Below are positions 1 to 64,000 of a DNA stretch of 64,000 bases, piece by piece. The position numbers and the translations under genes are program-made. Within the stretch, counting starts at the first letter, position 1, and every line of letters begins with the position of its first letter. The notes under the pieces are model-generated. The model was not told the origin of the DNA and made no database searches. It saw nothing but the letters and a program-made list of their open reading frames with translations. Origin of the DNA: Sulfurimonas sp. (lineage in GTDB: Bacteria; Campylobacterota; Campylobacteria; Campylobacterales; Sulfurimonadaceae); the NCBI GenBank assembly GCA_028687935.1, contig JAQTZE010000005.1:62001-126000 (forward strand), given 5' to 3'.

Positions 1-801
1 ATGTGCACGAACAACCAAGTAAACACCCGCCGTTACCATCGTCGCAGCGTGGATAAGTGCAGAAACTGGAGTCGGACCCTCCATCGCATCTGCAAGCCAA
101 GTATGGAGTGGAAACTGCGCTGATTTGCCCATTGCACCGATAAAGAGGAAGATACCCATAAGTGTAAGGATATCAGTTCCAAGTGAAGGCATAGCAGCGA
201 ACGCTTGTTCATACTGCAATGTACCTGTATTCCAGTAGACCAAAAAGATACCAACAAGCATCCCAAGGTCAGCGATACGGTTCATAATGAACGCTTCGTT
301 TGCAGCCCAAGTAGCACTCTCTTTGTGATACCAAAAACCGATAAGCAACCAAGAACAAAGACCAACGCCTTCCCAACCGATAAAAAGACCTGCAAAGTTA
401 TCACTCATAACAAGAACCATCATCGAGAAAACGAAAGCAGAAAGGTAAGAGAAAAATCTATTGAACCCTTTGTCATGATCCATATATCCGATAGAGTAGA
501 AGTGAACTACAGTAGAGACTACTGTTACAACCATCATCATCGTTACAGAAACCTGATCTACTACAAAACCAAACGGAATATAAAGATCTCCCGTAGCCAT
601 CCACGTCATCATTTCAACATGAACAACTGCTCCGCCGCTGAGAATATGTACTAATAAAACCGTACTGCTCACAAAAGAGACAAAAAGAAGTATGCTCGGT
701 ACAAGCCCTGCTACTATTGTTTTAGGTGATGCACCAAAAAGTGCTGCAAAAAGTGAACCTGCAAGCGGTGCAAATAGTGCTAGATATAAATAAAATTCCA
801 T
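1..801 (-). CDS. nuoL: NADH-quinone oxidoreductase subunit L (NuoL), partial
   Basis: The first 267 residues of a large antiporter-like membrane subunit of complex I, one of the proton-pumping modules in the membrane arm. The gene enters from its ATG at 801 and is cut by the left window edge, so more than half is missing. Visible family marks are the very hydrophobic start (MEFYLYLALFAPLAGSLFAA), the stretch SIGYMDHD and the segment LHTWLADAMEGPTPVSALIHAATM, which is the core of the proton-translocating helix pair in NuoL/M/N. It begins 4 bp after the nuoK stop and is the last visible gene of the nuo operon. The identification is firm. Confidence 0.95.
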   Translation of the reverse strand, partial: MEFYLYLALFAPLAGSLFAALFGASPKTIVAGLVPSILLFVSFVSSTVLLVHILSGGAVVHVEMMTWMATGDLYIPFGFVVDQVSVTMMMVVTVVSTVVHFYSIGYMDHDKGFNRFFSYLSAFVFSMMVLVMSDNFAGLFIGWEGVGLCSWLLIGFWYHKESATWAANEAFIMNRIADLGMLVGIFLVYWNTGTLQYEQAFAAMPSLGTDILTLMGIFLFIGAMGKSAQFPLHTWLADAMEGPTPVSALIHAATMVTAGVYLVVRAH

Positions 802-805
802 ATCT

Positions 806-1114
806 CTATCCTCTCATCGTTGACATTGTATCAAGGTCGATAGTTCCATGACGCTTGTGCCATACAATTAACAATCCAAGACCTACAGCTACCTCTGAAG
901 CAGCGATTGCGATCACAAAAAACGCAAACATTTGTCCAGTTAAGTCACCATAGTAGTGTGAAATCGCAGCAAAAGCGATATTTACAGAATTAAGTAAAAT
1001 CTCCGTTGCAAAAAATAGCAAAAGAAGGTTTTTTCTACGCATTACACCAATCAAACCTATTGCAAAAAGAATAGTCGAGAGTACAAGGTAGTGATTTAAG
1101 CCAATTTCCATCAT
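806..1114 (-). CDS. nuoK: NADH-quinone oxidoreductase subunit K
   Basis: A 102-aa, three-helix membrane subunit of complex I that carries part of the proton path between NuoJ and NuoN. The typical features are GLIGVMRRKNLLLLFFATEILLNSVNIAF, containing the conserved membrane glutamate of helix 2, and a second acidic residue in IAASEVAVGLGLLI. The length matches the family (about 100 aa). The start codon overlaps the nuoJ stop by one base (TAATG), which implies translational coupling. Confidence 0.96.
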   Translation of the reverse strand: MMEIGLNHYLVLSTILFAIGLIGVMRRKNLLLLFFATEILLNSVNIAFAAISHYYGDLTGQMFAFFVIAIAASEVAVGLGLLIVWHKRHGTIDLDTMSTMRG

Positions 1115-1686
1115 TAAAGCACCTTTTTCATTTGTTTGTTTTTGATCTCTTCAATCTCGTTATCATCTAAAAGAGTAAGAGATAAATCCATATCTTTTCC
1201 TGCTAATACAATACCCGCGATCATTGCTACAAGTAACATTACTGCAGCTACTTCAAATGGAACTAGATACTTCGTAAAAAGAACCAATCCAACCTCTTGT
1301 GTATTACCAGCACCTTCAACCATAGGGTAAAGTGCTGTAATATTTTCAGAAACAAGTGGTGCTGAGAAGATTGCTACAACTAAAATTGCACTCACAACCG
1401 ATAATCCAACAACAATATACTTGTTGCCGTTTTTCTCTTTTACATCTCTTGTTGTATCAAAAAACATCATACCAAAAGCATACAGAGCCATAACAGCTCC
1501 CGAGTAAACTACGATCTGCACCGCACCTAAAAAGTCAGCACCTAGAATAAAGAAAAATGCCGATATAAAAATCATTCCTGCTGCGAGTGATGTCAATGCA
1601 TAGAGTGCCTGTGAAGTAGTCACGGCTATGAAAAACATTGCGATTGTTAAAAACGCAAACAGATAAAAAGCTATAGCTTCAAACAT
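1114..1686 (-). CDS. nuoJ: NADH-quinone oxidoreductase subunit J
   Basis: A 190-aa membrane subunit of complex I with five predicted transmembrane helices. The segment GADFLGAVQIVVYSGAVMAL is the conserved helix 3 of NuoJ, the helix reported to rotate during coupling. A charged cytoplasmic tail (DDNEIEEIKNKQMKKVL) ends the protein. It sits between nuoI (11-bp gap) and nuoK (one-base overlap), the standard gene order. Confidence 0.95.
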   Translation of the reverse strand: MFEAIAFYLFAFLTIAMFFIAVTTSQALYALTSLAAGMIFISAFFFILGADFLGAVQIVVYSGAVMALYAFGMMFFDTTRDVKEKNGNKYIVVGLSVVSAILVVAIFSAPLVSENITALYPMVEGAGNTQEVGLVLFTKYLVPFEVAAVMLLVAMIAGIVLAGKDMDLSLTLLDDNEIEEIKNKQMKKVL

Positions 1687-1697
1687 ATCCTATCTCC

Positions 1698-2318
1698 TTA
1701 ATATGCGAGAGGCGTTTTTTTGACGCGCTCATCTTCATGTGGTGTAATAGCACCAAAACCTTCAAACTCAACTTGAGTTCCGGCTTTCATTTTGTCAAGC
1801 GGAGTAAGCATATAGCTGTAATCCACAAAATGTTCTCTTTGCTCAGAAGCCTGCTCATACTCACCACCGTGAGTAATCGCTAGTTCAGGGCACACTTCAG
1901 CACAGTAACCACAGAAGATACAACGACCAAGGTTGATTGTATATTCGCTTACCTCTTTACGAGAGTGTTCATCTATACGTGTATCCATCTTGATACAGTT
2001 AGAGATACAGATCTTCTCACAAAGTCCACATCCGATACATCTCTCAGCATCTGATTCCCAAAGTCTTTTCATCTCATGCACAGCACGGTATCTTGGACCT
2101 ATAGGCATCTTTTCCTGTGGATACTGGATAGTATGGATATCAAACTTGATCATTTCACGAAGCACAACCCAAAGACCAACAAAAAGCTCGCCTCTGAATG
2201 TTCTTTGCACAACGCGTTTAAATTTACCCCAACCATCTGTAGGATAATCTGCAATGTCTACTAAATAGTAGCCATTTTCACTAACATTTCTGTTATTAAA
2301 CTCTTGAGTATTCTTCAT
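1698..2318 (-). CDS. nuoI: NADH-quinone oxidoreductase subunit I (2 x 4Fe-4S)
   Basis: A 206-aa peripheral subunit of complex I that carries clusters N6a and N6b and passes electrons from NuoG to NuoB. Two complete CxxCxxCxxxC motifs are visible: CIGCGLCEKIC around residue 92 and CIFCGYCAEVCPE around residue 132. The N-terminal 60 residues form the amphipathic region that lies along the membrane. The C-terminal tail is longer and more charged than in E. coli NuoI. It lies directly downstream of nuoH. Confidence 0.95.
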   Translation of the reverse strand: MKNTQEFNNRNVSENGYYLVDIADYPTDGWGKFKRVVQRTFRGELFVGLWVVLREMIKFDIHTIQYPQEKMPIGPRYRAVHEMKRLWESDAERCIGCGLCEKICISNCIKMDTRIDEHSRKEVSEYTINLGRCIFCGYCAEVCPELAITHGGEYEQASEQREHFVDYSYMLTPLDKMKAGTQVEFEGFGAITPHEDERVKKTPLAY

Positions 2319-2328
2319 TCATATCCCC

Positions 2329-3318
2329 TTAAAACATCATCACTAAGCCAGTGATAACTATGTTGACCACAGCTATTGGCATAAGTACTTTCCAACACAA
2401 CCACATAAGTTGGTCAGGTCTTACATCTGGCCAAGCAGCTCTTGTCCATAGGAAAAAGAAGAAGAAAAACGCCATCTTTCCAAGTAAACCTAATGCGCCA
2501 AGGAAACTACCATCTCCATAACCACCCAAGAAAAGAAGTGGAATTACAAACGAGATAAAGAACATATTTGCATATTCACCGATGAAGAAAAGACCCCATC
2601 TCATACCAGAATATTCCGTACCAAAACCATCGATAATCTCATGGTCATTTGCAACGAGGTGAAACGGAGTACGTCCAGTCTCAGCAAACGCAGCGATCCA
2701 AAAAAGGATAAACGCAACTGGTTGTGACCAAACGATCCAATCACCAAAACCACCTGCTTGATACTCATTGAAATCAATGAGTGAAAGAGAACCAACCATC
2801 ATAATCGGAGCAAGTATAGAGAGACCAGTAACAACCTCGTAGGAGATAAATACAGCCGCACTACGCGCAGCAGAGAGGAGTGAAAACTTGTTCGCTGATG
2901 CCATACCGCCAAGGAGTGGACCGTAGAGTCCAACACCCATGATTCCAAGGATATACAAGATACCGATATTTACATCAGAGATAATCGGGTGTACTGTGTA
3001 TCCAAAAAGCTCAAACTGAGGTAAAAAAGGTATCGCAGCCGCTGCCATAAACGCAGTCGCTGCCGTGATAACCGGTGCTATTTTAAAGATACGTCCAACT
3101 ACATTTGTAGGGATAATATCCTCTTTTGTAAAGAGTTTAATACCATCTGCTGCAACTTGTAGTAATCCATAAGGCCCGACATTCATCGGCCCTAAACGAC
3201 GCTGCATAAATGCAAGGATTTTTCTTTCGAAATATGTCCCAATACCCGCTAATGCAGAAAATATGAGTAAAACTACAACGACTTTGATTATCGTCTCTAT
3301 TAGATATGCTGTATCCAT
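2329..3318 (-). CDS. nuoH: NADH-quinone oxidoreductase subunit H
   Basis: A 329-aa membrane subunit of complex I that forms most of the quinone-binding chamber with NuoB and NuoD. It has about eight transmembrane helices. Family marks are ERKILAFMQRRLGPMNVGPYGLLQ near the N-terminus, AETGRTPFHLVANDHEIIDGF with its acidic loop, and WTRAAWPDVRPDQLMWLCWK near the end. The gene is 3 bp from the preceding nuoG and 10 bp from nuoI. Confidence 0.96.
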   Translation of the reverse strand: MDTAYLIETIIKVVVVLLIFSALAGIGTYFERKILAFMQRRLGPMNVGPYGLLQVAADGIKLFTKEDIIPTNVVGRIFKIAPVITAATAFMAAAAIPFLPQFELFGYTVHPIISDVNIGILYILGIMGVGLYGPLLGGMASANKFSLLSAARSAAVFISYEVVTGLSILAPIMMVGSLSLIDFNEYQAGGFGDWIVWSQPVAFILFWIAAFAETGRTPFHLVANDHEIIDGFGTEYSGMRWGLFFIGEYANMFFISFVIPLLFLGGYGDGSFLGALGLLGKMAFFFFFFLWTRAAWPDVRPDQLMWLCWKVLMPIAVVNIVITGLVMMF

Positions 3319-3321
3319 ATA

Positions 3322-5808
3322 TTACACCTTTTCAATCGAAGCTACAGCGAAGCGGTATGCGCCTGTTATAACCTCTGGATTTATTTTAGAATCATAGGTC
3401 GGTAGCAGTGCAATATCGCCAGTGATTTTATTATCACTGATGATTTTTACAACTAACTCTCCGTTGCTACTCTTAATGCGGACACTATCACCTTCATTAA
3501 GATCACTTTTACCAAGGAACTCTTCACTCATATAAATGCCACCCTCTTGTGAGAGTGCTGTTGTTTTATTTGTAAACGCAGTAAATTGTCTTACCGGATT
3601 TGCAACATAAACAACTGTTCCTTCAAGTTTAACATTATTGTACATTTGTACAGTTTCATCGTCACTCATTTTAACAGCAACATTCTCTAAAATGTAACCT
3701 CTCACCTCAGTTCCGTCATTTTCATAGCGGTTTGGAAGGGAGTCAAACTCTGCTGCTTTAAATCCAGCAGAGAGTGGAAGTTTAGCAGTATAGTCAATTA
3801 CGTTATCTGCTTTGAGTCCAAGTGCATTCGCAATGTCATTAAGCTCATAGCCTTTATACTCTAAGGCTGCGTTTGTAGGGTTTACGCGTTTGTTGATACT
3901 TGTCAATGTTCCCTCTTGCTGATTGATCGCTGGCATATCCAAATCACCATCACCAAGTGCAGAGAGTGTAAAGTCTGCTTGCGTGTTATAGCCTACAGTA
4001 AACTTGCCTTTTGCATCGTCAAGTTCACAGATAAGAGCAACACCCAAAGAGTTAGTAAGTGCTGGGATCATTACCACTTCAAAGTCACTATACTTCTCAA
4101 CAAGTGCCACTAAACGCGCTAAATTTTTCGCGTTTGGATGTGTATAAAAATCTGGTCCTACGATAAGAGAGAATGCATCTTTTTTATTGAGGTTTTTGTC
4201 TAAATCCTCTTTAAATTTTGCATCTGCGTTGAGTAGCGCGAAAAGTGCATTTTCATCCACTTCTACCTCTTTGGAAACTTCTTTAGTAACCATAGTAGAT
4301 TTTTCAACTTCTACCTCTTCCTCTTCGCCGGTCTCTTCGTTTTTCTTCATCTCTTTGACCATCTCGACTACTTTTTCTTTGACGCTTTCTGTCACTGTAA
4401 TCGTTTTTGTCGAGTGAAAAGATGCAAGATATGCAACTAAATCGCTAGAGAGTTTTGATTTATCTGCAAAAAGATCAAGGATCAAATACATCACTGCTTC
4501 TTCTTGAAGAGGAGCATGTTTAACACTCATGATACTTTTTCCAAGGCCCTCGATGATAGGATCACTTACAGGGTGGAAATAAAGACCAGCACCTTTGTTT
4601 ACCGTCATAGAGTTGTTGAGCGCATATCTTGCGTTTGGATTGTCTGATTTGAGCGCTGTACCTACAGAGATAACAAAGTTTGAGTTGTGTGTGACTTTAA
4701 GATCACTTCCATAAAGCTTTGTCCCACTGATTTCGCTGTAATTATTCAAGAAAGTTTGGAACGCTTTTGCTTCATTATTCACAAGTTTATAACCAAATTT
4801 TTCTTTCATTTTTTGAAGTAAAAACGCTTCTTCGTTTGTGATAGTCGATGTAAACGCTATCGTATCTGCTTTTTTGAAAGCTTCGATTGCGTTTGCAAAC
4901 GCAGCTTCATCTTTTGCACTTACTCTGTTTTCATAGTCAAAACCATAGCGTCCAGCACCACAAAGTGAGACATAGTTCCACTCATTCATTACGCGGTAGA
5001 TTTTGTTCTCAGGGTTTTCTATGCTTGTATGTTTCACATCATAAGAGATCTGACATCCAGCAGAACAGTGTCCACAGGTAGCCGGGATTTGTTTGAGTTC
5101 CCAAGCATTTGATTTATACATAAAGTCAGTATCTACAAGTGCTCCAACAGGACAAACTGCAGCACATTCACCACAAGAAGTACAATCAAGAACATCTGTT
5201 CCATTAGTAAGACCGATGACTGATTTGTTGAGTTTATTCCACATTGCGTAGGCATCTTTTGGCATATTCTCTTTGTACTCAGCATCAAGTGCATCTGCAC
5301 CACGCGCGATAGTCTTGAGTGAATTATCACCAATCATATCTTTACATGCAGTCACACAACGCTCACAAACGATACAAAGGCCCGGATCATAGTGTAAGTG
5401 TCCCCAATCGTGAGAACTTCTATCTACATCTTTGATAGCATAAGACTGAGAGTCTACTCCTATTTCTAGAGTATAGTTTTGCAGTTCACATTCGCCTGAT
5501 TGGTCACACACACCACACTGAAGCGGGTGGTTCACATCATAAACTTCCATGATCGCACGGCGTTCGCTCTCGATCGTTGGAGTTGATGTTACAATGTTCA
5601 TCCCCTCTTTTGCTTTGGCATTACACGCATAAACCTGCTTACCATCCGCCTCAACAAGACAAATACGACACGCCAGTGTCGGACTACATCTTGTCAGATA
5701 ACATATCGCTGGAATAAAGATATCATTTGCACGGGCTGCGTTTAATATATACTCACCCTCTTGCGTTTGAACCTCTTTTCCATCAATGTTTATAGTAATT
5801 TTACTCAT
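3322..5808 (-). CDS. nuoG: NADH-quinone oxidoreductase subunit G, second copy
   Basis: The second of two consecutive NuoG-type subunits (828 aa). The N-terminus carries a 2Fe-2S ferredoxin domain (cysteines in CYLTRCSPTLACRIC and a later YACNA), the HPLQCGVCDQSGECELQ motif for the His-ligated cluster, a two-cluster ferredoxin segment (CIVCERCVTAC, CTSCGECAAVCPVGAL) and the extra cluster motif CGHCSAGC with SLCGAGR. The remainder is the molybdopterin-oxidoreductase fold without obvious cofactor role. An acidic insertion of about 35 residues (EETGEEEEVEVEK region, about residue 490) is absent from the first copy. It overlaps the end of the first nuoG by 8 bp, so both are probably translated together. 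Confidence 0.93.
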   Translation of the reverse strand: MSKITINIDGKEVQTQEGEYILNAARANDIFIPAICYLTRCSPTLACRICLVEADGKQVYACNAKAKEGMNIVTSTPTIESERRAIMEVYDVNHPLQCGVCDQSGECELQNYTLEIGVDSQSYAIKDVDRSSHDWGHLHYDPGLCIVCERCVTACKDMIGDNSLKTIARGADALDAEYKENMPKDAYAMWNKLNKSVIGLTNGTDVLDCTSCGECAAVCPVGALVDTDFMYKSNAWELKQIPATCGHCSAGCQISYDVKHTSIENPENKIYRVMNEWNYVSLCGAGRYGFDYENRVSAKDEAAFANAIEAFKKADTIAFTSTITNEEAFLLQKMKEKFGYKLVNNEAKAFQTFLNNYSEISGTKLYGSDLKVTHNSNFVISVGTALKSDNPNARYALNNSMTVNKGAGLYFHPVSDPIIEGLGKSIMSVKHAPLQEEAVMYLILDLFADKSKLSSDLVAYLASFHSTKTITVTESVKEKVVEMVKEMKKNEETGEEEEVEVEKSTMVTKEVSKEVEVDENALFALLNADAKFKEDLDKNLNKKDAFSLIVGPDFYTHPNAKNLARLVALVEKYSDFEVVMIPALTNSLGVALICELDDAKGKFTVGYNTQADFTLSALGDGDLDMPAINQQEGTLTSINKRVNPTNAALEYKGYELNDIANALGLKADNVIDYTAKLPLSAGFKAAEFDSLPNRYENDGTEVRGYILENVAVKMSDDETVQMYNNVKLEGTVVYVANPVRQFTAFTNKTTALSQEGGIYMSEEFLGKSDLNEGDSVRIKSSNGELVVKIISDNKITGDIALLPTYDSKINPEVITGAYRFAVASIEKV

Positions 5809-8050
5809 GTACTACTCTCACTATTTTGGATTTTTCAAATCTATATCTGCTCGCATCAACTACACTATCAAATGTAGGGTTAAGTGCTATAGTTCCTTTA
5901 AGATCGCTATCTAGTTTGAACTCTCTTGTAACACTCACAGATCCATAAGATATCTCTACAATGTCACCATCAGATATCCTTGCTGCTGCTGCAAACTGTG
6001 CAGAACCTCTTAAACTTTTATCTTTTTCTAACTGTTTTGTTTTTGCAGTGTATGCATTAAACTGAAGTACTGGATTTGAGTGATAAATAACCGTACCATT
6101 AAACTCCGGCAGATCACTTACACTCTCTAAAGTACCCTTTGCTTCACAAGCGACTTCATCCAAAAGATAGCCTCTATTATCCTCACCGTGTGCTGATAAA
6201 AAGTTCTCTAAAGTATCAAATTCGCATGCCTTAAAGCCAGCAAAACGTCCTAACTCTTTTGTACAGTCGATTGTCGTGTAGTGTCTGATATCACATGCAA
6301 GGAGGATATCGTTAAGCGTTTGCCCTTCAAATCCAACAGCAACATTTGTAGGCAAGACTCTATTATCAATACTCACAAAAGTTCCCTCTTGCTGATTTAA
6401 TGATGGAATTGCCATATCTGCACCCAAAAGTGAAGAGATAACAAATGAACCTGTTGCGTTATAACCGACTACATTCTCTATTTTCTCATCTTTATCCAAA
6501 GAACTTAGTAAAGAGACACCTAAAGTGTTGACTTCATTTGGTACTACGACCAAAGAGAAGTCACTATATTTTTCTATCAGTGCCGCAAGTTTTGCGATGT
6601 TTTGTGCACGTTCATGTGCGATAAGATCGTTTCCTATGATGAGAACACGATTTTTTGCACGTGTAAATGATTTCATCATCAGTGCAAATTCTTCTTCACC
6701 AACATTACATTCAGCATCAAGATAACCAAAATCAAGATCATCAAAGAATGCTCTCTCGTGATCGCTCAGATCAGCATCTTTGAGGATTGCGTTTGCAAGA
6801 AGTGCCATAACGCCTTCTTCTGTTCCCACTTCATACTTCATAAACTGCGTGATAGTATTTTGCATCAGTGCATCTTCGAGTGGATGCGCATAGACTATCT
6901 TCGCACCGTTATGGCGTGAAGCAGTCGTAAGCGCATAACGCACTGCTGGATTATCTGTTGCAATTCTGCTTCCGATAATAATTGCTGCATCTGCTTGCTT
7001 GATTGCATCGAGTGAACCGCTATAGTGTTTCTTTGCGCTTATAGTGCTGTATGCGTTCATAAACTCTTGGAACATGCGTGCATCTTCATTGAAGAGCTTC
7101 AGACCTAGCTTTTCTTTGAGTTCGCCTAACATATAGGCTTCTTCATTTGTAATCATCGAAGAGAAACGGATTGCTTTTGCATTTTTCACAGCCGCAACTG
7201 CTCTCTCAAACGCAGCGTCATCTCTGAGCGCTCTGTTTTCAAAGTCATAACCAAAACGTCCTGCTCCACAAAGAGAAGCAAACTCGAAGTTATTTTTTAC
7301 TCTGTAGATCTCTTGTGCGCCATTGATGCCTGCAAATTTTGTCTCATATTCTAATGAACAACCGCCTGAACAGTGTGCACAGGTTGCTGGAACACGTGAG
7401 AGTTCCCATGCGTTTGCACTATACTGAAAGTCAGAACTCACAAGTGCGCCAACAGGACAAACCGCTATACACTCTCCACAGAAAGTACAATCAAGCGTAT
7501 CACCTTGTTTTGGGATGATAGTTGAGCTATATCCGCCAAATTTCACATCTATAGCATCATCACCGATGACTTCATTACAGACGTGAACACACTTCTCACA
7601 CATGATACACAATGCCGGATCATAGTTGATAAGACCCCAATGTTCCACTGGTCGGTGCTGCTCACGCGTTGTAAAGTTCTGCGTTGTCACGCCAAACTCT
7701 AAAGTTTTGTTTTGCAGATCACACTCACCTGATTTATCACAAACGCCACACTCAAGAGGATGATTAACATCATAGAGTTTCATGATATTTGTGCGTTCTA
7801 GCTCAAGTGCTTCACTGTTTGTACGAATATCCAGACCAGATACAGGAGGTGTGTTACACGAAAGTACAAAACCTTCTACACCTTCAGCTTCAACTACACA
7901 CATACGGCACGATGCGCATGGAGTAGTTTTTGAGATATAACACATCGTAGGGATATAGATATCGTTTTTGCGAGCTACTTGAAGAATAGTCTCACCTTTT
8001 TTTGCCTCTACAGAGATACCGTTGATTTTAAATTCAATCATATTGCTCAT
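5801..8050 (-). CDS. nuoG: NADH-quinone oxidoreductase subunit G, first copy
   Basis: The first NuoG-type subunit, 749 aa from the ATG at 8050. That start is chosen because a perfect AGGAGGGG ribosome site lies 2 bases before it; a longer frame opening at 8089 overlaps the upstream gene and has no such site. The cluster ligands are complete: CYISKTTPCASCRMC and SCNT for 2Fe-2S, HPLECGVCDKSGECDLQ, CIMCEKCVHVC and CTFCGECIAVCPVGAL, then CAHCSGGC with SLCGAGRFG for the additional 4Fe-4S. The protein continues into a molybdopterin-oxidoreductase-like domain. It shares architecture with the next gene but is clearly diverged, so the duplication is old. It receives electrons from the NuoF-replacement encoded just upstream. 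Confidence 0.93.
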   Translation of the reverse strand: MSNMIEFKINGISVEAKKGETILQVARKNDIYIPTMCYISKTTPCASCRMCVVEAEGVEGFVLSCNTPPVSGLDIRTNSEALELERTNIMKLYDVNHPLECGVCDKSGECDLQNKTLEFGVTTQNFTTREQHRPVEHWGLINYDPALCIMCEKCVHVCNEVIGDDAIDVKFGGYSSTIIPKQGDTLDCTFCGECIAVCPVGALVSSDFQYSANAWELSRVPATCAHCSGGCSLEYETKFAGINGAQEIYRVKNNFEFASLCGAGRFGYDFENRALRDDAAFERAVAAVKNAKAIRFSSMITNEEAYMLGELKEKLGLKLFNEDARMFQEFMNAYSTISAKKHYSGSLDAIKQADAAIIIGSRIATDNPAVRYALTTASRHNGAKIVYAHPLEDALMQNTITQFMKYEVGTEEGVMALLANAILKDADLSDHERAFFDDLDFGYLDAECNVGEEEFALMMKSFTRAKNRVLIIGNDLIAHERAQNIAKLAALIEKYSDFSLVVVPNEVNTLGVSLLSSLDKDEKIENVVGYNATGSFVISSLLGADMAIPSLNQQEGTFVSIDNRVLPTNVAVGFEGQTLNDILLACDIRHYTTIDCTKELGRFAGFKACEFDTLENFLSAHGEDNRGYLLDEVACEAKGTLESVSDLPEFNGTVIYHSNPVLQFNAYTAKTKQLEKDKSLRGSAQFAAAARISDGDIVEISYGSVSVTREFKLDSDLKGTIALNPTFDSVVDASRYRFEKSKIVRVVHE

Positions 8051-8058
8051 ATCCCCTC

Positions 8059-10092
8059 CTATGCCTGAACCATAGCGATGTAGTAACAACGCATACAGCG
8101 GTCAGCTTCACTCATAGCTTGTTCTTGTGTAAAGCCTAAGTTTACTTCCATGTTATTGAATTTTCTGATATCAATATCTACGACTTCACTATGCTCACGA
8201 GCAAGGCCTGGCAACCAGCCTGTGACTTTCTCTTTTTTGTCATAAACTTTAAGCTTGCGTAAGTGATCTTCCATAATCTCATCATCAGAAAGAGTAATCT
8301 CACCATTTTCAAGATAACGAGCCATAACAGAAGCACCGCGTTTTGCCTGACCGACTGCATTTACAATCGTCATCGGACCATATTCGCAGTCACCTGAAGC
8401 AAAGATACCTTTACGGGATGTCATATAATCTTTCCCGTTTGTCTTGAGTGTTCCCCAAGAAGTCATCTCAAGCTCCCAATCTTTTGGAATGAATTTCAAA
8501 TCAGCCGCTTGAGAAACCGCAGGAATCAAATAATCCACTTCGATCTCATACGATGCACCCTCAATCTTCACAAGTTCAGCACGTCCGCCATCTGGTGGAG
8601 GTACGAGTTCAAACTTATCAATAATAAGTGATTTTAGTACATCATTTTCATCTTTCATTTCAGCAACTGCAGAGTGGAAGTAGAACTCTACACCCTCTTC
8701 AACTGCTTCATGATACTCTTCATAGGTCGTATTGCGGATGATAGTCTTCTCATCACGACGATAAATCATCACTACTTTTTTTGCCCCTGCGCGGATAGCA
8801 CAACGAACAACGTCCATAGAAGTAAAACCACCACCGACACAGGCAACTGTTTTTCCAGTTAAATCTACATGGTCAGTTGGAAGCATTTGCTGCTCTTGAA
8901 CCTTTTGAGGTGTTTTAATATCAAATTTCTCATACAGGTTTACCCAGTCAAGAAAGTCGATAGCACCCCAGTATCCTTTGATCTCAGGACGTTCATTATC
9001 ACAATAGACTTTCTTCGAAATGCGTGTTCCAGAAGCTATCATAGTAGCATCGTAACTTGTCTCAAATTCCACCATTTCTTCTGCAGAAACTCTGTGATTG
9101 AGGATAAAATTGACACCCATATCTCTTACACATTCGATATCTTGAAGGTATTTATCCCATGGCATACGGTACTCAGGAACACCCACAGTAACCTCACCAC
9201 CTAAAACAGGAAGCTCTTCATAAACATCAACAACAACACCTTCGGCTGCAAGATAATATGCAGTCGTAAGACCCGCAGGTCCAGCACCGATAACTGCGAC
9301 TTTTTTGCCACTCATCGGTTTTTTCTCCATAGGATGGAAGAAATCGTACCCGTGATCTGTTTCCCAATCAGCGCCAAGACGTTTAAGCGCCATAATAGAT
9401 ATAGGCTCATCAAGGTTTGTTCTGCGACATGCATCTTCACATGGATGTGGACAAACACGGCCACACACATGAGCAAGCGGCATAGTTTGACGAGTAGCTT
9501 CAAGAGAATCATCAAAACGCAAGTCTCTTACACCCTCAATATAAGCAGGAATATCAACATGCGCAGGACAAGCGTCTGTACATGGAGCTGTAATCTTTGC
9601 TATATAGCCGATGGTATCGTTATAGTGTTTTGATGCTTTTTGCTCGTTGATACAAGCCATAAACTCAGCTTCAAAATGAACCATCAAGTCGATGATAGGA
9701 TTTGGAACAGTTTTTCCAATCTCACATTTTGAAGTAAGCTGCATACTGTGACCGATCTCTTTTAAGTGATCCAAATCTGCAACACACCCCTCACCGCGAG
9801 CAATCTTATCAAGCAAGTCATATAAGATACGTCCACCCCATCTTCCAGGTGCGCATCTTCCACAAGCTTCAGAATACTCTTGATACTGTGCAGCGTATTC
9901 CATCGCTAAACGGATTACATCTACATCTGCATTGAATAATGAAACGCCATCCCAGCCTATAAAAGCCTTAGAATCGCGATGATCATCATACTGTGCAGGT
10001 AGGTCATAAGCAGATTCTTCCCACTCTTGCTCAGGCTTGCCGATGTTGTTTATCAGTTCCCCATTCCAAGTAGAAAAATAGACTTTACTCAC
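8059..10092 (-). CDS. NuoF-type Fe-S segment fused to GltD-like FAD/NAD(P) oxidoreductase
   Basis: A 677-aa protein in the nuoF position of the complex I operon, but not a normal NuoF. Residues about 60-140 resemble the 4Fe-4S domain at the NuoF C-terminus (EACGRCAPGR, then SKCEIG); the third cysteine of the usual CxxCxxC is glycine 83. Residues about 165-230 carry the paired-cluster cysteines of GltD/Nfn-type proteins (CTDACPAHVDIPAYI, CGRVCPHPCEDAC). Then come an FAD Rossmann fold (VAVIGAGPAGL, residues 265-275), a second nucleotide fold (ACVGGGFTSMDV) and the closing FAD motif GIFASGDCEYGP. The C-terminus keeps DRCMRCYY. There is no FMN/NADH domain of classic NuoF. The inferred role is electron entry into complex I; whether the donor is NAD(P)H or reduced ferredoxin cannot be read from sequence. 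Confidence 0.85.
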   Translation of the reverse strand: MSKVYFSTWNGELINNIGKPEQEWEESAYDLPAQYDDHRDSKAFIGWDGVSLFNADVDVIRLAMEYAAQYQEYSEACGRCAPGRWGGRILYDLLDKIARGEGCVADLDHLKEIGHSMQLTSKCEIGKTVPNPIIDLMVHFEAEFMACINEQKASKHYNDTIGYIAKITAPCTDACPAHVDIPAYIEGVRDLRFDDSLEATRQTMPLAHVCGRVCPHPCEDACRRTNLDEPISIMALKRLGADWETDHGYDFFHPMEKKPMSGKKVAVIGAGPAGLTTAYYLAAEGVVVDVYEELPVLGGEVTVGVPEYRMPWDKYLQDIECVRDMGVNFILNHRVSAEEMVEFETSYDATMIASGTRISKKVYCDNERPEIKGYWGAIDFLDWVNLYEKFDIKTPQKVQEQQMLPTDHVDLTGKTVACVGGGFTSMDVVRCAIRAGAKKVVMIYRRDEKTIIRNTTYEEYHEAVEEGVEFYFHSAVAEMKDENDVLKSLIIDKFELVPPPDGGRAELVKIEGASYEIEVDYLIPAVSQAADLKFIPKDWELEMTSWGTLKTNGKDYMTSRKGIFASGDCEYGPMTIVNAVGQAKRGASVMARYLENGEITLSDDEIMEDHLRKLKVYDKKEKVTGWLPGLAREHSEVVDIDIRKFNNMEVNLGFTQEQAMSEADRCMRCYYIAMVQA

Positions 10093-10104
10093 AATTCAAT
10101 CCTC

Positions 10105-10326
10105 TTATTTTTTGCAAACGAGAGTCCAGTCGACTTCGTTAAACTTTAAAGAGTTCATCAACTCATAGCCGCACTCTTTTACCAGATCCGCTGATTTTTG
10201 AATCGGTGAAAAATCACCTATTTCAAATAAAAATATAGCCACTTCACCCGCTTTATGCGTGTTAAGAAGTTCTTTCATACGAGGCTCAAAGTTCTCTTTT
10301 AGGTGTCTTAAATCATATCTTTTCAT
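10105..10326 (-). CDS. small NuoE-like complex I accessory protein
   Basis: A 73-aa protein between nuoD (one-base overlap, ATAATG) and the GltD-like subunit, in the place of nuoE. It has no 2Fe-2S cysteine set; the only cysteines are in KECGYELM and the final VCKK. True NuoE is about 160 aa with four cluster cysteines. Small proteins of this size and place are known in the Campylobacterota and annotated as NuoE-family, but function is not shown. It may be a structural adaptor for the unusual input module. Confidence 0.75.
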   Translation of the reverse strand: MKRYDLRHLKENFEPRMKELLNTHKAGEVAIFLFEIGDFSPIQKSADLVKECGYELMNSLKFNEVDWTLVCKK

Positions 10327-11567
10327 TATCTATCAACCTCACCGAATACTATGTTTGTCGTCCCAATAATAGAAACAACATCTGGAATATAGTGACCAGG
10401 TAAAAGGTCAGTTAAAATCCCTGTGTGCCAAAATGATGGCGCACGTAGTTTGAGTCTGTATGGGTATGGTCCACCTTGAGAATTGATATAAAAACCAAGT
10501 TCTCCTTTTGGTGATTCAGTTGCCACATAAACTTCACCTACAGGCGGTCTCATCCCTTGTGTGACAAGTACGAAGTGTTGCATCAAAGAGTAGTTTTGCG
10601 TCATGATATCAAGCTTTGGAGCGGAGATATATTTTGGCGCATGTGCCATAAGTTCAGTCTGATTATTCTTCACAGTCGCTTCATACATATCTATCGTTTG
10701 ATACAAAATCTTTGCAGACTCTCTCATCTCTTCCATATAGATACGGTAGCGTGCGAAGTTGTCACCTTTGTCTGAATAAGGAACATTAAACTCTACTTCG
10801 TCATACAACTCATACGGCTCTTCTTTACGAATATCCCAAGCAACACCAGAAGCTCTGAGCATAGGCCCTGTACAACCCCATGAAAGTGCCATCTCTTTTG
10901 AAACCGTTCCGACCTCTTCCATTCTCATAAGCCAGATACGGTTTGTATCAAGAAGATCTTCATAATCTTTGATATTTGCCGGTAACTTATCTAAGAAAGT
11001 TTTGAGCTGAGTGATAAAACTATCTTGGATATCCAAAGGAACACCGCCGATACGAATAGCAGCATGCGTCAAACGCGCACCACAATATCCTTCGATAATA
11101 TCCATCAAATATTCTCTCTCGCGGAATGCAAAAAGGAAAACCGTCATTGCACCAATATCAAGAGCAGTTGTTGCCAACCAGAAAAGGTGAGACATCAAAC
11201 GATTGATTTCAAGAAGCATCATACGAATAACTTTTGCACGACGAGGAACATCAAGACCGATTAATCTCTCAACCGCAAGCGCGAAGCCATAGTTGTTTGA
11301 GCTTGATGCGATATAGTCCATACGGTCAGTTGTCGGCATGAACTCATTGTAGATCATGTTCTCTGCCATCTTCTCCATACCACGGTGAAGGTAACCAATA
11401 TCTGGGTGCGCTTTTGTTATCTGTTCTTGCTGCAAGTGAAGCATCAAACGCAACTGTCCGTGAGCAGAAGGGTGCTGAGGACCGAAGTTTAGGATAAGCT
11501 CATTGTCGTCTCTATCAAATGTTATATTTTCAAAAAACGGTGTTAATCTATTTTTTACTTGTGCCAT
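10326..11567 (-). CDS. nuoD: NADH-quinone oxidoreductase subunit D
   Basis: A 413-aa 49-kDa-type subunit, related to the hydrogenase large subunit, that forms the quinone site with NuoB. Family marks are [17 protein letters not shown] (the quinone-binding histidine loop), [34 protein letters not shown], and the C-terminal [12 protein letters not shown]. The length matches the family (about 400-420 aa). It is not fused to NuoC here. The nuoC stop lies 12 bp upstream of its start. Confidence 0.97.
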
Positions 11568-11579
11568 ATTTTTGCCACC

Positions 11580-12386
11580 CTATCTTTGAGGATCATCAAC
11601 GATTACTGATGATGCTTTATCAAATTTTTTAACCATGAAAACGCCGCCCTCTTCTTGGTACGACTCTACATTTCTTGGCTCATTACCTGTAATCTCTGTT
11701 CCTTTTGGAACTTCAAAACCTAAACGAGCAAAACGCTCTGAGTCATATCTATCAACTCTAGCAGTATCACGAATTTCAGGCCCGATAACATCACGCGCTT
11801 CTTTACCATAGATCTTGTCTACTTCATACCATGCGGCAAACTCATCACCCTGCAAAGGATAGGTTTTAAGCAGTGGATGTCCTTGCCAGTCATATGGCAT
11901 AAGGATTCGTTTCATAAAAGGATGGTTGTTTGCTTCGATGCCGAACATATCGTACATCTCTCTCTCAGACCAGTCAGCACAGCGGAAAAGTTTCTCAACA
12001 GAATCCACCGCTTGACCTTGAGTGATAAAATATTTAATACGGATACGCTTACGTTTACTCATACTGAGCATCTGATAGAAGATCTCAAACTGATTGCTTT
12101 TTGCAAGCCAATCAATTGCACTCATCTCCGAGAGCTGCGTGTAAGCAAGTTCATCTCTTAAGAGTTCTAAAACGCCATAAATGTCATGTGGCTGGATATA
12201 AACAACCATCTGTCCAACTTGGATATAGGCATCACTTACTGCAAACTTTGCTTTGATAGCTTCTAAGTCCGCGGCAAAAACTGCATCACTCTCTACTGCT
12301 TCTTTTGGAACTTGAGGAGCGACATAATATCTGTCTGTATAATACGCTTTTGCTTGTACGTCATCTTTAGGAGTATATGCTCTCAT
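11580..12386 (-). CDS. nuoC: NADH-quinone oxidoreductase subunit C
   Basis: A 268-aa 30-kDa-type subunit of the hydrophilic arm of complex I. The signature is in WSEREMYDMFGIEANNHPFMKRILMPYDWQGHPLLKTYPL. Both ends are extended: about 60 residues precede the core and about 60 follow it, so it is longer than the usual 160-210 aa. The start codon overlaps the nuoB stop by one base. No iron-sulfur ligands are expected or seen. Confidence 0.95.
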   Translation of the reverse strand: MRAYTPKDDVQAKAYYTDRYYVAPQVPKEAVESDAVFAADLEAIKAKFAVSDAYIQVGQMVVYIQPHDIYGVLELLRDELAYTQLSEMSAIDWLAKSNQFEIFYQMLSMSKRKRIRIKYFITQGQAVDSVEKLFRCADWSEREMYDMFGIEANNHPFMKRILMPYDWQGHPLLKTYPLQGDEFAAWYEVDKIYGKEARDVIGPEIRDTARVDRYDSERFARLGFEVPKGTEITGNEPRNVESYQEEGGVFMVKKFDKASSVIVDDPQR

Positions 12387-12895
12387 TACATTAACCTTTT
12401 TGCTTTTTGTGCATTTCCGGCTTTATTGGCACGGATCTTTTTCTGAAGCAGCATCACACCATACTGAAGTGTTTCAGGTCTTGGCGCACAACCAGGAAGA
12501 TACAAATCAACTGGGATGATACGGTCACACCCTTGAACTGTTGCATATGTGTTAAACATTCCACCTGTATTTGCACATGAACCCATTGAGATAACCCATC
12601 TAGGCTCAGTCATCTGGTCATAAAGTCTTTTGATAAACTCAGCGTGCTTCTTTGTAAGTGTTCCTGCCACGATCATAACATCAGCTTGACGTGGAGAGGC
12701 TCTAAAGATAGTACCATAACGGTCGAAGTCAAAACGTGAAGCACCCGATGCCATCATCTCGATACCGCAACATGCAAGACCATAAGTCAGTGCCCAAAGA
12801 GAGTTTGAACGTCCCCAGTTTACTATCTTATCTATACTTGTAAGTGCAACTGGCAAACCGCCATCTTGCGTATAATTTATTTTATGTTGTGCCAT
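12386..12895 (-). CDS. nuoB: NADH-quinone oxidoreductase subunit B
   Basis: A 169-aa PSST-type subunit that carries cluster N2, the last iron-sulfur centre before quinone. The four ligands are visible: the tandem cysteines in [10 protein letters not shown], then [10 protein letters not shown], and [24 protein letters not shown] is the conserved quinone-site segment. Its start lies inside nuoA (19-bp overlap), so the two are probably coupled in translation. Confidence 0.97.
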
Positions 12896-13266
12896 TCAAG
12901 TGCTCCTTTTTTCCATGCATACACGAAACCAATCGCGAGTAATAAGATAAACATTAACATCTCAGCAAAACCGAACCAACCAAGAAGCTTAAAATCCACT
13001 GCCCAAGGGAACATAAATATGATCTCTACGTCGAACAGTAAGAAAAGAAGTGCAAATAGATAAAATTGTGGTGATACTCTATTTGGTTGTTTTGTAATTT
13101 CAGGTCCACATTCATACACTGAAAGTTTGATCTTTTCAGAGTCTTTGCGTGCCAATGCGCGACTTGCTAATCTTGCGATTATCGTAGTCCCGATAAATGC
13201 GCCGAAAGTTACAACAAATAGTACAAATACCCCAAAATACGGGTTTGCAGTTGCAATATGTTCCAT
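12877..13266 (-). CDS. nuoA: NADH-quinone oxidoreductase subunit A
   Basis: A 129-aa, three-helix membrane subunit and the first gene of the nuo operon. The motif [14 protein letters not shown] matches the conserved loop between helices 1 and 2 (YECG), and [27 protein letters not shown] is helix 2 with its essential acidic residues. The ATG at 13266 follows a purine-rich AAAGGTAGG stretch. The promoter must lie in the intergenic region upstream (13267-13581). Confidence 0.96.
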
Positions 13267-13452
13267 ATAACCTACCTTTATTTTTTAAAACCGTATCTAC
13301 TCTGATACAGTTCCAAGTAATATTTTGTTTTCAAACTCCAAAAAAACCATACTTGTTAGTGCATAGCTCTCCCAAGAGATATTTGAAAAAACAGTTGCTT
13401 GCACTATAACAAAAAGAGTATTAAATAAAAGAGCGAAGGAAATGAAGTACTC

Positions 13453-13467
13453 TTTTGTGTCACAAAA
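13453..13467. promoter_or_regulatory. 15-bp perfect palindrome upstream of nuo
   Basis: TTTTGTG-T-CACAAAA, a perfect palindrome with seven-base arms around one base. It lies about 190 bp before nuoA and about 45 bp upstream (on the minus strand) of the possible TATAGT -10. The position fits an operator for a dimeric regulator. The half-site TTTGTG is loosely like CRP/FNR-type sites, but no factor can be named. Confidence 0.35.
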
Positions 13468-13524
13468 CGCAACATAGTTTTGAAGAATTAAAAAGTATTG
13501 TGCAATATAGTAACATATATTTCC

Positions 13525-13549
13525 ACCTGTGTAGGAATATTACACAGGT
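13525..13549. promoter_or_regulatory. 25-bp dyad, nine-base arms
   Basis: ACCTGTGTA, seven bases, TACACAGGT. The arms are perfect complements. It lies 33 bp past the stop of the minus-strand gene 13582-14577. It may be an intrinsic terminator of that gene, although no T-run follows on either strand, or an operator for the nuo operon. Confidence 0.4.
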
Positions 13550-13581
13550 AAAATCAAAAATAATTTTGCGTATTGAAGATT

Positions 13582-14577
13582 TTAAAATCTGTAAGAAAGA
13601 AGCGCACGCATGTAGTTTGCTCTCTCATACGCTGCTTTATTGTCACAGTGGTTAAGGGAAATACTCCCTTTCATCTGCTCAATAGAGAGATACTCTTTTT
13701 CTTGCATCCATTCCACCAACTCTTTGAGAAGAGTCTTTGGATATCCAGTGCCATTTTGCAAAAGTGTCGAAGCCATCTGCGTTACATCTGCCCCACTCAT
13801 GATTGCTTTTAAGACATCTTTTGCATTATGAACACCCGTAGAAGCGGCAAGTGAGATAGCAACATTACTATGTAAGATTGCACACCAACGAAGTGTCTCA
13901 CTCAGGTTTGCAGAGCTTGTCAGATTCGCCCGCTGCAAAGGGCTAAGCTCCTCAAGATCGATATCTACTTGCACAGGATTATCAAATATGACTAGCCCAT
14001 TCGCCCCGGCATCTTTAAAACGTTTTGCCATCTGTGCAGGATTGCTAAAGTAGGGATTCATCTTCACACTCAATGGCAAAGTCGTATTTGCACGTACATC
14101 CGCGAGCACTTTTATATACATTGCTTCTAACTCTCGTGCATCAAGTAGTGGATTTGTCGGGATGTAGGTGATGTTGAGTTCCAGTGCATCTGCGCCAGCC
14201 TCTTGTATCTTTTTGGCATATTTTACCCATCCGCCACTACTTACACCGTTGAGACTCGCGATGATTGGGATACCAACTGAACTTTTAATTTCCATGATAT
14301 CTTCAAGATAGTGCTCAGATTCAGAGCTTTCAATATAATCAGAATCGGGAAAATAACTCAGAGACTCTGCAAAACTATCACTGCCCTGAAATAAAAAATG
14401 GTCTATCGAATGGAGGTCATGGTTGATCTGTTCTTCAAATAAAGAGTGCATCACAATACCAGCGACGCCAGCATCTTCAAGCTCTTTTATCTTATCAAGT
14501 GATCCTGTTAGTGGGGAAGCACCTGCAATAAGCGGGTTTTTAAAATCAATCCCTAAATATTTTGTCGTAAGGTTCAT
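13582..14577 (-). CDS. dihydroorotate dehydrogenase-like FMN protein
   Basis: A 331-aa TIM-barrel protein of the dihydroorotate dehydrogenase family, probably FMN-binding. Visible marks are the N-terminal LTTKYLGIDFKNPLIAGASPLT, the strand IIASLNGVSSGGWVKYAKKIQEAGADALELN and PLSVKMNPYF, which follow the class 1 PyrD pattern. It begins inside the end of nifJ (4-bp overlap), a pairing that suggests it is a redox partner of pyruvate:ferredoxin oxidoreductase rather than the pyrimidine enzyme. The true substrate is not known. Family membership is firm; specific function is not. Confidence 0.8.
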   Translation of the reverse strand: MNLTTKYLGIDFKNPLIAGASPLTGSLDKIKELEDAGVAGIVMHSLFEEQINHDLHSIDHFLFQGSDSFAESLSYFPDSDYIESSESEHYLEDIMEIKSSVGIPIIASLNGVSSGGWVKYAKKIQEAGADALELNITYIPTNPLLDARELEAMYIKVLADVRANTTLPLSVKMNPYFSNPAQMAKRFKDAGANGLVIFDNPVQVDIDLEELSPLQRANLTSSANLSETLRWCAILHSNVAISLAASTGVHNAKDVLKAIMSGADVTQMASTLLQNGTGYPKTLLKELVEWMQEKEYLSIEQMKGSISLNHCDNKAAYERANYMRALLSYRF

Positions 14578-17500
14578 AGCTCCTCCTCCACTTTTGCAGT
14601 GTATTGTAAATTGGTGAGATTCATATATTTTTTGTACTGCTCATCTGCGTGATTTTGCGCAATTGCAGCAAACTCTTTGGCATCTTTAGAGTTCAATTTT
14701 TCCACCATTTTAAATCTCGTCTCATTGTACATAAACTCTTTGACTGATTTTGTAGGTTTTTTATAATCTACACTCATTGGATTTTCACCCTTATCTTTAA
14801 GTTCAGGGTTGTATCTAAATGTCGGCCAAATACCACTCTCAACTGCGAGTTTTTGCTGACTCATCCCGTATTTCAAATCATATCCATGCGCCACACAATG
14901 CGAATAGGCGATGATAAGAGAAACTCCATCATAGCGCTCAGCCTCTATAAATGCTCGTAGCGTCTGCGTATCATCCGCGCCCATCGCCACTTTTGCCACA
15001 TAGACATTCTCATATGCAATCGCCATCATTGCTAGATCTTTTGGAAGCGCTCTTTTCCCGCCTGCTGCGAATTTTGCGACAGCACCTGTGAGTGTAGCTT
15101 TGGACTGTTGTCCTCCTGTATTGGAGTAGACCTGCGTATCAAGGACGAGAATATTGACATTGCGCCCACTCGCAAAAACATGATCAAGCCCGCCGTAGTC
15201 GATATCATATGCCCAACCATCGCCACCCATAATCCAGACAGATTTTTTACTGAGATAATCAGCAAGAGAAAGTAAACGTTTTGCGTGTTCATGGGAAGAG
15301 TTCTCAAGCTTTGCTTTGAGTCTCTCTACCCGTTCTCTCTGCGCATACACATCACTCTCATCTCTTTGGACTGCGTTTACTATTGCTTCACTGAGTTCTG
15401 TTCCGATCTCCTCTTGCATCTCTGATACAAGCTCTTTTGCCTGCGTTTCGTGCTTGTCTATTGCGAGCCTAAATCCAAGACCAAACTCCGCATTATCTTC
15501 AAAAAGTGAGTTTGACCATGCAGGACCTTTGCCCTCTAAGTTTTTCTTCCACGGAGTTGTCGGAAGGTTGCCTCCATAGATGGAAGAACATCCTGTTGCG
15601 TTTGCGACGATCATTCTATCCCCAAAAAGTTGGCTGGTCAGCTTAACATACGGCGTTTCACCACATCCTGGACACGCACCTGAGAATTCAAAAAGAGGCT
15701 CCAAAAATTGACTCTCTTTGACTTTTTCATGATTAATTTTTGAACGATCCATAAGTGGAAGATGTGTAAAAAATTCCCATGCAGCCGCACCACTTTCTCG
15801 AAGAGGTAATTGTTCTTGCATATTGATAGCTTTGAGATTTGTCTGAGATTTGTTTTTCGCCGGACAAACTTCGACACACAGGGCACATCCTGTACAATCT
15901 TCAACCGAAACACTTATCATAAACTTCTCGCTTGGCTCAAAAGATTTTCCTTTTGCCTGTGTAAAAGTGAAACCTTCTGGTGCACAACTCAAGAAAGATT
16001 CATCAACCACATTGGAGCGAATAACAGAGTGCGGACAGACCATGACACATTTATTACATTGAATACAAACCTCGCTATCCCAAACAGGCACTTCCAGTCC
16101 GACGTTGCGTTTTTCATACTGCGTCGTACCGCTTGGCCATGTTCCATCACTTGGCATCGCACTCACAAGCAGATCATCTCCGTGTCCATCGATGAGCGTT
16201 TTGGTGACATGTGCTACAAAATCATCATAGCTTCCTTTGATAGAAGCCTGCATCCCCAGCGTCGAAGTTGCCTCTTTTGGAACTTCTATCTCATAAAGAT
16301 TTGCGATAGCATTATCTACTGCCGCAAAATTCATATCTACAAGCGCTTGACCTTTTTTGCCGTAGGTCTTCGTGATGCTGCGTTTGATCTTCTCTATCGC
16401 TTCTTTTTTTGAAAGTATTCCAGAGATAAAGAAAAAGCAGGTCTGCATGATAGTATTGATACGTCGCCCCATCCCGCTCTCTTTGGCGACTTTAGAAGCA
16501 TCGATGGCAAAGAATTTCACTTTTTTTTCTATGATCTCAGCTTGTACATCTTTTGGCAGTTTGCTCCAGAGCATCTCTTGTGGAAATGGTGTGTTGAGCA
16601 AAAATATCGCACCCTCTTTTGCATGTGCAAGAATCTCAAATTTTTCCAAAAAAACGCTCTGATGACAAGCAACAAAATCCGCTTTTTGTATCAGATAACT
16701 TGAACGAATAGGTTTTGGTCCAAAACGCAGGTGTGAAGTGGTAACAGAACCCGATTTTTTGGAATCATAAACAAAATAACCTTGGGCATAGTTTGAGGTC
16801 TCTTGCCCTATAATCTTGATAGAATTTTTGTTTGCACCTACTGTTCCATCAGCTCCCAAACCAAAAAATATCGCCTCATAAATTGCATCGTCTTGGAGGA
16901 TAAAATCTGCATCATACTCCAAACTCGTATGCGTTACATCATCGTGGATACCAATTGTAAAGTGATTTTTTGGATGTTCTTTTTCTAGCTCATCAAAAAT
17001 CGCTTTTATCATTGCAGGTGTGAACTCTTTTGAGGAGAGTCCATAGCGTCCGCCTATGATTTTTGGTAGAGTAAAGCCCAGTTTTCCTTCATTGGCAGCT
17101 TCGCTCAGTGCCATAAAGACATCATGATACAAGGGCTCACCAAGAGATCCGGACTCTTTTGTTCTATCGAGTACTGCGATAGATTTTGTTGTATCTGGAA
17201 GTGAAGCGATAAAATATTCTATACTAAATGGAAGAGCCAAACGTACTTTTATCACGCCCACTTTTGCACCCGCTTTGTTCAGATACTCCACACTCTCATC
17301 GACAGCCTCAGCACCTGAACCCATCAAAATGATGATACGCTCGGCATCTTCTGCGCCGACATAATCAAAGAGTTTGTATCCTCGTCCCGTAAGCGTGGCA
17401 AATTTATCCATCTCCACTTGAAGCAGATCAGGAACTTTTTCATAATAGCTATTGACACTCTCACGACCCTGAAAATAGACATCAGGATTTTGTGAAGTCC

Positions 17501-18149
17501 CTCTGATAAAGGGATGATCAGGCGAAAGCGCACGTGAGCGATGCGCAAAGACAAGCTCTTCATCTATCATCGCTTTTAAGATATCTTCACTCAGTAACTC
17601 TATCTTGTTGACCTCATGTGAAGTACGAAATCCGTCAAAAAAATGTAAAAAAGGAATACGAGAACGAAGTGTTGCAGCTTGAGAGATAAGAGCAAAGTCA
17701 TGTGCTTCTTGCACACTCCCAGAGGCAAAAAGTGCGAAACCAGTTTGACGCACACCCATCACATCTTGATGGTCCCCAAAGATTGAGAGTCCCTGTGCGG
17801 CAAGGGAACGAGCTGCTACATGAAAGACCGTCGAAGTGAGCTCTCCCGCTATCTTGTACATGTTTGGTATCATAAGTAAAAGCCCTTGAGAGGCTGTAAA
17901 AGTAGTCGTTAGCGCTCCACTTTGCAGGGCGCCATGAACAGCGCCGCTCGCACCGCCTTCACTCTGCATCTCTGTCACATCAGGGAGCGTTCCAAAGATA
18001 TTTTTCTCTCCCTGTACAGAGTAGAGATCGGCCAGCTCTCCCATCACTGATGAAGGTGTGATCGGATAGATCGCTATGACTTCATTTATCTTGTGGGCAA
18101 CACGCGCAACGGCTTCATTTCCGTCAATAGTAGCTGTTTGAGTAGACAT
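14574..18149 (-). CDS. nifJ: pyruvate:ferredoxin (flavodoxin) oxidoreductase
   Basis: A 1191-aa one-chain enzyme that interconverts pyruvate + CoA and acetyl-CoA + CO2 with ferredoxin or flavodoxin; in autotrophs with a reductive TCA cycle it can fix CO2 in the reverse direction. Domain order is as in the homodimeric family: an N-terminal pyrimidine-binding domain (NEVIAIYPITPSSVMGELAD), a gamma domain, two ferredoxin clusters (CIQCNKCVMVCPHSVIR and CTGCALCVEVCPAKNK), a third cluster (ACPGCGETPY with later cysteines) and the thiamine-diphosphate domain (GGDGWAYDIDYGGLDHV, DTQVYSNTGGQ). The length equals the family norm. It is the first gene of a two-gene unit with the dihydroorotate-dehydrogenase-like gene. 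Confidence 0.95.
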   Translation of the reverse strand: MSTQTATIDGNEAVARVAHKINEVIAIYPITPSSVMGELADLYSVQGEKNIFGTLPDVTEMQSEGGASGAVHGALQSGALTTTFTASQGLLLMIPNMYKIAGELTSTVFHVAARSLAAQGLSIFGDHQDVMGVRQTGFALFASGSVQEAHDFALISQAATLRSRIPFLHFFDGFRTSHEVNKIELLSEDILKAMIDEELVFAHRSRALSPDHPFIRGTSQNPDVYFQGRESVNSYYEKVPDLLQVEMDKFATLTGRGYKLFDYVGAEDAERIIILMGSGAEAVDESVEYLNKAGAKVGVIKVRLALPFSIEYFIASLPDTTKSIAVLDRTKESGSLGEPLYHDVFMALSEAANEGKLGFTLPKIIGGRYGLSSKEFTPAMIKAIFDELEKEHPKNHFTIGIHDDVTHTSLEYDADFILQDDAIYEAIFFGLGADGTVGANKNSIKIIGQETSNYAQGYFVYDSKKSGSVTTSHLRFGPKPIRSSYLIQKADFVACHQSVFLEKFEILAHAKEGAIFLLNTPFPQEMLWSKLPKDVQAEIIEKKVKFFAIDASKVAKESGMGRRINTIMQTCFFFISGILSKKEAIEKIKRSITKTYGKKGQALVDMNFAAVDNAIANLYEIEVPKEATSTLGMQASIKGSYDDFVAHVTKTLIDGHGDDLLVSAMPSDGTWPSGTTQYEKRNVGLEVPVWDSEVCIQCNKCVMVCPHSVIRSNVVDESFLSCAPEGFTFTQAKGKSFEPSEKFMISVSVEDCTGCALCVEVCPAKNKSQTNLKAINMQEQLPLRESGAAAWEFFTHLPLMDRSKINHEKVKESQFLEPLFEFSGACPGCGETPYVKLTSQLFGDRMIVANATGCSSIYGGNLPTTPWKKNLEGKGPAWSNSLFEDNAEFGLGFRLAIDKHETQAKELVSEMQEEIGTELSEAIVNAVQRDESDVYAQRERVERLKAKLENSSHEHAKRLLSLADYLSKKSVWIMGGDGWAYDIDYGGLDHVFASGRNVNILVLDTQVYSNTGGQQSKATLTGAVAKFAAGGKRALPKDLAMMAIAYENVYVAKVAMGADDTQTLRAFIEAERYDGVSLIIAYSHCVAHGYDLKYGMSQQKLAVESGIWPTFRYNPELKDKGENPMSVDYKKPTKSVKEFMYNETRFKMVEKLNSKDAKEFAAIAQNHADEQYKKYMNLTNLQYTAKVEEEL

Positions 18150-18238
18150 AAAAATTCCTCATTTTCATAAAAATAGAGAGTACATTGTGTACGTATCTGC
18201 ACCATTCTACTACGATAAATGTACAAAAAAACTTAATC

Positions 18239-19951
18239 TTACAAAAGATAACGCTTGCGTTTAGTAGCTTTGAATTTATGTGTGTCTACCACAATAAATC
18301 CATCCACACAGTTATCAAAACTTCTATCTATCCCAAAATCCATAAACGCAACACCATGTTCTTCACATAAATCACTATACTGTTTATAAAGTGTAGGAAT
18401 CGCATACCCTCGCGTTTGAAGCTCACATTTAAGTGTTCCTAAATCTGTCTCATAATCATCATAAACAAATATCTCTTTGTATCTCTCGAGTTTCTCATTA
18501 CTGATAAAATAGCTTTCTCTATGTGAAACACAATTTTCTTCTGCACCAAAATAGTGCATATAAAAATGTACTAGTAAAGATATAGCTTCATCGTCATAGG
18601 AACGCGAAATACTGACTGGGCCGAACATATAACGTACATCTGGATTAATTCTCAAATATGCACCTATTCCTTGCCAAAGGTAATCAAGTGCACGGGAGTT
18701 CCAGTACTTTGGTTGCACAAAACTGCGGCCAAGCTCGAGGCCACTCTCAAAATATCGTTCAAATCCCTCTTCATAATTAAAAAGCGTGGAAGTATACAGA
18801 CCCTCAAGATCGTGAACTTCTTTTGCTTTGATAACACGGTACGAACCGACAATCTCAAGATCTTTTTCATCCCATAAAATGATGTGCTCATAATAATAGT
18901 CAAATGCATCCAAATCTCTTTTCTTCCCGCTTCCTTCTTTTACCTGACGAAAACTGATCTCCCTAAGTCTTCCTATCTCTTTGAGCAGAACAGTTTCATC
19001 TTGGGAACTATAGAGATAAATCTTTTTTCCATCGCTAGTTTCACCCAAAATTTTTGCATCTCTGAGTGCAAGTTTTAGCTCCTGTCTATCTTCTGCCAAA
19101 GCTATAGAGTTATGCGTTTTGAAAATACCGCGATGTTTTTTTGAGACAAGATAAAAGTGTTTGCGAAAGAGTTTTACCTTATCTACGAGAGAGAGCGATG
19201 GGATATTGTAGTTTTCGTACGGGATGCTTTTACCGATACGAAACGCAATCGTCTTATCATGATATTTAAACATTTCATGTGGAATAGTCGCCGTTGCAAG
19301 AGGTTTACTCAGCATCGAAACCATATAAAAAAACTTTGAATTTTTGGCATTGACATAGATTGGGAGGATTGGTGAGTGTGTTTTTTGTGCCACTTTTAAA
19401 AATCCATTTCTCCACTTTGTGTCTTTAATACCATTTGGACGTGCACGGCTGACTTCACCTGAGGGAAATATGATGACTGCTTGTTCTTGTTTGAGTGCAT
19501 CATAAATAGAGTTTACAGAACTTTTTCCCATTTTTCCTTTGACGTTTTCTATCGGGATGAGGAGTTCATTAAGATTGTCAAAAGCATTCAAAAAATTTGA
19601 TGCGACTATCTTGATATCTTTGCGTACATTTTTAAGTATATGGATAAGTGCCAGTGCATCGAGCGCGCCAAGCGGGTGATTGGCGATGATGACGACTCTC
19701 CCGTATGAAGGGATTCTTGAGAGTTCGTTTTGGTTGATGGCTATATCAATATTGAAATAGTCCAAAATAGACTCGATAAATCCATAACTATTTTCGTGTT
19801 CATTTGCTTTGAGGAAGAGATTTATTTCATCTTCGTGGGCAATTTTTTTAAACAGTGATACAACTGTTTTTTGAAGCAGTTGCGGCCATTTTTCAAGAGA
19901 AGGATAGTTATGTGTGAGATATTTTTCTACTGAAACTGGCATATTATGCAA
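18239..19951 (-). CDS. OlsF-like two-domain acyltransferase (ornithine lipid synthase candidate)
   Basis: A 570-aa fusion of two acyltransferase domains. Residues about 70-260 are a PlsC/LPLAT domain: IIANHPLGALD gives the catalytic HxxxxD and IIFPSGEVSRA the acceptor-site motif. Residues about 300-540 are an OlsB/hemolysin-like GNAT domain that would N-acylate ornithine (LRDAKILGETSDGKK, ELGRSFVQPKYWNSRALDYLWQGI). This order matches the known bifunctional OlsF, which makes ornithine lipids from ornithine and acyl-ACP. It overlaps the upstream 59-aa gene by 8 bp, so both share the promoter at 20161-20192, which has a Pho-box-like arrangement. Phosphate-free ornithine lipids commonly replace phospholipids in phosphate starvation. 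A start three codons in (19942) is also possible. Activity is inference. Confidence 0.75.
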   Translation of the reverse strand: MHNMPVSVEKYLTHNYPSLEKWPQLLQKTVVSLFKKIAHEDEINLFLKANEHENSYGFIESILDYFNIDIAINQNELSRIPSYGRVVIIANHPLGALDALALIHILKNVRKDIKIVASNFLNAFDNLNELLIPIENVKGKMGKSSVNSIYDALKQEQAVIIFPSGEVSRARPNGIKDTKWRNGFLKVAQKTHSPILPIYVNAKNSKFFYMVSMLSKPLATATIPHEMFKYHDKTIAFRIGKSIPYENYNIPSLSLVDKVKLFRKHFYLVSKKHRGIFKTHNSIALAEDRQELKLALRDAKILGETSDGKKIYLYSSQDETVLLKEIGRLREISFRQVKEGSGKKRDLDAFDYYYEHIILWDEKDLEIVGSYRVIKAKEVHDLEGLYTSTLFNYEEGFERYFESGLELGRSFVQPKYWNSRALDYLWQGIGAYLRINPDVRYMFGPVSISRSYDDEAISLLVHFYMHYFGAEENCVSHRESYFISNEKLERYKEIFVYDDYETDLGTLKCELQTRGYAIPTLYKQYSDLCEEHGVAFMDFGIDRSFDNCVDGFIVVDTHKFKATKRKRYLL

Positions 19952-20123
19952 CCATATAAAGATCTAAAAGCTCTCTAGCCATCTGCTTCACAGTAGTATT
20001 GCCCTCATGAAACGCATCTTCGATGTAGTCCCACTCATCCTCAACCATCATCACCACTTCTGCTCTGTTGACATTGTAATATTTTACTATATAATTAACA
20101 ATTGCCTCTGTAAACGCCACCAT
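19944..20123 (-). CDS. 59-aa protein, unknown function
   Basis: A small acidic helical protein (VAFTEAIVNYIVKYY, NRAEVVMMVEDEWDYIEDAF, TTVKQMARELLDLYM). The ATG at 20123 is chosen because an AAGGAA ribosome site lies 7 bases upstream; an 11-codon longer frame lacks one. It is the first gene after the Pho-box-like promoter and its stop overlaps the start of the OlsF-like gene, so it is probably co-translated with it. No family recognised. It could be an accessory factor for the acyltransferase, or simply a leader-like gene. Confidence 0.7.
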   Translation of the reverse strand: MVAFTEAIVNYIVKYYNVNRAEVVMMVEDEWDYIEDAFHEGNTTVKQMARELLDLYMVA

Positions 20124-20160
20124 TGTATGTTCCTTGTGAAAAGAAAAATTTAACACTGGT

Positions 20161-20192
20161 ATTGTGCTGTGAGTGTGTTACAGAGTTGTTAC
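20161..20192 (-). promoter_or_regulatory. Pho-box-like promoter of the OlsF operon
   Basis: On the minus strand: GTAAC (20192-20188), six bases, GTAAC (20181-20177), ten bases, then CACAAT (20166-20161) in the -10 position. The geometry is identical to the sites before pstS, the porin and pstC. The ATG of the first gene is about 38 bp further. Confidence 0.65.
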
Positions 20193-20291
20193 AAAGATTA
20201 GTTTTTGTGATACTTTAGAGAAATCTATCCGCCTTTTTTTTCATTCACAATTACTATACAACAACTCTATAAATTTGTGAAACGCGATAGA

Positions 20292-20320
20292 GTTACTCGC
20301 CAAATAAATTGACGAGTAAC
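20292..20320 (-). terminator. hairpin after the FG-GAP lipoprotein gene
   Basis: Perfect eight-base arms GTTACTCG and CGAGTAAC around a 13-base loop, extendable by two pairs if a G-U pair is allowed. It starts right after the stop codon of the minus-strand gene. Only a weak T-rich tail follows, so termination strength is uncertain. Confidence 0.45.
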
Positions 20321-23155
20321 TTAGAAAGGTGGTTGATTTGGATCTTTTATAAAGATATATGCACTGCCGGTACGAGAAACTATACCATTTGTAGAGTAAG
20401 CTCCAATTGCAATATTATTCCCACTGATTGAAATGGCATTTCCAAAAAGTCCAGCTGGTTCAGGGTCATAAGGACGCACTTTTTCTATGAGAGTGACATC
20501 ATCGGTCGTATCTGAATTTCTATAAAATACATATACACTGCCTGCCCTGCTGATAAGATCGTTCTCATACGGAATACCAACTGCGATATTATTTCCCTCT
20601 ATTGCTACTGAATACCCAAAGTTCTCATAAATTTCAGGATCTGTTGCCTGCATTTTTGCTATTTGTGAGATGTCATTGAAACTATCTGAATTTCTTTTAA
20701 ACACATAAACACTTCCCGCATCTGTAGCAGTCGTATCTTCTTTGGTTGCACCAACAACAATATAATCTCCGTCAATCGCTACTGAGACTCCAAACTCATC
20801 ACCTGTTTGAATATCGTTTGAGCTGAATTTACCTATCTGGGAAACATCTGAGTCAGAATTTCTTTTAAAAAGATAAACACTTCCAGAGCTCGTACCATAT
20901 GAATCTTTTTGATTCACACCAATGACAATATAATCTCCACTGATATCAACAGCCCTTGCGAAATAGTCTTGTACGGCAGGGTCACTCGCTTGAATTTTTG
21001 CAATCTGGGAAATGTTCGTATCAGAGTTTCTTTTAAATACATATGCGGCCCCCGCATATGAAGCAGTCGAACTCTCCGAACTCGCTCCAATCACCATATA
21101 ATTTCCATCAATGGCAACAGAATATCCAAAATTATCTCCAGCTTCTATGTCGCTCGATTGGAGTTTTGCCAACAACGATATATTTGAATCTGAATTTCTT
21201 TTAAAAAGATAAGCACTCCCCGCATCATTGGCTATCGCATCTTCTCCAAAAGCACCGACTAGAATATAATCTCCACTTATAGAGACTGAGGCACCAAAGT
21301 AGCCGAACAGTACTGGGTCTGTCGTCTCAAGCTTTGCTATCTCTATGACACTATTATCGGGCTGTTTTTTGTACACATAAGCGCTTCCAGCATCCCATCC
21401 CTCAACACTGCTATTTACATCTTTATCCCTAGTACCCACAACAATATAATCTCCATCCATTGAAACAGACCTTCCAAAATAATCCGTCGAAGCTGCATCA
21501 CTTGCATGCAGTTTTGCAATATCGAGATAATATCTGTCTTGAACTTTGACGCTAATATTCATATCGACTGCACTGCTTGCTATATTTGTCGCCGTTACCG
21601 TGATGTTATAGTCATTTGCAACACCGCTGTCAACAGGATTTTCATAATCCGGAGTCTCTGCAAAAGAGAGCGCATTGTCAGTAAATACAAATTTATCTGT
21701 ATCTGTACCGCTCAAAGAATATGTTATAACTCCCCCCGTAGGACTCGCTCCTTCAAAACTGTATACAACTCTGCTGTTCTTAAATAACTCATCAAAATTG
21801 AGAGCTGATGCTGGAGCATTATAAATATACGGTTTATTTAACGGTACCATGTCAAAGACATATACACTTCCCTCATCATTTACTATTGGATCTTCATACA
21901 GTGCACCTACTACGATAGTATTTCCACTCATTGATACAGCATTTCCAAAAGTATCATCTGCATGAATATCATGTGCTTGAAGTTTTTTAACCTGTGTTAC
22001 ATCATTTGTAGCATCTGAATTTCTTTTAAAGAGATAAGCATTTCCTGCTTCTGAGTCATTCGTTGCTGATTTTTTATACTCAGCACCGACTAAAATATAA
22101 TCTCCATCAATAGAGAGTGATTTTCCAAACTCATCACTTGACGCGGCATCACTCGCTTGAATTTTTGCTATTTGAGATACATTTGTGTCTGAATTTCTTT
22201 TGAAAATATATGCACTACCTGCTCCAGAAGCAGTTGTGTCTTCACCATTAGCACCTACAGCTATGTAATCCCCATCAAGAGCTACAGAGATTCCAAAATT
22301 GTCATAACTCTCAGCATCATCTGATTGAATTTTTGCTATTTGAGATATATTTGTGTCTGAATTTCTTTTGAAAATATATGCACTACCCGCTCCAGAAGCG
22401 GTTGTATCTTCTCCATATGCACCAACTGCTATGTAATCCCCATCAATAACTACAGAGACTCCGAAATAAGCATCAACTTCCGTATTACTCGCTTGAATTT
22501 TTGCTACTTGGGACACATCTGTGTCTGAATTTCTCTTAAAAAGATAAGCACTACCAGCTCTACTTACATTATCATCAGAAGTATCTTCAAACATTGCACC
22601 AACTACGATATAGTCTCCATCAATAGAGACAGAATTTCCAAACTGAGTACCTGCTTGCGCATCATTTGCTTGAAATTTTACAAGCTGAGAGATATTTGTA
22701 TCTGAATTTCTTTTAAAAAGATAGGCACTTCCTGCATCTGAGCCATTTGTATCCTCTAAATAAGCGCCAACAACAATATAGTCCCCGCTCATGGAAACTG
22801 ATTCTCCAAACTTATCATTTAATTCAGGGTCACTCGCTTCGAGTTTTGCTACTTGTGTGATAGTCCCATCTGCTTGCTTTTTGAGTAAATAAACAGCACC
22901 TGAATTAGTTACATTTCCTTCTGTCGCATCTCCACTACGAGCCCCGACTAGAATATAATCTCCGCTTACAGAAACAGAAACTCCAAATCCATCACTTGCC
23001 TCAGCATCATTCGCATGAACTTTCGCTATTTGAAATGGAACATCACTTATGGCAGCATCTACCGTTGTCGTACTACTACTTCCGCCACTCGAACAACTCG
23101 TAAATGTAAAAGTAACTACTAACACTAATATATTAGTAAACTTAAATATTTTCAT
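20321..23155 (-). CDS. lipoprotein with 14 FG-GAP repeats and a cadherin-like linker
   Basis: A 944-aa secreted lipoprotein. The ATG at 23155 has an AAAGGAG site before it and gives a clean lipoprotein signal (VTFTFTSCSSGG). The body is 14 repeats of about 56 residues of the type FGxSVSIDGDYIVVGA...AGSAYLFKRNSD. Seven lie before and seven after a cadherin-like segment (ITYSLSGTDTDKFVFTD, about residues 455-530). Seven FG-GAP units are what one beta-propeller of integrin-alpha type needs, so two seven-bladed propellers joined by a linker is the natural reading. The gene stands alone, with its own promoter and hairpin. A surface adhesion or matrix-binding role is inference. Confidence 0.8.
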   Translation of the reverse strand: MKIFKFTNILVLVVTFTFTSCSSGGSSSTTTVDAAISDVPFQIAKVHANDAEASDGFGVSVSVSGDYILVGARSGDATEGNVTNSGAVYLLKKQADGTITQVAKLEASDPELNDKFGESVSMSGDYIVVGAYLEDTNGSDAGSAYLFKRNSDTNISQLVKFQANDAQAGTQFGNSVSIDGDYIVVGAMFEDTSDDNVSRAGSAYLFKRNSDTDVSQVAKIQASNTEVDAYFGVSVVIDGDYIAVGAYGEDTTASGAGSAYIFKRNSDTNISQIAKIQSDDAESYDNFGISVALDGDYIAVGANGEDTTASGAGSAYIFKRNSDTNVSQIAKIQASDAASSDEFGKSLSIDGDYILVGAEYKKSATNDSEAGNAYLFKRNSDATNDVTQVKKLQAHDIHADDTFGNAVSMSGNTIVVGALYEDPIVNDEGSVYVFDMVPLNKPYIYNAPASALNFDELFKNSRVVYSFEGASPTGGVITYSLSGTDTDKFVFTDNALSFAETPDYENPVDSGVANDYNITVTATNIASSAVDMNISVKVQDRYYLDIAKLHASDAASTDYFGRSVSMDGDYIVVGTRDKDVNSSVEGWDAGSAYVYKKQPDNSVIEIAKLETTDPVLFGYFGASVSISGDYILVGAFGEDAIANDAGSAYLFKRNSDSNISLLAKLQSSDIEAGDNFGYSVAIDGNYMVIGASSESSTASYAGAAYVFKRNSDTNISQIAKIQASDPAVQDYFARAVDISGDYIVIGVNQKDSYGTSSGSVYLFKRNSDSDVSQIGKFSSNDIQTGDEFGVSVAIDGDYIVVGATKEDTTATDAGSVYVFKRNSDSFNDISQIAKMQATDPEIYENFGYSVAIEGNNIAVGIPYENDLISRAGSVYVFYRNSDTTDDVTLIEKVRPYDPEPAGLFGNAISISGNNIAIGAYSTNGIVSRTGSAYIFIKDPNQPPF

Positions 23156-23185
23156 TCTAAACTCCTTTAAGTTTGTCTTAAATAA

Positions 23186-23191
23186 ATTATA
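23186..23191 (-). promoter_or_regulatory. -10 element of the FG-GAP lipoprotein gene
   Basis: TATAAT on the minus strand, preceded by TGATG (an extended -10 context) and 31 bp before the start codon. A ribosome site AAAGGAG lies between. Confidence 0.55.
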
Positions 23192-23281
23192 CATCAAGCA
23201 ATATAAAATAAAACAAAAGTAGAGAGTAAACATAGTGTAAAATTTGAGGCTTAACAGCACAAAAAATATGCTGTTATGGAG

Positions 23282-25018
23282 TTATTTGTTTAAAAATCCC
23301 ATAGATTTTTCGCTGTCAAAACTTGCGTCTTTTTCTCTGCCGATCTCTTCAATGAAATCTTTGAGTGTGAAGACTGGAGCTTCTCTTACAGCTACTTTAT
23401 AGGCTGTGTTTTTGATGATAAGATGGATCTGTCCGCCTGTGAGCCCATAGGTAGCAAGCTCTTTCGGATCAAAGCCCTCTTCATAAGGTGCTTCTGTTGG
23501 CAGCATCTTATTCCAGAGTTCTAAACGCTGCGTTTGATCAGGTTTTTTGAACTCTATTTTATAGTTAAAGCGACGAGAAAATGCTTTGTCGATATTTTCA
23601 AGTAAGTTTGTCGTAGCAATAAGCATCCCTCTGAACTTTTCTATCTGTTCAAGAAAGATATTTTGCATTTGGTTGTGCATCTGATCCGCACTTGAACTTA
23701 TGCCGCTTGAACGTGAACTCAAAAACTGATCTGCTTCGTTAAGAAGCAAAATTGGCTCAGATTTTGTTTTTTCGCATAAGTCATAAAAAGTATCAAAAAT
23801 CTTGCGTACATTTTTCTCGCTCTCTCCCACATACATAGAGAGAATTTTAGAACAGTCAAACGCAAGGACTTGGCGTTTGAGCGACTTTGCAAGCGAATAA
23901 GCTGTCATAGTTTTACCCGTTCCAGCTGCTCCATAGAAGATAATTCTTGCATCAATTCCGCTCTTTTTATCCTTGATTCCCCAATCAACTAAACGGTTGA
24001 TAACCTCTTTGTCTACCTGACGCATGAGGTTTTCAAGTGTATGTTGCGTTTTTTTATTGAGTACGACATCTGAGAGTGCTGTCGTGGGTTCTACGAGCTC
24101 AAAGATATCTTGCTCTTCTATGAGAGCATTGAGTTTCAAACGACGCACTTTTTTATTTTTTTGTGGATGGATGATACTTTGAAGTACCTCATCGACGATA
24201 TAAAAAGAGCGTGAAATCCCGCCAAAAGGATTGAGCATCTCTTCATAGTCGATAATTCCGCCACTTACAAGACTTGAACCCTCTTCTAAAAGTGATCGAT
24301 TTTTGATGCGTTCGTATTCGTCAAGTGAGATGAGATCGATAAGCGCATTCATATCTCGCAGTGATGCATCCGTAGCGCTGTACTCTTCACGTAAAAGTGC
24401 GATAAAGATGACTTGTTCTTTTGCCTGCATCTTTTTTTGCTTGAAAAACTTATCCAAAATAAGTGTCTCTCGCGTTTGTGCCACACGCTCTTCGATGCGT
24501 TTTTCCAGAAGTTTAAGCTTGTTTTGGACTCTATCGATGCCGAGTGAATGTTCATGCACACTTTGGCGGATAATACTCATCTTTTGATACAACTCGATAC
24601 GAAAGAACTGATCTTGCAAATATTCAAGATGATCTGCATAGGGCTTAATATCTGGAAGATCTGATTCGAGTGTGCCATCTTGAAGAAGCTTCAAAAATGA
24701 AGGAGCAAGCCCTACAGCAGTGTTAAGAAGTTCGAGTGGAGTAACATCAGACATCTTCATAGGAGTAAAGCTTTGTTGGTGCAACCAGCCAAGTTCTAAA
24801 AGATTTTTTAGCTCACCCAAGTGCTCCAAATACTCATACTTTTCTTTCTTGTACAAGTCTTGCAACAAATCCAAAACAAGGACATCATCCTGCCCTTCCA
24901 TATAACGCTGGGCAAGATACTGAAGCATTAAAGCCTCAGTAATACCACACTTGAGATGTACAAAAATCTCAGACGCTTCAATCTCTTTTGCCTGTAAAAA
25001 ATTTATTAAAATTTTCAA
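23282..25018 (-). CDS. AAA-family ATPase
   Basis: A 578-aa cytoplasmic protein with a long N-terminal region (about 1-345, helical, rich in Glu, Lys and Leu) and a C-terminal AAA domain. Walker A is FYGAAGTGKT, Walker B is ILLLNEAD, where the usual Asp-Glu pair is Asn-Glu, sensor 1 is MLIATTN, and an arginine-finger-like stretch is FSRRFNYKIEF. The next gene upstream, fadL-like, is 8 bp away. ATPases of this type remodel proteins or complexes; no target can be named. Confidence 0.8.
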   Translation of the reverse strand: MKILINFLQAKEIEASEIFVHLKCGITEALMLQYLAQRYMEGQDDVLVLDLLQDLYKKEKYEYLEHLGELKNLLELGWLHQQSFTPMKMSDVTPLELLNTAVGLAPSFLKLLQDGTLESDLPDIKPYADHLEYLQDQFFRIELYQKMSIIRQSVHEHSLGIDRVQNKLKLLEKRIEERVAQTRETLILDKFFKQKKMQAKEQVIFIALLREEYSATDASLRDMNALIDLISLDEYERIKNRSLLEEGSSLVSGGIIDYEEMLNPFGGISRSFYIVDEVLQSIIHPQKNKKVRRLKLNALIEEQDIFELVEPTTALSDVVLNKKTQHTLENLMRQVDKEVINRLVDWGIKDKKSGIDARIIFYGAAGTGKTMTAYSLAKSLKRQVLAFDCSKILSMYVGESEKNVRKIFDTFYDLCEKTKSEPILLLNEADQFLSSRSSGISSSADQMHNQMQNIFLEQIEKFRGMLIATTNLLENIDKAFSRRFNYKIEFKKPDQTQRLELWNKMLPTEAPYEEGFDPKELATYGLTGGQIHLIIKNTAYKVAVREAPVFTLKDFIEEIGREKDASFDSEKSMGFLNK

Positions 25019-25026
25019 TTTTTTCC

Positions 25027-26217
25027 TTAAAATTTATATCCAACACCCATAGAAACTATGAGTACATTAGAGTTTGAGAATTCACCATCAAGGCCGTTTT
25101 CATTCACTTTGCGGCTCTCTCTCATAGAGTAAAGTGCCGATAAACCCACATTCACTTTATCATTGATTGCATAGCGTCCACCGAAAGATACCGCAGTTGA
25201 ATCAGAGTCAGGAAGCTCAAAACTGATTGTCTCATCTGGAACTGGAGTCTGATCATAAACGATACCTGCCATGAACGTCAGCGCATCGAGTTCTTGAGTG
25301 ATACCAAGACGGAATGCGTTTGTATCATTCCAATCCTTTTTCATCACTTTGCCAAAAACAGCCTCTGCCGTTGGATTTGAATAATCAAAATCTAACTCCT
25401 TATATGCCGACCAGTAATTTCTCTCATAAACAACTTCTACAGTAGTTTTTGTAGGAAACGTATAAGCAGCTGCAACGCTCAAAGTTGCAGGAAGCGGTAC
25501 CGTCACCCTTGCATCTACATTATCATTTAAACTTGCTGGAGTATAAAGTAAATCAGCATCACCTTCTTCTGTTAGATCTACTTGTGAACGGTATGTTGCA
25601 CTGAGCTCAAGTTCAGATGTCGGCTTGTAAGCAAGAGCAATGTTGTATCCAAAATCTATAGAATCTCCACTCATATCTTGAGAAGCGACACCAGCTGCTG
25701 GAATAGCTTGGACAATGCCTTCAGAATGCACTACTCTCAATCCAATTGCTATACCTGCATTATTTCCAATCGGAAGAGCAACGGTTGGATTAATTTCAAC
25801 TACCTTAAGTGTAAACTCTTTTGCTTTTTTACTTGCAGGATCTTCATCCCATCTTTTTGACAATCCACCTGGAGAGACGATACTCAAACCAAAACGTGCA
25901 CCATTGACATTGCCTGATACGTAATGCAATGAAGGTACTAAAAATTGTTCTGTTTTTGCATCAATATCAATCGTACCTGCACTGTTTGTATAATTCGTCG
26001 GATCGAGCTTTATATACATAAGATCCGCTTCTATGTGATTTTCATCTGACATAAAAACCATATTTGCAGGGTTATAATAGGCCGCGTCCGCACTTTTGTT
26101 GTGTGCGATATTTGCAGCGCTTAGGGCTACTGCGTTTGTAGATGTTTCAGGTATTTTGTATCCGCCTGCGAGCAACATTGAACTTGCCACAAGTGAGAGT
26201 AGAGCTATTTTTTTCAT
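25027..26217 (-). CDS. FadL/OmpP1-family outer membrane porin
   Basis: A 396-aa outer-membrane beta-barrel for hydrophobic compounds. The signal peptide ends in LLAGGYKIPETS; the following NAVALSAANIAHNKSADAAYYNPANMVFM is the FadL hatch region with the family motif YYNPA. The protein ends in GVGYKF, an aromatic C-terminus recognised by the barrel-assembly machinery. The substrate, long-chain fatty acids or other hydrocarbons, is not determined. Confidence 0.85.
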   Translation of the reverse strand: MKKIALLSLVASSMLLAGGYKIPETSTNAVALSAANIAHNKSADAAYYNPANMVFMSDENHIEADLMYIKLDPTNYTNSAGTIDIDAKTEQFLVPSLHYVSGNVNGARFGLSIVSPGGLSKRWDEDPASKKAKEFTLKVVEINPTVALPIGNNAGIAIGLRVVHSEGIVQAIPAAGVASQDMSGDSIDFGYNIALAYKPTSELELSATYRSQVDLTEEGDADLLYTPASLNDNVDARVTVPLPATLSVAAAYTFPTKTTVEVVYERNYWSAYKELDFDYSNPTAEAVFGKVMKKDWNDTNAFRLGITQELDALTFMAGIVYDQTPVPDETISFELPDSDSTAVSFGGRYAINDKVNVGLSALYSMRESRKVNENGLDGEFSNSNVLIVSMGVGYKF

Positions 26218-26276
26218 GAGTATTTTCCCTTATTTTTTATCCAACCATATTACACAATATAAACTTAACCATTGCA

Positions 26277-27161
26277 TTAATTGATAAACGAGTATAAAAG
26301 TTCTATTTCATCTTTCCAAATAGTCTCATCGATTGTCTCAAGAACAAGTGGAATATCATCCATTCTCGCATCATTCATCAAAAATCTAAATGCATCAAGA
26401 CCTATCTCACCTTTTCCAAGCGAGTGGTGTCTATCTACGTGAGAACCTAGTGGCGGTTTAGAGTCGTTGATGTGCATCCCCATAAGGTACTTAAAACCGA
26501 CGATCTTCTCAAACGCAGCCCAAGTTGCATCATACGTTTCACGTGTTCGGATGTCATATCCTGCGGTAAACATGTGACAGGTGTCGATACATATTCCGAT
26601 GCGAGATTTGTCTTCTACTTTGTCGATAATGTGTGCTAGATGCTCAAAACGCCAGCCAAGATTGCTTCCCTGACCTGCTGTGTTTTCTATCACGGCTTTA
26701 ACGCCCTGCGTTTTGTTCAGAGCGATATTGATAGACTCTGCGATCGTATCCAGACAGATATCTTCGATAGGCTTGATAATCTCAGGATTTTCTTTCTCTT
26801 TTTTCGTGATCTTTGCCAAGTGACTTCCCGGGTGAAAGTTGAGTCTATCAAGTCCCAAAATCGCACATCGCTCTAACTCATCTATAAAAGCAGCCCGTGA
26901 CTTCTCAAGTTGTTCACCATCAGGATGACCGAGATTGATAAGATAACTATCATGAGGAAGGATATGCTTTGGCAATATTCCACTCTTTTCAAGCTCATAT
27001 TTAAACTTATCAATTGTCTCCGAATCTAGCTCTTTTGCTACCCATTGTCTTTGATTTTTTGTAAAAAGTGCAAAAGCTTTTGCACCGATAGCCGTTGCGT
27101 TTATAGGTGCGTTAAAAACGCCACCGCTTGCACTAACATGTGCTCCGATAAATTTATTCAT
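26277..27161 (-). CDS. nfo: endonuclease IV
   Basis: A 294-aa AP endonuclease of base-excision repair, which cuts 5' to abasic sites using three zinc ions. The metal-ligand motifs are all present: [42 protein letters not shown] with [15 protein letters not shown], and LETID. Length is normal. Its start overlaps the end of the lipoprotein gene by 8 bp. Confidence 0.96.
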
Positions 27162-27624
27162 TCGTATCCTTTAACTTTAATAATATTGCGTTTTTCTTAT
27201 CTTTAAAAGAGATTGTGTTTGCGCTTACTTTATACTCTATATCTGCATCTGCGTTTTGTATCTTTTGCTCAAAACCATCATCTATTTTGACTCTGTTTTG
27301 CCCATCATAAATAGCTTTTCCAAGAAGAACATTTTGCAGTATATCTTCAGGGTATGAAGCATGGAGATACTCTTCGTTAAAGCTGCGTTTACTCATGCAC
27401 CCTGCACTAACGCAGATTACATGATTAATGGCAATCTTTTCAACAGCATTTCCGGCTACAAATATTTCCAGTTCTATGCTTTTTTGACTGTTACGCAGGT
27501 AGCCGACATCCGCAAATTTGAGTTTTGGGGACTTAATTATGACTATTTTCGTTTGGGTAAATTCATAGTTTTTTGTACTACAACCGCTAAAGATAAGAAT
27601 AAAAATGAGGTATATGTATTTCAT
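27154..27624 (-). CDS. small lipoprotein, unknown function
   Basis: A 156-aa protein with a lipoprotein signal ([12 protein letters not shown], lipidated Cys at residue 15). The rest is soluble and contains one more pair of cysteines ([12 protein letters not shown]) that could form a disulfide in the periplasm. It overlaps nfo by 8 bp and is divergent from the Y-family polymerase gene. No family recognised with confidence; similar small lipoproteins exist in related genera. Confidence 0.75.
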
Positions 27625-27692
27625 AAACGCAATTATATCAGCTATTTTATTTTCAATTTGCCATATTTTACCACTTGCGTTTGCAATTTATC

Positions 27693-27698
27693 TATAAT
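27693..27698 (+). promoter_or_regulatory. -10 element giving a possibly leaderless dinB transcript
   Basis: A perfect TATAAT ends 6 bp before the ATG at 27705. Transcription would start about at the ATG itself, and no ribosome site precedes it. The mRNA would then be leaderless. Confidence 0.5.
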
Positions 27699-27704
27699 TC
27701 AAAA

Positions 27705-28976
27705 ATGAAAATACACATAGATATCGATTGCTTTTTTGTCAGTGCCGCGCGCATCATAGATCCGAGCCTTGAGCATAAGGCTGTCGCCATTGGAGGCAGA
27801 AGCGATACAAAGATTTTCAACAAAGAAGCCAAATATCAAAGTGTGAACCTACAAAACGCAGGCTCTTTTGTGCCTATATTTTATAAAACTTATGAAGAAA
27901 AAGACGACCAGTTGAGTGGCTTTAAAGATGAAGATGGACGTATACGCGGTATCCTCACGACCTCTAGTTATGAAGCCAGAGCTTACGGTGTCAAAACTGC
28001 CATGAGCATCAAAGAGGCACTTGGCCTTTGTCCGCAGCTCATTATCAAAGCGCCCAATATGACACTTTATCAAAAACTCTCTCATGAATTGCACGAGTTT
28101 TTACAGACAAGAATTCCGCTGATAGAACAGGCAAGTATCGATGAATTTTACGGGGATGTTAGCGGCTGGATTGAAGATGCAGATGTGCCTGCGTTTATAG
28201 ACAATCTTCGTCATGAGATCAAACGCCACACACAGCTTCCAGTCTCCATTGGAGCAGCAAAAACACGCTATATCGCCAAGCTTGCGACAACTTACGCGAA
28301 ACCTTTTGGATGCAAGAGTATCACCGAACATGAGTTTGACAAGTTCGTCAATCCTATTCCTGTGGATAGCTTCGCAGGCATTGGGCGCAGCATGAGTGCG
28401 AGACTCAAATCTGCACAGATCCATACCCTTGGAGACATCCGTGCAAGGCGCGGAACACTTGAATCATGGGGACCCTACGCAAAAGAGCTTTACAAACGTA
28501 TCAACGGAGAGAGTGATGGCGAGATACAAACCCAGCACAGAAGAAAATCTATAGGAATTTCGAGAACTTTTGATCCTCTCTATGACAGAATCGAGCTAAA
28601 ACGCAGAGTCCATGTCCTCGCACGTCATCTGAGCTATGCCATCCAAAAACTAGAGGTTATTCCAACGGTCTTTCATCTAAGTATCGCGTATGAGATGAGC
28701 AAAAGTTCTCATAAAAACATCAGCCTTTGTGAAATTTTTACAGAAAAAAAGTTTGACTCGCTTTGTCTTGCTCTCTTGCGTGAGGCGGATATTTATAAAA
28801 GACTTCACGTCATCCGTTTGAGTATCAACTGTTCGAGTTTTACACGTGATAGCAGAAAGGAGCTCTCACTTTTAGGATTTGAAGAGGAGCAGAAGATGAA
28901 AGAGCTAAGCAGACAAACGCAGAAGATGCGCGAGAAATATGGTATCGATACACTCAAATGGGGTAGTGAATTCTAG
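27705..28976 (+). CDS. dinB: Y-family DNA polymerase (DinB/Pol IV type)
   Basis: A 423-aa translesion polymerase. The start ATG at 27705 is chosen because it begins the conserved first strand MKIHIDIDCFFVSA; a 10-codon longer frame starts upstream of the promoter. Catalytic acids are in DIDCFF and ASIDEFYGDV; TSSYEARAYGVKTAMS is the finger loop; IGAAKTRYIAKLATTYAKP and PVDSFAGIGRSMSARLKS (helix-hairpin-helix) follow. The little-finger domain is at the C-terminus. The role is error-prone bypass of damage. It could also be a diverged UmuC-like paralog; the family is certain. Confidence 0.88.
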   Translation: MKIHIDIDCFFVSAARIIDPSLEHKAVAIGGRSDTKIFNKEAKYQSVNLQNAGSFVPIFYKTYEEKDDQLSGFKDEDGRIRGILTTSSYEARAYGVKTAMSIKEALGLCPQLIIKAPNMTLYQKLSHELHEFLQTRIPLIEQASIDEFYGDVSGWIEDADVPAFIDNLRHEIKRHTQLPVSIGAAKTRYIAKLATTYAKPFGCKSITEHEFDKFVNPIPVDSFAGIGRSMSARLKSAQIHTLGDIRARRGTLESWGPYAKELYKRINGESDGEIQTQHRRKSIGISRTFDPLYDRIELKRRVHVLARHLSYAIQKLEVIPTVFHLSIAYEMSKSSHKNISLCEIFTEKKFDSLCLALLREADIYKRLHVIRLSINCSSFTRDSRKELSLLGFEEEQKMKELSRQTQKMREKYGIDTLKWGSEF

Positions 28977-29020
28977 GTTCTTTGCTACATTAGCAAAGTT
29001 ATTATGTTAGAATAACTCTT

Positions 29021-29962
29021 ATGACACATAGTAAACTCCTAGATCAATTCAGGTCTTTTTATTTTAGAAACTATCCCAATGACATGGAACTTCAAATCGA
29101 ATATTTTTCGGTTTTTGGAGGGCTTGGCTGGGATATAGACACTTCCAAATCTTTTGAAACACTTTTGCATGAGCTCATCTTTGAAAACTTTGAGCTACTG
29201 AGTGAAAAGATGACGCAACTCACCTTCAACAATAACAATAATAAGAGACTCCTGCGTGCACTTGCTGTAGGTGATCGAAGGATCTTCTCTGCGTTTAAAC
29301 GCGCAGGGCTCAATAACGGCAATGGTGGCGCAGCACTCCAATATCTTCAAGAAAAAGGGCTCATTAGTATCGAGTACTCACGAGAAGAACCTGCAAGAAG
29401 CTTACAACCTCAGGGAAAACTCAAACGCGAGATAGCCAAACACCGCATCTCACACAAAGTCCTTTTTTCCCAGCCTTTTGTACGTTTTTGGTTTTATTTT
29501 ATCGCGCCACATATCAGAGATATTAAAGAAAAAAACTATGAAAATGTGCTCAAAATGTTTCATGAACGCCAAAATAGCTACACAAGTCTTGTCTTTGAAG
29601 AGCTCTCAGAAGTGCTTCTCAATTATCATATTCGTGACGCGCAGATACTAAGCTCTGGAAGCTATTGGGACGCGAAAGTAGAGATAGATATCCTCACCGT
29701 AACCCAAGATGAAAAAGTCTATGTTGGCGAGTGTAAATGGACAAACCATAAGATCAATAAAAAAGAGTTTCACAAAATCATAGAAAAATGTGAAAAACTC
29801 GATATTGAGCCCTATCAGGTGACATTTTTTTCAAAAAGAGGTTTTTCAAAAGAGCTTCTAAGTATGCAGAGCAAAAATTTGGCTCTTTATAGCAGTGAAG
29901 ATTTTAGCGCACTGCTCAAAAACAGCTCACGCGAAGAGCTGATAGAGAATTTTATCAGCTAA
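29021..29962 (+). CDS. DUF234 / PD-(D/E)XK nuclease-like protein
   Basis: A 313-aa protein. The C-terminal part has a restriction-nuclease-like active-site pattern: VEIDILTVTQDEKVYVGECKW (Asp, then Glu-x-Lys). This matches the DUF234 domain usually found at the C-terminus of archaeal-type STAND ATPases. The middle (RRIFSAFKRAGLNNGNGGAALQYLQEKGLISIEYS) looks like a winged helix. No P-loop is present, so the ATPase half is missing. It converges on the J-domain gene with an 8-bp overlap of the two ends. Function unknown; a DNA-processing or defence role is conceivable only. Confidence 0.7.
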   Translation: MTHSKLLDQFRSFYFRNYPNDMELQIEYFSVFGGLGWDIDTSKSFETLLHELIFENFELLSEKMTQLTFNNNNNKRLLRALAVGDRRIFSAFKRAGLNNGNGGAALQYLQEKGLISIEYSREEPARSLQPQGKLKREIAKHRISHKVLFSQPFVRFWFYFIAPHIRDIKEKNYENVLKMFHERQNSYTSLVFEELSEVLLNYHIRDAQILSSGSYWDAKVEIDILTVTQDEKVYVGECKWTNHKINKKEFHKIIEKCEKLDIEPYQVTFFSKRGFSKELLSMQSKNLALYSSEDFSALLKNSSREELIENFIS

Positions 29963-30758
29963 CTACGCGCAGTGCTGTATAGGCTTCTTGAAGCAGTTGA
30001 AACTTTTGCGTATAGTGTTGGAGCATATGCGGACACTCATGAAAAACTTTATCAGGATGATAAACTTTGGTGAGTTTTTTATAACTTTTTTTCAAAGCAT
30101 CCTGACTCGCACCAACTGGGCACTCCAAAACAGTATAAAAGAACTTGTTCTCTTCCTCTTCTTCGTCTTTACACAAATCGCCAAAAGAAAAACTAGCAAA
30201 ATCAGAATAAAGCTTACTCATAAAATGGTTGTCAAAAGTGTATTGAATATTATAATGTAAGATATGGCGTTTATTTAGCGCTCGCTCAAGCCTCGCCTTT
30301 GCTTTATAATCACTCACATCAACAACCAAAGAGATATCTGTGCCACGCTCGACATAGACATCAAGCTGAGAACGCATATAGCTGATAACCCATGCATTTG
30401 GCTGATCGAGTGTGATAAGAACTGTATTTTTGTCATATGCGTAAAGATTGACTTTGACATTTTGTGTCTCATCGAGCTCATGAAGTTCTATTTTTATAGG
30501 CTGTGAGCCATAACGGAGCATAGAACGCAGAAAAAATTCGTGTGAAAAATCATGCACAGAAGCATGGTATCTGCTGAGCTCACGTAAAAACTCTTCACGA
30601 ATCTCTTTTAAATTCTCATTTCTAAAGACTAAAACAGCCTTAGGTAAAAAGAGCATACCACGTGAGTGATGCCCTAAAAACTCCCTCATCCAAGGAGCAT
30701 TCAAGGTATCAAAACCCGTAGTGATAAGAATAAGATTGTTGCGTAAAACAATATCCAT
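29955..30758 (-). CDS. protein with C-terminal J domain
   Basis: A 267-aa protein. The ATG at 30758 is preferred because AAAGGTAGGG precedes it; a longer TTG-initiated frame to 30818 lacks a site. The last about 60 residues form a J domain (FFYTVLECPVGASQDALKKSYKKLTKVYHPDK, with the HPD triad) that would stimulate an Hsp70 (DnaK). The N-terminal 200 residues are of unknown type. J domains are usually N-terminal, so this is a type III co-chaperone with a distinct, reversed order. Confidence 0.8.
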   Translation of the reverse strand: MDIVLRNNLILITTGFDTLNAPWMREFLGHHSRGMLFLPKAVLVFRNENLKEIREEFLRELSRYHASVHDFSHEFFLRSMLRYGSQPIKIELHELDETQNVKVNLYAYDKNTVLITLDQPNAWVISYMRSQLDVYVERGTDISLVVDVSDYKAKARLERALNKRHILHYNIQYTFDNHFMSKLYSDFASFSFGDLCKDEEEEENKFFYTVLECPVGASQDALKKSYKKLTKVYHPDKVFHECPHMLQHYTQKFQLLQEAYTALRVVS

Positions 30759-30884
30759 AACCCTACCTTTGAGATAACTTTTTTTGTTTTTAAGCAAGAT
30801 TGGTTCCAAAATAAGCAAATAGCATCAATATAAACATTCAAAACTAATTCAAATCCCTTTCATTTTATTTATAGGTATTTTGAG

Positions 30885-30890
30885 TATAAT
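30885..30890 (+). promoter_or_regulatory. -10 element of purF
   Basis: TATAAT followed 16 bp later by an AAGGAA ribosome site and the TTG start at 30919. Its position argues against the longer reading frame opening at 30880. Confidence 0.55.
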
Positions 30891-30918
30891 TCCGACAATA
30901 ATATACAAGGAATCTATT

Positions 30919-32274
30919 TTGCTAGAAGATATGAACGAAAAGTGCGCTGTCGTAGGTATTTATGGTCATCAAGAGGCTTCGAAATTAGCTTATTTCTCTC
31001 TTCATTCACTCCAACACCGTGGTCAAGAAGCAGCTGGAATTAGTTCTTCAGATGGTAAAAAACTTCATACTATCAAAAACCGCGGTCTTGTTATGCGTGT
31101 TTTTAATGAAAGAAAACTTGAAACACTTAGCGGTTCGAGTGCAGTAGGACATACTCGCTACTCAACTGCTGGTGATGATTCTATCCTCGATGCACAACCA
31201 GTATTTGCAAGATACGACCTTGGAGAGATGGCTATTGTTCATAATGGTAATCTTACAAACGCAGAAGAAGTAAGAAATAAACTTATTGAAAAAGGTGCAA
31301 TATTTCAAACTTTTATGGATACGGAAAATCTTATCCACCTGATTGCAAAAAGTGAAAAAGAGAAACTGATTGATAGAATTATCGATGCAGTTCATAGAAT
31401 CGAAGGTGCATTTTCTTTGGTATTTCTTAGCCGTAGTAAGATGTTCGCTATGCGTGACCGTCACGGTTTTCGTCCACTAAGCCTTGGAAAACTTCCAAAC
31501 GGTGGCTATATCGTTGCATCTGAAACTTGTGCATTTGACCTTGTAGGTGCAGAATATATTCGAGATGTACGTCCTGGAGAGCTTTTAGTATTTTCTGAAG
31601 GCAAAGAGCCTGAATCTATTCAGGTATTTGAACCTACCCCTAAGCACTGTATCTTTGAATATGTCTATTTTGCAAGACCAGATTCTATGGTTTTTGGCCA
31701 GTCTGTATATCAAACAAGAAAAAACATGGGTAAAGAGCTTGCGAAAGTCCAGCCAGTTGAAGCAGATGTCGTCATTCCTGTCCCAGACGGTGGTGTCCCA
31801 GCGGCTATCGGATATGCACAAGAGAGTGGTATCCCTTATGAGATGGGTATTATGAGGAATCACTATATCGGCCGTACTTTTATCGAGCCAACACAAGAGA
31901 TGCGTGATCTTAAAGTCAAGATGAAACTCTCACCTATGCCAAATGTCATCGCAGGGAAAAGAGTTATCGTTATCGATGATTCTATCGTGCGTGGAACAAC
32001 TTCAAAACGTATCGTCAGAATGCTCAAAGAAGCAGGAGCAAAAGAAGTGCATATGAGAGTCTCTTCACCTCCTACAACTGATCCTTGTTTTTACGGAGTA
32101 GATACACCTGATAAAGATAAACTTATCGCTGCGAATATGACACTTGAAGAGATTCGTGTATATATTGAAGCTGATTCTCTTGCTTATCTAGATGAATCTT
32201 CTCTTCTAAGAAGCGTAAACGCAACAGAGGATAACTACTGTACAGCTTGTTTTACCGGCAAGTACATAGTTTAG
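30919..32274 (+). CDS. purF: amidophosphoribosyltransferase
   Basis: A 451-aa enzyme of the first step of purine synthesis: glutamine + PRPP to phosphoribosylamine. The TTG at 30919 is taken as start because an AAGGAA site lies 6 bases before it; the ATG at 30931 is too far. The short propeptide LEDMNEK precedes the catalytic Cys (KCAVVGIYGHQEAS). The glutaminase motifs are LQHRGQEAAGI and VHNGNLTN; the PRPP loop is VIVIDDSIVRGTTSKR. The C-terminal NYCTACFTG pattern points to the Bacillus-type enzyme with a 4Fe-4S cluster. Confidence 0.95.
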   Translation: MLEDMNEKCAVVGIYGHQEASKLAYFSLHSLQHRGQEAAGISSSDGKKLHTIKNRGLVMRVFNERKLETLSGSSAVGHTRYSTAGDDSILDAQPVFARYDLGEMAIVHNGNLTNAEEVRNKLIEKGAIFQTFMDTENLIHLIAKSEKEKLIDRIIDAVHRIEGAFSLVFLSRSKMFAMRDRHGFRPLSLGKLPNGGYIVASETCAFDLVGAEYIRDVRPGELLVFSEGKEPESIQVFEPTPKHCIFEYVYFARPDSMVFGQSVYQTRKNMGKELAKVQPVEADVVIPVPDGGVPAAIGYAQESGIPYEMGIMRNHYIGRTFIEPTQEMRDLKVKMKLSPMPNVIAGKRVIVIDDSIVRGTTSKRIVRMLKEAGAKEVHMRVSSPPTTDPCFYGVDTPDKDKLIAANMTLEEIRVYIEADSLAYLDESSLLRSVNATEDNYCTACFTGKYIV

Positions 32275-32281
32275 AGATTTT

Positions 32282-33241
32282 TTGCAACAGATTTATACCT
32301 ATGGTAATTACCTAAAAGATAAATTCGGCTCCAAAGTTTATAAAGTCGGGATAAATATCTCCGGCTTTACTTGCCCAAATATAGATGGAACGGTAGCAAA
32401 AGGCGGTTGTACTTTTTGTGAAAACGACTCTTTTAGTGCCAGCACAAATGAAGTGCAAGAGCTCAAAGGTTTTCACCTCAATCTAAACTCACCTTCTAAC
32501 CCTTATTTAGAAAAACAGCTCCAACAGCTTTCTCTGCAATTTGATGCAATAAGCAAACGCCAACGACAAGAGTACGGTGCGCAAAAATTTATCGTCTATT
32601 TTCAATCTTTTACAAATACATATGCTCCTTTTGATACGCTCAAAGCACTCTATGAAAAAGCGCTCTCTTTTCCTGATGTTGTGGGTTTAAGTATCGGGAC
32701 GCGCTCTGATAGTATCACGGATGAAACACTTGCATATCTTGCAGCACTTGCAAAAGAGAGTGAGATATGGATAGAGTTTGGTATCCAGTCTGTCTATGAT
32801 GAAACGCTAGAGAAGATAAATCGTGGTCATGACGCAGCCAATGTAAAAGAGTGGATCATCAAGTCTAAAGAAGCTGGTTTAAACGTCTGTGGGCACCTTA
32901 TATTTGGCCTTCCAGGTGAGAATAGCACAATGATGCTTGAGACTGCTAAACAAGCTTATGCATGGGGTATAGACTCTGTAAAATATCATCCACTTTATGT
33001 GGTAAAACGTACAGCACTGGCCAATGAGTTCAGTAGAGGGGATTTTACGCCTATTAGTGAGGAAGAGTATTTGGATGTGCTTATTGAAGCTATCAAGATG
33101 AAGCCTAAAGACGTATCCGTGCAGAGAGTAACAGCGGGCATCAACAACGATTCGCTTCTTGCCCCTGATTGGTGTAGAGATAAAAATATTCAGATAAAAA
33201 ATATCAATAGAGCACTCAGTCCCTTAGGACTTAAATACTAG
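32282..33241 (+). CDS. radical SAM protein, YhcC/TIGR01212 family
   Basis: A 319-aa radical SAM enzyme. The cluster cysteines are spaced as in TIGR01212: TCPNIDGTVAKGGCTFC, not the usual CxxxCxxC. Further marks are YFQSFTNTYAPFDTLKALY, VVGLSIGTRSD and IEFGIQSVYDETLEKINRGHD. It starts with TTG right behind the purF stop (7-bp gap), so it is probably co-transcribed. The reaction is not established for this family; a tRNA or protein modification is likely. Confidence 0.85.
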   Translation: MQQIYTYGNYLKDKFGSKVYKVGINISGFTCPNIDGTVAKGGCTFCENDSFSASTNEVQELKGFHLNLNSPSNPYLEKQLQQLSLQFDAISKRQRQEYGAQKFIVYFQSFTNTYAPFDTLKALYEKALSFPDVVGLSIGTRSDSITDETLAYLAALAKESEIWIEFGIQSVYDETLEKINRGHDAANVKEWIIKSKEAGLNVCGHLIFGLPGENSTMMLETAKQAYAWGIDSVKYHPLYVVKRTALANEFSRGDFTPISEEEYLDVLIEAIKMKPKDVSVQRVTAGINNDSLLAPDWCRDKNIQIKNINRALSPLGLKY

Positions 33242-33243
33242 TT

Positions 33244-33792
33244 TTAATGTCCTCTGACTTTTGAAAAGTCCGCAACATTTCTAAAATAAGGTGGAAAGTC
33301 AAAATAGACTCTAAATGACTCCACTTCTCCTGGCTTGAGATTCTTTGCAACAACAAACTCTTTAATGATTGTCTGAGGCTTATAGAGTAGATTTGCACCG
33401 CCACCAAAAAAATCTTTAAACCCACTTGGAGCGAAGAAAGAGCCGGCTTTTACATTTCCTGAAACATGCCCCTTATTGACAAGCTTGATCTCAAAAGTCA
33501 CTTCACCTATCTCATAGTTTCCTTCATTTTTCACTATACCTGTATAGATAATCTGCTCCGTTGAGAGCAATCTTTTATTTTCAAGTTTATAGAGTTTTAC
33601 AACTTTTGTATATTTATCTACCACAACAACAGAAAAGGCGCCAAAGAGTGCGAAAACCAATGTAATAGAGCCTGCCATAGGCAAAATAAGTTTCTTTTTT
33701 TCTTGTTTCAAAGCTGTAATCATGCCCCCGATATAAAGAACAAAGAGCACAAGAAAAGTTAAATAGTGCCAGTAATTAAGTAGTGTAGTCAT
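33244..33792 (-). CDS. DUF2393 membrane protein (1)
   Basis: A 182-aa protein with two N-terminal transmembrane helices and a soluble beta-rich domain outside (IIYTGIVKNEGNYEIGEVTFEIKLVNKG). This is the DUF2393 pattern known from Campylobacterota. Its start overlaps the stop of the next DUF2393 gene by one base. It converges with the radical SAM gene (2-bp gap). Function unknown. Confidence 0.75.
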   Translation of the reverse strand: MTTLLNYWHYLTFLVLFVLYIGGMITALKQEKKKLILPMAGSITLVFALFGAFSVVVVDKYTKVVKLYKLENKRLLSTEQIIYTGIVKNEGNYEIGEVTFEIKLVNKGHVSGNVKAGSFFAPSGFKDFFGGGANLLYKPQTIIKEFVVAKNLKPGEVESFRVYFDFPPYFRNVADFSKVRGH

Positions 33793-34307
33793 TAGTTACA
33801 ATCCGCCTGTAGTGAAATATTATAGTCTCCCGCATATGTGAAAGGTTCAATTATTATTTTAAACTCTCTTTGCGCAGCTCGCGGGATTTGTTCTTCTACA
33901 ATCGACATATTTTTAAATGGTTTGTAGGGATAGAGATAATTTTTATATATGTTTGAACTTACTTTATATGCACTAGCAGTGATAGTGCAACTCTTAAAAT
34001 CAAATTTAGAATCATTACTCAGCGTCGCTTTTACAACAACTGCTTGAGTAAAGTTAAGCTTCTGCTGACTCTGTAAAGTAAGGGAGTTTTTAAATAAATA
34101 GGCATGCATGTATTGATAACCTACAGTAGGCGTGAGCGCAAGGATAGAAAAAGATACCAGAATCAGCAAAAGTGCTAAAACCAGCTTTCTTCGTAAGAGT
34201 ATCGCAAAGATAATAAATAGTAAGAAAAATGTAAACGCAGCACCAAAAAGAATGTAATCATACACTATAAGGTTTTGAAGAAATAGACTGGTCTTTTCTT
34301 GCATCAA
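33792..34307 (-). CDS. DUF2393 membrane protein (2)
   Basis: A 171-aa paralog of the following gene: two transmembrane helices (YDYILFGAAFTFFLLFIIFAILL, then LALLLILVSFSILALT) and a beta domain (FTQAVVVKATLSNDSKFDFKSC). It overlaps hisIE by 4 bp. The tandem pair could form a heterodimer in the inner membrane. No function is known. Confidence 0.75.
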   Translation of the reverse strand: MMQEKTSLFLQNLIVYDYILFGAAFTFFLLFIIFAILLRRKLVLALLLILVSFSILALTPTVGYQYMHAYLFKNSLTLQSQQKLNFTQAVVVKATLSNDSKFDFKSCTITASAYKVSSNIYKNYLYPYKPFKNMSIVEEQIPRAAQREFKIIIEPFTYAGDYNISLQADCN

Positions 34308-34984
34308 TCTTTTCTTGCGTTTTTCTCAGCTATCCCGCTCATATTAAATCTGCGTGAAAGCTCCTGTTTGATTCTATCTGGAGAGATGTTTTTCACAGCC
34401 AGCGCTACAAGCATATGGTAGGTCAAATCAGCCGCCTCATAGATCATCTCAGCTTCATCATTATCTTTGTAGGCAAAGCTAAACTCACCCGCTTCTTCAA
34501 CTACTTTTTTAAGAATAGTATTCTCGCCCTTAGAGATGAGCTTCGCTGTCCATGAGCTCGAAGGGTCTGCATTTTTACGCTCTTGTATCGTATGATAGAG
34601 TGTATCGATAACGCCGTACATCGCTTCAGAGTTCACTTCTACCGCTGCGTTTACAGCACCCGATTCGAGTTCAGTAAAAAAGCATGACTTTCTTCCCGTA
34701 TGGCAAGCCACACCTTCTTGTGTCACTTTGATAAGAAGCGTATCATTATCGCAATCGATGTTAAAAGAGTGGATAGTCTGGATATGTCCGCTGCTCTCAC
34801 CCTTTTTCCAGATGCGTTTTTTAGAACGGGAGTAGTAGTGTGCTATTTTTGTACTCAGTGAGAGTTCCAGTGCTTCTTTGTCCATGTAAGCCATCATAAG
34901 CACTTCATTGCTCACAACATCCTGAACGATGACAGGAAGAAGATCGCTCTTCTCCCAATCTACTCTGTTTAGTGTATTTTGCAT
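34304..34984 (-). CDS. hisI: bifunctional phosphoribosyl-AMP cyclohydrolase / phosphoribosyl-ATP pyrophosphatase
   Basis: A 226-aa HisIE fusion for steps 2 and 3 of histidine synthesis. The N-terminal cyclohydrolase has VIVQDVVSNEVLMMAYMDKEAL, HYYSRSKKRIWKKGESSGH, DCDNDTLLIKV and ACHTGRKSCFF. The C-terminal pyrophosphohydrolase (from about residue 125) has DPSSSWTAKLISKG, KKVVEEAGEFSFAYKD and EAADLTYHMLVAL. Length is normal for the fusion. It is 8 bp behind the SPFH gene. Confidence 0.96.
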   Translation of the reverse strand: MQNTLNRVDWEKSDLLPVIVQDVVSNEVLMMAYMDKEALELSLSTKIAHYYSRSKKRIWKKGESSGHIQTIHSFNIDCDNDTLLIKVTQEGVACHTGRKSCFFTELESGAVNAAVEVNSEAMYGVIDTLYHTIQERKNADPSSSWTAKLISKGENTILKKVVEEAGEFSFAYKDNDEAEMIYEAADLTYHMLVALAVKNISPDRIKQELSRRFNMSGIAEKNARKD

Positions 34985-34992
34985 CTCTCTAC

Positions 34993-36087
34993 TTATTCTT
35001 GATTTGTCGAAGTTCTTTGTTGTGCATTTTTCATATCAACCCAGATATTTGGAGTCGAACCGCCAGGTGTTAAGAATATCTTCGCATCTTTGTTTTCACG
35101 AAGTGCATCGTTGAACTTTCCTTGAACTTGAATCTGCTCAAGTTGTAGTAATTGTGGTGTTAAAGATTTTGAGATAAGGTAGTTTGCTTTTGATTTCGCG
35201 TCTGCATCGATAGTGATTGCATCTGCAATACCTTGTGCTTCGATTCTTGCTTTTTCAGCCACACCACGAGCCTCTTCTGCACGTTTAAATGCCTCTTGTT
35301 TTGCACGTTCTACTTCTTGTTCTGCACGTTGTACTTCTTGTTTTGCAACTTGAACACGTTCGATCTGATCTTTCACTTTTTCAGGAAGAACAATCTCACG
35401 AAGTTGTACTGATTGCAAGATTGCAGGAGAGTTTTTAAGTCCTGATACACTTTTTCTGATACCGCTGTCTATCTCATCTGCGATAACATTTCTTCTTTGT
35501 GGAAGGGATTCTGCATCATAGTTACCAACAACATTGCGCACAACGTCACGAACAACAGGATTGATGATTTTATCTTCCCAGCTAAAGCCCCAGTTTGAGA
35601 TCGTCTGTGCTGCAAATTGTGCATCAAGTCTGTACTGAACCGTAAGCTCGATAGAGACAGGAAGACCGCGTTTATCAAGTACAGTAATCGCAGGTTTTGT
35701 AGTAATACCAGAAGCCGTAGCACTTGCTTCTACACGTGTTGCATAGTTGATAATACGTACTTTTGTATCCACTGTGTAAACTTTTTGGATCACTGGCATA
35801 ATAAAGTGAAGACCTGGAAGAAGAGCCTGATCTTGGTACTTACCATTTGTACTTAAGATACCGCGTTCACCCTCTTCGATGATCGTAAAAGGTTTTGCAA
35901 GTACAAGTAAAATAACTATCGCAACGATAAAGTAAAGTAAACCTGCTTTACCACCACCAAGATTAAAATCTATCTTTGGCATTTGTGGACCATTGCCACC
36001 GCCACCTGAGCCGCCTGTGGATTTTTTACCAAATCCACTGCCCTCACTTTTTTTCTTATTAAAGTAGTCATTCATATCTGATGCCAT
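34993..36087 (-). CDS. SPFH/prohibitin-family membrane protein
   Basis: A 364-aa inner-membrane protein. The ATG at 36087 is taken because AAGGA lies 10 bases upstream; other in-frame ATGs are close by. A Gly-rich N-terminus (GSGFGKKSTGGSGGGGNG) is followed by one transmembrane helix (LLYFIVAIVILLVLAKPF), the SPFH domain (TIIEEGERGIL...PGLHFIMPVIQKVYTVDTKV) and a coiled coil rich in Glu, Arg and Ala. HflK-like proteins of this form assemble into large membrane cages and regulate proteases such as FtsH. The specific partner here is not shown. Confidence 0.85.
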   Translation of the reverse strand: MASDMNDYFNKKKSEGSGFGKKSTGGSGGGGNGPQMPKIDFNLGGGKAGLLYFIVAIVILLVLAKPFTIIEEGERGILSTNGKYQDQALLPGLHFIMPVIQKVYTVDTKVRIINYATRVEASATASGITTKPAITVLDKRGLPVSIELTVQYRLDAQFAAQTISNWGFSWEDKIINPVVRDVVRNVVGNYDAESLPQRRNVIADEIDSGIRKSVSGLKNSPAILQSVQLREIVLPEKVKDQIERVQVAKQEVQRAEQEVERAKQEAFKRAEEARGVAEKARIEAQGIADAITIDADAKSKANYLISKSLTPQLLQLEQIQVQGKFNDALRENKDAKIFLTPGGSTPNIWVDMKNAQQRTSTNQE

Positions 36088-36150
36088 AAGTATCTTGTCC
36101 TTCATTATTTGTTGTGTCCTCTTTTTTATCTGCTCTATTGTGCGTTGCGT

Positions 36151-37071
36151 TTAGTCTACGTATGTAAGGTAGTGCTCGTATGCTGGATTTCTTCCAAAAA
36201 CGATATCAAAGTATGCACTTTGTATCTTCTCTGTCATTTCTCCGCGTGCACCGCAACCTATTTCTCTTGCATCTACTAAACGTACTGGAGTGATCTCAGC
36301 CGCAGTTCCTGTCAAAAATGCTTCATCTGCGATATAGATCTCTTCTCTTGTAATACGGCGACGTACCACTTTGATACCCATGTTCTCAGCCATCTCAATA
36401 ACTGTTCTTTGTGTGATAGATTCAAGTGCATTATCCGAAGGAGGTGTGATCAAAACACCATCTCTTATCATGAAGAAACTCGCACCACTTGCCTCAGCCA
36501 CATAACCCTGATCATCTAAAAGCAATGCTTCATCATAACCACAGTCAATAGCTTCATATTTTGCCATTTGTGAGTTAAGATAGTTTCCTACTGCTTTTGC
36601 TTTACCCATGTTTGAAGTATTTGCAGGACGTGTCATAGAAACGATTTTTAGTTTAATACCCTTTCTCATTCCCTCTTCACCGAGGTAAGCACCCCACTCC
36701 CATGCAGACATAACAGTCTCAACAGGACAATTTTTGTGATAGATTCCCATAACGCCATACCCTAAAAACGCAAATGGGCGTAGGTAAACATTGTCACCTG
36801 TGAACTCATTTTTTCTTATAAGGTCAATTTGTGCTTGATTCATCTCTTCAATGCTGTAAGGAATATTGAGAAGTGTCATTTTCGCAGACTCTTTGAGTCT
36901 TTTTGTATGATCATTGAGGCGAAATATCGCGTAACCTTTGGCAGTTTTATATGCTTTTGTTCCCTCGATAACACCATTTCCGTAGTGTATAGTGTGTGAA
37001 AGAACGTGCACTTTAGCATCGTCCCAAGCTACAAATTTTCCATTCATCCAAATATATTTGGCTGCGTCCAT
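36151..37071 (-). CDS. ilvE: branched-chain amino acid aminotransferase
   Basis: A 306-aa class IV PLP aminotransferase for the last step of Val, Leu and Ile synthesis. The ATG at 37071 follows GGAGAA; a longer frame begins with a TTG inside that ribosome site. Marks are WMNGKFVAWDDAKVHVLSH, HYGNGVIEGTKAY, GKAKAVGNYLNSQMAK (PLP lysine), EASGASFF and FLTGTAAEITPV. It is the upstream gene of a minus-strand group that includes the SPFH protein. Confidence 0.95.
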   Translation of the reverse strand: MDAAKYIWMNGKFVAWDDAKVHVLSHTIHYGNGVIEGTKAYKTAKGYAIFRLNDHTKRLKESAKMTLLNIPYSIEEMNQAQIDLIRKNEFTGDNVYLRPFAFLGYGVMGIYHKNCPVETVMSAWEWGAYLGEEGMRKGIKLKIVSMTRPANTSNMGKAKAVGNYLNSQMAKYEAIDCGYDEALLLDDQGYVAEASGASFFMIRDGVLITPPSDNALESITQRTVIEMAENMGIKVVRRRITREEIYIADEAFLTGTAAEITPVRLVDAREIGCGARGEMTEKIQSAYFDIVFGRNPAYEHYLTYVD

Positions 37072-37163
37072 TAAATTCTCCAATAATTTACATAATTGGC
37101 AGTATTTTACCTGAAATGACGTTTATAAACTATTAAATAACTTAACTCTCATTTCATATTTTT

Positions 37164-37195
37164 GTAACTAAATTGACACTCAATAGAAATCTTCA
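37164..37195 (+). promoter_or_regulatory. weak Pho-box-like site before the beta-helix lipoprotein
   Basis: GTAAC (37164-37168), six bases, GACAC (37175-37179), ten bases, then TCTTCA at the expected -10 place. The first half-site is perfect; the second half and the -10 are poor, so this is the weakest of the seven sites. Confidence 0.4.
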
Positions 37196-37250
37196 AGTAA
37201 TAAAGCTTCTCTAAACTTCGAAAATATTTTATACACCCTTGGAGATATAT

Positions 37251-40200
37251 ATGACAAAGAAAAAAATACTCTTAAGTGCGCTTGCGGCTGCGATGACTGC
37301 CTCTCTTACTGGCTGTGGTGCTGGTACTGACAACTCATCCACAAACACTTACTACTACACCGAAACAACTGACAGTTATAACACCACCAATACAGGTACT
37401 GATGCAAATACAACAACTAATACTCCAGTTGAAACAAACGCACCGACACTCATTGTTGGAAATATCACAGAAAACACAACATGGACAAAAGCAAACAGCC
37501 CTTATCAGCTAACTAGCAGTCCTACTGTCGTAAAAAATGGTTCTATCTTGACTATAGAGCCAGGTGTTACAATTTATGGAGAGGAAGACTCTTATCTCGT
37601 CGTCGCAAAAGGCGCGAAAATTATTGCAGATGGTACACAAGAAGCACCGATTATTTTCACATCCTTAGCCACTCTTGCTACAACTGCAGCTCCAGTCAGA
37701 ATGGCTCCTGCGGCAGCTGGTCAATGGGGAGGCTTGGTTATTCTAGGTAAAGCACTCGTCAATGAATCCAATCTCTTTTTTGAAGTAGATGAATCCAATC
37801 CAGATTTTGCCTATGGCGGAACAAACGATACAGATAACTCAGGTATTCTTAGAAATGTAAAAATCCTCAACTCAGGATTTGCAGTTGCTCCAGATAAAGA
37901 GGTGAATGCTCTTTCACTCTGTGGTGTTGGATCTGGAACTATTGTGGATGATATCACGGTGATAAACTCTGGTGATGACGGTATAGAAATATGGGGTGGT
38001 TCTGTAAATCTTAATAATATATCTATCACAGGAGCTCAGGATGACGGTTTCGATGTTGACAACGGCTACCATGGAACAGTCAAAAATCTCACAGTAACAC
38101 AAACTGAACCAGGTTCTGCACTTATAGAGATGACTAATACTGGTGATGCCACACTTCAAAGAACAGAGTGGACTCTCGATGGTTTCAGCTTGCAAGCTTC
38201 TTCAAATCAGCTTGGCGAAGGCGGTATCTACTTTAAAGATGCTGATGTTGCAATACATGCTAGTAACGGTACTATCAACATGACAGACTCAAACATCTCT
38301 GCGGCGGGTCTGCACAACAAAGTGGGTGTATATTCCGGTTCTAGCTTAGATAACATTCTTGTTTTAGGAAGTGCTACGGTTGATAACAACATGACTTCAG
38401 GTGATGCCGCTGGTGTTACAGTTCTCAATACTATCGTTCAAGACGGTGCTGGAAATACTTTTGCAACACCAACAATTCTTCCTGCAGGCTCTAGCCTCAC
38501 TGGTGACATAACACAAGATACACTTTTAACAAAAGCAAACAGCCCATATAAACTTGCGGGCAACAAAGTGAAGATAAAAAACAACGCGACACTCATTATC
38601 GAACCAGGTGTAACAATCTACGGGGAGTCATCTGCTTACCTGATTGTTACAAAAGGTTCAAAGATAAACGCAAGCGGTACTGCGACAGATCCAATTATCT
38701 TCACTTCAGAAGCTGCGTTTAATGGTGCACCAGGTGTTGCAGGTCAATGGGGTGGTGTTACACTTCTAGGTTCTGCCATTACCAACGAACCTGATACTAT
38801 CAGATATGAAGTAGATGAAGCAGATGCTGATTTCGCATACAGCGGAACAAACGATGCAGATAATTCAGGTGTTTTAAACTATGTACAAATCCTCAACTCA
38901 GGCTTTGCTGTGGCACCTGATAAAGAGGTAAACGGTCTTTCACTTTGTGGTGTAGGTTCATCTACAATTGTTGACAATATCACTATCTTAAACTCTGGTG
39001 ATGATGGTATCGAGATCTGGGGTGGTTCTGTAAATCTTAACAACATCTCAATCACTGGTGCTGAAGATGACGGGCTAGACCTTGATAGCGGATACCACGG
39101 AACTGTTAAAAACTTAGCTGTAACACAAACGCAAGCTGGCTTTGCTCTTATCGAAATGACAAATCACGGTGATGCTACGAAACAAAGAACAAACTGGACT
39201 TTGGATGGATTTACCCTTACTGCTTCTGCGAATCAGCTTGGTGAAGGTGGTATCTACTTCAAAGATAGTGATGTAACAGCTACTTTCAAAAACGGTACGG
39301 TAGATATGACTAACTCTCCTGTTGCAAACAAAGGTGCAGGTCTTACTAACTCTGCTGGTGTTGTTTATACATCTCCGATTTTACAAAATGTTACAGTTAA
39401 AAGTAATCAATTTGTAAATGTTGTAGCGAATAAAAAAGACGCTACAATTGCAGATGCAGGTACAGCAACACTCAATGCAGCATTTGCGGCAGATACAACA
39501 AACTTACATGAAGCATACTATGCACCGCTTGCAGCGGGAGAGAATTTAAGTGGAGAGATTACTCAAAATACTGTGCTTCTTAAAGCGAACAGTCCTTATA
39601 AACTTGCAGGGAATAAAGTAAAAATCAAAAACAATTCGATTCTTAAAATCGAACCAGGTGTAACAATCTACGGGGAGTCATCTGCTTACCTGATTGTTAC
39701 AAAAGGTTCAAAGATAAACGCAAGCGGTACTGCGACAGATCCAATTATCTTCACTTCAGAAGCTGCGTTTAATGGTGCACCAGGTGTTGCAGGTCAATGG
39801 GGTGGTGTTACACTTCTAGGTTCTGCCATTACCAACGAACCTGATACTATCAGATATGAAGTAGATGAAGCAGATGCTGATTTCGCATACAGCGGAACAA
39901 ACGATGCAGATAATTCAGGTGTTTTAAACTATGTACAAATCCTCAACTCAGGCTTTGCTGTGGCACCTGATAAAGAGGTAAACGGTCTTTCACTTTGTGG
40001 TGTAGGTTCATCTACAATTGTTGACAATATCACTATCTTAAACTCTGGTGATGATGGTATCGAGATCTGGGGTGGTTCTGTAAATCTTAACAACATCTCA
40101 ATCACTGGTGCTGAAGATGACGGGCTAGACCTTGATAGCGGATACCACGGAACTGTTAAAAACTTAGCTGTAACACAAACGCAAGCTGGCTTTGCTCTTA

Positions 40201-40574
40201 TCGAAATGACAAATCACGGTGATGCTACGAAACAAAGAACAAACTGGACTTTGGATGGATTTACCCTTACTGCTTCTGCGAATCAGCTTGGTGAAGGTGG
40301 TATCTACTTCAAAGATAGTGATGTAACAGCTACTTTCAAAAACGGTACGGTAGATATGACTAACTCTCCTGTTGCAAACAAAGGTGCAGGTCTTACCAAC
40401 TCTGCTGGTGTTGTTTATAACTCTGTGATACTTGAGAATACAAAAGTAAAAGGAAGCGCAACAGTAGATGTTGCAGCAAACAAAAAAGACGGTACTACAG
40501 CAGATGCTGGCACGGCAACACTTAACACTGCGTTTAGTGCTCATGTAGATAACGCATACACATCTCACCCATAA
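37251..40574 (+). CDS. large beta-helix lipoprotein with internal repeats
   Basis: A 1107-aa lipoprotein. The ATG at 37251 follows GGAGATATAT; a frame with a TTG four codons earlier runs through that site. The signal ends in ASLTGCGAG. Three repeats of about 350 residues follow, each starting with TKANSPY / LKANSPYKLAGNKVKIKNN and containing EPGVTIYGE, GQWGGVTLLG, NSGFAVAPDKEVN and DDGIEIWGGSVNLNNISITGA, a pattern of a right-handed parallel beta helix. Repeats 2 and 3 are encoded by DNA identical over 772 bp apart from one base. A weak Pho-box-like site precedes it, and the TonB operon follows after a hairpin. It may be a surface partner of the TonB receptor; that is inference. Confidence 0.75.
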   Translation: MTKKKILLSALAAAMTASLTGCGAGTDNSSTNTYYYTETTDSYNTTNTGTDANTTTNTPVETNAPTLIVGNITENTTWTKANSPYQLTSSPTVVKNGSILTIEPGVTIYGEEDSYLVVAKGAKIIADGTQEAPIIFTSLATLATTAAPVRMAPAAAGQWGGLVILGKALVNESNLFFEVDESNPDFAYGGTNDTDNSGILRNVKILNSGFAVAPDKEVNALSLCGVGSGTIVDDITVINSGDDGIEIWGGSVNLNNISITGAQDDGFDVDNGYHGTVKNLTVTQTEPGSALIEMTNTGDATLQRTEWTLDGFSLQASSNQLGEGGIYFKDADVAIHASNGTINMTDSNISAAGLHNKVGVYSGSSLDNILVLGSATVDNNMTSGDAAGVTVLNTIVQDGAGNTFATPTILPAGSSLTGDITQDTLLTKANSPYKLAGNKVKIKNNATLIIEPGVTIYGESSAYLIVTKGSKINASGTATDPIIFTSEAAFNGAPGVAGQWGGVTLLGSAITNEPDTIRYEVDEADADFAYSGTNDADNSGVLNYVQILNSGFAVAPDKEVNGLSLCGVGSSTIVDNITILNSGDDGIEIWGGSVNLNNISITGAEDDGLDLDSGYHGTVKNLAVTQTQAGFALIEMTNHGDATKQRTNWTLDGFTLTASANQLGEGGIYFKDSDVTATFKNGTVDMTNSPVANKGAGLTNSAGVVYTSPILQNVTVKSNQFVNVVANKKDATIADAGTATLNAAFAADTTNLHEAYYAPLAAGENLSGEITQNTVLLKANSPYKLAGNKVKIKNNSILKIEPGVTIYGESSAYLIVTKGSKINASGTATDPIIFTSEAAFNGAPGVAGQWGGVTLLGSAITNEPDTIRYEVDEADADFAYSGTNDADNSGVLNYVQILNSGFAVAPDKEVNGLSLCGVGSSTIVDNITILNSGDDGIEIWGGSVNLNNISITGAEDDGLDLDSGYHGTVKNLAVTQTQAGFALIEMTNHGDATKQRTNWTLDGFTLTASANQLGEGGIYFKDSDVTATFKNGTVDMTNSPVANKGAGLTNSAGVVYNSVILENTKVKGSATVDVAANKKDGTTADAGTATLNTAFSAHVDNAYTSHP
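38598..39369 (+). repeat. 772-bp direct repeat, copy 1
   Basis: First copy of a direct repeat inside the beta-helix lipoprotein gene. It matches 39648-40419 at an offset of 1050 bp (350 codons); reading both copies by eye I found one difference (T at 39347, C at 40397). Confidence 0.9.
39648..40419 (+). repeat. 772-bp direct repeat, copy 2
   Basis: Second copy of the repeat. The offset is a multiple of three, so recombination between the copies would delete or add exactly 350 codons without a frameshift. Confidence 0.9.
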
Positions 40575-40587
40575 TAAAACTCTCACT

Positions 40588-40616
40588 CTTACAGATGGTT
40601 CATTGCCCTCTGTAAG
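40588..40616 (+). terminator. hairpin after the beta-helix lipoprotein gene
   Basis: Perfect eight-base arms CTTACAGA and TCTGTAAG with a 13-base loop, 13 bp past the stop codon. No T-run follows, so it may be an mRNA-end stabiliser rather than a strong terminator. Confidence 0.4.
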
Positions 40617-40684
40617 ATATCTACAACTCTAACCTACAGTTCCTCACTCACTCAAAAAAATCTCCCTCTTTTTGTCACCAAAAG

Positions 40685-40727
40685 GTAATCAAAAAGTAAT
40701 TCTAAAGTAGCTAAAGAAACATACTAT
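40685..40727 (+). promoter_or_regulatory. Pho-box-like promoter of the TonB operon
   Basis: Three half-sites with starts 11 bp apart: GTAAT (40685), GTAAT (40696) and GTAGC (40707). Ten bases after the last lies TACTAT (40722-40727) in the -10 position. The ATG of the first gene is 29 bp further. Confidence 0.6.
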
Positions 40728-40755
40728 TGCGTATCTTAAACTCTATGGGGAATCC

Positions 40756-41514
40756 ATGTCTAAAATAACAGTTAGCATCACCTTAAGCCTACTGCTGAGT
40801 GCAACAGCAGCTCTGGCAAGTTCAGACAATATGGCTGAATCGTTAATGAAACTTCGCTCTCAGGTAGAGCAGCTTGATAGCTCAATCACGGATGAAAAAG
40901 AGAGTCACAAAGCTACGATGAAATCACTTTTGAGACAAAAAGATGATTTGGAATCTGTCGTAGCCCGTGAGGATCTCAAAATAAAACAGCTCGAAGCAGA
41001 GCTCGCAAAAGTCAAACAGGAAATAGCAGACGGAAGTAAAAATTCCGATGGTCTTAAACCTTTGCTACTGAGTGCACTTGATCTTTTAGAGACAAATGTT
41101 AAAGCTTCTCTACCGTTTAAAACGCAAGAGAGGTTGGCAGATATCGCGCAGATAAGAGAGCAAATTCAAAATGATCTCATAACAGCTCAAAAAGGTGTAG
41201 CACTCACATGGAATGCTTACAGTGATGCGATACGCATGACAAAAGAAAACGGTCTTTTCAAACAAACTATAAAAATAGGCAATGAAGAGAAACTGGCAGA
41301 AATAGCACGTATCGGAACAGTGATGATGTACTTCAAAACACCGGACAACAATGTAGGCTATGCAAGTAAAGACTCAAAAGGCTGGTACTACAAAGAGGCC
41401 CTCTCTACGGAAGAAAAAGAGCAGATTCTTTATCTTTTTGATGCTTTCAAAAAACAGATCCGTACAGGATATTTTAACCTGCCAAATGCCATCGTAATGG
41501 GAGAAAACAAATAA
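40756..41514 (+). CDS. DUF3450 periplasmic coiled-coil protein
   Basis: A 252-aa exported protein. The signal peptide ends in AALASSDN; about residues 25-95 form a coiled coil (MKLRSQVEQLDSS, LLRQKDDLESVVAREDL); the rest has the DUF3450 pattern with the end part KDSKGWYYKEALSTEEK and FKKQIRTGYFNLPN. DUF3450 genes are typically first in TonB2-type clusters with TtpC-like proteins in Vibrio and Shewanella. Its last base overlaps the start of the next gene. It probably sits between TonB complex and cell wall; the exact role is unknown. Confidence 0.85.
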   Translation: MSKITVSITLSLLLSATAALASSDNMAESLMKLRSQVEQLDSSITDEKESHKATMKSLLRQKDDLESVVAREDLKIKQLEAELAKVKQEIADGSKNSDGLKPLLLSALDLLETNVKASLPFKTQERLADIAQIREQIQNDLITAQKGVALTWNAYSDAIRMTKENGLFKQTIKIGNEEKLAEIARIGTVMMYFKTPDNNVGYASKDSKGWYYKEALSTEEKEQILYLFDAFKKQIRTGYFNLPNAIVMGENK

Positions 41515-42827
41515 TGAAACAGCTACTATCACTCCTCTTAATCCTCTGCGTGAGCCTTTTTGGAGCAACAGACACCGACCTTGAACGCGCGTATGCAAAA
41601 GAGTTTGCTTACCTTAAAGCACAAAAAGAGATGCTACAAACGCGTCTTGGATCGATTCAAGGAGAACAGAACAAAAAGCTCTCTCAAGCAAAAACAGACT
41701 TAGAAAGACTCCAAGCAACTGTTCTTCAAAAAAACACTTTAAGTGAAAAACTTGAGAGTGATCTCTACCGTACGCAACAAAATGCTTCAAACCTTACAGA
41801 TGATGTTGCCATCATCGACTCTGTCATGATGCAGGCAAACAGTTCACTTGATAGTTACGGTATTACCATAGAAGAAGATAAAAACAACTATCAAGCTGCA
41901 TTGGAAAATGTATTCACAGAGAGTGACAAACTTATCAAAGAGCTAAGCTCGACACGCGTAACAAAGGGTACTTTTTACAATGAAGACGGAAGTAAAGAAA
42001 ACGGTGAGCTTGTAAAAGTCGGGAACATCGCTACTTTTGGTATCTCTACAGATACAGCTGCTGCGCTTGTTCCTGCAGGGGATGGCAATATGAAAGTATG
42101 GAATGCACCTGAAGCGGCATCCACTGCAAAAGCACTCAAAAACAGAAACTACTCAGAGCAACTCAACATCTTTATCTATGAAAACCCTACTTTAGAGATT
42201 GAAAACGTAAAAGAAAAAACACTCATAGAGATTATCGATTCTGCCGGTATCATCGGATGGATTATCGTGATTCTTGGTCTTGTCGGTCTTGGTCTTGCAC
42301 TCCTTCGTACACTCTTTTTATCAAGTGCAAGTTCTTCTACATCAGACCTTGCAAAAGCGACACTCAGCAAACTCCTCGCAAACGGTGTCGATGGCGCATT
42401 AGAGTTTTTACAGAACAAAAAAGGTTCGACTGCCCGTGTTTTAAAAGCGACTATCCGTAACCTCGATAGAGACCGTGAACACATCGAAGATATCGTTGCC
42501 GAGTCTATTTTACATGAGAGCGGAAGACTTGATAAATTTGGTTCTATCCTAATGGTTATCGCGGCCGTTGCGCCTTTACTCGGTCTTCTTGGAACGGTTA
42601 CAGGGATGATAGCAACTTTTGACATCATCACAGAGTTTGGAACGGGTGATCCGAAACTTCTCTCAGGCGGTATCTCGATAGCACTTGTGACAACAGAGCT
42701 TGGTCTTATCGTAGCTATTCCTATCCTCATGATAGGAAATATACTTGGCGGTTGGGCTGAGAGAGTCAAAGATAGTATGGAACACTCTGCTCTTCACCTT
42801 ATCAACGAGTACAACAAGCAGAAGTAA
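41514..42827 (+). CDS. long MotA/TolQ/ExbB proton-channel protein (TtpC-like)
   Basis: A 437-aa protein. Signal peptide (LLSLLLILCVSLFGATDT), a periplasmic coiled coil (about 20-105), a further periplasmic part, then a transmembrane helix (IIGWIIVILGLVGLGLALLR, about 243-262) and an ExbB/TolQ core (VAPLLGLLGTVTGMIATFDII and GGISIALVTTELGLIVAIP). This is the architecture of TtpC, the extra channel protein of the Vibrio TonB2 system. It would harvest proton motive force with ExbB, ExbD and TonB of the same operon. Confidence 0.85.
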   Translation: MKQLLSLLLILCVSLFGATDTDLERAYAKEFAYLKAQKEMLQTRLGSIQGEQNKKLSQAKTDLERLQATVLQKNTLSEKLESDLYRTQQNASNLTDDVAIIDSVMMQANSSLDSYGITIEEDKNNYQAALENVFTESDKLIKELSSTRVTKGTFYNEDGSKENGELVKVGNIATFGISTDTAAALVPAGDGNMKVWNAPEAASTAKALKNRNYSEQLNIFIYENPTLEIENVKEKTLIEIIDSAGIIGWIIVILGLVGLGLALLRTLFLSSASSSTSDLAKATLSKLLANGVDGALEFLQNKKGSTARVLKATIRNLDRDREHIEDIVAESILHESGRLDKFGSILMVIAAVAPLLGLLGTVTGMIATFDIITEFGTGDPKLLSGGISIALVTTELGLIVAIPILMIGNILGGWAERVKDSMEHSALHLINEYNKQK

Positions 42828-42830
42828 AAG

Positions 42831-43424
42831 ATGGAAGCATTCACACATTTTATGGAGTATATGCAAAGCGGCGGTTATGTCATGTGGCCGCTTGCTCTGT
42901 TGGTGCTTGTGCTTTGGTACGCTCTTGGTTTTCGCTTTCATACACTCAAACGCGGTTCAAACGCCAATGTGAGAAACTTGGTACGCAAGTTTGATGACGG
43001 TAAGAGAACAGTACCAAAAGGGATGATAGACGGTGCGATTGTTGAAGCACTTGCTATTGTAAAGATTCACGGCCGTGTCTCATCAAGCAGAAACTATCTT
43101 GATGATGCTTTCAATAGTCGCAAACGCGAAATAACACAGTATGAGACTATTATCAGAACTATCGTAGCTGCAGCACCTCTTATAGGTCTCCTTGGCACAG
43201 TTATAGGGATGATAGAGACTTTTGACTCGCTTGCAAGTGCCTCTTTGTTTTCACAAACAGGTGGTATCGCAGGCGGTATATCGCAGGCACTTTTTACAAC
43301 ACAGTTTGGGCTCGTTGTCGCCGTTCCAGGTCTTATCATCGGAAAGATACTCGATAGAAAAGCCAGTACGATGGAACTTGAGCTTGAGCAGATCAAAGAT
43401 ATTTTATGTTCAGAGGGAGTTTAG
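42831..43424 (+). CDS. exbB: ExbB-type proton channel subunit
   Basis: A 197-aa MotA/TolQ/ExbB family protein with three transmembrane helices. Marks are the N-terminal YVMWPLALLVLVLWYALGF, and AAAPLIGLLGTVIGMIETFDSL plus ISQALFTTQFGLVVAVPGLI, which line the proton channel. It starts 3 bp behind the TtpC-like gene and ends where exbD begins. Confidence 0.9.
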   Translation: MEAFTHFMEYMQSGGYVMWPLALLVLVLWYALGFRFHTLKRGSNANVRNLVRKFDDGKRTVPKGMIDGAIVEALAIVKIHGRVSSSRNYLDDAFNSRKREITQYETIIRTIVAAAPLIGLLGTVIGMIETFDSLASASLFSQTGGIAGGISQALFTTQFGLVVAVPGLIIGKILDRKASTMELELEQIKDILCSEGV

Positions 43425-43829
43425 ATGCGTTTTAGACCGAAAAAATCGCAAGAGAGTAGCGTAGATATGTCACCGCTTATCGACATGGTTTTTATCCTGT
43501 TGATATTTTTCATGGTGAGTTCTACATTTGTTAAAGATATGAAGCTTGATCTTAACCGCCCAGGGGCTTCATCTGCCCAAAAGGCTTCAAGTAAGGTTAT
43601 CCGTGTCTACATAGACAATGTGGGTGAGACTTATGTTGATGGTCAAGCGGTCAAGACTTGGGCTATTCAGGGAAAACTCAGAGATATGCTTCGCGCTTCC
43701 ACGGAGAAATCCGTACTTGTAGTAGCAGACCAGAGTATCGCTGTCGAGAAGCTTATTGATGTAGTTGACCAGTGCCGCCTCAGCGGTGCTAAAGATGTGG
43801 CAGTTGCAACTGAAAAAGAAGTAGGTTGA
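43425..43829 (+). CDS. exbD: ExbD-type proton channel subunit
   Basis: A 134-aa biopolymer transport protein with one transmembrane helix (SPLIDMVFILLIFFMVSSTF). Aspartate 20 in that helix is the conserved proton-carrying residue. The periplasmic part has the ExbD fold (KSVLVVADQSIAVEKLIDVVDQC). It abuts exbB. Confidence 0.93.
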   Translation: MRFRPKKSQESSVDMSPLIDMVFILLIFFMVSSTFVKDMKLDLNRPGASSAQKASSKVIRVYIDNVGETYVDGQAVKTWAIQGKLRDMLRASTEKSVLVVADQSIAVEKLIDVVDQCRLSGAKDVAVATEKEVG

Positions 43830-43831
43830 TT

Positions 43832-44461
43832 GTGAAAAAGCTGCAAAACCATCTCAAAGCATTCGTATGGATGCTCTTTGGTATCTTTTTTGTCTTCAAC
43901 ATCGTTGTTCTTATGAACAGCGAAAGCGCTCCGGATAATCAAGGAAAGAAACAAGAGAGTACAAGTTTTGAGATTGCAAAGGTAAGTAAACCAAAACCTG
44001 AGCCAAAGCCCAAACCAAAGCCAAAACCTGAGCCAAGCAAAGCAAAAAAAAGCGATATCGCCCCAAGTCTCTCTTCAACGCTTAGCGGTATAGACACAGG
44101 GCTTGATGCCTTCATGAGCGGGGATATGAAGATGGAAGAGTCTCTTCTTGGAGATGTGGGTAAAGATGTCGTCATGAGTGAAGATTCTGTAGATGAAGCG
44201 CCAAAACCAACACATAGAAGTGCAATGGAGTATCCAAGCAAAGCAAGAAAATCAGGCATCACAGGGTATGTGCTCATGAACATTCTTGTAAACCAAGATG
44301 GAAGCGTTGCAAAGGTGAAGGTCTTAGAGTCTGAACCTGCCGGTCTTTTTGATGATGTAGCCATTGCAGGTGTCAAAGAGTGGAAATTTCGACCTGCTCA
44401 GTACAAAGGTCAGGCTGTAAAAGTCTGGGCAAAACAAAAAATCAGTTTTAATCTTCAATAA
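43832..44461 (+). CDS. tonB: TonB energy-transducing protein
   Basis: A 209-aa TonB. I take GTG at 43832 as start because AGTAGG lies 6 bases before it; a TTG two codons earlier is too close to that site. One N-terminal membrane helix (FVWMLFGIFFVFNIVVLM) is followed by a Lys-Pro-rich spacer (residues about 50-70) that spans the periplasm, and the TonB C-terminal domain (YPSKARKSGITGYVLMNILV, VKEWKFRPAQYKGQAV). It would carry energy to the TonB-dependent receptor of the same operon. Confidence 0.93.
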   Translation: MKKLQNHLKAFVWMLFGIFFVFNIVVLMNSESAPDNQGKKQESTSFEIAKVSKPKPEPKPKPKPKPEPSKAKKSDIAPSLSSTLSGIDTGLDAFMSGDMKMEESLLGDVGKDVVMSEDSVDEAPKPTHRSAMEYPSKARKSGITGYVLMNILVNQDGSVAKVKVLESEPAGLFDDVAIAGVKEWKFRPAQYKGQAVKVWAKQKISFNLQ

Positions 44462-44470
44462 GGAAACAGG

Positions 44471-45619
44471 ATGAAAAATATATTTATACTCGTACTTCTT
44501 TTATCTTTGAATCTTTATGCAGGCGAAAAGAAAAACAGTGCCGATGAGATAGACCATATCACTTTGGCTACTATCCTTCTCAAAGACGGGCACACAGACC
44601 GTGCCAGCGAAGAGCTTAAACAAGTGAACCTGCAAGATAAAAAACTTGATTTTGTCAAATACTACACTTTAAAAGGTTTGATACTGACAAACCAAAGTGC
44701 GTACGAAGAGGCAAATAAAGCATTTGCTGCGTCTCTAAACGCAGGTCAAAGCGACACATCCATTTATCTTTACATGGCACAAAACAGCTTCAAGCTTGAA
44801 CGCTATGAAGAGACGCTTGTAGCTATCCAAAACGCAGGAGCAGTTGCAGAGCAAAAAGCCTCCATCTACGCACTCAAAGCTGAAGCGAACTATAGGCTTG
44901 GGAAGAAAAATGAAGCCCTTGCAATTATTGAGATTGCACTTACAAAGTTTCCTGAAGCCTATGAGTTTTACAAACAGCGTTTTAACTACTTTGTCACAGA
45001 AAAGCTTTACCAAAGCGCACTCAAAGATGCAGAGATTTATCTCAAACACGCTACGCCAAATGAAAAAACATCCCTTGCGTTTATAGCAACACTCAGAAAA
45101 AGTGGTGAGACAGACAAAGCGATCATGCTTGCAGAAAAAGCGAATCTTCAGTTTGAAGAGAGTGCAACGGTTACTGTTTTACTTGCTCACCTCTATCTGG
45201 ACAAAGGGATGATTCAAGCTGCGGCGAATCTCTTTGATCAAGCCTCGATAGAAGATGAAAAATATACGCAAGAAGCGGCAGAGATGATGCGAAGAGCCAA
45301 AGAATTTATCACGGCTCTTTATAAAAACTCTCAGCTTCTTGAGACAAAAGAGAAGCTCAAACAGCGCATCGCCATCTATCTTGAGTATGAAGATTACGAA
45401 AGAGTCGTTGCCAGCCAGAAGGCACTCTACAGATCAGCTCTTATAGAAGATGAAAACATCCGCTACGCTTTGGCGTATGCCTATTACAAAGTCGGTGACT
45501 TTGATTCAAGTGAGAAGGAACTCAAACAATTGAGTAAAGCTGATCTATTTCAAAAAGCAACGGAGATAAGAAAGAACATGCAAAAATGTATCGATAACTA
45601 TTGGGAGTGTGAACTATGA
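44471..45619 (+). CDS. periplasmic TPR protein of the TonB system
   Basis: A 382-aa exported protein (signal MKNIFILVLLLSLNLYAGEKK) made mainly of tetratricopeptide repeats, for example LKDGHTDRASEELKQVNLQ, AYEEANKAFAASLNAGQ, YRLGKKNEALAIIEIAL and LYLDKGMIQAAANLFDQA. A TPR protein is a known component of the Vibrio TonB2-type clusters (TtpC-linked). It overlaps the receptor gene by 4 bp. Likely a scaffold between TonB complex and receptor; not proven. Confidence 0.85.
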   Translation: MKNIFILVLLLSLNLYAGEKKNSADEIDHITLATILLKDGHTDRASEELKQVNLQDKKLDFVKYYTLKGLILTNQSAYEEANKAFAASLNAGQSDTSIYLYMAQNSFKLERYEETLVAIQNAGAVAEQKASIYALKAEANYRLGKKNEALAIIEIALTKFPEAYEFYKQRFNYFVTEKLYQSALKDAEIYLKHATPNEKTSLAFIATLRKSGETDKAIMLAEKANLQFEESATVTVLLAHLYLDKGMIQAAANLFDQASIEDEKYTQEAAEMMRRAKEFITALYKNSQLLETKEKLKQRIAIYLEYEDYERVVASQKALYRSALIEDENIRYALAYAYYKVGDFDSSEKELKQLSKADLFQKATEIRKNMQKCIDNYWECEL

Positions 45620-48600
45620 AAATAGTACTATTATTTATCGCACTAAGCATCTCCCTTCTTGCGTCTGCTACAGGCGATCTCTCCTTGTTTGTTCTCAAAG
45701 AGGGAAAACCACTCAAAAATCAGACACTTATCATCTATAAACAAGATGCTGCTGCTGACACAAACGCAGCGTTTGTGAAACATGCAGAGTTTATCACAGA
45801 TAGTGATGGAGCTCTTTTTACTGTTTTACCGATAGGTTCTTATCAGGTACAGGTTCTTGCAAAAGATGGTACAGAAGTTCAAGCTTTTGTCAAAAAGCAT
45901 TTTGTCATAGAAGAGAATAAAGAGTCTCAGATAATCATCTCTTTGAAAAAAAACAATGAACTCTCATTTGATGATAGAGAGTCTCCGGCTTCTGTAGCTG
46001 GAGCTGCTGCAGCAACACTTGTCGCAGCTAAAGAAAAAGGAGATGTACAAATCTCTTTAGTCTCTGCAGAGACACAAAAACCTATTGCCGGTGCGAGAGT
46101 TTTTGTCAAAGGACTCAGCATCGATGCACAAACTGATGCAAAAGGAAATGTTCTTCTGAATATTCCCGTAGGAGAGCAGACACTCTCCATCATCCATAGT
46201 GAATTCAGCTCACAGAGTGTCAAAGTAAATGTAGATGCAAAAGTAAGCAGTACAAAGTTTGTGGAGCTTAGCCCTGCTTCGATGGAGCTCGATGAGTTTA
46301 TTGTTTTAGCACCTCAAGTAGAGGGAAGTGTCGCATCACTTATCGCAGAGAAGAAAAACGCAAGTGCTATTGCAGATATTCTCGGCTCTGAGGAGATGAG
46401 TAAAAAAGGTGACTCAAACGCAGCTGCAGCACTTAAGCGTGTTTCTGGTGTAACTTTGGTCGATGGAAAAAATGTCTATGTAAGAGGACTTGGTGAGCGT
46501 TATGCCAATGTAGAGCTTAACTCCATGCCACTTCCTTCACCTGATCCCTACAAAAGGGTTGTACCTTTGGACATTTTTCCCTCAAGTATCATAGGAAGTC
46601 TCAAGGTACAAAAGACATACTCCGCAGACCTTCCTGGGAACTTCGGAGGTGGTTATATCGACCTTAGAACCAAAGAAGATGTATCAGAGGACTTCGTCAA
46701 ACTCACTCTTGCTACAAAAGCACATGACTCTGCACTTGATGGTACAGAGGGGAACTACTATGCTGGCGGTTCTATGGACTACTTCGGTATAGATGATGGG
46801 AGCAGAAGACTACCATCCAATGTGCTCAATGCAGGACGCGTTGAAGAGGGAGAAAAACAGCCTGCTTTTACTCCCTATGGGACAAACTTCACCAAGCTTG
46901 AACTCTGGGGTATGACAAAAGATATGGCACGACGCTCAGTCGATACACACAAAGAGGGTGTGCCGCTTGGAAGCAAGATTGCGATAGAACTTGGTAAAAA
47001 GATAGAAATAAATGCAGATAACACTCTGAGTATCTTGGCAAGCTACTCTTATGACCAAGATCATAAACATATCACTGAAGAGTTTTACGGCTACAGTATG
47101 GACGGACAAGGTGTTATCTTGGACGAAGCTGATACCTACGGTACAAATGAGAGAACCTACTCAAACTATAAACAAAACGCAATGCTTAATCTCGGTTATA
47201 ACTATGCAGATGTATTTAAACTCAAATATACCTCGCTGTTTGTCCTTGATACACTGGAAAAAACGCGTGTGACAGATGGGGTTATCGGTTCAAATCAGGA
47301 TCTACAAAGACTCTATTCACTTGACTGGGAAGAGAAAACACTCTTTGCAAACCAACTCACAGGGCTACTCAAGCACAAGCTTATCTCTGATGCACAGTTT
47401 AACTTTGGTATGCAGTGGAGTATAGCTGAGCTCAACCAACCAGGCAATATAAAATATGACTATATCGACTACACAGGAACAGGAAATCATTATCAGCTCA
47501 AAACGCAGTCAGCGCAAAACCTTATCCAGCATGAGCTTTTAACAAACGATGATGTCAAAAGTTTTTATCTCAATGAAGTCGCTGATATCTCTATCTTCAG
47601 TGACGAGGATAAAGTGGAACTAGGCGTAAGCTACACTACAAAAACGCGTGAGTCCCGCTCAAATAAGTTTTACCTCAAAGCAGAAAACGCAAGTAATATA
47701 TCTTATGAAGATTCTCAACAGAGTGTTGATTTTATCATGGATAAATATGTCACGCAGGAAGTATCAAACTATGAGACTTCCACATTTTTAGTCAAGCCGA
47801 TTTTTAGTCCCTCTGACTATTATGATGCAGACTTTGTTGAAAAAGGCTTCTATGTCAAAACATTGATCAATCCTATAGATTCCTTTGAGCTTAGCATAGG
47901 TGCTAGAAAAGCAGTTTTAAATCAAACCTTACATGAGTATGGAATAGATCCTAGTACAAATCTTGTAGCCATCAATGACAACGAAATGAACATAGATAAA
48001 TGGCTACCAAATATAGATATGCGCTTTAAGTTTACCGATAATGACCAGCTGCGTTTTGGTTACTCTATCACTTATATCTATCCAGACTTTAGGGAGTTTT
48101 CAAGTTCAGGATATTTCCACCCTGATGAGTCAGCAACTGTTATAGGAAATCCTAATCTCACACATACGGATCTTACAAACTATGACCTCAGATTTGAGCA
48201 CTATTTCTCTGCTACAGAGAGTTTTTCAACGGCTGTTTTTTACAAAACACTCACAAATCCTATAGAAGATGTTTCCCGTCCATCAACTTCTTTGCCTATT
48301 TACTCGTATGAAAACACGGATTCGGCAACACTGCTGGGTCTAGAGATTGAGGCATCCAAAGGACTTGATTTTGTAGATGAAAGTCTAGAGAACTACTACA
48401 CATCTGCAAACTTTACTTACACAAAATCAGATGTCAGTCTCTCACAAACGCAAGAAGAGCAGTTTACAACAAACCATCGTGAGCTTCAAGGACTCTCTCC
48501 TATCGTTATAAACGCCAATATAGGCTATGACAACACAGATGGAAGGATACTCAATCTTGCATATAACTATATGTCAAGAAGAATCCGCAAAGTAGGTCTG

Positions 48601-48813
48601 AAAAATGGTGTTCAAGAGTATCCTGACCAGTATGAGTATCCACCGCATTTAGTGGACTTTACTTGGCAGGAAAATCTTTTAGAGGGCATGGATGTGAAGT
48701 TTAAAGCCGGAAATCTTCTAAATGGCGAAGTGACTTGGATGGAGGGTGACAACATTACCAAAAGATACAAACCTGGCAGATCTTACGAGCTTTCACTCAG
48801 CTACAAATACTAA
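45616..48813 (+). CDS. TonB-dependent outer membrane receptor
   Basis: A 1065-aa receptor. After the signal peptide (LFIALSISLLASATGD) come two carboxypeptidase-regulatory-like beta domains (about 20-115 and 125-215, the second with KPIAGARVFVKGLSIDAQTDAKGNVLL). A TonB-box candidate is MELDEFIVLAP (about 229-239). The plug has AAAALKRVSGVTLVDGKNVYVRGLGERYANVELNSMPLP, and the barrel fills the rest to the final aromatic ELSLSYKY. Two N-terminal beta domains and the large size recall Oar/SusC-like receptors rather than siderophore receptors. It closes the TonB operon. The Pho-box-like promoter and the neighbours suggest a phosphorus-containing substrate; substrate is inferred. Confidence 0.88.
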   Translation: MKIVLLFIALSISLLASATGDLSLFVLKEGKPLKNQTLIIYKQDAAADTNAAFVKHAEFITDSDGALFTVLPIGSYQVQVLAKDGTEVQAFVKKHFVIEENKESQIIISLKKNNELSFDDRESPASVAGAAAATLVAAKEKGDVQISLVSAETQKPIAGARVFVKGLSIDAQTDAKGNVLLNIPVGEQTLSIIHSEFSSQSVKVNVDAKVSSTKFVELSPASMELDEFIVLAPQVEGSVASLIAEKKNASAIADILGSEEMSKKGDSNAAAALKRVSGVTLVDGKNVYVRGLGERYANVELNSMPLPSPDPYKRVVPLDIFPSSIIGSLKVQKTYSADLPGNFGGGYIDLRTKEDVSEDFVKLTLATKAHDSALDGTEGNYYAGGSMDYFGIDDGSRRLPSNVLNAGRVEEGEKQPAFTPYGTNFTKLELWGMTKDMARRSVDTHKEGVPLGSKIAIELGKKIEINADNTLSILASYSYDQDHKHITEEFYGYSMDGQGVILDEADTYGTNERTYSNYKQNAMLNLGYNYADVFKLKYTSLFVLDTLEKTRVTDGVIGSNQDLQRLYSLDWEEKTLFANQLTGLLKHKLISDAQFNFGMQWSIAELNQPGNIKYDYIDYTGTGNHYQLKTQSAQNLIQHELLTNDDVKSFYLNEVADISIFSDEDKVELGVSYTTKTRESRSNKFYLKAENASNISYEDSQQSVDFIMDKYVTQEVSNYETSTFLVKPIFSPSDYYDADFVEKGFYVKTLINPIDSFELSIGARKAVLNQTLHEYGIDPSTNLVAINDNEMNIDKWLPNIDMRFKFTDNDQLRFGYSITYIYPDFREFSSSGYFHPDESATVIGNPNLTHTDLTNYDLRFEHYFSATESFSTAVFYKTLTNPIEDVSRPSTSLPIYSYENTDSATLLGLEIEASKGLDFVDESLENYYTSANFTYTKSDVSLSQTQEEQFTTNHRELQGLSPIVINANIGYDNTDGRILNLAYNYMSRRIRKVGLKNGVQEYPDQYEYPPHLVDFTWQENLLEGMDVKFKAGNLLNGEVTWMEGDNITKRYKPGRSYELSLSYKY

Positions 48814-48864
48814 ATCTACAAAGCTACAAATGCGTTACAAAACCAAGGCTTTTCGGCCTCGGCT

Positions 48865-48896
48865 GTAACCACAATGAAACACAAACACCATACAAT
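48865..48896 (+). promoter_or_regulatory. Pho-box-like promoter of the PhoB-like regulator
   Basis: GTAAC (48865-48869), six bases, GAAAC (48876-48880), ten bases, TACAAT (48891-48896). The start codon is 30 bp further. It fits autoregulation of the response regulator. Confidence 0.55.
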
Positions 48897-48926
48897 ACTC
48901 ACAAATAAATCTCGGAGAGATACTCT

Positions 48927-49607
48927 ATGAAAGAGCATATACTTGTCGTAGAAGATAACAGCGACATCCTCGAACTCCTCGAATATAACCTCATCGCAGC
49001 AGGTTATGACACACTTGGATTTCTCAATACAAAAAATGTAAGACAGGTCTTAGCTGAAGAAAAAATAGATCTCATCATCATGGATAGATCCCTGCCTGAT
49101 ATAGAAGGAAGTCTTTTTATAGAGATGCTGCGAAGCAAAAATATCAATGTACCCGTTATCTTCCTCTCTGCCAAAAACAGTCTGAGTGATATAAAAGAGG
49201 GGTTTTTAAAAGGTGCGGATGACTATATCACCAAGCCTTTTGATATCGAGGAGCTGCTTCTTCGTATAAAAGCAGTGCTCAAACGCTACAACAACCACAC
49301 AAAAGATGTACTTGATATATTAGAATACAAAGATATGCGCTTAGATTTAAACCTACATGCGGTGAGCATAGACGAAATTAGTGTAGGTTTGACGAAGCTT
49401 GAGACCTCTCTTTTGGAAGTGATGATACACAATAGAGGCAAGGTTCTCGACAGAGACTTTTTACTCAAAAAGATTTGGAAGGATCCAGAAAATATTCATG
49501 AAAAAACAGTCAATGTAGCGATAAAAAGACTCAAAGAGAAGATAGACCCAAGCAGAGGTAAAGAGTATATACGTACTATCCGTGGTGTCGGGTATCTTCT
49601 TCCATAA
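48927..49607 (+). CDS. PhoB/OmpR-family response regulator
   Basis: A 226-aa two-component regulator. The receiver has acidic residues in VVEDNSD, the phosphorylation Asp in LIIMDRSLPD (Asp 53) and the Lys in DDYITKPFDIEELL. The winged-helix DNA-binding domain follows (about 130-226, TVNVAIKRLKEKIDPSRGKEYIRTIRGVGYLLP). No histidine kinase is adjacent. Placement between a TonB operon and pst genes, and its own Pho-box-like promoter, suggest it is the phosphate regulator, comparable to PhosR of Campylobacter. The name is inference. It converges with the GGDEF-EAL gene (11-bp gap). Confidence 0.85.
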   Translation: MKEHILVVEDNSDILELLEYNLIAAGYDTLGFLNTKNVRQVLAEEKIDLIIMDRSLPDIEGSLFIEMLRSKNINVPVIFLSAKNSLSDIKEGFLKGADDYITKPFDIEELLLRIKAVLKRYNNHTKDVLDILEYKDMRLDLNLHAVSIDEISVGLTKLETSLLEVMIHNRGKVLDRDFLLKKIWKDPENIHEKTVNVAIKRLKEKIDPSRGKEYIRTIRGVGYLLP

Positions 49608-49618
49608 ACACTACAGAC

Positions 49619-51613
49619 TTAGCTCACAGAAGAGAGATTCATTGCCTTGTAAAATATCTCAAAGTCACTTACGCTCAGCGGCTTTGAGTAGTAGTATCCT
49701 TGGTACTGATCACACCCTATATTTTTGAGATACTCTAGTTGCGTTTGCTTTTCGACGCCTTCTGCTATAATCTTCAAATGCAAGGTCTGTCCCATTTTTA
49801 CGATTGTTTCAATAAATATAGCACCATCTTCTGAGTCATAATCATCCATAAAACTCCTATCTATTTTGAGATAGTCAATAGGGAATCTTTTCAAATAAGA
49901 AAGAGAAGAGTAGCCTGTTCCAAAGTCATCTAAAGATATAGATATACCTTTATCGTGCAATAAGTTCAGAGAGTTTAGCGATTCATTATGCTGATCTACC
50001 AATATATATTCAGTTATTTCGATATCTATTTGAGAGGGATCAACATTTTTCTCTTCAAGTTTTGCTATAAAATTCATAGCAAAATTCGTTTCTTGAAGCT
50101 GCTTGATTGAGATATTTATTGAGATATTGATATCAATATTTTTTGCTTTCCACTCTAGACATTGAGACAAGGCTTCTTCTACTATCCACTCTCCGAGTTC
50201 TACAATAAAGCCATTATCTTCGGCAAGAGGAATAAAAACATCAGGAGAGATAATACCTTTTTTAGGACTTATCCATCGCAAAAGCGCTTCAACGCCGACA
50301 ATTGTACCACTGAGAATATCGACCTTTGGCTGATAGTAAAGCTGATACTCACCATTATGCAAAGCTTGTCGCATATTTTTATTGAGGGTGATAGTATCCT
50401 GCACGCTTTTATTCAGTGCTTCGGTGAAGAAATGGTATTGTGCGCGTCCGAGTTTTTTTGCTTCATACATGGCTATATCAGCGTGTTTCATCAAGGAGAC
50501 ATAATCCGTAGCATCTTTAGGGTAAAAAGCGACTCCAACGCTGGAGTTTATATGAATAGGATGCGTTTGTACAACCCAAGGACGCGCTAAATGTGCCTGA
50601 ATTCTCTCGATAATATTTGACAATTCAAAATAGGATTTATACTCTGGAATAATCAAAACGAACTCATCTCCGCCAACACGTGCTATAAAATCATTTGGTC
50701 GCAGTGTTTTTTTGATAATCGAAGCAATGTTTTTGAGGAGTTCATCTCCTACATTGTGACCAAGTGAGTCATTGACACTTTTAAAATGGTCTATATCCAA
50801 AAAAAGAAATGCAAACTCATCTTCATTTCTTGCCGAAACTGCTATCAGTCTTTCTACAAATTCATACAAAGAGTTGCGATTTGCCAAACCACTCAAAGAA
50901 TCCGTTCTTGCCATGAGATACAACTCCTCTTTTTCGCTTTCAAGTCTTGTAAAAGTATCCACCATAGAGTAGCGGATAACTTCAAGTTCTTTGAGCTTAA
51001 ATGCAGAGGGCACTTTAGAGTGATAATAGGCAAATTGACGAAGTTTTTCAAGTGGAATTGAGACAAAGAAATGAATAAACCATAGAACCAGTAAAAAGAT
51101 AAAAATAGGAATAAAGCCAAAATAGAGTGCAAATTCTATTTGATTATTTATGAAGTGTGCATCGATCTCTTCATGCTCCAGTACATAGACAAGGGTAAGC
51201 TTTACAGCGTTCTTCCCTTCATAAAATCTAATCTCCTGTTCAAGTGATTTTGATTTCAAAAGTTGCTTAGCTGGTATCTTTTCTTCATCGTCTCCAAGAC
51301 TCAGGGCATCCATGCCGCAATGCGGATCTGTATTGAGAAGGATATCCTTATCATCAAGGACTAATATAGCCTTGATAAAATGGTTGCTAGCGGCAATCCT
51401 ATCCAGTGCCGCCCTCGATGTGATTACGCTCTCTTTATTCTTCGTATTTTTTGCTACTGTATACGCTGTCTCAGCGATATTGTTCCGTAGTGTTTTCATG
51501 ATGACCGCAGCCATTTCCTCTTCTTGTTTGAAAAAATAATAGGTAAAAAGAGCATAAAAAATCACCGAAACAACAACAAAAATCAATAGTGTAAATCTTT
51601 GTATGCTCAACAT
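49619..51613 (-). CDS. membrane GGDEF-EAL protein
   Basis: A 664-aa protein with two transmembrane helices (about 7-26 and 160-182) around a periplasmic sensor. The GGDEF domain is intact (RVGGDEFVLIIPEY) and so is the EAL domain: VEALLRW, ISINISIKQLQ, DIEITEYIL, DDFGTGYSSLSYLK, LKIDRSF, IAEGVEK, QGYYYSKP. It could therefore both make and degrade cyclic di-GMP. Its ATG follows the stop of the substrate-binding lipoprotein gene with no gap, and pgaBCD lie upstream in the same operon. Cyclic di-GMP activates PgaC/PgaD in E. coli, so a local control is likely. Confidence 0.92.
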   Translation of the reverse strand: MLSIQRFTLLIFVVVSVIFYALFTYYFFKQEEEMAAVIMKTLRNNIAETAYTVAKNTKNKESVITSRAALDRIAASNHFIKAILVLDDKDILLNTDPHCGMDALSLGDDEEKIPAKQLLKSKSLEQEIRFYEGKNAVKLTLVYVLEHEEIDAHFINNQIEFALYFGFIPIFIFLLVLWFIHFFVSIPLEKLRQFAYYHSKVPSAFKLKELEVIRYSMVDTFTRLESEKEELYLMARTDSLSGLANRNSLYEFVERLIAVSARNEDEFAFLFLDIDHFKSVNDSLGHNVGDELLKNIASIIKKTLRPNDFIARVGGDEFVLIIPEYKSYFELSNIIERIQAHLARPWVVQTHPIHINSSVGVAFYPKDATDYVSLMKHADIAMYEAKKLGRAQYHFFTEALNKSVQDTITLNKNMRQALHNGEYQLYYQPKVDILSGTIVGVEALLRWISPKKGIISPDVFIPLAEDNGFIVELGEWIVEEALSQCLEWKAKNIDINISINISIKQLQETNFAMNFIAKLEEKNVDPSQIDIEITEYILVDQHNESLNSLNLLHDKGISISLDDFGTGYSSLSYLKRFPIDYLKIDRSFMDDYDSEDGAIFIETIVKMGQTLHLKIIAEGVEKQTQLEYLKNIGCDQYQGYYYSKPLSVSDFEIFYKAMNLSSVS

Positions 51614-52495
51614 TTAAAGGATACTTCTTAGAGGGAAATCTGTCTGTTTTAGACGTTCAAGTAAGTCAGCGGAAATATTTTCATTGATCCAAATTATCTC
51701 ATCTAAAGAGGCTAAAAACTCTTCATAACTCGTCTCAGGAAGGTATCTCTTTATCGTTTCATAAAACTCTCTCGGATTTTTTTGTAGTTGCACAACAGCT
51801 CTATCCACTACTTTTTTAAGCTCCACAAACTGTTTTTTTTGCTCATTGAGACATTTTATGCTTGTGAACATAGCATCCACGACTAAGAGGTTAACTCCCT
51901 CTTTCGTTGAGGCAACTTCCTGAAATCCATTTTTCATTAAGTGGCTATTATAAGGAGAATATGTGATGATAAGAGTCGGATTTTTCAGATCTTCTTTTTG
52001 AAGCGTCGAGATATAGGACTGATCTTCATTCATATAGTTGAGATGTTTTGCAGAGAGTTTATGTAATTGCACAAAGTCTGAAAGAAGTAAACTATTGATT
52101 GAGTCCATCTCGAGATAGACATCAATAGTTGCGTTTGTATCTTTGAGTTGTGCTAAAGAAAGATTACTCATCACGACATCACCGCCATTTGAACGGTCAA
52201 ACATCATCACAGGAACAAGAGATGCGTCTTTTTGAGAAAGTAGTGAGTACTCATACTGCGTTCCCACATAAGCGTCCGAGTTGCCAGACTTATAGAGATA
52301 CATATTTTCACTCAAAGAGACAACATTGAGGAGCTTGATATTGAGCAGTTCAAGCCAGGCTTTCTCTTTTGCATAAAACAAAGGTGTGTAGCCTACCCAC
52401 GTTGTCACAGATATAGTGAGCTTTTTTTCATACTCAGAGCTACAAGATGTCAATAAAATCATAGAAAGAAAAATAAGTAGCATTTTTTTAAACAT
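51614..52495 (-). CDS. SsuA/THI5-like substrate-binding lipoprotein
   Basis: A 293-aa lipoprotein (signal FLSMILLTSCSSE). The ATG at 52495 is preferred to an in-frame ATG eight codons earlier because it opens the signal peptide. The soluble part follows the NMT1/THI5-like periplasmic binding fold (ISVTTWVGYTPLFYAKEKAWLELLNIKLLNVVS, DAYVGTQYEY). No ABC permease or ATPase accompanies it. It abuts the GGDEF-EAL gene, so it probably senses a ligand for that enzyme instead of serving transport. The ligand is unknown. Confidence 0.78.
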   Translation of the reverse strand: MFKKMLLIFLSMILLTSCSSEYEKKLTISVTTWVGYTPLFYAKEKAWLELLNIKLLNVVSLSENMYLYKSGNSDAYVGTQYEYSLLSQKDASLVPVMMFDRSNGGDVVMSNLSLAQLKDTNATIDVYLEMDSINSLLLSDFVQLHKLSAKHLNYMNEDQSYISTLQKEDLKNPTLIITYSPYNSHLMKNGFQEVASTKEGVNLLVVDAMFTSIKCLNEQKKQFVELKKVVDRAVVQLQKNPREFYETIKRYLPETSYEEFLASLDEIIWINENISADLLERLKQTDFPLRSIL

Positions 52496-52574
52496 ATAAA
52501 AACCTTCTAAGATAAACATTTTCTACATTTTATCCGCTCTAGGATTAGGATTATATTAAAGTTGATGACTTATT

Positions 52575-53015
52575 TTACAATACAATTTTATTCTCCAGAT
52601 AGGTGATACGCCCTTGCTCATCATGATGAACCGTAACAAATTGACTCGCAACACACTCTTCTACTACTGCATCTTGAAGTTGGAAATAACGTGCATATTC
52701 ACTAGGCGTATAGAGCAAATGTGTAGTTGCAGCCATGTGTCTATTGAGCCTTGAGAGTACAAACAAAACCAGAGGTGTCGCAATCAACATAAATATTGCG
52801 TTTTCAAATGGCACTGCGTTTATCTCATCAAAGATAGCCGCGGATATCACTTTAAATGATGCATCAAGCGTAACTATCTTATAAAAAATAATAAACACCG
52901 GCTTCCATAGATAGAGCCAACCCAACCAAAGCGCTATGGTCACAATATCCCAAAGTACTCTTTTAACAAGAGGTAGCTCATGGCGTTTGTTGATGATGAG
53001 GGTATCTTTGCTCAT
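52575..53015 (-). CDS. pgaD: PgaD-like protein of poly-N-acetylglucosamine synthesis
   Basis: A 146-aa inner-membrane protein with two transmembrane helices (TIALWLGWLYLWKPVFIIFYKIV and ENAIFMLIATPLVLFVLSRL). Position and form match PgaD, the partner of the glycosyltransferase PgaC. Its start overlaps the pgaC stop by 4 bp. PgaD sequences diverge strongly, so the call rests largely on context. Confidence 0.75.
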   Translation of the reverse strand: MSKDTLIINKRHELPLVKRVLWDIVTIALWLGWLYLWKPVFIIFYKIVTLDASFKVISAAIFDEINAVPFENAIFMLIATPLVLFVLSRLNRHMAATTHLLYTPSEYARYFQLQDAVVEECVASQFVTVHHDEQGRITYLENKIVL

Positions 53016-54316
53016 ACTCTATCCTTTACTTTTTTTACTTGTTGGTGCACACCCCTATCAGGGCTCACCCATCTCGCACGTGCTTTTTTTGCAAACAAAA
53101 CTTTTGGAAGTGCCGTTACAGCGGTAAAGAGATTTAAAAACCAATAGGCAAATGGGTACCAAATCATCCAAAAATAGTTTTTTCCCAGACCTTGATCGTA
53201 GTGTCCATCAAGCCACTTACTCACTCCAAACTGCACCAAACACGCACTTATGAGGATAACACTACTTTGATCTGGCAAGATAGGTGAGTTGGCGAACAAG
53301 ACCAAAGGATCTTGCGTAAAAAAGCTCAATACCCAAACCAAAAAGACCAAAACCATACTGTAAGCCCAAATCATACTCAACATAAGTTCTATCATAAGTC
53401 CCCAAAGATGGGTTTGCTTATGTGAAAATAGGACCTTAAAGTTTTTGAGCATCACTTGTGCTCCACCCATTGCCCAACGTAAACGCTGTTTCCACAGACC
53501 ACTCAAAGTCTCAGGCATCAGTATCCACACAAGTGCGCGAGGCTCAAAACGCACATCCCAGCCATTACGCTGTAACTTCCATGTGATATCAATATCCTCA
53601 GTGAGCATATCAGGACTCCAGTAGCCAACTTCATGCACAGCAGATTTTCTAAATCCTGTGATAACACCTGAAACAGTAAACAAACGCCCAAAACTTCGTT
53701 GTGCACGCTTGATCATGCCCACGATAGAGGAGAACTCTCCAACTTGAATCTTCCCAAGTAAACTACTGCGGTTACGTATTCTCGGATTGCCTGTGACTGC
53801 GGCGACTTGAGGATAACGTACAAAATGCTTTGTCATCCAGTAAAGACAATAGGGATCAATGAGCGCATCACCATCAATACCTACAAGATACTCATATTTT
53901 GCTATAAGTGCGCCCGCTTGCAGACCCAAAGCTTTACCCTGATTTTCTGCAAGATTGACTACTTTGAGTCTTGGATTCTCTTTTGCCAACTCTAGTAGTA
54001 TTTCTAAAGTATCATCCTTGCTTCCATCATTCACAGCGATAACCTCAAACTCCGGATAGATAACATTGAGCGCATAGGAGATTGTCTCTATTGCGTTTTG
54101 CCCTTCATTATAGCAAGGCACAACGATACTCACCCCTGGCCAACTCTCATTGGCTCTGAGCTCTGGGATCATATCTCCAAGGTAAGGTTTTTCATTTTTG
54201 TAGTAAAAAAATATTGCACCGACAATCCACAAACTTGACATAAAAAGAGGATAGTAAAAAACATATCCAAGTATTGCATGCCAGACTAAATGCCATAAGA
54301 TATCAAAAGTCATCAT
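53012..54316 (-). CDS. pgaC: poly-beta-1,6-N-acetylglucosamine synthase PgaC
   Basis: A 434-aa GT2 glycosyltransferase of the inner membrane. Motifs: IVVPCYNEGQNAIETI, AVNDGSKDDTLEIL, YLVGIDGDALIDP (metal-binding acids), MLTEDIDITW (catalytic acid) and KQRLRWAMGGAQ (QxxRW). Two helices precede and several follow the catalytic domain. It polymerises UDP-GlcNAc to PNAG with PgaD. The gene overlaps pgaB by 4 bp. Confidence 0.92.
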   Translation of the reverse strand: MMTFDILWHLVWHAILGYVFYYPLFMSSLWIVGAIFFYYKNEKPYLGDMIPELRANESWPGVSIVVPCYNEGQNAIETISYALNVIYPEFEVIAVNDGSKDDTLEILLELAKENPRLKVVNLAENQGKALGLQAGALIAKYEYLVGIDGDALIDPYCLYWMTKHFVRYPQVAAVTGNPRIRNRSSLLGKIQVGEFSSIVGMIKRAQRSFGRLFTVSGVITGFRKSAVHEVGYWSPDMLTEDIDITWKLQRNGWDVRFEPRALVWILMPETLSGLWKQRLRWAMGGAQVMLKNFKVLFSHKQTHLWGLMIELMLSMIWAYSMVLVFLVWVLSFFTQDPLVLFANSPILPDQSSVILISACLVQFGVSKWLDGHYDQGLGKNYFWMIWYPFAYWFLNLFTAVTALPKVLFAKKARARWVSPDRGVHQQVKKVKDRV

Positions 54317-56319
54317 TTTTCAAACCTTAGATCATACATACGCAGATCTTTCTTATCAAAATCCTGCTTGATCGCATCCGCATCTGGAACATTGTGAAAA
54401 ACATCATCTGGATAGTAGGCGATATGATGGACTCCAAGCGAGTAGAGATGCGCTATCGTATCACTGAGCTCTTTTGGAGATATTGCCGCATTCTCTTTTC
54501 TCCAGTTGACTGTCTGAAGTTCCATAACAGTTCGCTCAAGACCACATTTATCCTCTTTGATACTAGCAACTATCTGATCATAAAACGCAACTGCATCATC
54601 AGCCTGTTCCATATACGGCATCGCCATAATCGCCGTGTAGTCGTACTTTTTCATAGATTCATACAGATTTTGCGCATACCACTCTTGGGCGTTTTTATTG
54701 AGTGCTACTTGCGCATAAAGATTGCGAGCACTCTTAAGCCCTGGTTGTTGATTTCTCACGATCTGCGCGAGCTTCATCGCAAAATCATCCAAATACTCTG
54801 TTTTGAGTTGTGTCCACTTTGCGAACTGCGTTTTATCAGCACGTATCTTCATAACACTCTCTGAGAGTCCCCATTTTTCATACTGCTGACGAGCGTTCTC
54901 GCTGTCATCTTCAAAATCTGAGAGTGTCACATCATCATGAAACAAGATACCGTCAATATAGGCTGATTTTGCCAAATCTTCATAAAGCTCTTCGATAACT
55001 TTTCGAGCTTTCGCAGAAAATGGCGATAAACGCGGATAGCCCATATTAAGGTGTGTTGGGTCTACCTGCAGTGTTACAACCATATCCTTCGCAGCAGGAT
55101 TATTTTCTGGCAATTCCCACGCTATCATCGGCATCCATGCGTAGACACGCTTGACCTGAGTGCGCGTGCTAATCTGCCATGCTACACGGTTAAAGAGATC
55201 CATACGCATCGGGACATTTCTATTTGGAAAATAGACAAAATCCGCAGCTCCGTTTGCATCCGGATCCGCAAAAGCTTGGAGATAGACTGTGTTGATTCCC
55301 AGCGTTTTGATACGATCAAGCAGAGCACCGAGATTTTTTTCTATCTGCAGAGGATCTGGATCATAAATATAATCCAAATCAATATGTGCCGCTTTGGTTG
55401 CCCGTGCATCATCAGTAAAGTTTGCGCTTCGCATCTGCATACTTATTTGCAGATCAGGAATCGTCATCTTTCCTTCGACTAAGATACGTCTGAGCGCTGA
55501 TACTGGAGTCAATTTTGTATTGCTTCCATCATCAAGGGTAAGCCCCACAGGCATACCCAAACGTTCTGCAATCTCTGAGACTTCTTTGTTGTAGTGTCCA
55601 TAAGGCCAGACCATTACACGCGGTCTTTGTCCCGTATATTTTTCTAAAAAATCATTGTTTTTTAAGAGATCATCATGGATGCGTTTTTTGTACGTCACCT
55701 CATCTTCATAGAGACCCTTCTCGCTGAGCCATTGGCGCGTTGTAACGCCTGGCTGTAGATTTCCCTGCGGATTGCCAGGAATACCGTGATGTAAGTCGTA
55801 ACTATGACTTCCTATCTGCACCAAACCGCTTGCGACCATCTCTTTGATCTCTTTTTGGCTCAAAAATTTACTACGATCTATAATGTGCCCGCTAAAATCT
55901 ACTTTTTCAGGAGAATTTAGCCAAGTTCCAACAAGTGCAATAACTGTAGGTATTTTGTATTTTTTGATAAGAGGATACGCATTTGCATAAACAGACTGAT
56001 ACCCATCATCAAAGGTAAGAAGCACTGCGTTTTGAGGCAGTGGCTTTGCGTTTTTTCTGTACGCTACGATATCATCCACACTGATGAAGTGGTATCCACT
56101 CTCTATAAACCAGTTGATTTGTTTTTCAAACTTTTGGGGAGTAACGGTATAAGTGGAGTCAAGCGTCTCCCCTTTTTCGGCTATTTCGTGGTAACTGAGT
56201 ATCGTAAACTCATTGACATTTTGGTCGCGACTACAGAGTGTAGGAAACTCATTTGCTACGACATTACTAACTATAAAAAACGCAAGAACAAACAGAAGTT
56301 TGAGAAGTTGGTGACGCAC
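54313..56319 (-). CDS. pgaB: PNAG deacetylase PgaB
   Basis: A 668-aa exported protein. GTG at 56319 is chosen as start: AAAGG lies 4 bases before it and the signal peptide LLKLLFVLAFFIVSNVVANE follows at once. The frame extends far upstream, but through the terminator of the porin gene. The N-terminal polysaccharide deacetylase domain has TILSYHEI and VLLTFDDGYQSVYANAYPLI (metal-binding Asp-Asp) and QIGSHSYDLH. The C-terminal half is the PgaB glycoside-hydrolase-like domain (DPTHLNMGYPRLSPFSAKARKVIEELYEDL, DGILFHDDVTL). pgaA, the outer-membrane exporter, is not next to it. Confidence 0.9.
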   Translation of the reverse strand: MRHQLLKLLFVLAFFIVSNVVANEFPTLCSRDQNVNEFTILSYHEIAEKGETLDSTYTVTPQKFEKQINWFIESGYHFISVDDIVAYRKNAKPLPQNAVLLTFDDGYQSVYANAYPLIKKYKIPTVIALVGTWLNSPEKVDFSGHIIDRSKFLSQKEIKEMVASGLVQIGSHSYDLHHGIPGNPQGNLQPGVTTRQWLSEKGLYEDEVTYKKRIHDDLLKNNDFLEKYTGQRPRVMVWPYGHYNKEVSEIAERLGMPVGLTLDDGSNTKLTPVSALRRILVEGKMTIPDLQISMQMRSANFTDDARATKAAHIDLDYIYDPDPLQIEKNLGALLDRIKTLGINTVYLQAFADPDANGAADFVYFPNRNVPMRMDLFNRVAWQISTRTQVKRVYAWMPMIAWELPENNPAAKDMVVTLQVDPTHLNMGYPRLSPFSAKARKVIEELYEDLAKSAYIDGILFHDDVTLSDFEDDSENARQQYEKWGLSESVMKIRADKTQFAKWTQLKTEYLDDFAMKLAQIVRNQQPGLKSARNLYAQVALNKNAQEWYAQNLYESMKKYDYTAIMAMPYMEQADDAVAFYDQIVASIKEDKCGLERTVMELQTVNWRKENAAISPKELSDTIAHLYSLGVHHIAYYPDDVFHNVPDADAIKQDFDKKDLRMYDLRFEK

Positions 56320-56468
56320 TGAACCTTTGGCTTCAACACTATGGATAGCACCACAATCGAAGTACTTTTTATGAGAATATGAATGCCGAATAATACAACA
56401 TATCTTGCAAATAATGTTGCATAAAACGCAAAGAAAATAAGAAGAAATATGAACTTTTAAAAAAGGAG

Positions 56469-56496
56469 AAGCAAAGCCAAATGAGGGGCTTTGCTT
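56469..56496 (-). terminator. intrinsic terminator of the porin gene (second hairpin)
   Basis: Perfect ten-base arms AAGCAAAGCC and GGCTTTGCTT around eight bases; on the minus strand it is followed by CTCCTTTTTT. Together with the hairpin at 56531-56547 it ends the porin transcript. Confidence 0.7.
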
Positions 56497-56530
56497 GAAG
56501 GAGAAAAATGAAATGAAAAAAATGAAAATT

Positions 56531-56547
56531 ATGCCCACTTGGGGCAT
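56531..56547 (-). terminator. intrinsic terminator of the porin gene (first hairpin)
   Basis: ATGCCC and GGGCAT arms around five bases, 10 bp past the stop codon, followed on the minus strand by a T-rich run with seven consecutive Ts. Confidence 0.6.
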
Positions 56548-56557
56548 GAAGTATGTG

Positions 56558-57859
56558 TTACCACTTCACTTCTGTAGTGAGCATATAGACGTTTTTAGAT
56601 TGGCCAGAATCAAATCCATCCAAAGCTGCAACTGTCGTTTGCTCATCGATGAATTTTCCTGAACCAATAAAGCTTATATTTTTATTCATTTTGTATGCTA
56701 AACCTGCGATGATTTTACTACCTGCTACACTTGAAGTCATGTCATCACCTGCCATATTTGTATCATCCATTGTGTAGTTATCATAACGACCAATGAGTGT
56801 CCAATCTTTTATAGGACGATACTCTCCATTTATTGAAAAGGCTTTGTAATCTCTTTTTGCCCAAGCAGTTGTTGTAGCTAAATCATCTTGAGCATCATCT
56901 TTTGCCATCACATATTGTGCCGCGATCAAGAACTCTGGCTGATTATAGACTGCATGAACACCGTAAAATGAACGGTCATACTCACTTTTTAATGCGCCAG
57001 TAGCAACTTGATTTACAGTAGCACTATCATCTTTATGGTTTTTAGAGATTAAACCATAAGTTGAAATATGTGCATATGTAGCTTTTGTACGGTCATTTTT
57101 ACCGACTTTTTTACCATCACCTAAAAGATGACCCGTTAAACGCCACTCTAGTGATAAGTCTCCACTGTTTTCTTGGTTTGCCGCATCTTTGTCCGCATGG
57201 TAACCTTCACCGTTAAACACACCTATCTCAGAAGTGAAGAATTCTGTTTTAGTCTTAAAATTTACCCCAAGGTCTGCTGAGTTTACTAAGTCAACACCGG
57301 CTTCTGTCGCTGTCCCTTTTTCCTCTAGCATTACTTTATTGAACGAACGATAATGCCATGCGTTGTGCTCTTCGTAATCTATCCAAGGACGGTGAACGAT
57401 ACCGATTTCAGTGCCTGTAAATGGAAGAACCTCATCTAAGTAAAGATATGCATATTTAGCATAGATATTTGCGTAAGATGTAGTAGAAGCGAGCTCTTTG
57501 GTTGTATCCATTGTTACACGGAAATAATCTTTATCGTTGAAAAATGCTTTTACCTGCACGTAGTTACGACGCATCTCAAAACCTGTTGAAGTATCAGCAT
57601 ATTTTGATTGATCTCCACCAGTTACACTTTCCTTAGTAGCAGGAGTAGCAGATGTCAAACCAAAGTAGTGTGTACCACTAAACTCTAACTTAATACCTTT
57701 CATAAACACCGGAGTCTCTTTATTTTCGATAGCGATACGGTCAGGAGCTGAAGTAGTAAATACTTGTCCATCCTCATTTACATAGAACTGCTGTGAAGCA
57801 GCAAGGCTTGTTACGCTAACTGCTAAAGCAGCGATAGTCGATAAAACTATTTTTCTCAT
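56558..57859 (-). CDS. phosphate-selective porin (OprP/OprO family)
   Basis: A 433-aa outer-membrane porin. The signal peptide ends in SVTSLAASQQ. Barrel marks are GFEMRRNYVQVKAFFNDKDYFRVTMD, LPFTGTEIGIVHRPWIDYEE and GVNFKTKTEFFTSEIGVFNGEGYH; the chain ends in VYMLTTEVKW with the aromatic end. The pattern fits the phosphate-selective porin O/P family. It stands directly downstream of pstS, has its own terminator pair and a Pho-box-like promoter, and would let inorganic phosphate (or polyphosphate) pass the outer membrane. Confidence 0.85.
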   Translation of the reverse strand: MRKIVLSTIAALAVSVTSLAASQQFYVNEDGQVFTTSAPDRIAIENKETPVFMKGIKLEFSGTHYFGLTSATPATKESVTGGDQSKYADTSTGFEMRRNYVQVKAFFNDKDYFRVTMDTTKELASTTSYANIYAKYAYLYLDEVLPFTGTEIGIVHRPWIDYEEHNAWHYRSFNKVMLEEKGTATEAGVDLVNSADLGVNFKTKTEFFTSEIGVFNGEGYHADKDAANQENSGDLSLEWRLTGHLLGDGKKVGKNDRTKATYAHISTYGLISKNHKDDSATVNQVATGALKSEYDRSFYGVHAVYNQPEFLIAAQYVMAKDDAQDDLATTTAWAKRDYKAFSINGEYRPIKDWTLIGRYDNYTMDDTNMAGDDMTSSVAGSKIIAGLAYKMNKNISFIGSGKFIDEQTTVAALDGFDSGQSKNVYMLTTEVKW

Positions 57860-57902
57860 GTGATTGTTTTCCTTTTTTTGTTTAACTTAATTTGTTGAGA
57901 GA

Positions 57903-57934
57903 AGTATATGACAGCTTGGTTACGTATTGATTAC
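57903..57934 (-). promoter_or_regulatory. Pho-box-like promoter of the porin gene
   Basis: On the minus strand: GTAAT (57934-57930), six bases, GTAAC (57923-57919), ten bases, TATACT (57908-57903). A third half-site GTCAT follows 11 bp after the second. Start codon 43 bp further. Confidence 0.7.
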
Positions 57935-57951
57935 AATTTAGCATCAAAACG

Positions 57952-57988
57952 AAAAAAAGCCCCGCAACACCGAAGTGCGCAAGGGCTT
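57952..57988 (-). terminator. intrinsic terminator of pstS
   Basis: On the minus strand: AAGCCCTTGCGCAC, TTCG tetraloop, GTGTTGCGGGGCTT with a few mismatches or wobble pairs, then a run of seven Ts. About 34 bp past the pstS stop codon. Confidence 0.75.
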
Positions 57989-58022
57989 GAGTGATTAAAT
58001 ATTGAGATGATAGAAAAAAGGA

Positions 58023-59027
58023 CTATTTGATGTTGGCAGCCCAGTACTCTCTGACCATGTTTTTAGTCTCTTCAGGAAGAGCGATGTAGCCTAGCTTCGC
58101 GGCTGCTTCGTCACCGTTTTTAAATGCATAGTCATAAAACGCGATTACTTTTTTATTCATTTCACCACCTTCTCTAGGAAGAAGAATAAATGTAGCAGCA
58201 ACGATTGGGTATGATGTATCACCCGCTTGCAGTGCTAAAACAGAGTGAAAGTGTTTCTCTTTTGTCCAAGTAGCATATTTTGCAGCAGCTTTGAAGTTTT
58301 CTTCTGTTGCTGTAACCCACTTACCACTTGCTGTCTTAAGAACTGCAGCAGAAAGACTGTTTTTGTCTTTGTAAGCACTTTCCATATAACCGATAGAGTA
58401 CGGAGTCTGTTTCACTAAGCTAGCAACACCCTCATTCCCTTTTCCGCCGATACCTGTAGCCCAATCAACTGCTTTACCTGTTCCAAATGTGTTTTTCCAG
58501 TTCTGTGAACTTCCACTTAGGTAGTATGTAAAGTTAAACGTAGTACCCGATCCGTCTGAGCGGTGAACAACGATGATTTTTTGGTTTGGAAGTTGAACAC
58601 CCGCATTGTCAGCTAGAATTTTTGCATCATTCCACATAGTTATCTTACCAGCGAAGATGTCAGCAACATTTTCATTGCTCAGTTTTAAAGTTGCATCAGC
58701 AATGCCATCTACGTTAAACGCAATAACAATTGAACCGATAACTGCGGGAAATTGGAAAAGGTTGTCTTTTGCAAGTTTTAAAGTATTCAATGCCTCATCT
58801 GTTGCACCGAAATCTACAATACGACCAGTGATTTGTTTGATACCGCCGCCTGAACCTATTGATTGGTAGTTAACTTTGTTTTTTGTATCTTTTTGATAGT
58901 TAAAAGCCCAGTCATAGTAAAGAGGAGCAGGAAATGATGCACCAGCACCGTTGATTTTATCAGCCGCCATAGATGATGTGAATGTTACCGCTGCAACAAG
59001 TGCAAGTGAAGCAAGTTTTTTAAACAT
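58023..59027 (-). CDS. pstS: phosphate ABC transporter, phosphate-binding protein PstS
   Basis: A 334-aa periplasmic protein. Signal peptide FKKLASLALVAAVTFTSSMAA; then the family opening INGAGASFPAPLYYDWAFNY, QSIGSGGGIKQI, VDFGATDEAL and IVVHRSDGSGTTFNFTYYLS (phosphate contacts), ending with AWEAANIK-like YWAANIK. It captures phosphate for the PstCAB permease. It has its own promoter and terminator and lies 4.4 kb from pstC, on the other strand, which is unusual. Confidence 0.96.
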   Translation of the reverse strand: MFKKLASLALVAAVTFTSSMAADKINGAGASFPAPLYYDWAFNYQKDTKNKVNYQSIGSGGGIKQITGRIVDFGATDEALNTLKLAKDNLFQFPAVIGSIVIAFNVDGIADATLKLSNENVADIFAGKITMWNDAKILADNAGVQLPNQKIIVVHRSDGSGTTFNFTYYLSGSSQNWKNTFGTGKAVDWATGIGGKGNEGVASLVKQTPYSIGYMESAYKDKNSLSAAVLKTASGKWVTATEENFKAAAKYATWTKEKHFHSVLALQAGDTSYPIVAATFILLPREGGEMNKKVIAFYDYAFKNGDEAAAKLGYIALPEETKNMVREYWAANIK

Positions 59028-59059
59028 GTTGTAATCCTTGTGTGATTTAAGATACCCGA

Positions 59060-59091
59060 AGTATAAATCTTAAATGTTACAAAAGGATTAC
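59060..59091 (-). promoter_or_regulatory. Pho-box-like promoter of pstS
   Basis: On the minus strand: GTAAT (59091-59087), six bases, GTAAC (59080-59076), ten bases, TATACT (59065-59060). The start codon of pstS is 32 bp further. The -10 and both half-sites are the same as before the porin. Confidence 0.72.
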
Positions 59092-59109
59092 GAAAAAATC
59101 AGAGAAAAA

Positions 59110-60024
59110 TCAACCCTCTTTTGTGGCAAAAGTAAAGTTTTTTTCCATCTCGATAGCCTCATCACGTCCAAAGATAATAATATCTTTTTCTACTTCTATC
59201 TCTTTAGCATCGATTTTATCTGGATATTCTACGTAGTTGAGAATATGTCTAAATGCGTTGATACGAGCTTTTTTCTTGTTGTCACTTTTGACAATAGTCC
59301 ATGGAGCCACCTCTGTATGTGTAGCGCTTAGCATCATAAACTTCGCAAGTGTGTATTCATCCCAAAGTCTCTGAGATTCTTTATCCACTGGAGAGAGTTT
59401 GTACTGTTTGAGTGGATCTGTTTCTCTCTCTTTAAAACGTTTGGCCTGTTCTTTTTTGGATACAGAGAAGTAAAACTTGAAAATTTTTATCTCTTCGTCT
59501 GCAATCATCACTTCAAATTTTGGAGCATCTTTTAAAAACTTGTGATGCTGTCTTTCCGTACAAAAGCCCATAACAGGCTCAACCATAGCACGGTTATACC
59601 AACTTCTATCAAAGATGACTATCTCACCTGCTGAGGGAAGATGTTCAACATATCTCTGAAAATACCATTGCGTTCTTTCTTTGTCACTTGGTTTTTCAAG
59701 AGCTACGACTCGAGCACCCCTTGGGTTAAGATGCTCAGTAAGACGCTTAATCGTCCCACCCTTTCCTGCCGCGTCACGACCTTCAAAGATCATCAAAATT
59801 TTGAGCCCCTGATCTTTGACATGATTTTGAAATTTCAAGAGTTCCACCTGAAGCTTTTGGAGTTCTGCTTCATATTCTAGAGTCTCTTTTTTTATCCAAA
59901 CTTTTACTTTATCTTTATTCTTAGCTTTTTTCTCTTCTGACTTTTCTACCACGTTTTCTTCTGGCTTTTCTGCTTTTTTAGCTTTGACTTTATTGTCATA
60001 CTCTTTTACTTTTTTCTCTTTCAT
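59110..60024 (-). CDS. ppk2: polyphosphate kinase 2 (second copy)
   Basis: A 304-aa PPK2-family enzyme that transfers phosphate between polyphosphate and nucleotides. The N-terminal about 40 residues are Lys- and Glu-rich (KKAEKPEENVVEKSEEKK) and probably disordered. The core has Walker A FEGRDAAGKGG (about residue 81), KPSDKERTQWYFQRYVEHLP, Walker B IFDRSWYNRAMVEPVMGFC and the lid RETDPLKQYKLSPVD. It follows a paralog by 17 bp; pstS comes next. The favoured direction and nucleotide cannot be told. Confidence 0.93.
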   Translation of the reverse strand: MKEKKVKEYDNKVKAKKAEKPEENVVEKSEEKKAKNKDKVKVWIKKETLEYEAELQKLQVELLKFQNHVKDQGLKILMIFEGRDAAGKGGTIKRLTEHLNPRGARVVALEKPSDKERTQWYFQRYVEHLPSAGEIVIFDRSWYNRAMVEPVMGFCTERQHHKFLKDAPKFEVMIADEEIKIFKFYFSVSKKEQAKRFKERETDPLKQYKLSPVDKESQRLWDEYTLAKFMMLSATHTEVAPWTIVKSDNKKKARINAFRHILNYVEYPDKIDAKEIEVEKDIIIFGRDEAIEMEKNFTFATKEG

Positions 60025-60041
60025 CTATGACACCCTTTTTA

Positions 60042-60947
60042 TTAGTTGATAAATTTACCGCTACGAGCAATCTGCGCATCCATAATCTCTATCTCTCGAG
60101 AACCTGAGATAACAACCTGTGCATCAAGCGCATAATTAAGATGCTCATCTCTAAACTCATAATCTACTGCGTTTAGTATGACTTTCATCGCTTCAAGTCT
60201 TGCTTTGTGTTTATCGTTTGAGCGTATCACTTTCCATGGAGCACTGTGAGAGTGCGTTTGCTTGATCATATTGTATTTTGTATTTGTAAAATCATCCCAA
60301 CGCTCTTGTGCTTGCATATCTATCTCGCTGAGTTTCCATTGGCGAAGTGGATCTGTTTTACGTCTCTCAAATCTTCGTGCCTGTTCATCTTTTGTTACAC
60401 TAAAATAAAGCTTGACAAGGATAATACCCTGTCGTGTCAAATCATTTTCAAAACCTTGCACACCATTCATAAAATCTCTGTACTCTTTATCCGTACAAAA
60501 ATCAAAAACATGCTCAACCATCGCTCTGTTGTACCAGCTTCTATCAAAAAGAACTATCTCTCCAGCTCTTGGAAAATGTTGGATATATTTTTGATAAAAC
60601 CACTGCGTTTTCTGCTCTTCTGTAGGTTTACCTAGGGCTACGATACGGTAGTGTTTCTCATCCATATTTCGTGTAACCCTGCGAATAGTCCCACCTTTTC
60701 CTGCCGCATCACGTCCTTCAAATAGGATAATCATCTTTTGCTGAGAATTTTCAAGATATTTTTGAAGCTTGATAAGCTCTGCCTGATACGGTTTGAGCTG
60801 CTGCTCATTGTCGCGTTTTTGTTCCGCTTTATTTTTAGATTTTTTATCAGACTTTGTTTTTTTGTAATAATGTATAAGTTCTTCGAGTGAAATCATGCTT
60901 CCATTTATCTCAAATATATCTTTATCGTGTTTCTCTTGTTTTTTCAT
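60042..60947 (-). CDS. ppk2: polyphosphate kinase 2 (first copy)
   Basis: A 301-aa PPK2-family enzyme. The ATG at 60947 is preceded by AAGGAGATAAAT; a frame running 19 codons further upstream overlaps the 84-aa gene. Walker A is FEGRDAAGKGG (about residue 76), Walker B LFDRSWYNRAMVEHVFDFC, lid RKTDPLRQWKLSEID. It resembles the next gene throughout, so they are tandem paralogs that may use different nucleotides or work in opposite directions. In a phosphate gene group they point to polyphosphate as a phosphate and energy store. Confidence 0.93.
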   Translation of the reverse strand: MKKQEKHDKDIFEINGSMISLEELIHYYKKTKSDKKSKNKAEQKRDNEQQLKPYQAELIKLQKYLENSQQKMIILFEGRDAAGKGGTIRRVTRNMDEKHYRIVALGKPTEEQKTQWFYQKYIQHFPRAGEIVLFDRSWYNRAMVEHVFDFCTDKEYRDFMNGVQGFENDLTRQGIILVKLYFSVTKDEQARRFERRKTDPLRQWKLSEIDMQAQERWDDFTNTKYNMIKQTHSHSAPWKVIRSNDKHKARLEAMKVILNAVDYEFRDEHLNYALDAQVVISGSREIEIMDAQIARSGKFIN

Positions 60948-60960
60948 ATTTATCTCCTTG

Positions 60961-61215
60961 TTATTTTTTTTTCTCGTAAAGCTTGAAAAGAATTGCCTTT
61001 CCATTTTTTATCTCAACAGAAACTATTTCAAACTCTTCTCTAAGCTCTTTTTTTTCTTTCTTCTCTAGGTCAGATTCGAGTCGTTTTTTGATTACTCTTT
61101 TACGTTTATTTAGCTTTTTCAGCAGTTCTTTTACAGACTTTTTTTTACCTTCATCCTTAAATTCACCTAACTTTAAAAACTTTGTAACAGTTTTTATAAA
61201 CTTTTTAACGCCCAT
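60961..61215 (-). CDS. 84-aa basic coiled-coil protein, unknown
   Basis: A small, Lys-rich protein (KKLNKRKRVIKKRLESDLEKKEKKELREEFEIVSVEIKNGKAIL) with one long predicted helix. It lies 3 bp behind the Na/Pi cotransporter gene and 13 bp before the first ppk2, so it belongs to this operon. No family recognised. A strongly basic helix could bind polyphosphate or nucleic acid; this is speculation. Confidence 0.7.
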   Translation of the reverse strand: MGVKKFIKTVTKFLKLGEFKDEGKKKSVKELLKKLNKRKRVIKKRLESDLEKKEKKELREEFEIVSVEIKNGKAILFKLYEKKK

Positions 61216-61218
61216 AAA

Positions 61219-63030
61219 TCATCCTTTGTTTAGTATATCTCTGATATCTTTTTCACTAAGAGAGATTTCATCATGTACCCCATCATCACCAAAGCGCACT
61301 GCAGAAAACATGCTCTGCGCCATTGAAATAAGATTAGAGCTTATATCATAAGCATAGGTACTGTCATTCATTAACGACGTAGCCATCTCATTTGTAATAA
61401 GAGCGCTTCTGATCAAATTATCCAATGTACCGTTTGCTATGATATCATATTTTTCAAGGTGTACTTTAGCTTTGGAAAGTAACAGCAACTTTTCATCTAC
61501 TGCTTTAGAATTAGCAACAATGTTAATATCTCTGAGAAGTTCAGCTAAGCCCATTTTAATAGCCTCATACTCCCCTTGTATATGCGTATTCGTACTATTA
61601 GTATACTTCACAAGATTTTTTTGCAAGTGCTTCGTGTCTTTTACAGCTTCAACAAGATCTCGATTTGCAAGTTTTATCTTATACAATACTTCAATATCAC
61701 TTGGCGACATATTAGACTGTGCACGAGCTGCAAAATCTATAATCTTCCCATAGATACCTTTAATCTTTTTGTTATAAAACGCATCAATATCGACTATGTC
61801 CTGACTATAATTCTCCTTTAAAACATCCTCCAATGGCATAGATGAAAATATATTGCTGCGTTTAATATTCAAACCATGCGCAATGATCTCAACGGAATTT
61901 TCATATAAATGTTTTGTCTCATTTACTATTGCTATCATGGATGTCGAAGGAAGCTCAAGGACAGAATCATTTAAATATCTTACACTCTCGATACCTGAAG
62001 CATCTTCTGAAACTTTCGATTTGAGGGTTCTATTGAGAAAATTTACCAACTTATCCACAAAAGGCATAAACATAAGTACGCCCATCACTTTAAACAAAGA
62101 ATCAAAGACAGCAAGTTTCAATGTATGATTATCTGGTGCTATACCGAAAAAATCACTTATAACATCAACGGCATACATAATCTGATGGATAATAACCACA
62201 GCGACAAACGCAGTAAGCACATTGAATATAAAATGTGCACCCGCCAATCTTTTTCCATCTATATTTGAGCTGAGCGATCCTATCACTGCCGTTACCGTTG
62301 TACCTATATTTGCACCGATAGTAAGTGCCAAAGCATTTTCATAGCTAATCTGTCCCACAGAAAGTGCAGCCAAGATAAGAACAATAGTTGCATGAGAAGA
62401 TTGCATAACAATCGTTGCCAATAGACCAACACCTATAAAGATCATAAGACCTTTAAAACCGCTAACAGCGAATGATGATATATCTACAGTCTCTTTAAAT
62501 GCTTCGAATCCCTCTTTCATATAGTGGATTCCAAGGAATAAAAACCCAAGTCCTGCCAAGACATAGCCTATACCCTTGAGTGATTTGGCTTTTTGAAATA
62601 TAAGAATAACACCAAAAACTAGCATAGGCATTGCATAGGCAGCAATATTGACTTTCAAACCAAAACCAGCCATGAGCCATGCTCCAGTTGTTGTCCCTAT
62701 ATTGGCCCCCAAGATAATGCCAACACCTTGTGTAAGGCCGATCAGACCTGCGCCCAAAAACGAAATTGTCAGTACTGAGACCAAAGAACTTGACTGCATG
62801 ATAGCCGTCGCTGCAAAACCAAAACCGATACTTTTATAGAGTTTATCTGTTGATTTTTGCAGTACCTTCTCCAACACTCCACCCGAAAAAGCTCTAAAAC
62901 CCTCTTCGAGTGCTAACATACCAAATAAAAAGATAGCAACTCCAGCTGCTATCTCTTTAAAGTTTGGACTAATCCAAAAGCCGTAAGCCAGCAATAATAA
63001 AATTGTTGGCAGTAATATTTTTTTTAACAA
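61219..63030 (-). CDS. Na/Pi cotransporter with PhoU-like C-terminus
   Basis: A 603-aa protein. TTG at 63030 is the start, 6 bases behind an AAGGAAGAG site. The membrane part (about 1-310) has the two inverted QSS repeats of the NptA/PNaS family: IMQSSSLVSVLTISFLGAGL with GANIGTTTGAW and VMQSSHATIVLILAAL with GANIGTTVTAV. The C-terminal 250 residues are helical and PhoU-like (KLANRDLVEAVKDTKHLQKNL). It would take up phosphate with sodium, at lower affinity than Pst. First gene of the operon with the 84-aa protein and two ppk2 genes. No clear Pho box was found upstream. Confidence 0.9.
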   Translation of the reverse strand: MLKKILLPTILLLLAYGFWISPNFKEIAAGVAIFLFGMLALEEGFRAFSGGVLEKVLQKSTDKLYKSIGFGFAATAIMQSSSLVSVLTISFLGAGLIGLTQGVGIILGANIGTTTGAWLMAGFGLKVNIAAYAMPMLVFGVILIFQKAKSLKGIGYVLAGLGFLFLGIHYMKEGFEAFKETVDISSFAVSGFKGLMIFIGVGLLATIVMQSSHATIVLILAALSVGQISYENALALTIGANIGTTVTAVIGSLSSNIDGKRLAGAHFIFNVLTAFVAVVIIHQIMYAVDVISDFFGIAPDNHTLKLAVFDSLFKVMGVLMFMPFVDKLVNFLNRTLKSKVSEDASGIESVRYLNDSVLELPSTSMIAIVNETKHLYENSVEIIAHGLNIKRSNIFSSMPLEDVLKENYSQDIVDIDAFYNKKIKGIYGKIIDFAARAQSNMSPSDIEVLYKIKLANRDLVEAVKDTKHLQKNLVKYTNSTNTHIQGEYEAIKMGLAELLRDINIVANSKAVDEKLLLLSKAKVHLEKYDIIANGTLDNLIRSALITNEMATSLMNDSTYAYDISSNLISMAQSMFSAVRFGDDGVHDEISLSEKDIRDILNKG

Positions 63031-63391
63031 TTACATCTCTTCCTTTTCATTGTATTTTTAAATCTATTAAAGTCTATAAATGTGGCCAAGAGTGCGGCAA
63101 CAGTCATACATTTTTTTCTTTTTTATTACAAACATCAAGATACTATAAATAACACATCAAGTAAAAAAATTCATTCATTGATTTTTAAATCTTAAGGAAA
63201 ATATCTAGCAAGTTATCCACAGTATATTCCTAGCAAACTTAATATTTTATTTAAATTAGACTATCTTATTTAAATATTTTTTTTCTGTTTGAAAAATCTA
63301 TAGAGAGCTACTTTTTAGCCTATTGTAACAATCTTGTAACCAAATTTTTTTATGATTCCAAACTTAAACATTTAAAAAGGAAGCAGTCACA
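63031..63391. other. divergent promoter region between Na/Pi cotransporter and pstC
   Basis: A 361-bp AT-rich stretch without a gene. It holds the pstC Pho-box-like promoter (63325-63356), a single TTATCCACA nonamer (63213-63221) flanked by two CTAGCAA copies 25 bp apart (63205 and 63230), and AT-rich candidates for the minus-strand promoter such as TATAGT near 63133-63138. No tRNA or small-RNA gene is evident. Confidence 0.5.
63325..63356 (+). promoter_or_regulatory. Pho-box-like promoter of pstC
   Basis: GTAAC (63325-63329), six bases, GTAAC (63336-63340), ten bases, TATGAT (63351-63356). The start codon is 35 bp further. Confidence 0.7.
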
Positions 63392-64000
63392 TTGAACTTA
63401 CTACTTGATAAACTTTTTGCACATATGACAAAGTTTATAGCTTTAGCTGTACTTCTTATTGTTGCTTGGATTTTCACTAAGCTTTTTCAGCAATCACTCT
63501 TTTCTATGCAAGCGTCGGGTTTTGACTTCATAACTGAGACAAAATGGGCGCCAAATCTTGAAAAGTTTGGTGCACTTCCTGCTATTTACGGCTCTGTCAT
63601 CTCCACGTTTTTAGCGATGGTTCTTGCTGTGCCTGTAGCCATTGGTGTTGCGATATTTTTGAGTGAACTCGCACCTGCGAAGCTCAAATCCCCAGTCGGT
63701 GTGAGTATCGAACTCCTCGCAGCCATTCCATCAGTTATCTACGGTATGTGGGGACTTTTTTACTTTGTACCTATTATCCGTGATATAGTCGGCGGTGTGG
63801 GTATCAGTATGCTCACAGCGGGCATTGTCCTCTCTATTATGATTCTTCCTTTCATGGCGGCTGTGACACGTGATGCGATGAATACCACACCTGATATTCT
63901 CAAAGAGTCTGCGTATGCACTTGGCGGTACAAAATGGGACGTAATCAAAGATGTCATCATCCCTTATGCAAAAGCAGGAATTATCGGCTCCTTTATCTTA
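63392..64000 (+). CDS. pstC: phosphate ABC transporter permease PstC, partial
   Basis: The first 203 residues of PstC; the gene runs off the right edge. The TTG at 63392 is taken as start because AAAAAGGAAG lies 8 bases upstream; the first ATG in frame is 33 bases further in and would cut the first conserved residues. Visible are a first membrane helix (FIALAVLLIVAWIFTKLFQQ), PAIYGSVISTFLAMVLAVPVAIGVAIFLSELAP and IELLAAIPSVIYGMWGLFYFVPII, then the permease coupling loop DAMNTTPDILKESAYALGGTKWDVIKDVIIP. pstA, pstB and probably phoU are expected to follow outside the window. Confidence 0.93.
   Translation, partial: MNLLLDKLFAHMTKFIALAVLLIVAWIFTKLFQQSLFSMQASGFDFITETKWAPNLEKFGALPAIYGSVISTFLAMVLAVPVAIGVAIFLSELAPAKLKSPVGVSIELLAAIPSVIYGMWGLFYFVPIIRDIVGGVGISMLTAGIVLSIMILPFMAAVTRDAMNTTPDILKESAYALGGTKWDVIKDVIIPYAKAGIIGSFIL

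Follow-up and report, generated by a model that had tools for sequence, protein, structure and literature searches.

Several described systems link TonB-dependent transporters (TBDTs) to phosphate. In Caulobacter, ElpS (cc0170) is a surface-exposed outer-membrane lipoprotein that is produced under phosphate starvation and whose gene adjoins those encoding the TBDT Cc0171 and a type II secretion system (T2SS) (PMC2996285). This T2SS governs the release of ElpS, and overproduced ElpS raises extracellular phosphatase activity; cc0171 was reported to be constitutive, and its deletion did not abolish ElpS production in poor medium (PMC2996285). In Flavobacterium johnsoniae, the clusters PUSIII and PUSIV, both strongly induced at low phosphate (Pi) and the latter including phoBR, encode TBDTs and the lipoproteins FI/FII, which are reported to be ElpS-related and polygalacturonase-like (PMC8115612); other PUS clusters use SusD-like partners. 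The receptors and ElpS-like lipoproteins of both genera are strongly phosphate-linked. Caulobacter also has PhoB-controlled TBDTs, members of the Pho regulon that are presumed to import phosphate donors (PMC11208175). PhoB-controlled TBDTs and ElpS-TBDT pairs are therefore already known (PMC11208175, PMC8115612, PMC2996285), and the suggestion in the earlier note that phosphate-linked TonB uptake would be unknown went too far. Regarding energization, the TonB2 operon of Vibrio vulnificus has the order ttpB2-ttpC2-exbB2-exbD2-tonB2-ttpD2 (PMC6957404).

The DNA analysed here (the window, 64,000 nucleotides) comes from a 2.58 Mb genome of a sulfur-oxidising, Sulfurimonas-like member of the Campylobacterota, and the presence in it of a phosphate-linked TonB gene island is confirmed. 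The island shares with the Caulobacter ElpS-Cc0171 pair a surface lipoprotein gene, an adjoining TBDT gene and the link to phosphate starvation, and with the F. johnsoniae PUS systems a TBDT with a carboxypeptidase-regulatory domain next to a lipoprotein. Unlike the Caulobacter pair, it has its own TtpBC-ExbBD-TonB-TtpD energizer, a pst/phoB setting and three beta-helix domains in the lipoprotein, and no T2SS adjoins it. A dedicated TonB/ExbBD operon was not described for the F. johnsoniae clusters, which belong to the Bacteroidota (PMC8115612), nor a dedicated energizer, in the part of the source considered, for the PhoB-controlled TBDTs of Caulobacter (PMC11208175). The energizer of the window has the same six proteins in the identical order as Vibrio TonB2 (PMC6957404), but the latter is iron-induced and serves siderophores, whereas the former belongs to a separate, phosphate-linked clade. 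A literature search that took in few subscription journals found no paper that describes a phosphate-linked TonB system of Sulfurimonas, nor one on a private phosphate-linked TonB energizer with Pst and PhoB in Campylobacterota; within that literature, the private energizer and its Pst/PhoB integration in this phylum appear to be new.

Gene content of the module

The genes of the module, from the lipoprotein to the response regulator (37,251-49,607), all lie on the plus strand and are all intact according to ORF reading and Pfam:

37251-40574, plus strand: ElpS-like lipoprotein with three right-handed beta-helix domains (Pfam Beta_helix, repeats, AlphaFold model of domain 2)
40756-41514, plus strand: TtpB-like DUF3450 protein (PF11932, E=1e-31)
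41514-42827, plus strand: TtpC-like protein with a MotA/TolQ/ExbB channel domain (PF01618 and tree)
42831-43424, plus strand: ExbB (PF01618)
43425-43829, plus strand: ExbD (PF02472 and tree)
43826-44461, plus strand: TonB (TonB_C, E=4e-20)
44471-45619, plus strand: TtpD-like TPR protein (Pfam TPR; ttpD2-like place in the Vibrio TonB2 operon order)
45616-48813, plus strand: TonB-dependent receptor with prealbumin-like and carboxypeptidase-regulatory N-terminal domains, plug and barrel
48927-49607, plus strand: PhoB-like response regulator (OmpR family), a PhoB paralogue with no adjacent kinase

The single plus-strand run listed in the earlier note was thus recovered in full, with every gene in place and supported by Pfam. 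Its order is beta-helix lipoprotein, then TtpB(DUF3450)-TtpC-ExbB-ExbD-TonB-TtpD(TPR)-TBDT, then the regulator, and the gene set and order DUF3450-TtpC-ExbB-ExbD-TonB-TPR are those of a TonB2/TtpC-type energizer.

Regarding the lipoprotein, the gene stood but its start was revised, as the ATG at 37251, which gives the lipobox LTGC, is most likely used and not the TTG at 37239 called earlier. The protein has three beta-helix domains in tandem; domains 2 and 3 (38436-40571) share 93% identity, which points to a recent duplication, and the lipoproteins of relatives have one to three domains. Domain 2 was predicted by AlphaFold to be a right-handed beta-helix (mean pLDDT 86), and a fold search returned many polysaccharide-active beta-helix structures of the PDB at Z 20-23, none of them preferred. 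The protein has the lipoprotein signal (lipobox LTGC) and the TBDT next door that are typical of ElpS; alphaproteobacterial lipoproteins in elpS-like synteny match it at E 8e-25 to 3e-30, with 35-39% identity per domain, and it is on these homologues that the ElpS-type label rests.

The receptor (1065 residues) has an N-terminal extension of about 220 residues comprising the prealbumin-like and carboxypeptidase-regulatory domains, and its plug and barrel scored above the Pfam cut-off. An STN signalling domain was not detected in the receptor by the Pfam scan, nor was any member of the SusD family, the partner in PusCD (SusCD-like) systems, among the operon proteins. C-terminal to the regulatory domain, an invariant VLAP motif (V230-P233, in the context ..EEFVVLAP..) looks like a TonB box. 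A sequence profile search of the PDB matched only the N-terminal region of RagA, and BLAST gave no match between the receptor and two further receptors that the genome encodes. The structure prediction proposed in the earlier note (mean pLDDT 71) yielded a confident barrel and a weakly modelled plug, and fold searches with the receptor and the lipoprotein gave only generic TBDT and beta-helix matches, without a clue to the substrate. In one relative (L007, G004 C40:20392-23475) the receptor gene carries an in-frame TAA, possibly a recent pseudogene or a sequencing error.

Pho boxes, regulator and neighbouring phosphate genes

PhoB-type regulators act at 11-bp-spaced Pho boxes. A Pho-box matrix was trained on sequences of relatives, with the window and the two relatives nearest to it excluded, and of some 128,000 window positions the seven best lie before porinP, pstC, ttpB, an OlsF-like gene, pstS, the lipoprotein and the regulator. 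These sites, which include direct repeats at 11-bp spacing as in promoters of the Pho regulon, and the phosphate-related genes outside the module are:

18239-19951, minus strand: Acyltransf_2 and Acetyltransf_5 fusion gene (OlsF-like)
20175-20196, minus strand: Pho box before the OlsF-like fusion gene (window rank 4)
37160-37205, plus strand: Pho-box array before the lipoprotein, TTGTAAC/TTGACAC/TAGAAAT/AAGTAAT at 11-bp steps (rank 6; shuffle p=0.01)
40670-40713, plus strand: Pho-box array before ttpB, four 11-bp units (rank 3)
48861-48882, plus strand: Pho box before the response regulator (rank 7; shuffle p=0.013)
56558-57859, minus strand: phosphate-porin-like outer-membrane porin (porinP), a conserved neighbour
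57906-57938, minus strand: Pho-box array before the porin (best position of the window)
58023-59027, minus strand: PstS phosphate-binding protein (PBP_like_2), a conserved neighbour
59074-59095, minus strand: Pho box before pstS (rank 5)
61219-63030, minus strand: Na+/phosphate cotransporter (PF02690)
63321-63342, plus strand: Pho box before pstC, a perfect 14/14 match (rank 2)
63390-64000, plus strand: start of pstC, with pstA, pstB and phoU next, just past the end of the window

The sites previously suspected before three of the units were found at 37160-37181 (lipoprotein), 40670-40691 (ttpB) and 48861-48882 (regulator), and those before porinP, pstS, pstC and the lipid-synthesis gene extend the set. 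For comparison between genomes, pairs of a half-site fixed beforehand (YTGTMAY) were counted at 11-bp spacing in orthologous upstream regions and in shuffles, and were present in 11 of 11 regions for porinP, 14 of 24 for ttpB, 8 of 13 for pstS, 9 of 17 for the lipoprotein and 12 of 29 for the regulator, against 0.25-1.6 in shuffles; the 11-bp spacing was prominent in every gene set, and other spacings were far weaker. Pho boxes also precede the lipoprotein gene in Alteromonas and Pseudoalteromonas, and in Alteromonas ttpB as well. The case for the motif rests on this comparison, since the exact consensus occurs only 10 times in the whole genome against 4 for the reversed control; the exact pattern picked out few additional genes genome-wide, none of them a nuclease or phytase. 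Fur boxes were not enriched before ttpB, where the best match equalled that of shuffled sequence, and were slightly above shuffles before the lipoprotein. The Campylobacter PhosR motif GTTTCNAAAANNGTTTC was discarded as its reversed-pattern control was commoner than the motif itself. Phosphate control of the module is strongly supported by these sequence comparisons.

The best match of the regulator among 98 NCBIfam families was PhoB (TIGR02154), at 169.7 bits and thus below the cut-off of 296.2. A second PhoB-like gene, on contig C34, is 56% identical to it, has a Pho box and adjoins a histidine kinase gene. In four loci of relatives (L035, L037, L042 and L043) two or three PhoB-type regulators stand in tandem 3' of the receptor, followed in L042 by a PhoR-like kinase.

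Regarding the other phosphate genes, the name phosphate porin is inferred, because the porin at 56558-57859 had no Pfam match. Two PPK2 genes adjoin pstS on the minus strand, and PPK2 was found beside the module only in the window and a close relative (L014). The one phosphatase found in the genome is a PhoX-like lipoprotein encoded away from the module (L083, G000 contig C28:76502-77812), with a Pho-box-like site upstream (TTGTAAC/GGGTAAT); PhoA and PhoD were not found in the genome search. Between regulator and porin, the minus-strand block 49619-56547 encodes an EAL/GGDEF protein, a solute-binding-like lipoprotein and a pgaBCD-like polysaccharide operon; it looks inserted in the window, or lost from L014 and L023, since regulator and porin adjoin each other in these two close relatives.

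Distribution of the module and ancestry of its energizer

Of 60 near relatives, 11 have the receptor, and another 20 named loci with it belong to Sulfurimonas, Sulfuricurvum and Sulfurovum. A PhoB-type regulator, a Pst gene or the phosphate porin lies in the examined flank of the module in about 25 loci of Campylobacterota, some of them possibly the same species counted twice; L042 is the clearest, reading pstCAB-phoU-lipoprotein-energizer-receptor-three regulators-phoR-porin, and six loci (L016, L019, L029, L062, L072 and L073) have no phosphate gene in the examined flank. Across about 40 loci, the genes that turn up repeatedly next to the module are Pst, Pit, the phosphate porin, PhoB/PhoR and the OlsF-like gene. 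The co-occurrence check proposed in the earlier note was carried out on 180 genomes, sampled evenly from the order; the receptor was found in 10, the lipoprotein in 10 and both in 8 (Fisher P 8.5e-11, a value that ignores shared ancestry); the genomes with only one of the two are fragmented assemblies, and the pairing is near-obligate. One contig (G089 C25; L065 and L066) carries the lipoprotein and energizer genes twice in opposite orientation, either a large inverted duplication or an assembly artefact.

Receptor-lipoprotein pairs occur in other phyla, with E values of 2e-31 to 6e-94 for the receptor and 8e-25 to 9e-40 for the lipoprotein domain. An Alteromonas macleodii plasmid has the order phoB-phoR-pstS-2OG-Fe oxygenase-lipoprotein-receptor-energizer and Pseudoalteromonas plasmids have energizer-lipoprotein-receptor; the pair is also present in Aureibacter and Parabacteroides (Bacteroidota). 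In Sphingomonas and Indioceanicola (Alphaproteobacteria) the order is lipoprotein-receptor-T2SS, the same as that reported around Caulobacter elpS.

Regarding the energizer, nine of the ten genomes with the receptor, plus one with the lipoprotein only, have a weak-scoring subclass of DUF3450, and 17 genomes, mostly others, have a strong-scoring subclass, which adjoins siderophore-type receptors in the loci read; the weak-scoring (phosphate) subclass tracks receptor and lipoprotein. In trees of TtpC and ExbD the phosphate energizers of Campylobacterota form one clade (100/100 support) apart from energizers beside siderophore-type receptors. The energizer accompanying the pair in Gammaproteobacteria falls among other TonB2-type energizers in the free TtpC tree, hinting at repeated recruitment of energizers by the pair, and an AU test of the gammaproteobacterial and Campylobacterota phosphate energizers as one clade (p 0.062, not rejected) allows a single origin.

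Proposed transport route and its alternatives

The TonB uptake systems described so far mostly serve iron, vitamin B12 and sugars, and ExbB, ExbD and TonB energise the gating of receptors. We propose, with a probability of roughly three in four, that the island encodes a phosphate-starvation-induced TonB import system in which an ElpS-type lipoprotein and its TBDT work with a dedicated energizer, and which would feed Pst. The gene content, the Pho boxes, the near-obligate pairing and the linkage to Pst and PhoB genes are direct observations behind this proposal; induction by low phosphate, the direction of transport and the role of the lipoprotein are its interpretive part. When phosphate is scarce, a PhoB-type regulator would bind the 11-bp-spaced Pho boxes and switch on three units, namely the surface lipoprotein, the receptor with its own energizer, and the PhoB-like regulator. 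On the outer membrane, the triple beta-helix lipoprotein may capture a phosphorus compound or present it to the receptor, a role made plausible by the near-obligate pairing and the surface location of ElpS. Proton flow through ExbB-ExbD-TtpC would drive the movement of TonB, with TtpB and TtpD assisting, the receptor plug would open to admit the compound, and its phosphorus would end as phosphate for PstS and PstCAB. The dedicated TonB machine under phosphate control postulated earlier is well supported, by Pho boxes in many genomes and the linked PhoB-type regulators, pstSCAB and phosphate porin as well as by the unenriched Fur boxes and the separate TtpC and ExbD clades.

The accompanying idea of a substrate too large for the porin found no support: around the roughly 40 loci, neither phytases nor nucleases nor polymer hydrolases turn up repeatedly. 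A polymer fits less well as substrate than phosphate, a metal-phosphate complex or a small organic phosphate, given that the genes found repeatedly beside the module encode phosphate transporters and not polymer hydrolases and that the genome search found one PhoX-like phosphatase and neither PhoA nor PhoD. Tentatively, and at less than even odds, the cargo of the receptor could be inorganic phosphate (or a metal-phosphate complex), captured at the surface by the lipoprotein and accepted in the periplasm by PstS; if phosphate itself is carried, a small anion usually assumed to pass porins by diffusion would be taken up actively, at the expense of energy. More generally, such an import machine beside ordinary phosphate transporter genes suggests that phosphorus compounds are pumped over the outer membrane in some bacteria; the locus joins receptor, lipoprotein, private energizer and Pst/PhoB genes in one conserved package across phyla, and offers a compact test system for the substrate question that includes chemolithoautotrophs.

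Import of a phosphorus polymer (nucleic acid, polyphosphate, phytate or a teichoic-like compound), bound first by the lipoprotein, would suit a fold shared with polysaccharide-active beta-helix proteins, three tandem domains whose conserved Asp pairs could hold a long ligand, and the PPK2 genes next to pstS. We consider it unlikely, as polymer hydrolases and nucleases do not recur in the module flanks, PPK2 adjoins the module in the window and L014 only, and a shared fold proves no function. An iron (or ferric-phosphate) TonB2-type system expressed incidentally under phosphate stress is very improbable: the gene order is that of the iron-linked Vibrio operon and the remaining DUF3450-type energizers of this taxonomic order lie beside siderophore-type receptors, but the absence of Fur-box enrichment before ttpB, the fully supported separate clade, neighbours that are phosphate genes and not ferric transporters, and the lack of a BLAST match to the two tested receptors of the genome all speak against it.

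The near-obligate pairing would also fit if the TBDT served the lipoprotein, placing or releasing the ElpS-type protein at the surface or sensing its state, without importing a nutrient. The T2SS beside the pair in Alphaproteobacteria points the same way, as do the control of ElpS release by the Caulobacter T2SS and the extracellular phosphatase activity raised by ElpS overproduction (PMC2996285). However, the Campylobacterota loci read have no T2SS next to the pair, a dedicated energizer implies repeated energised transport and the receptor has no STN domain, which leaves this explanation rather improbable compared with phosphate-regulated import.

Regarding the wider regulon, the fusion of Acyltransf_2 and Acetyltransf_5 at 18239-19951 shows an OlsF-like domain layout (ornithine lipid synthase), and its Pho box suggests that synthesis of phosphate-free lipid may belong to the same regulon. 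Sulfurovum and other relatives also have homologues of this gene close to the module (L021, L024, L030, L033, L071 and L075).
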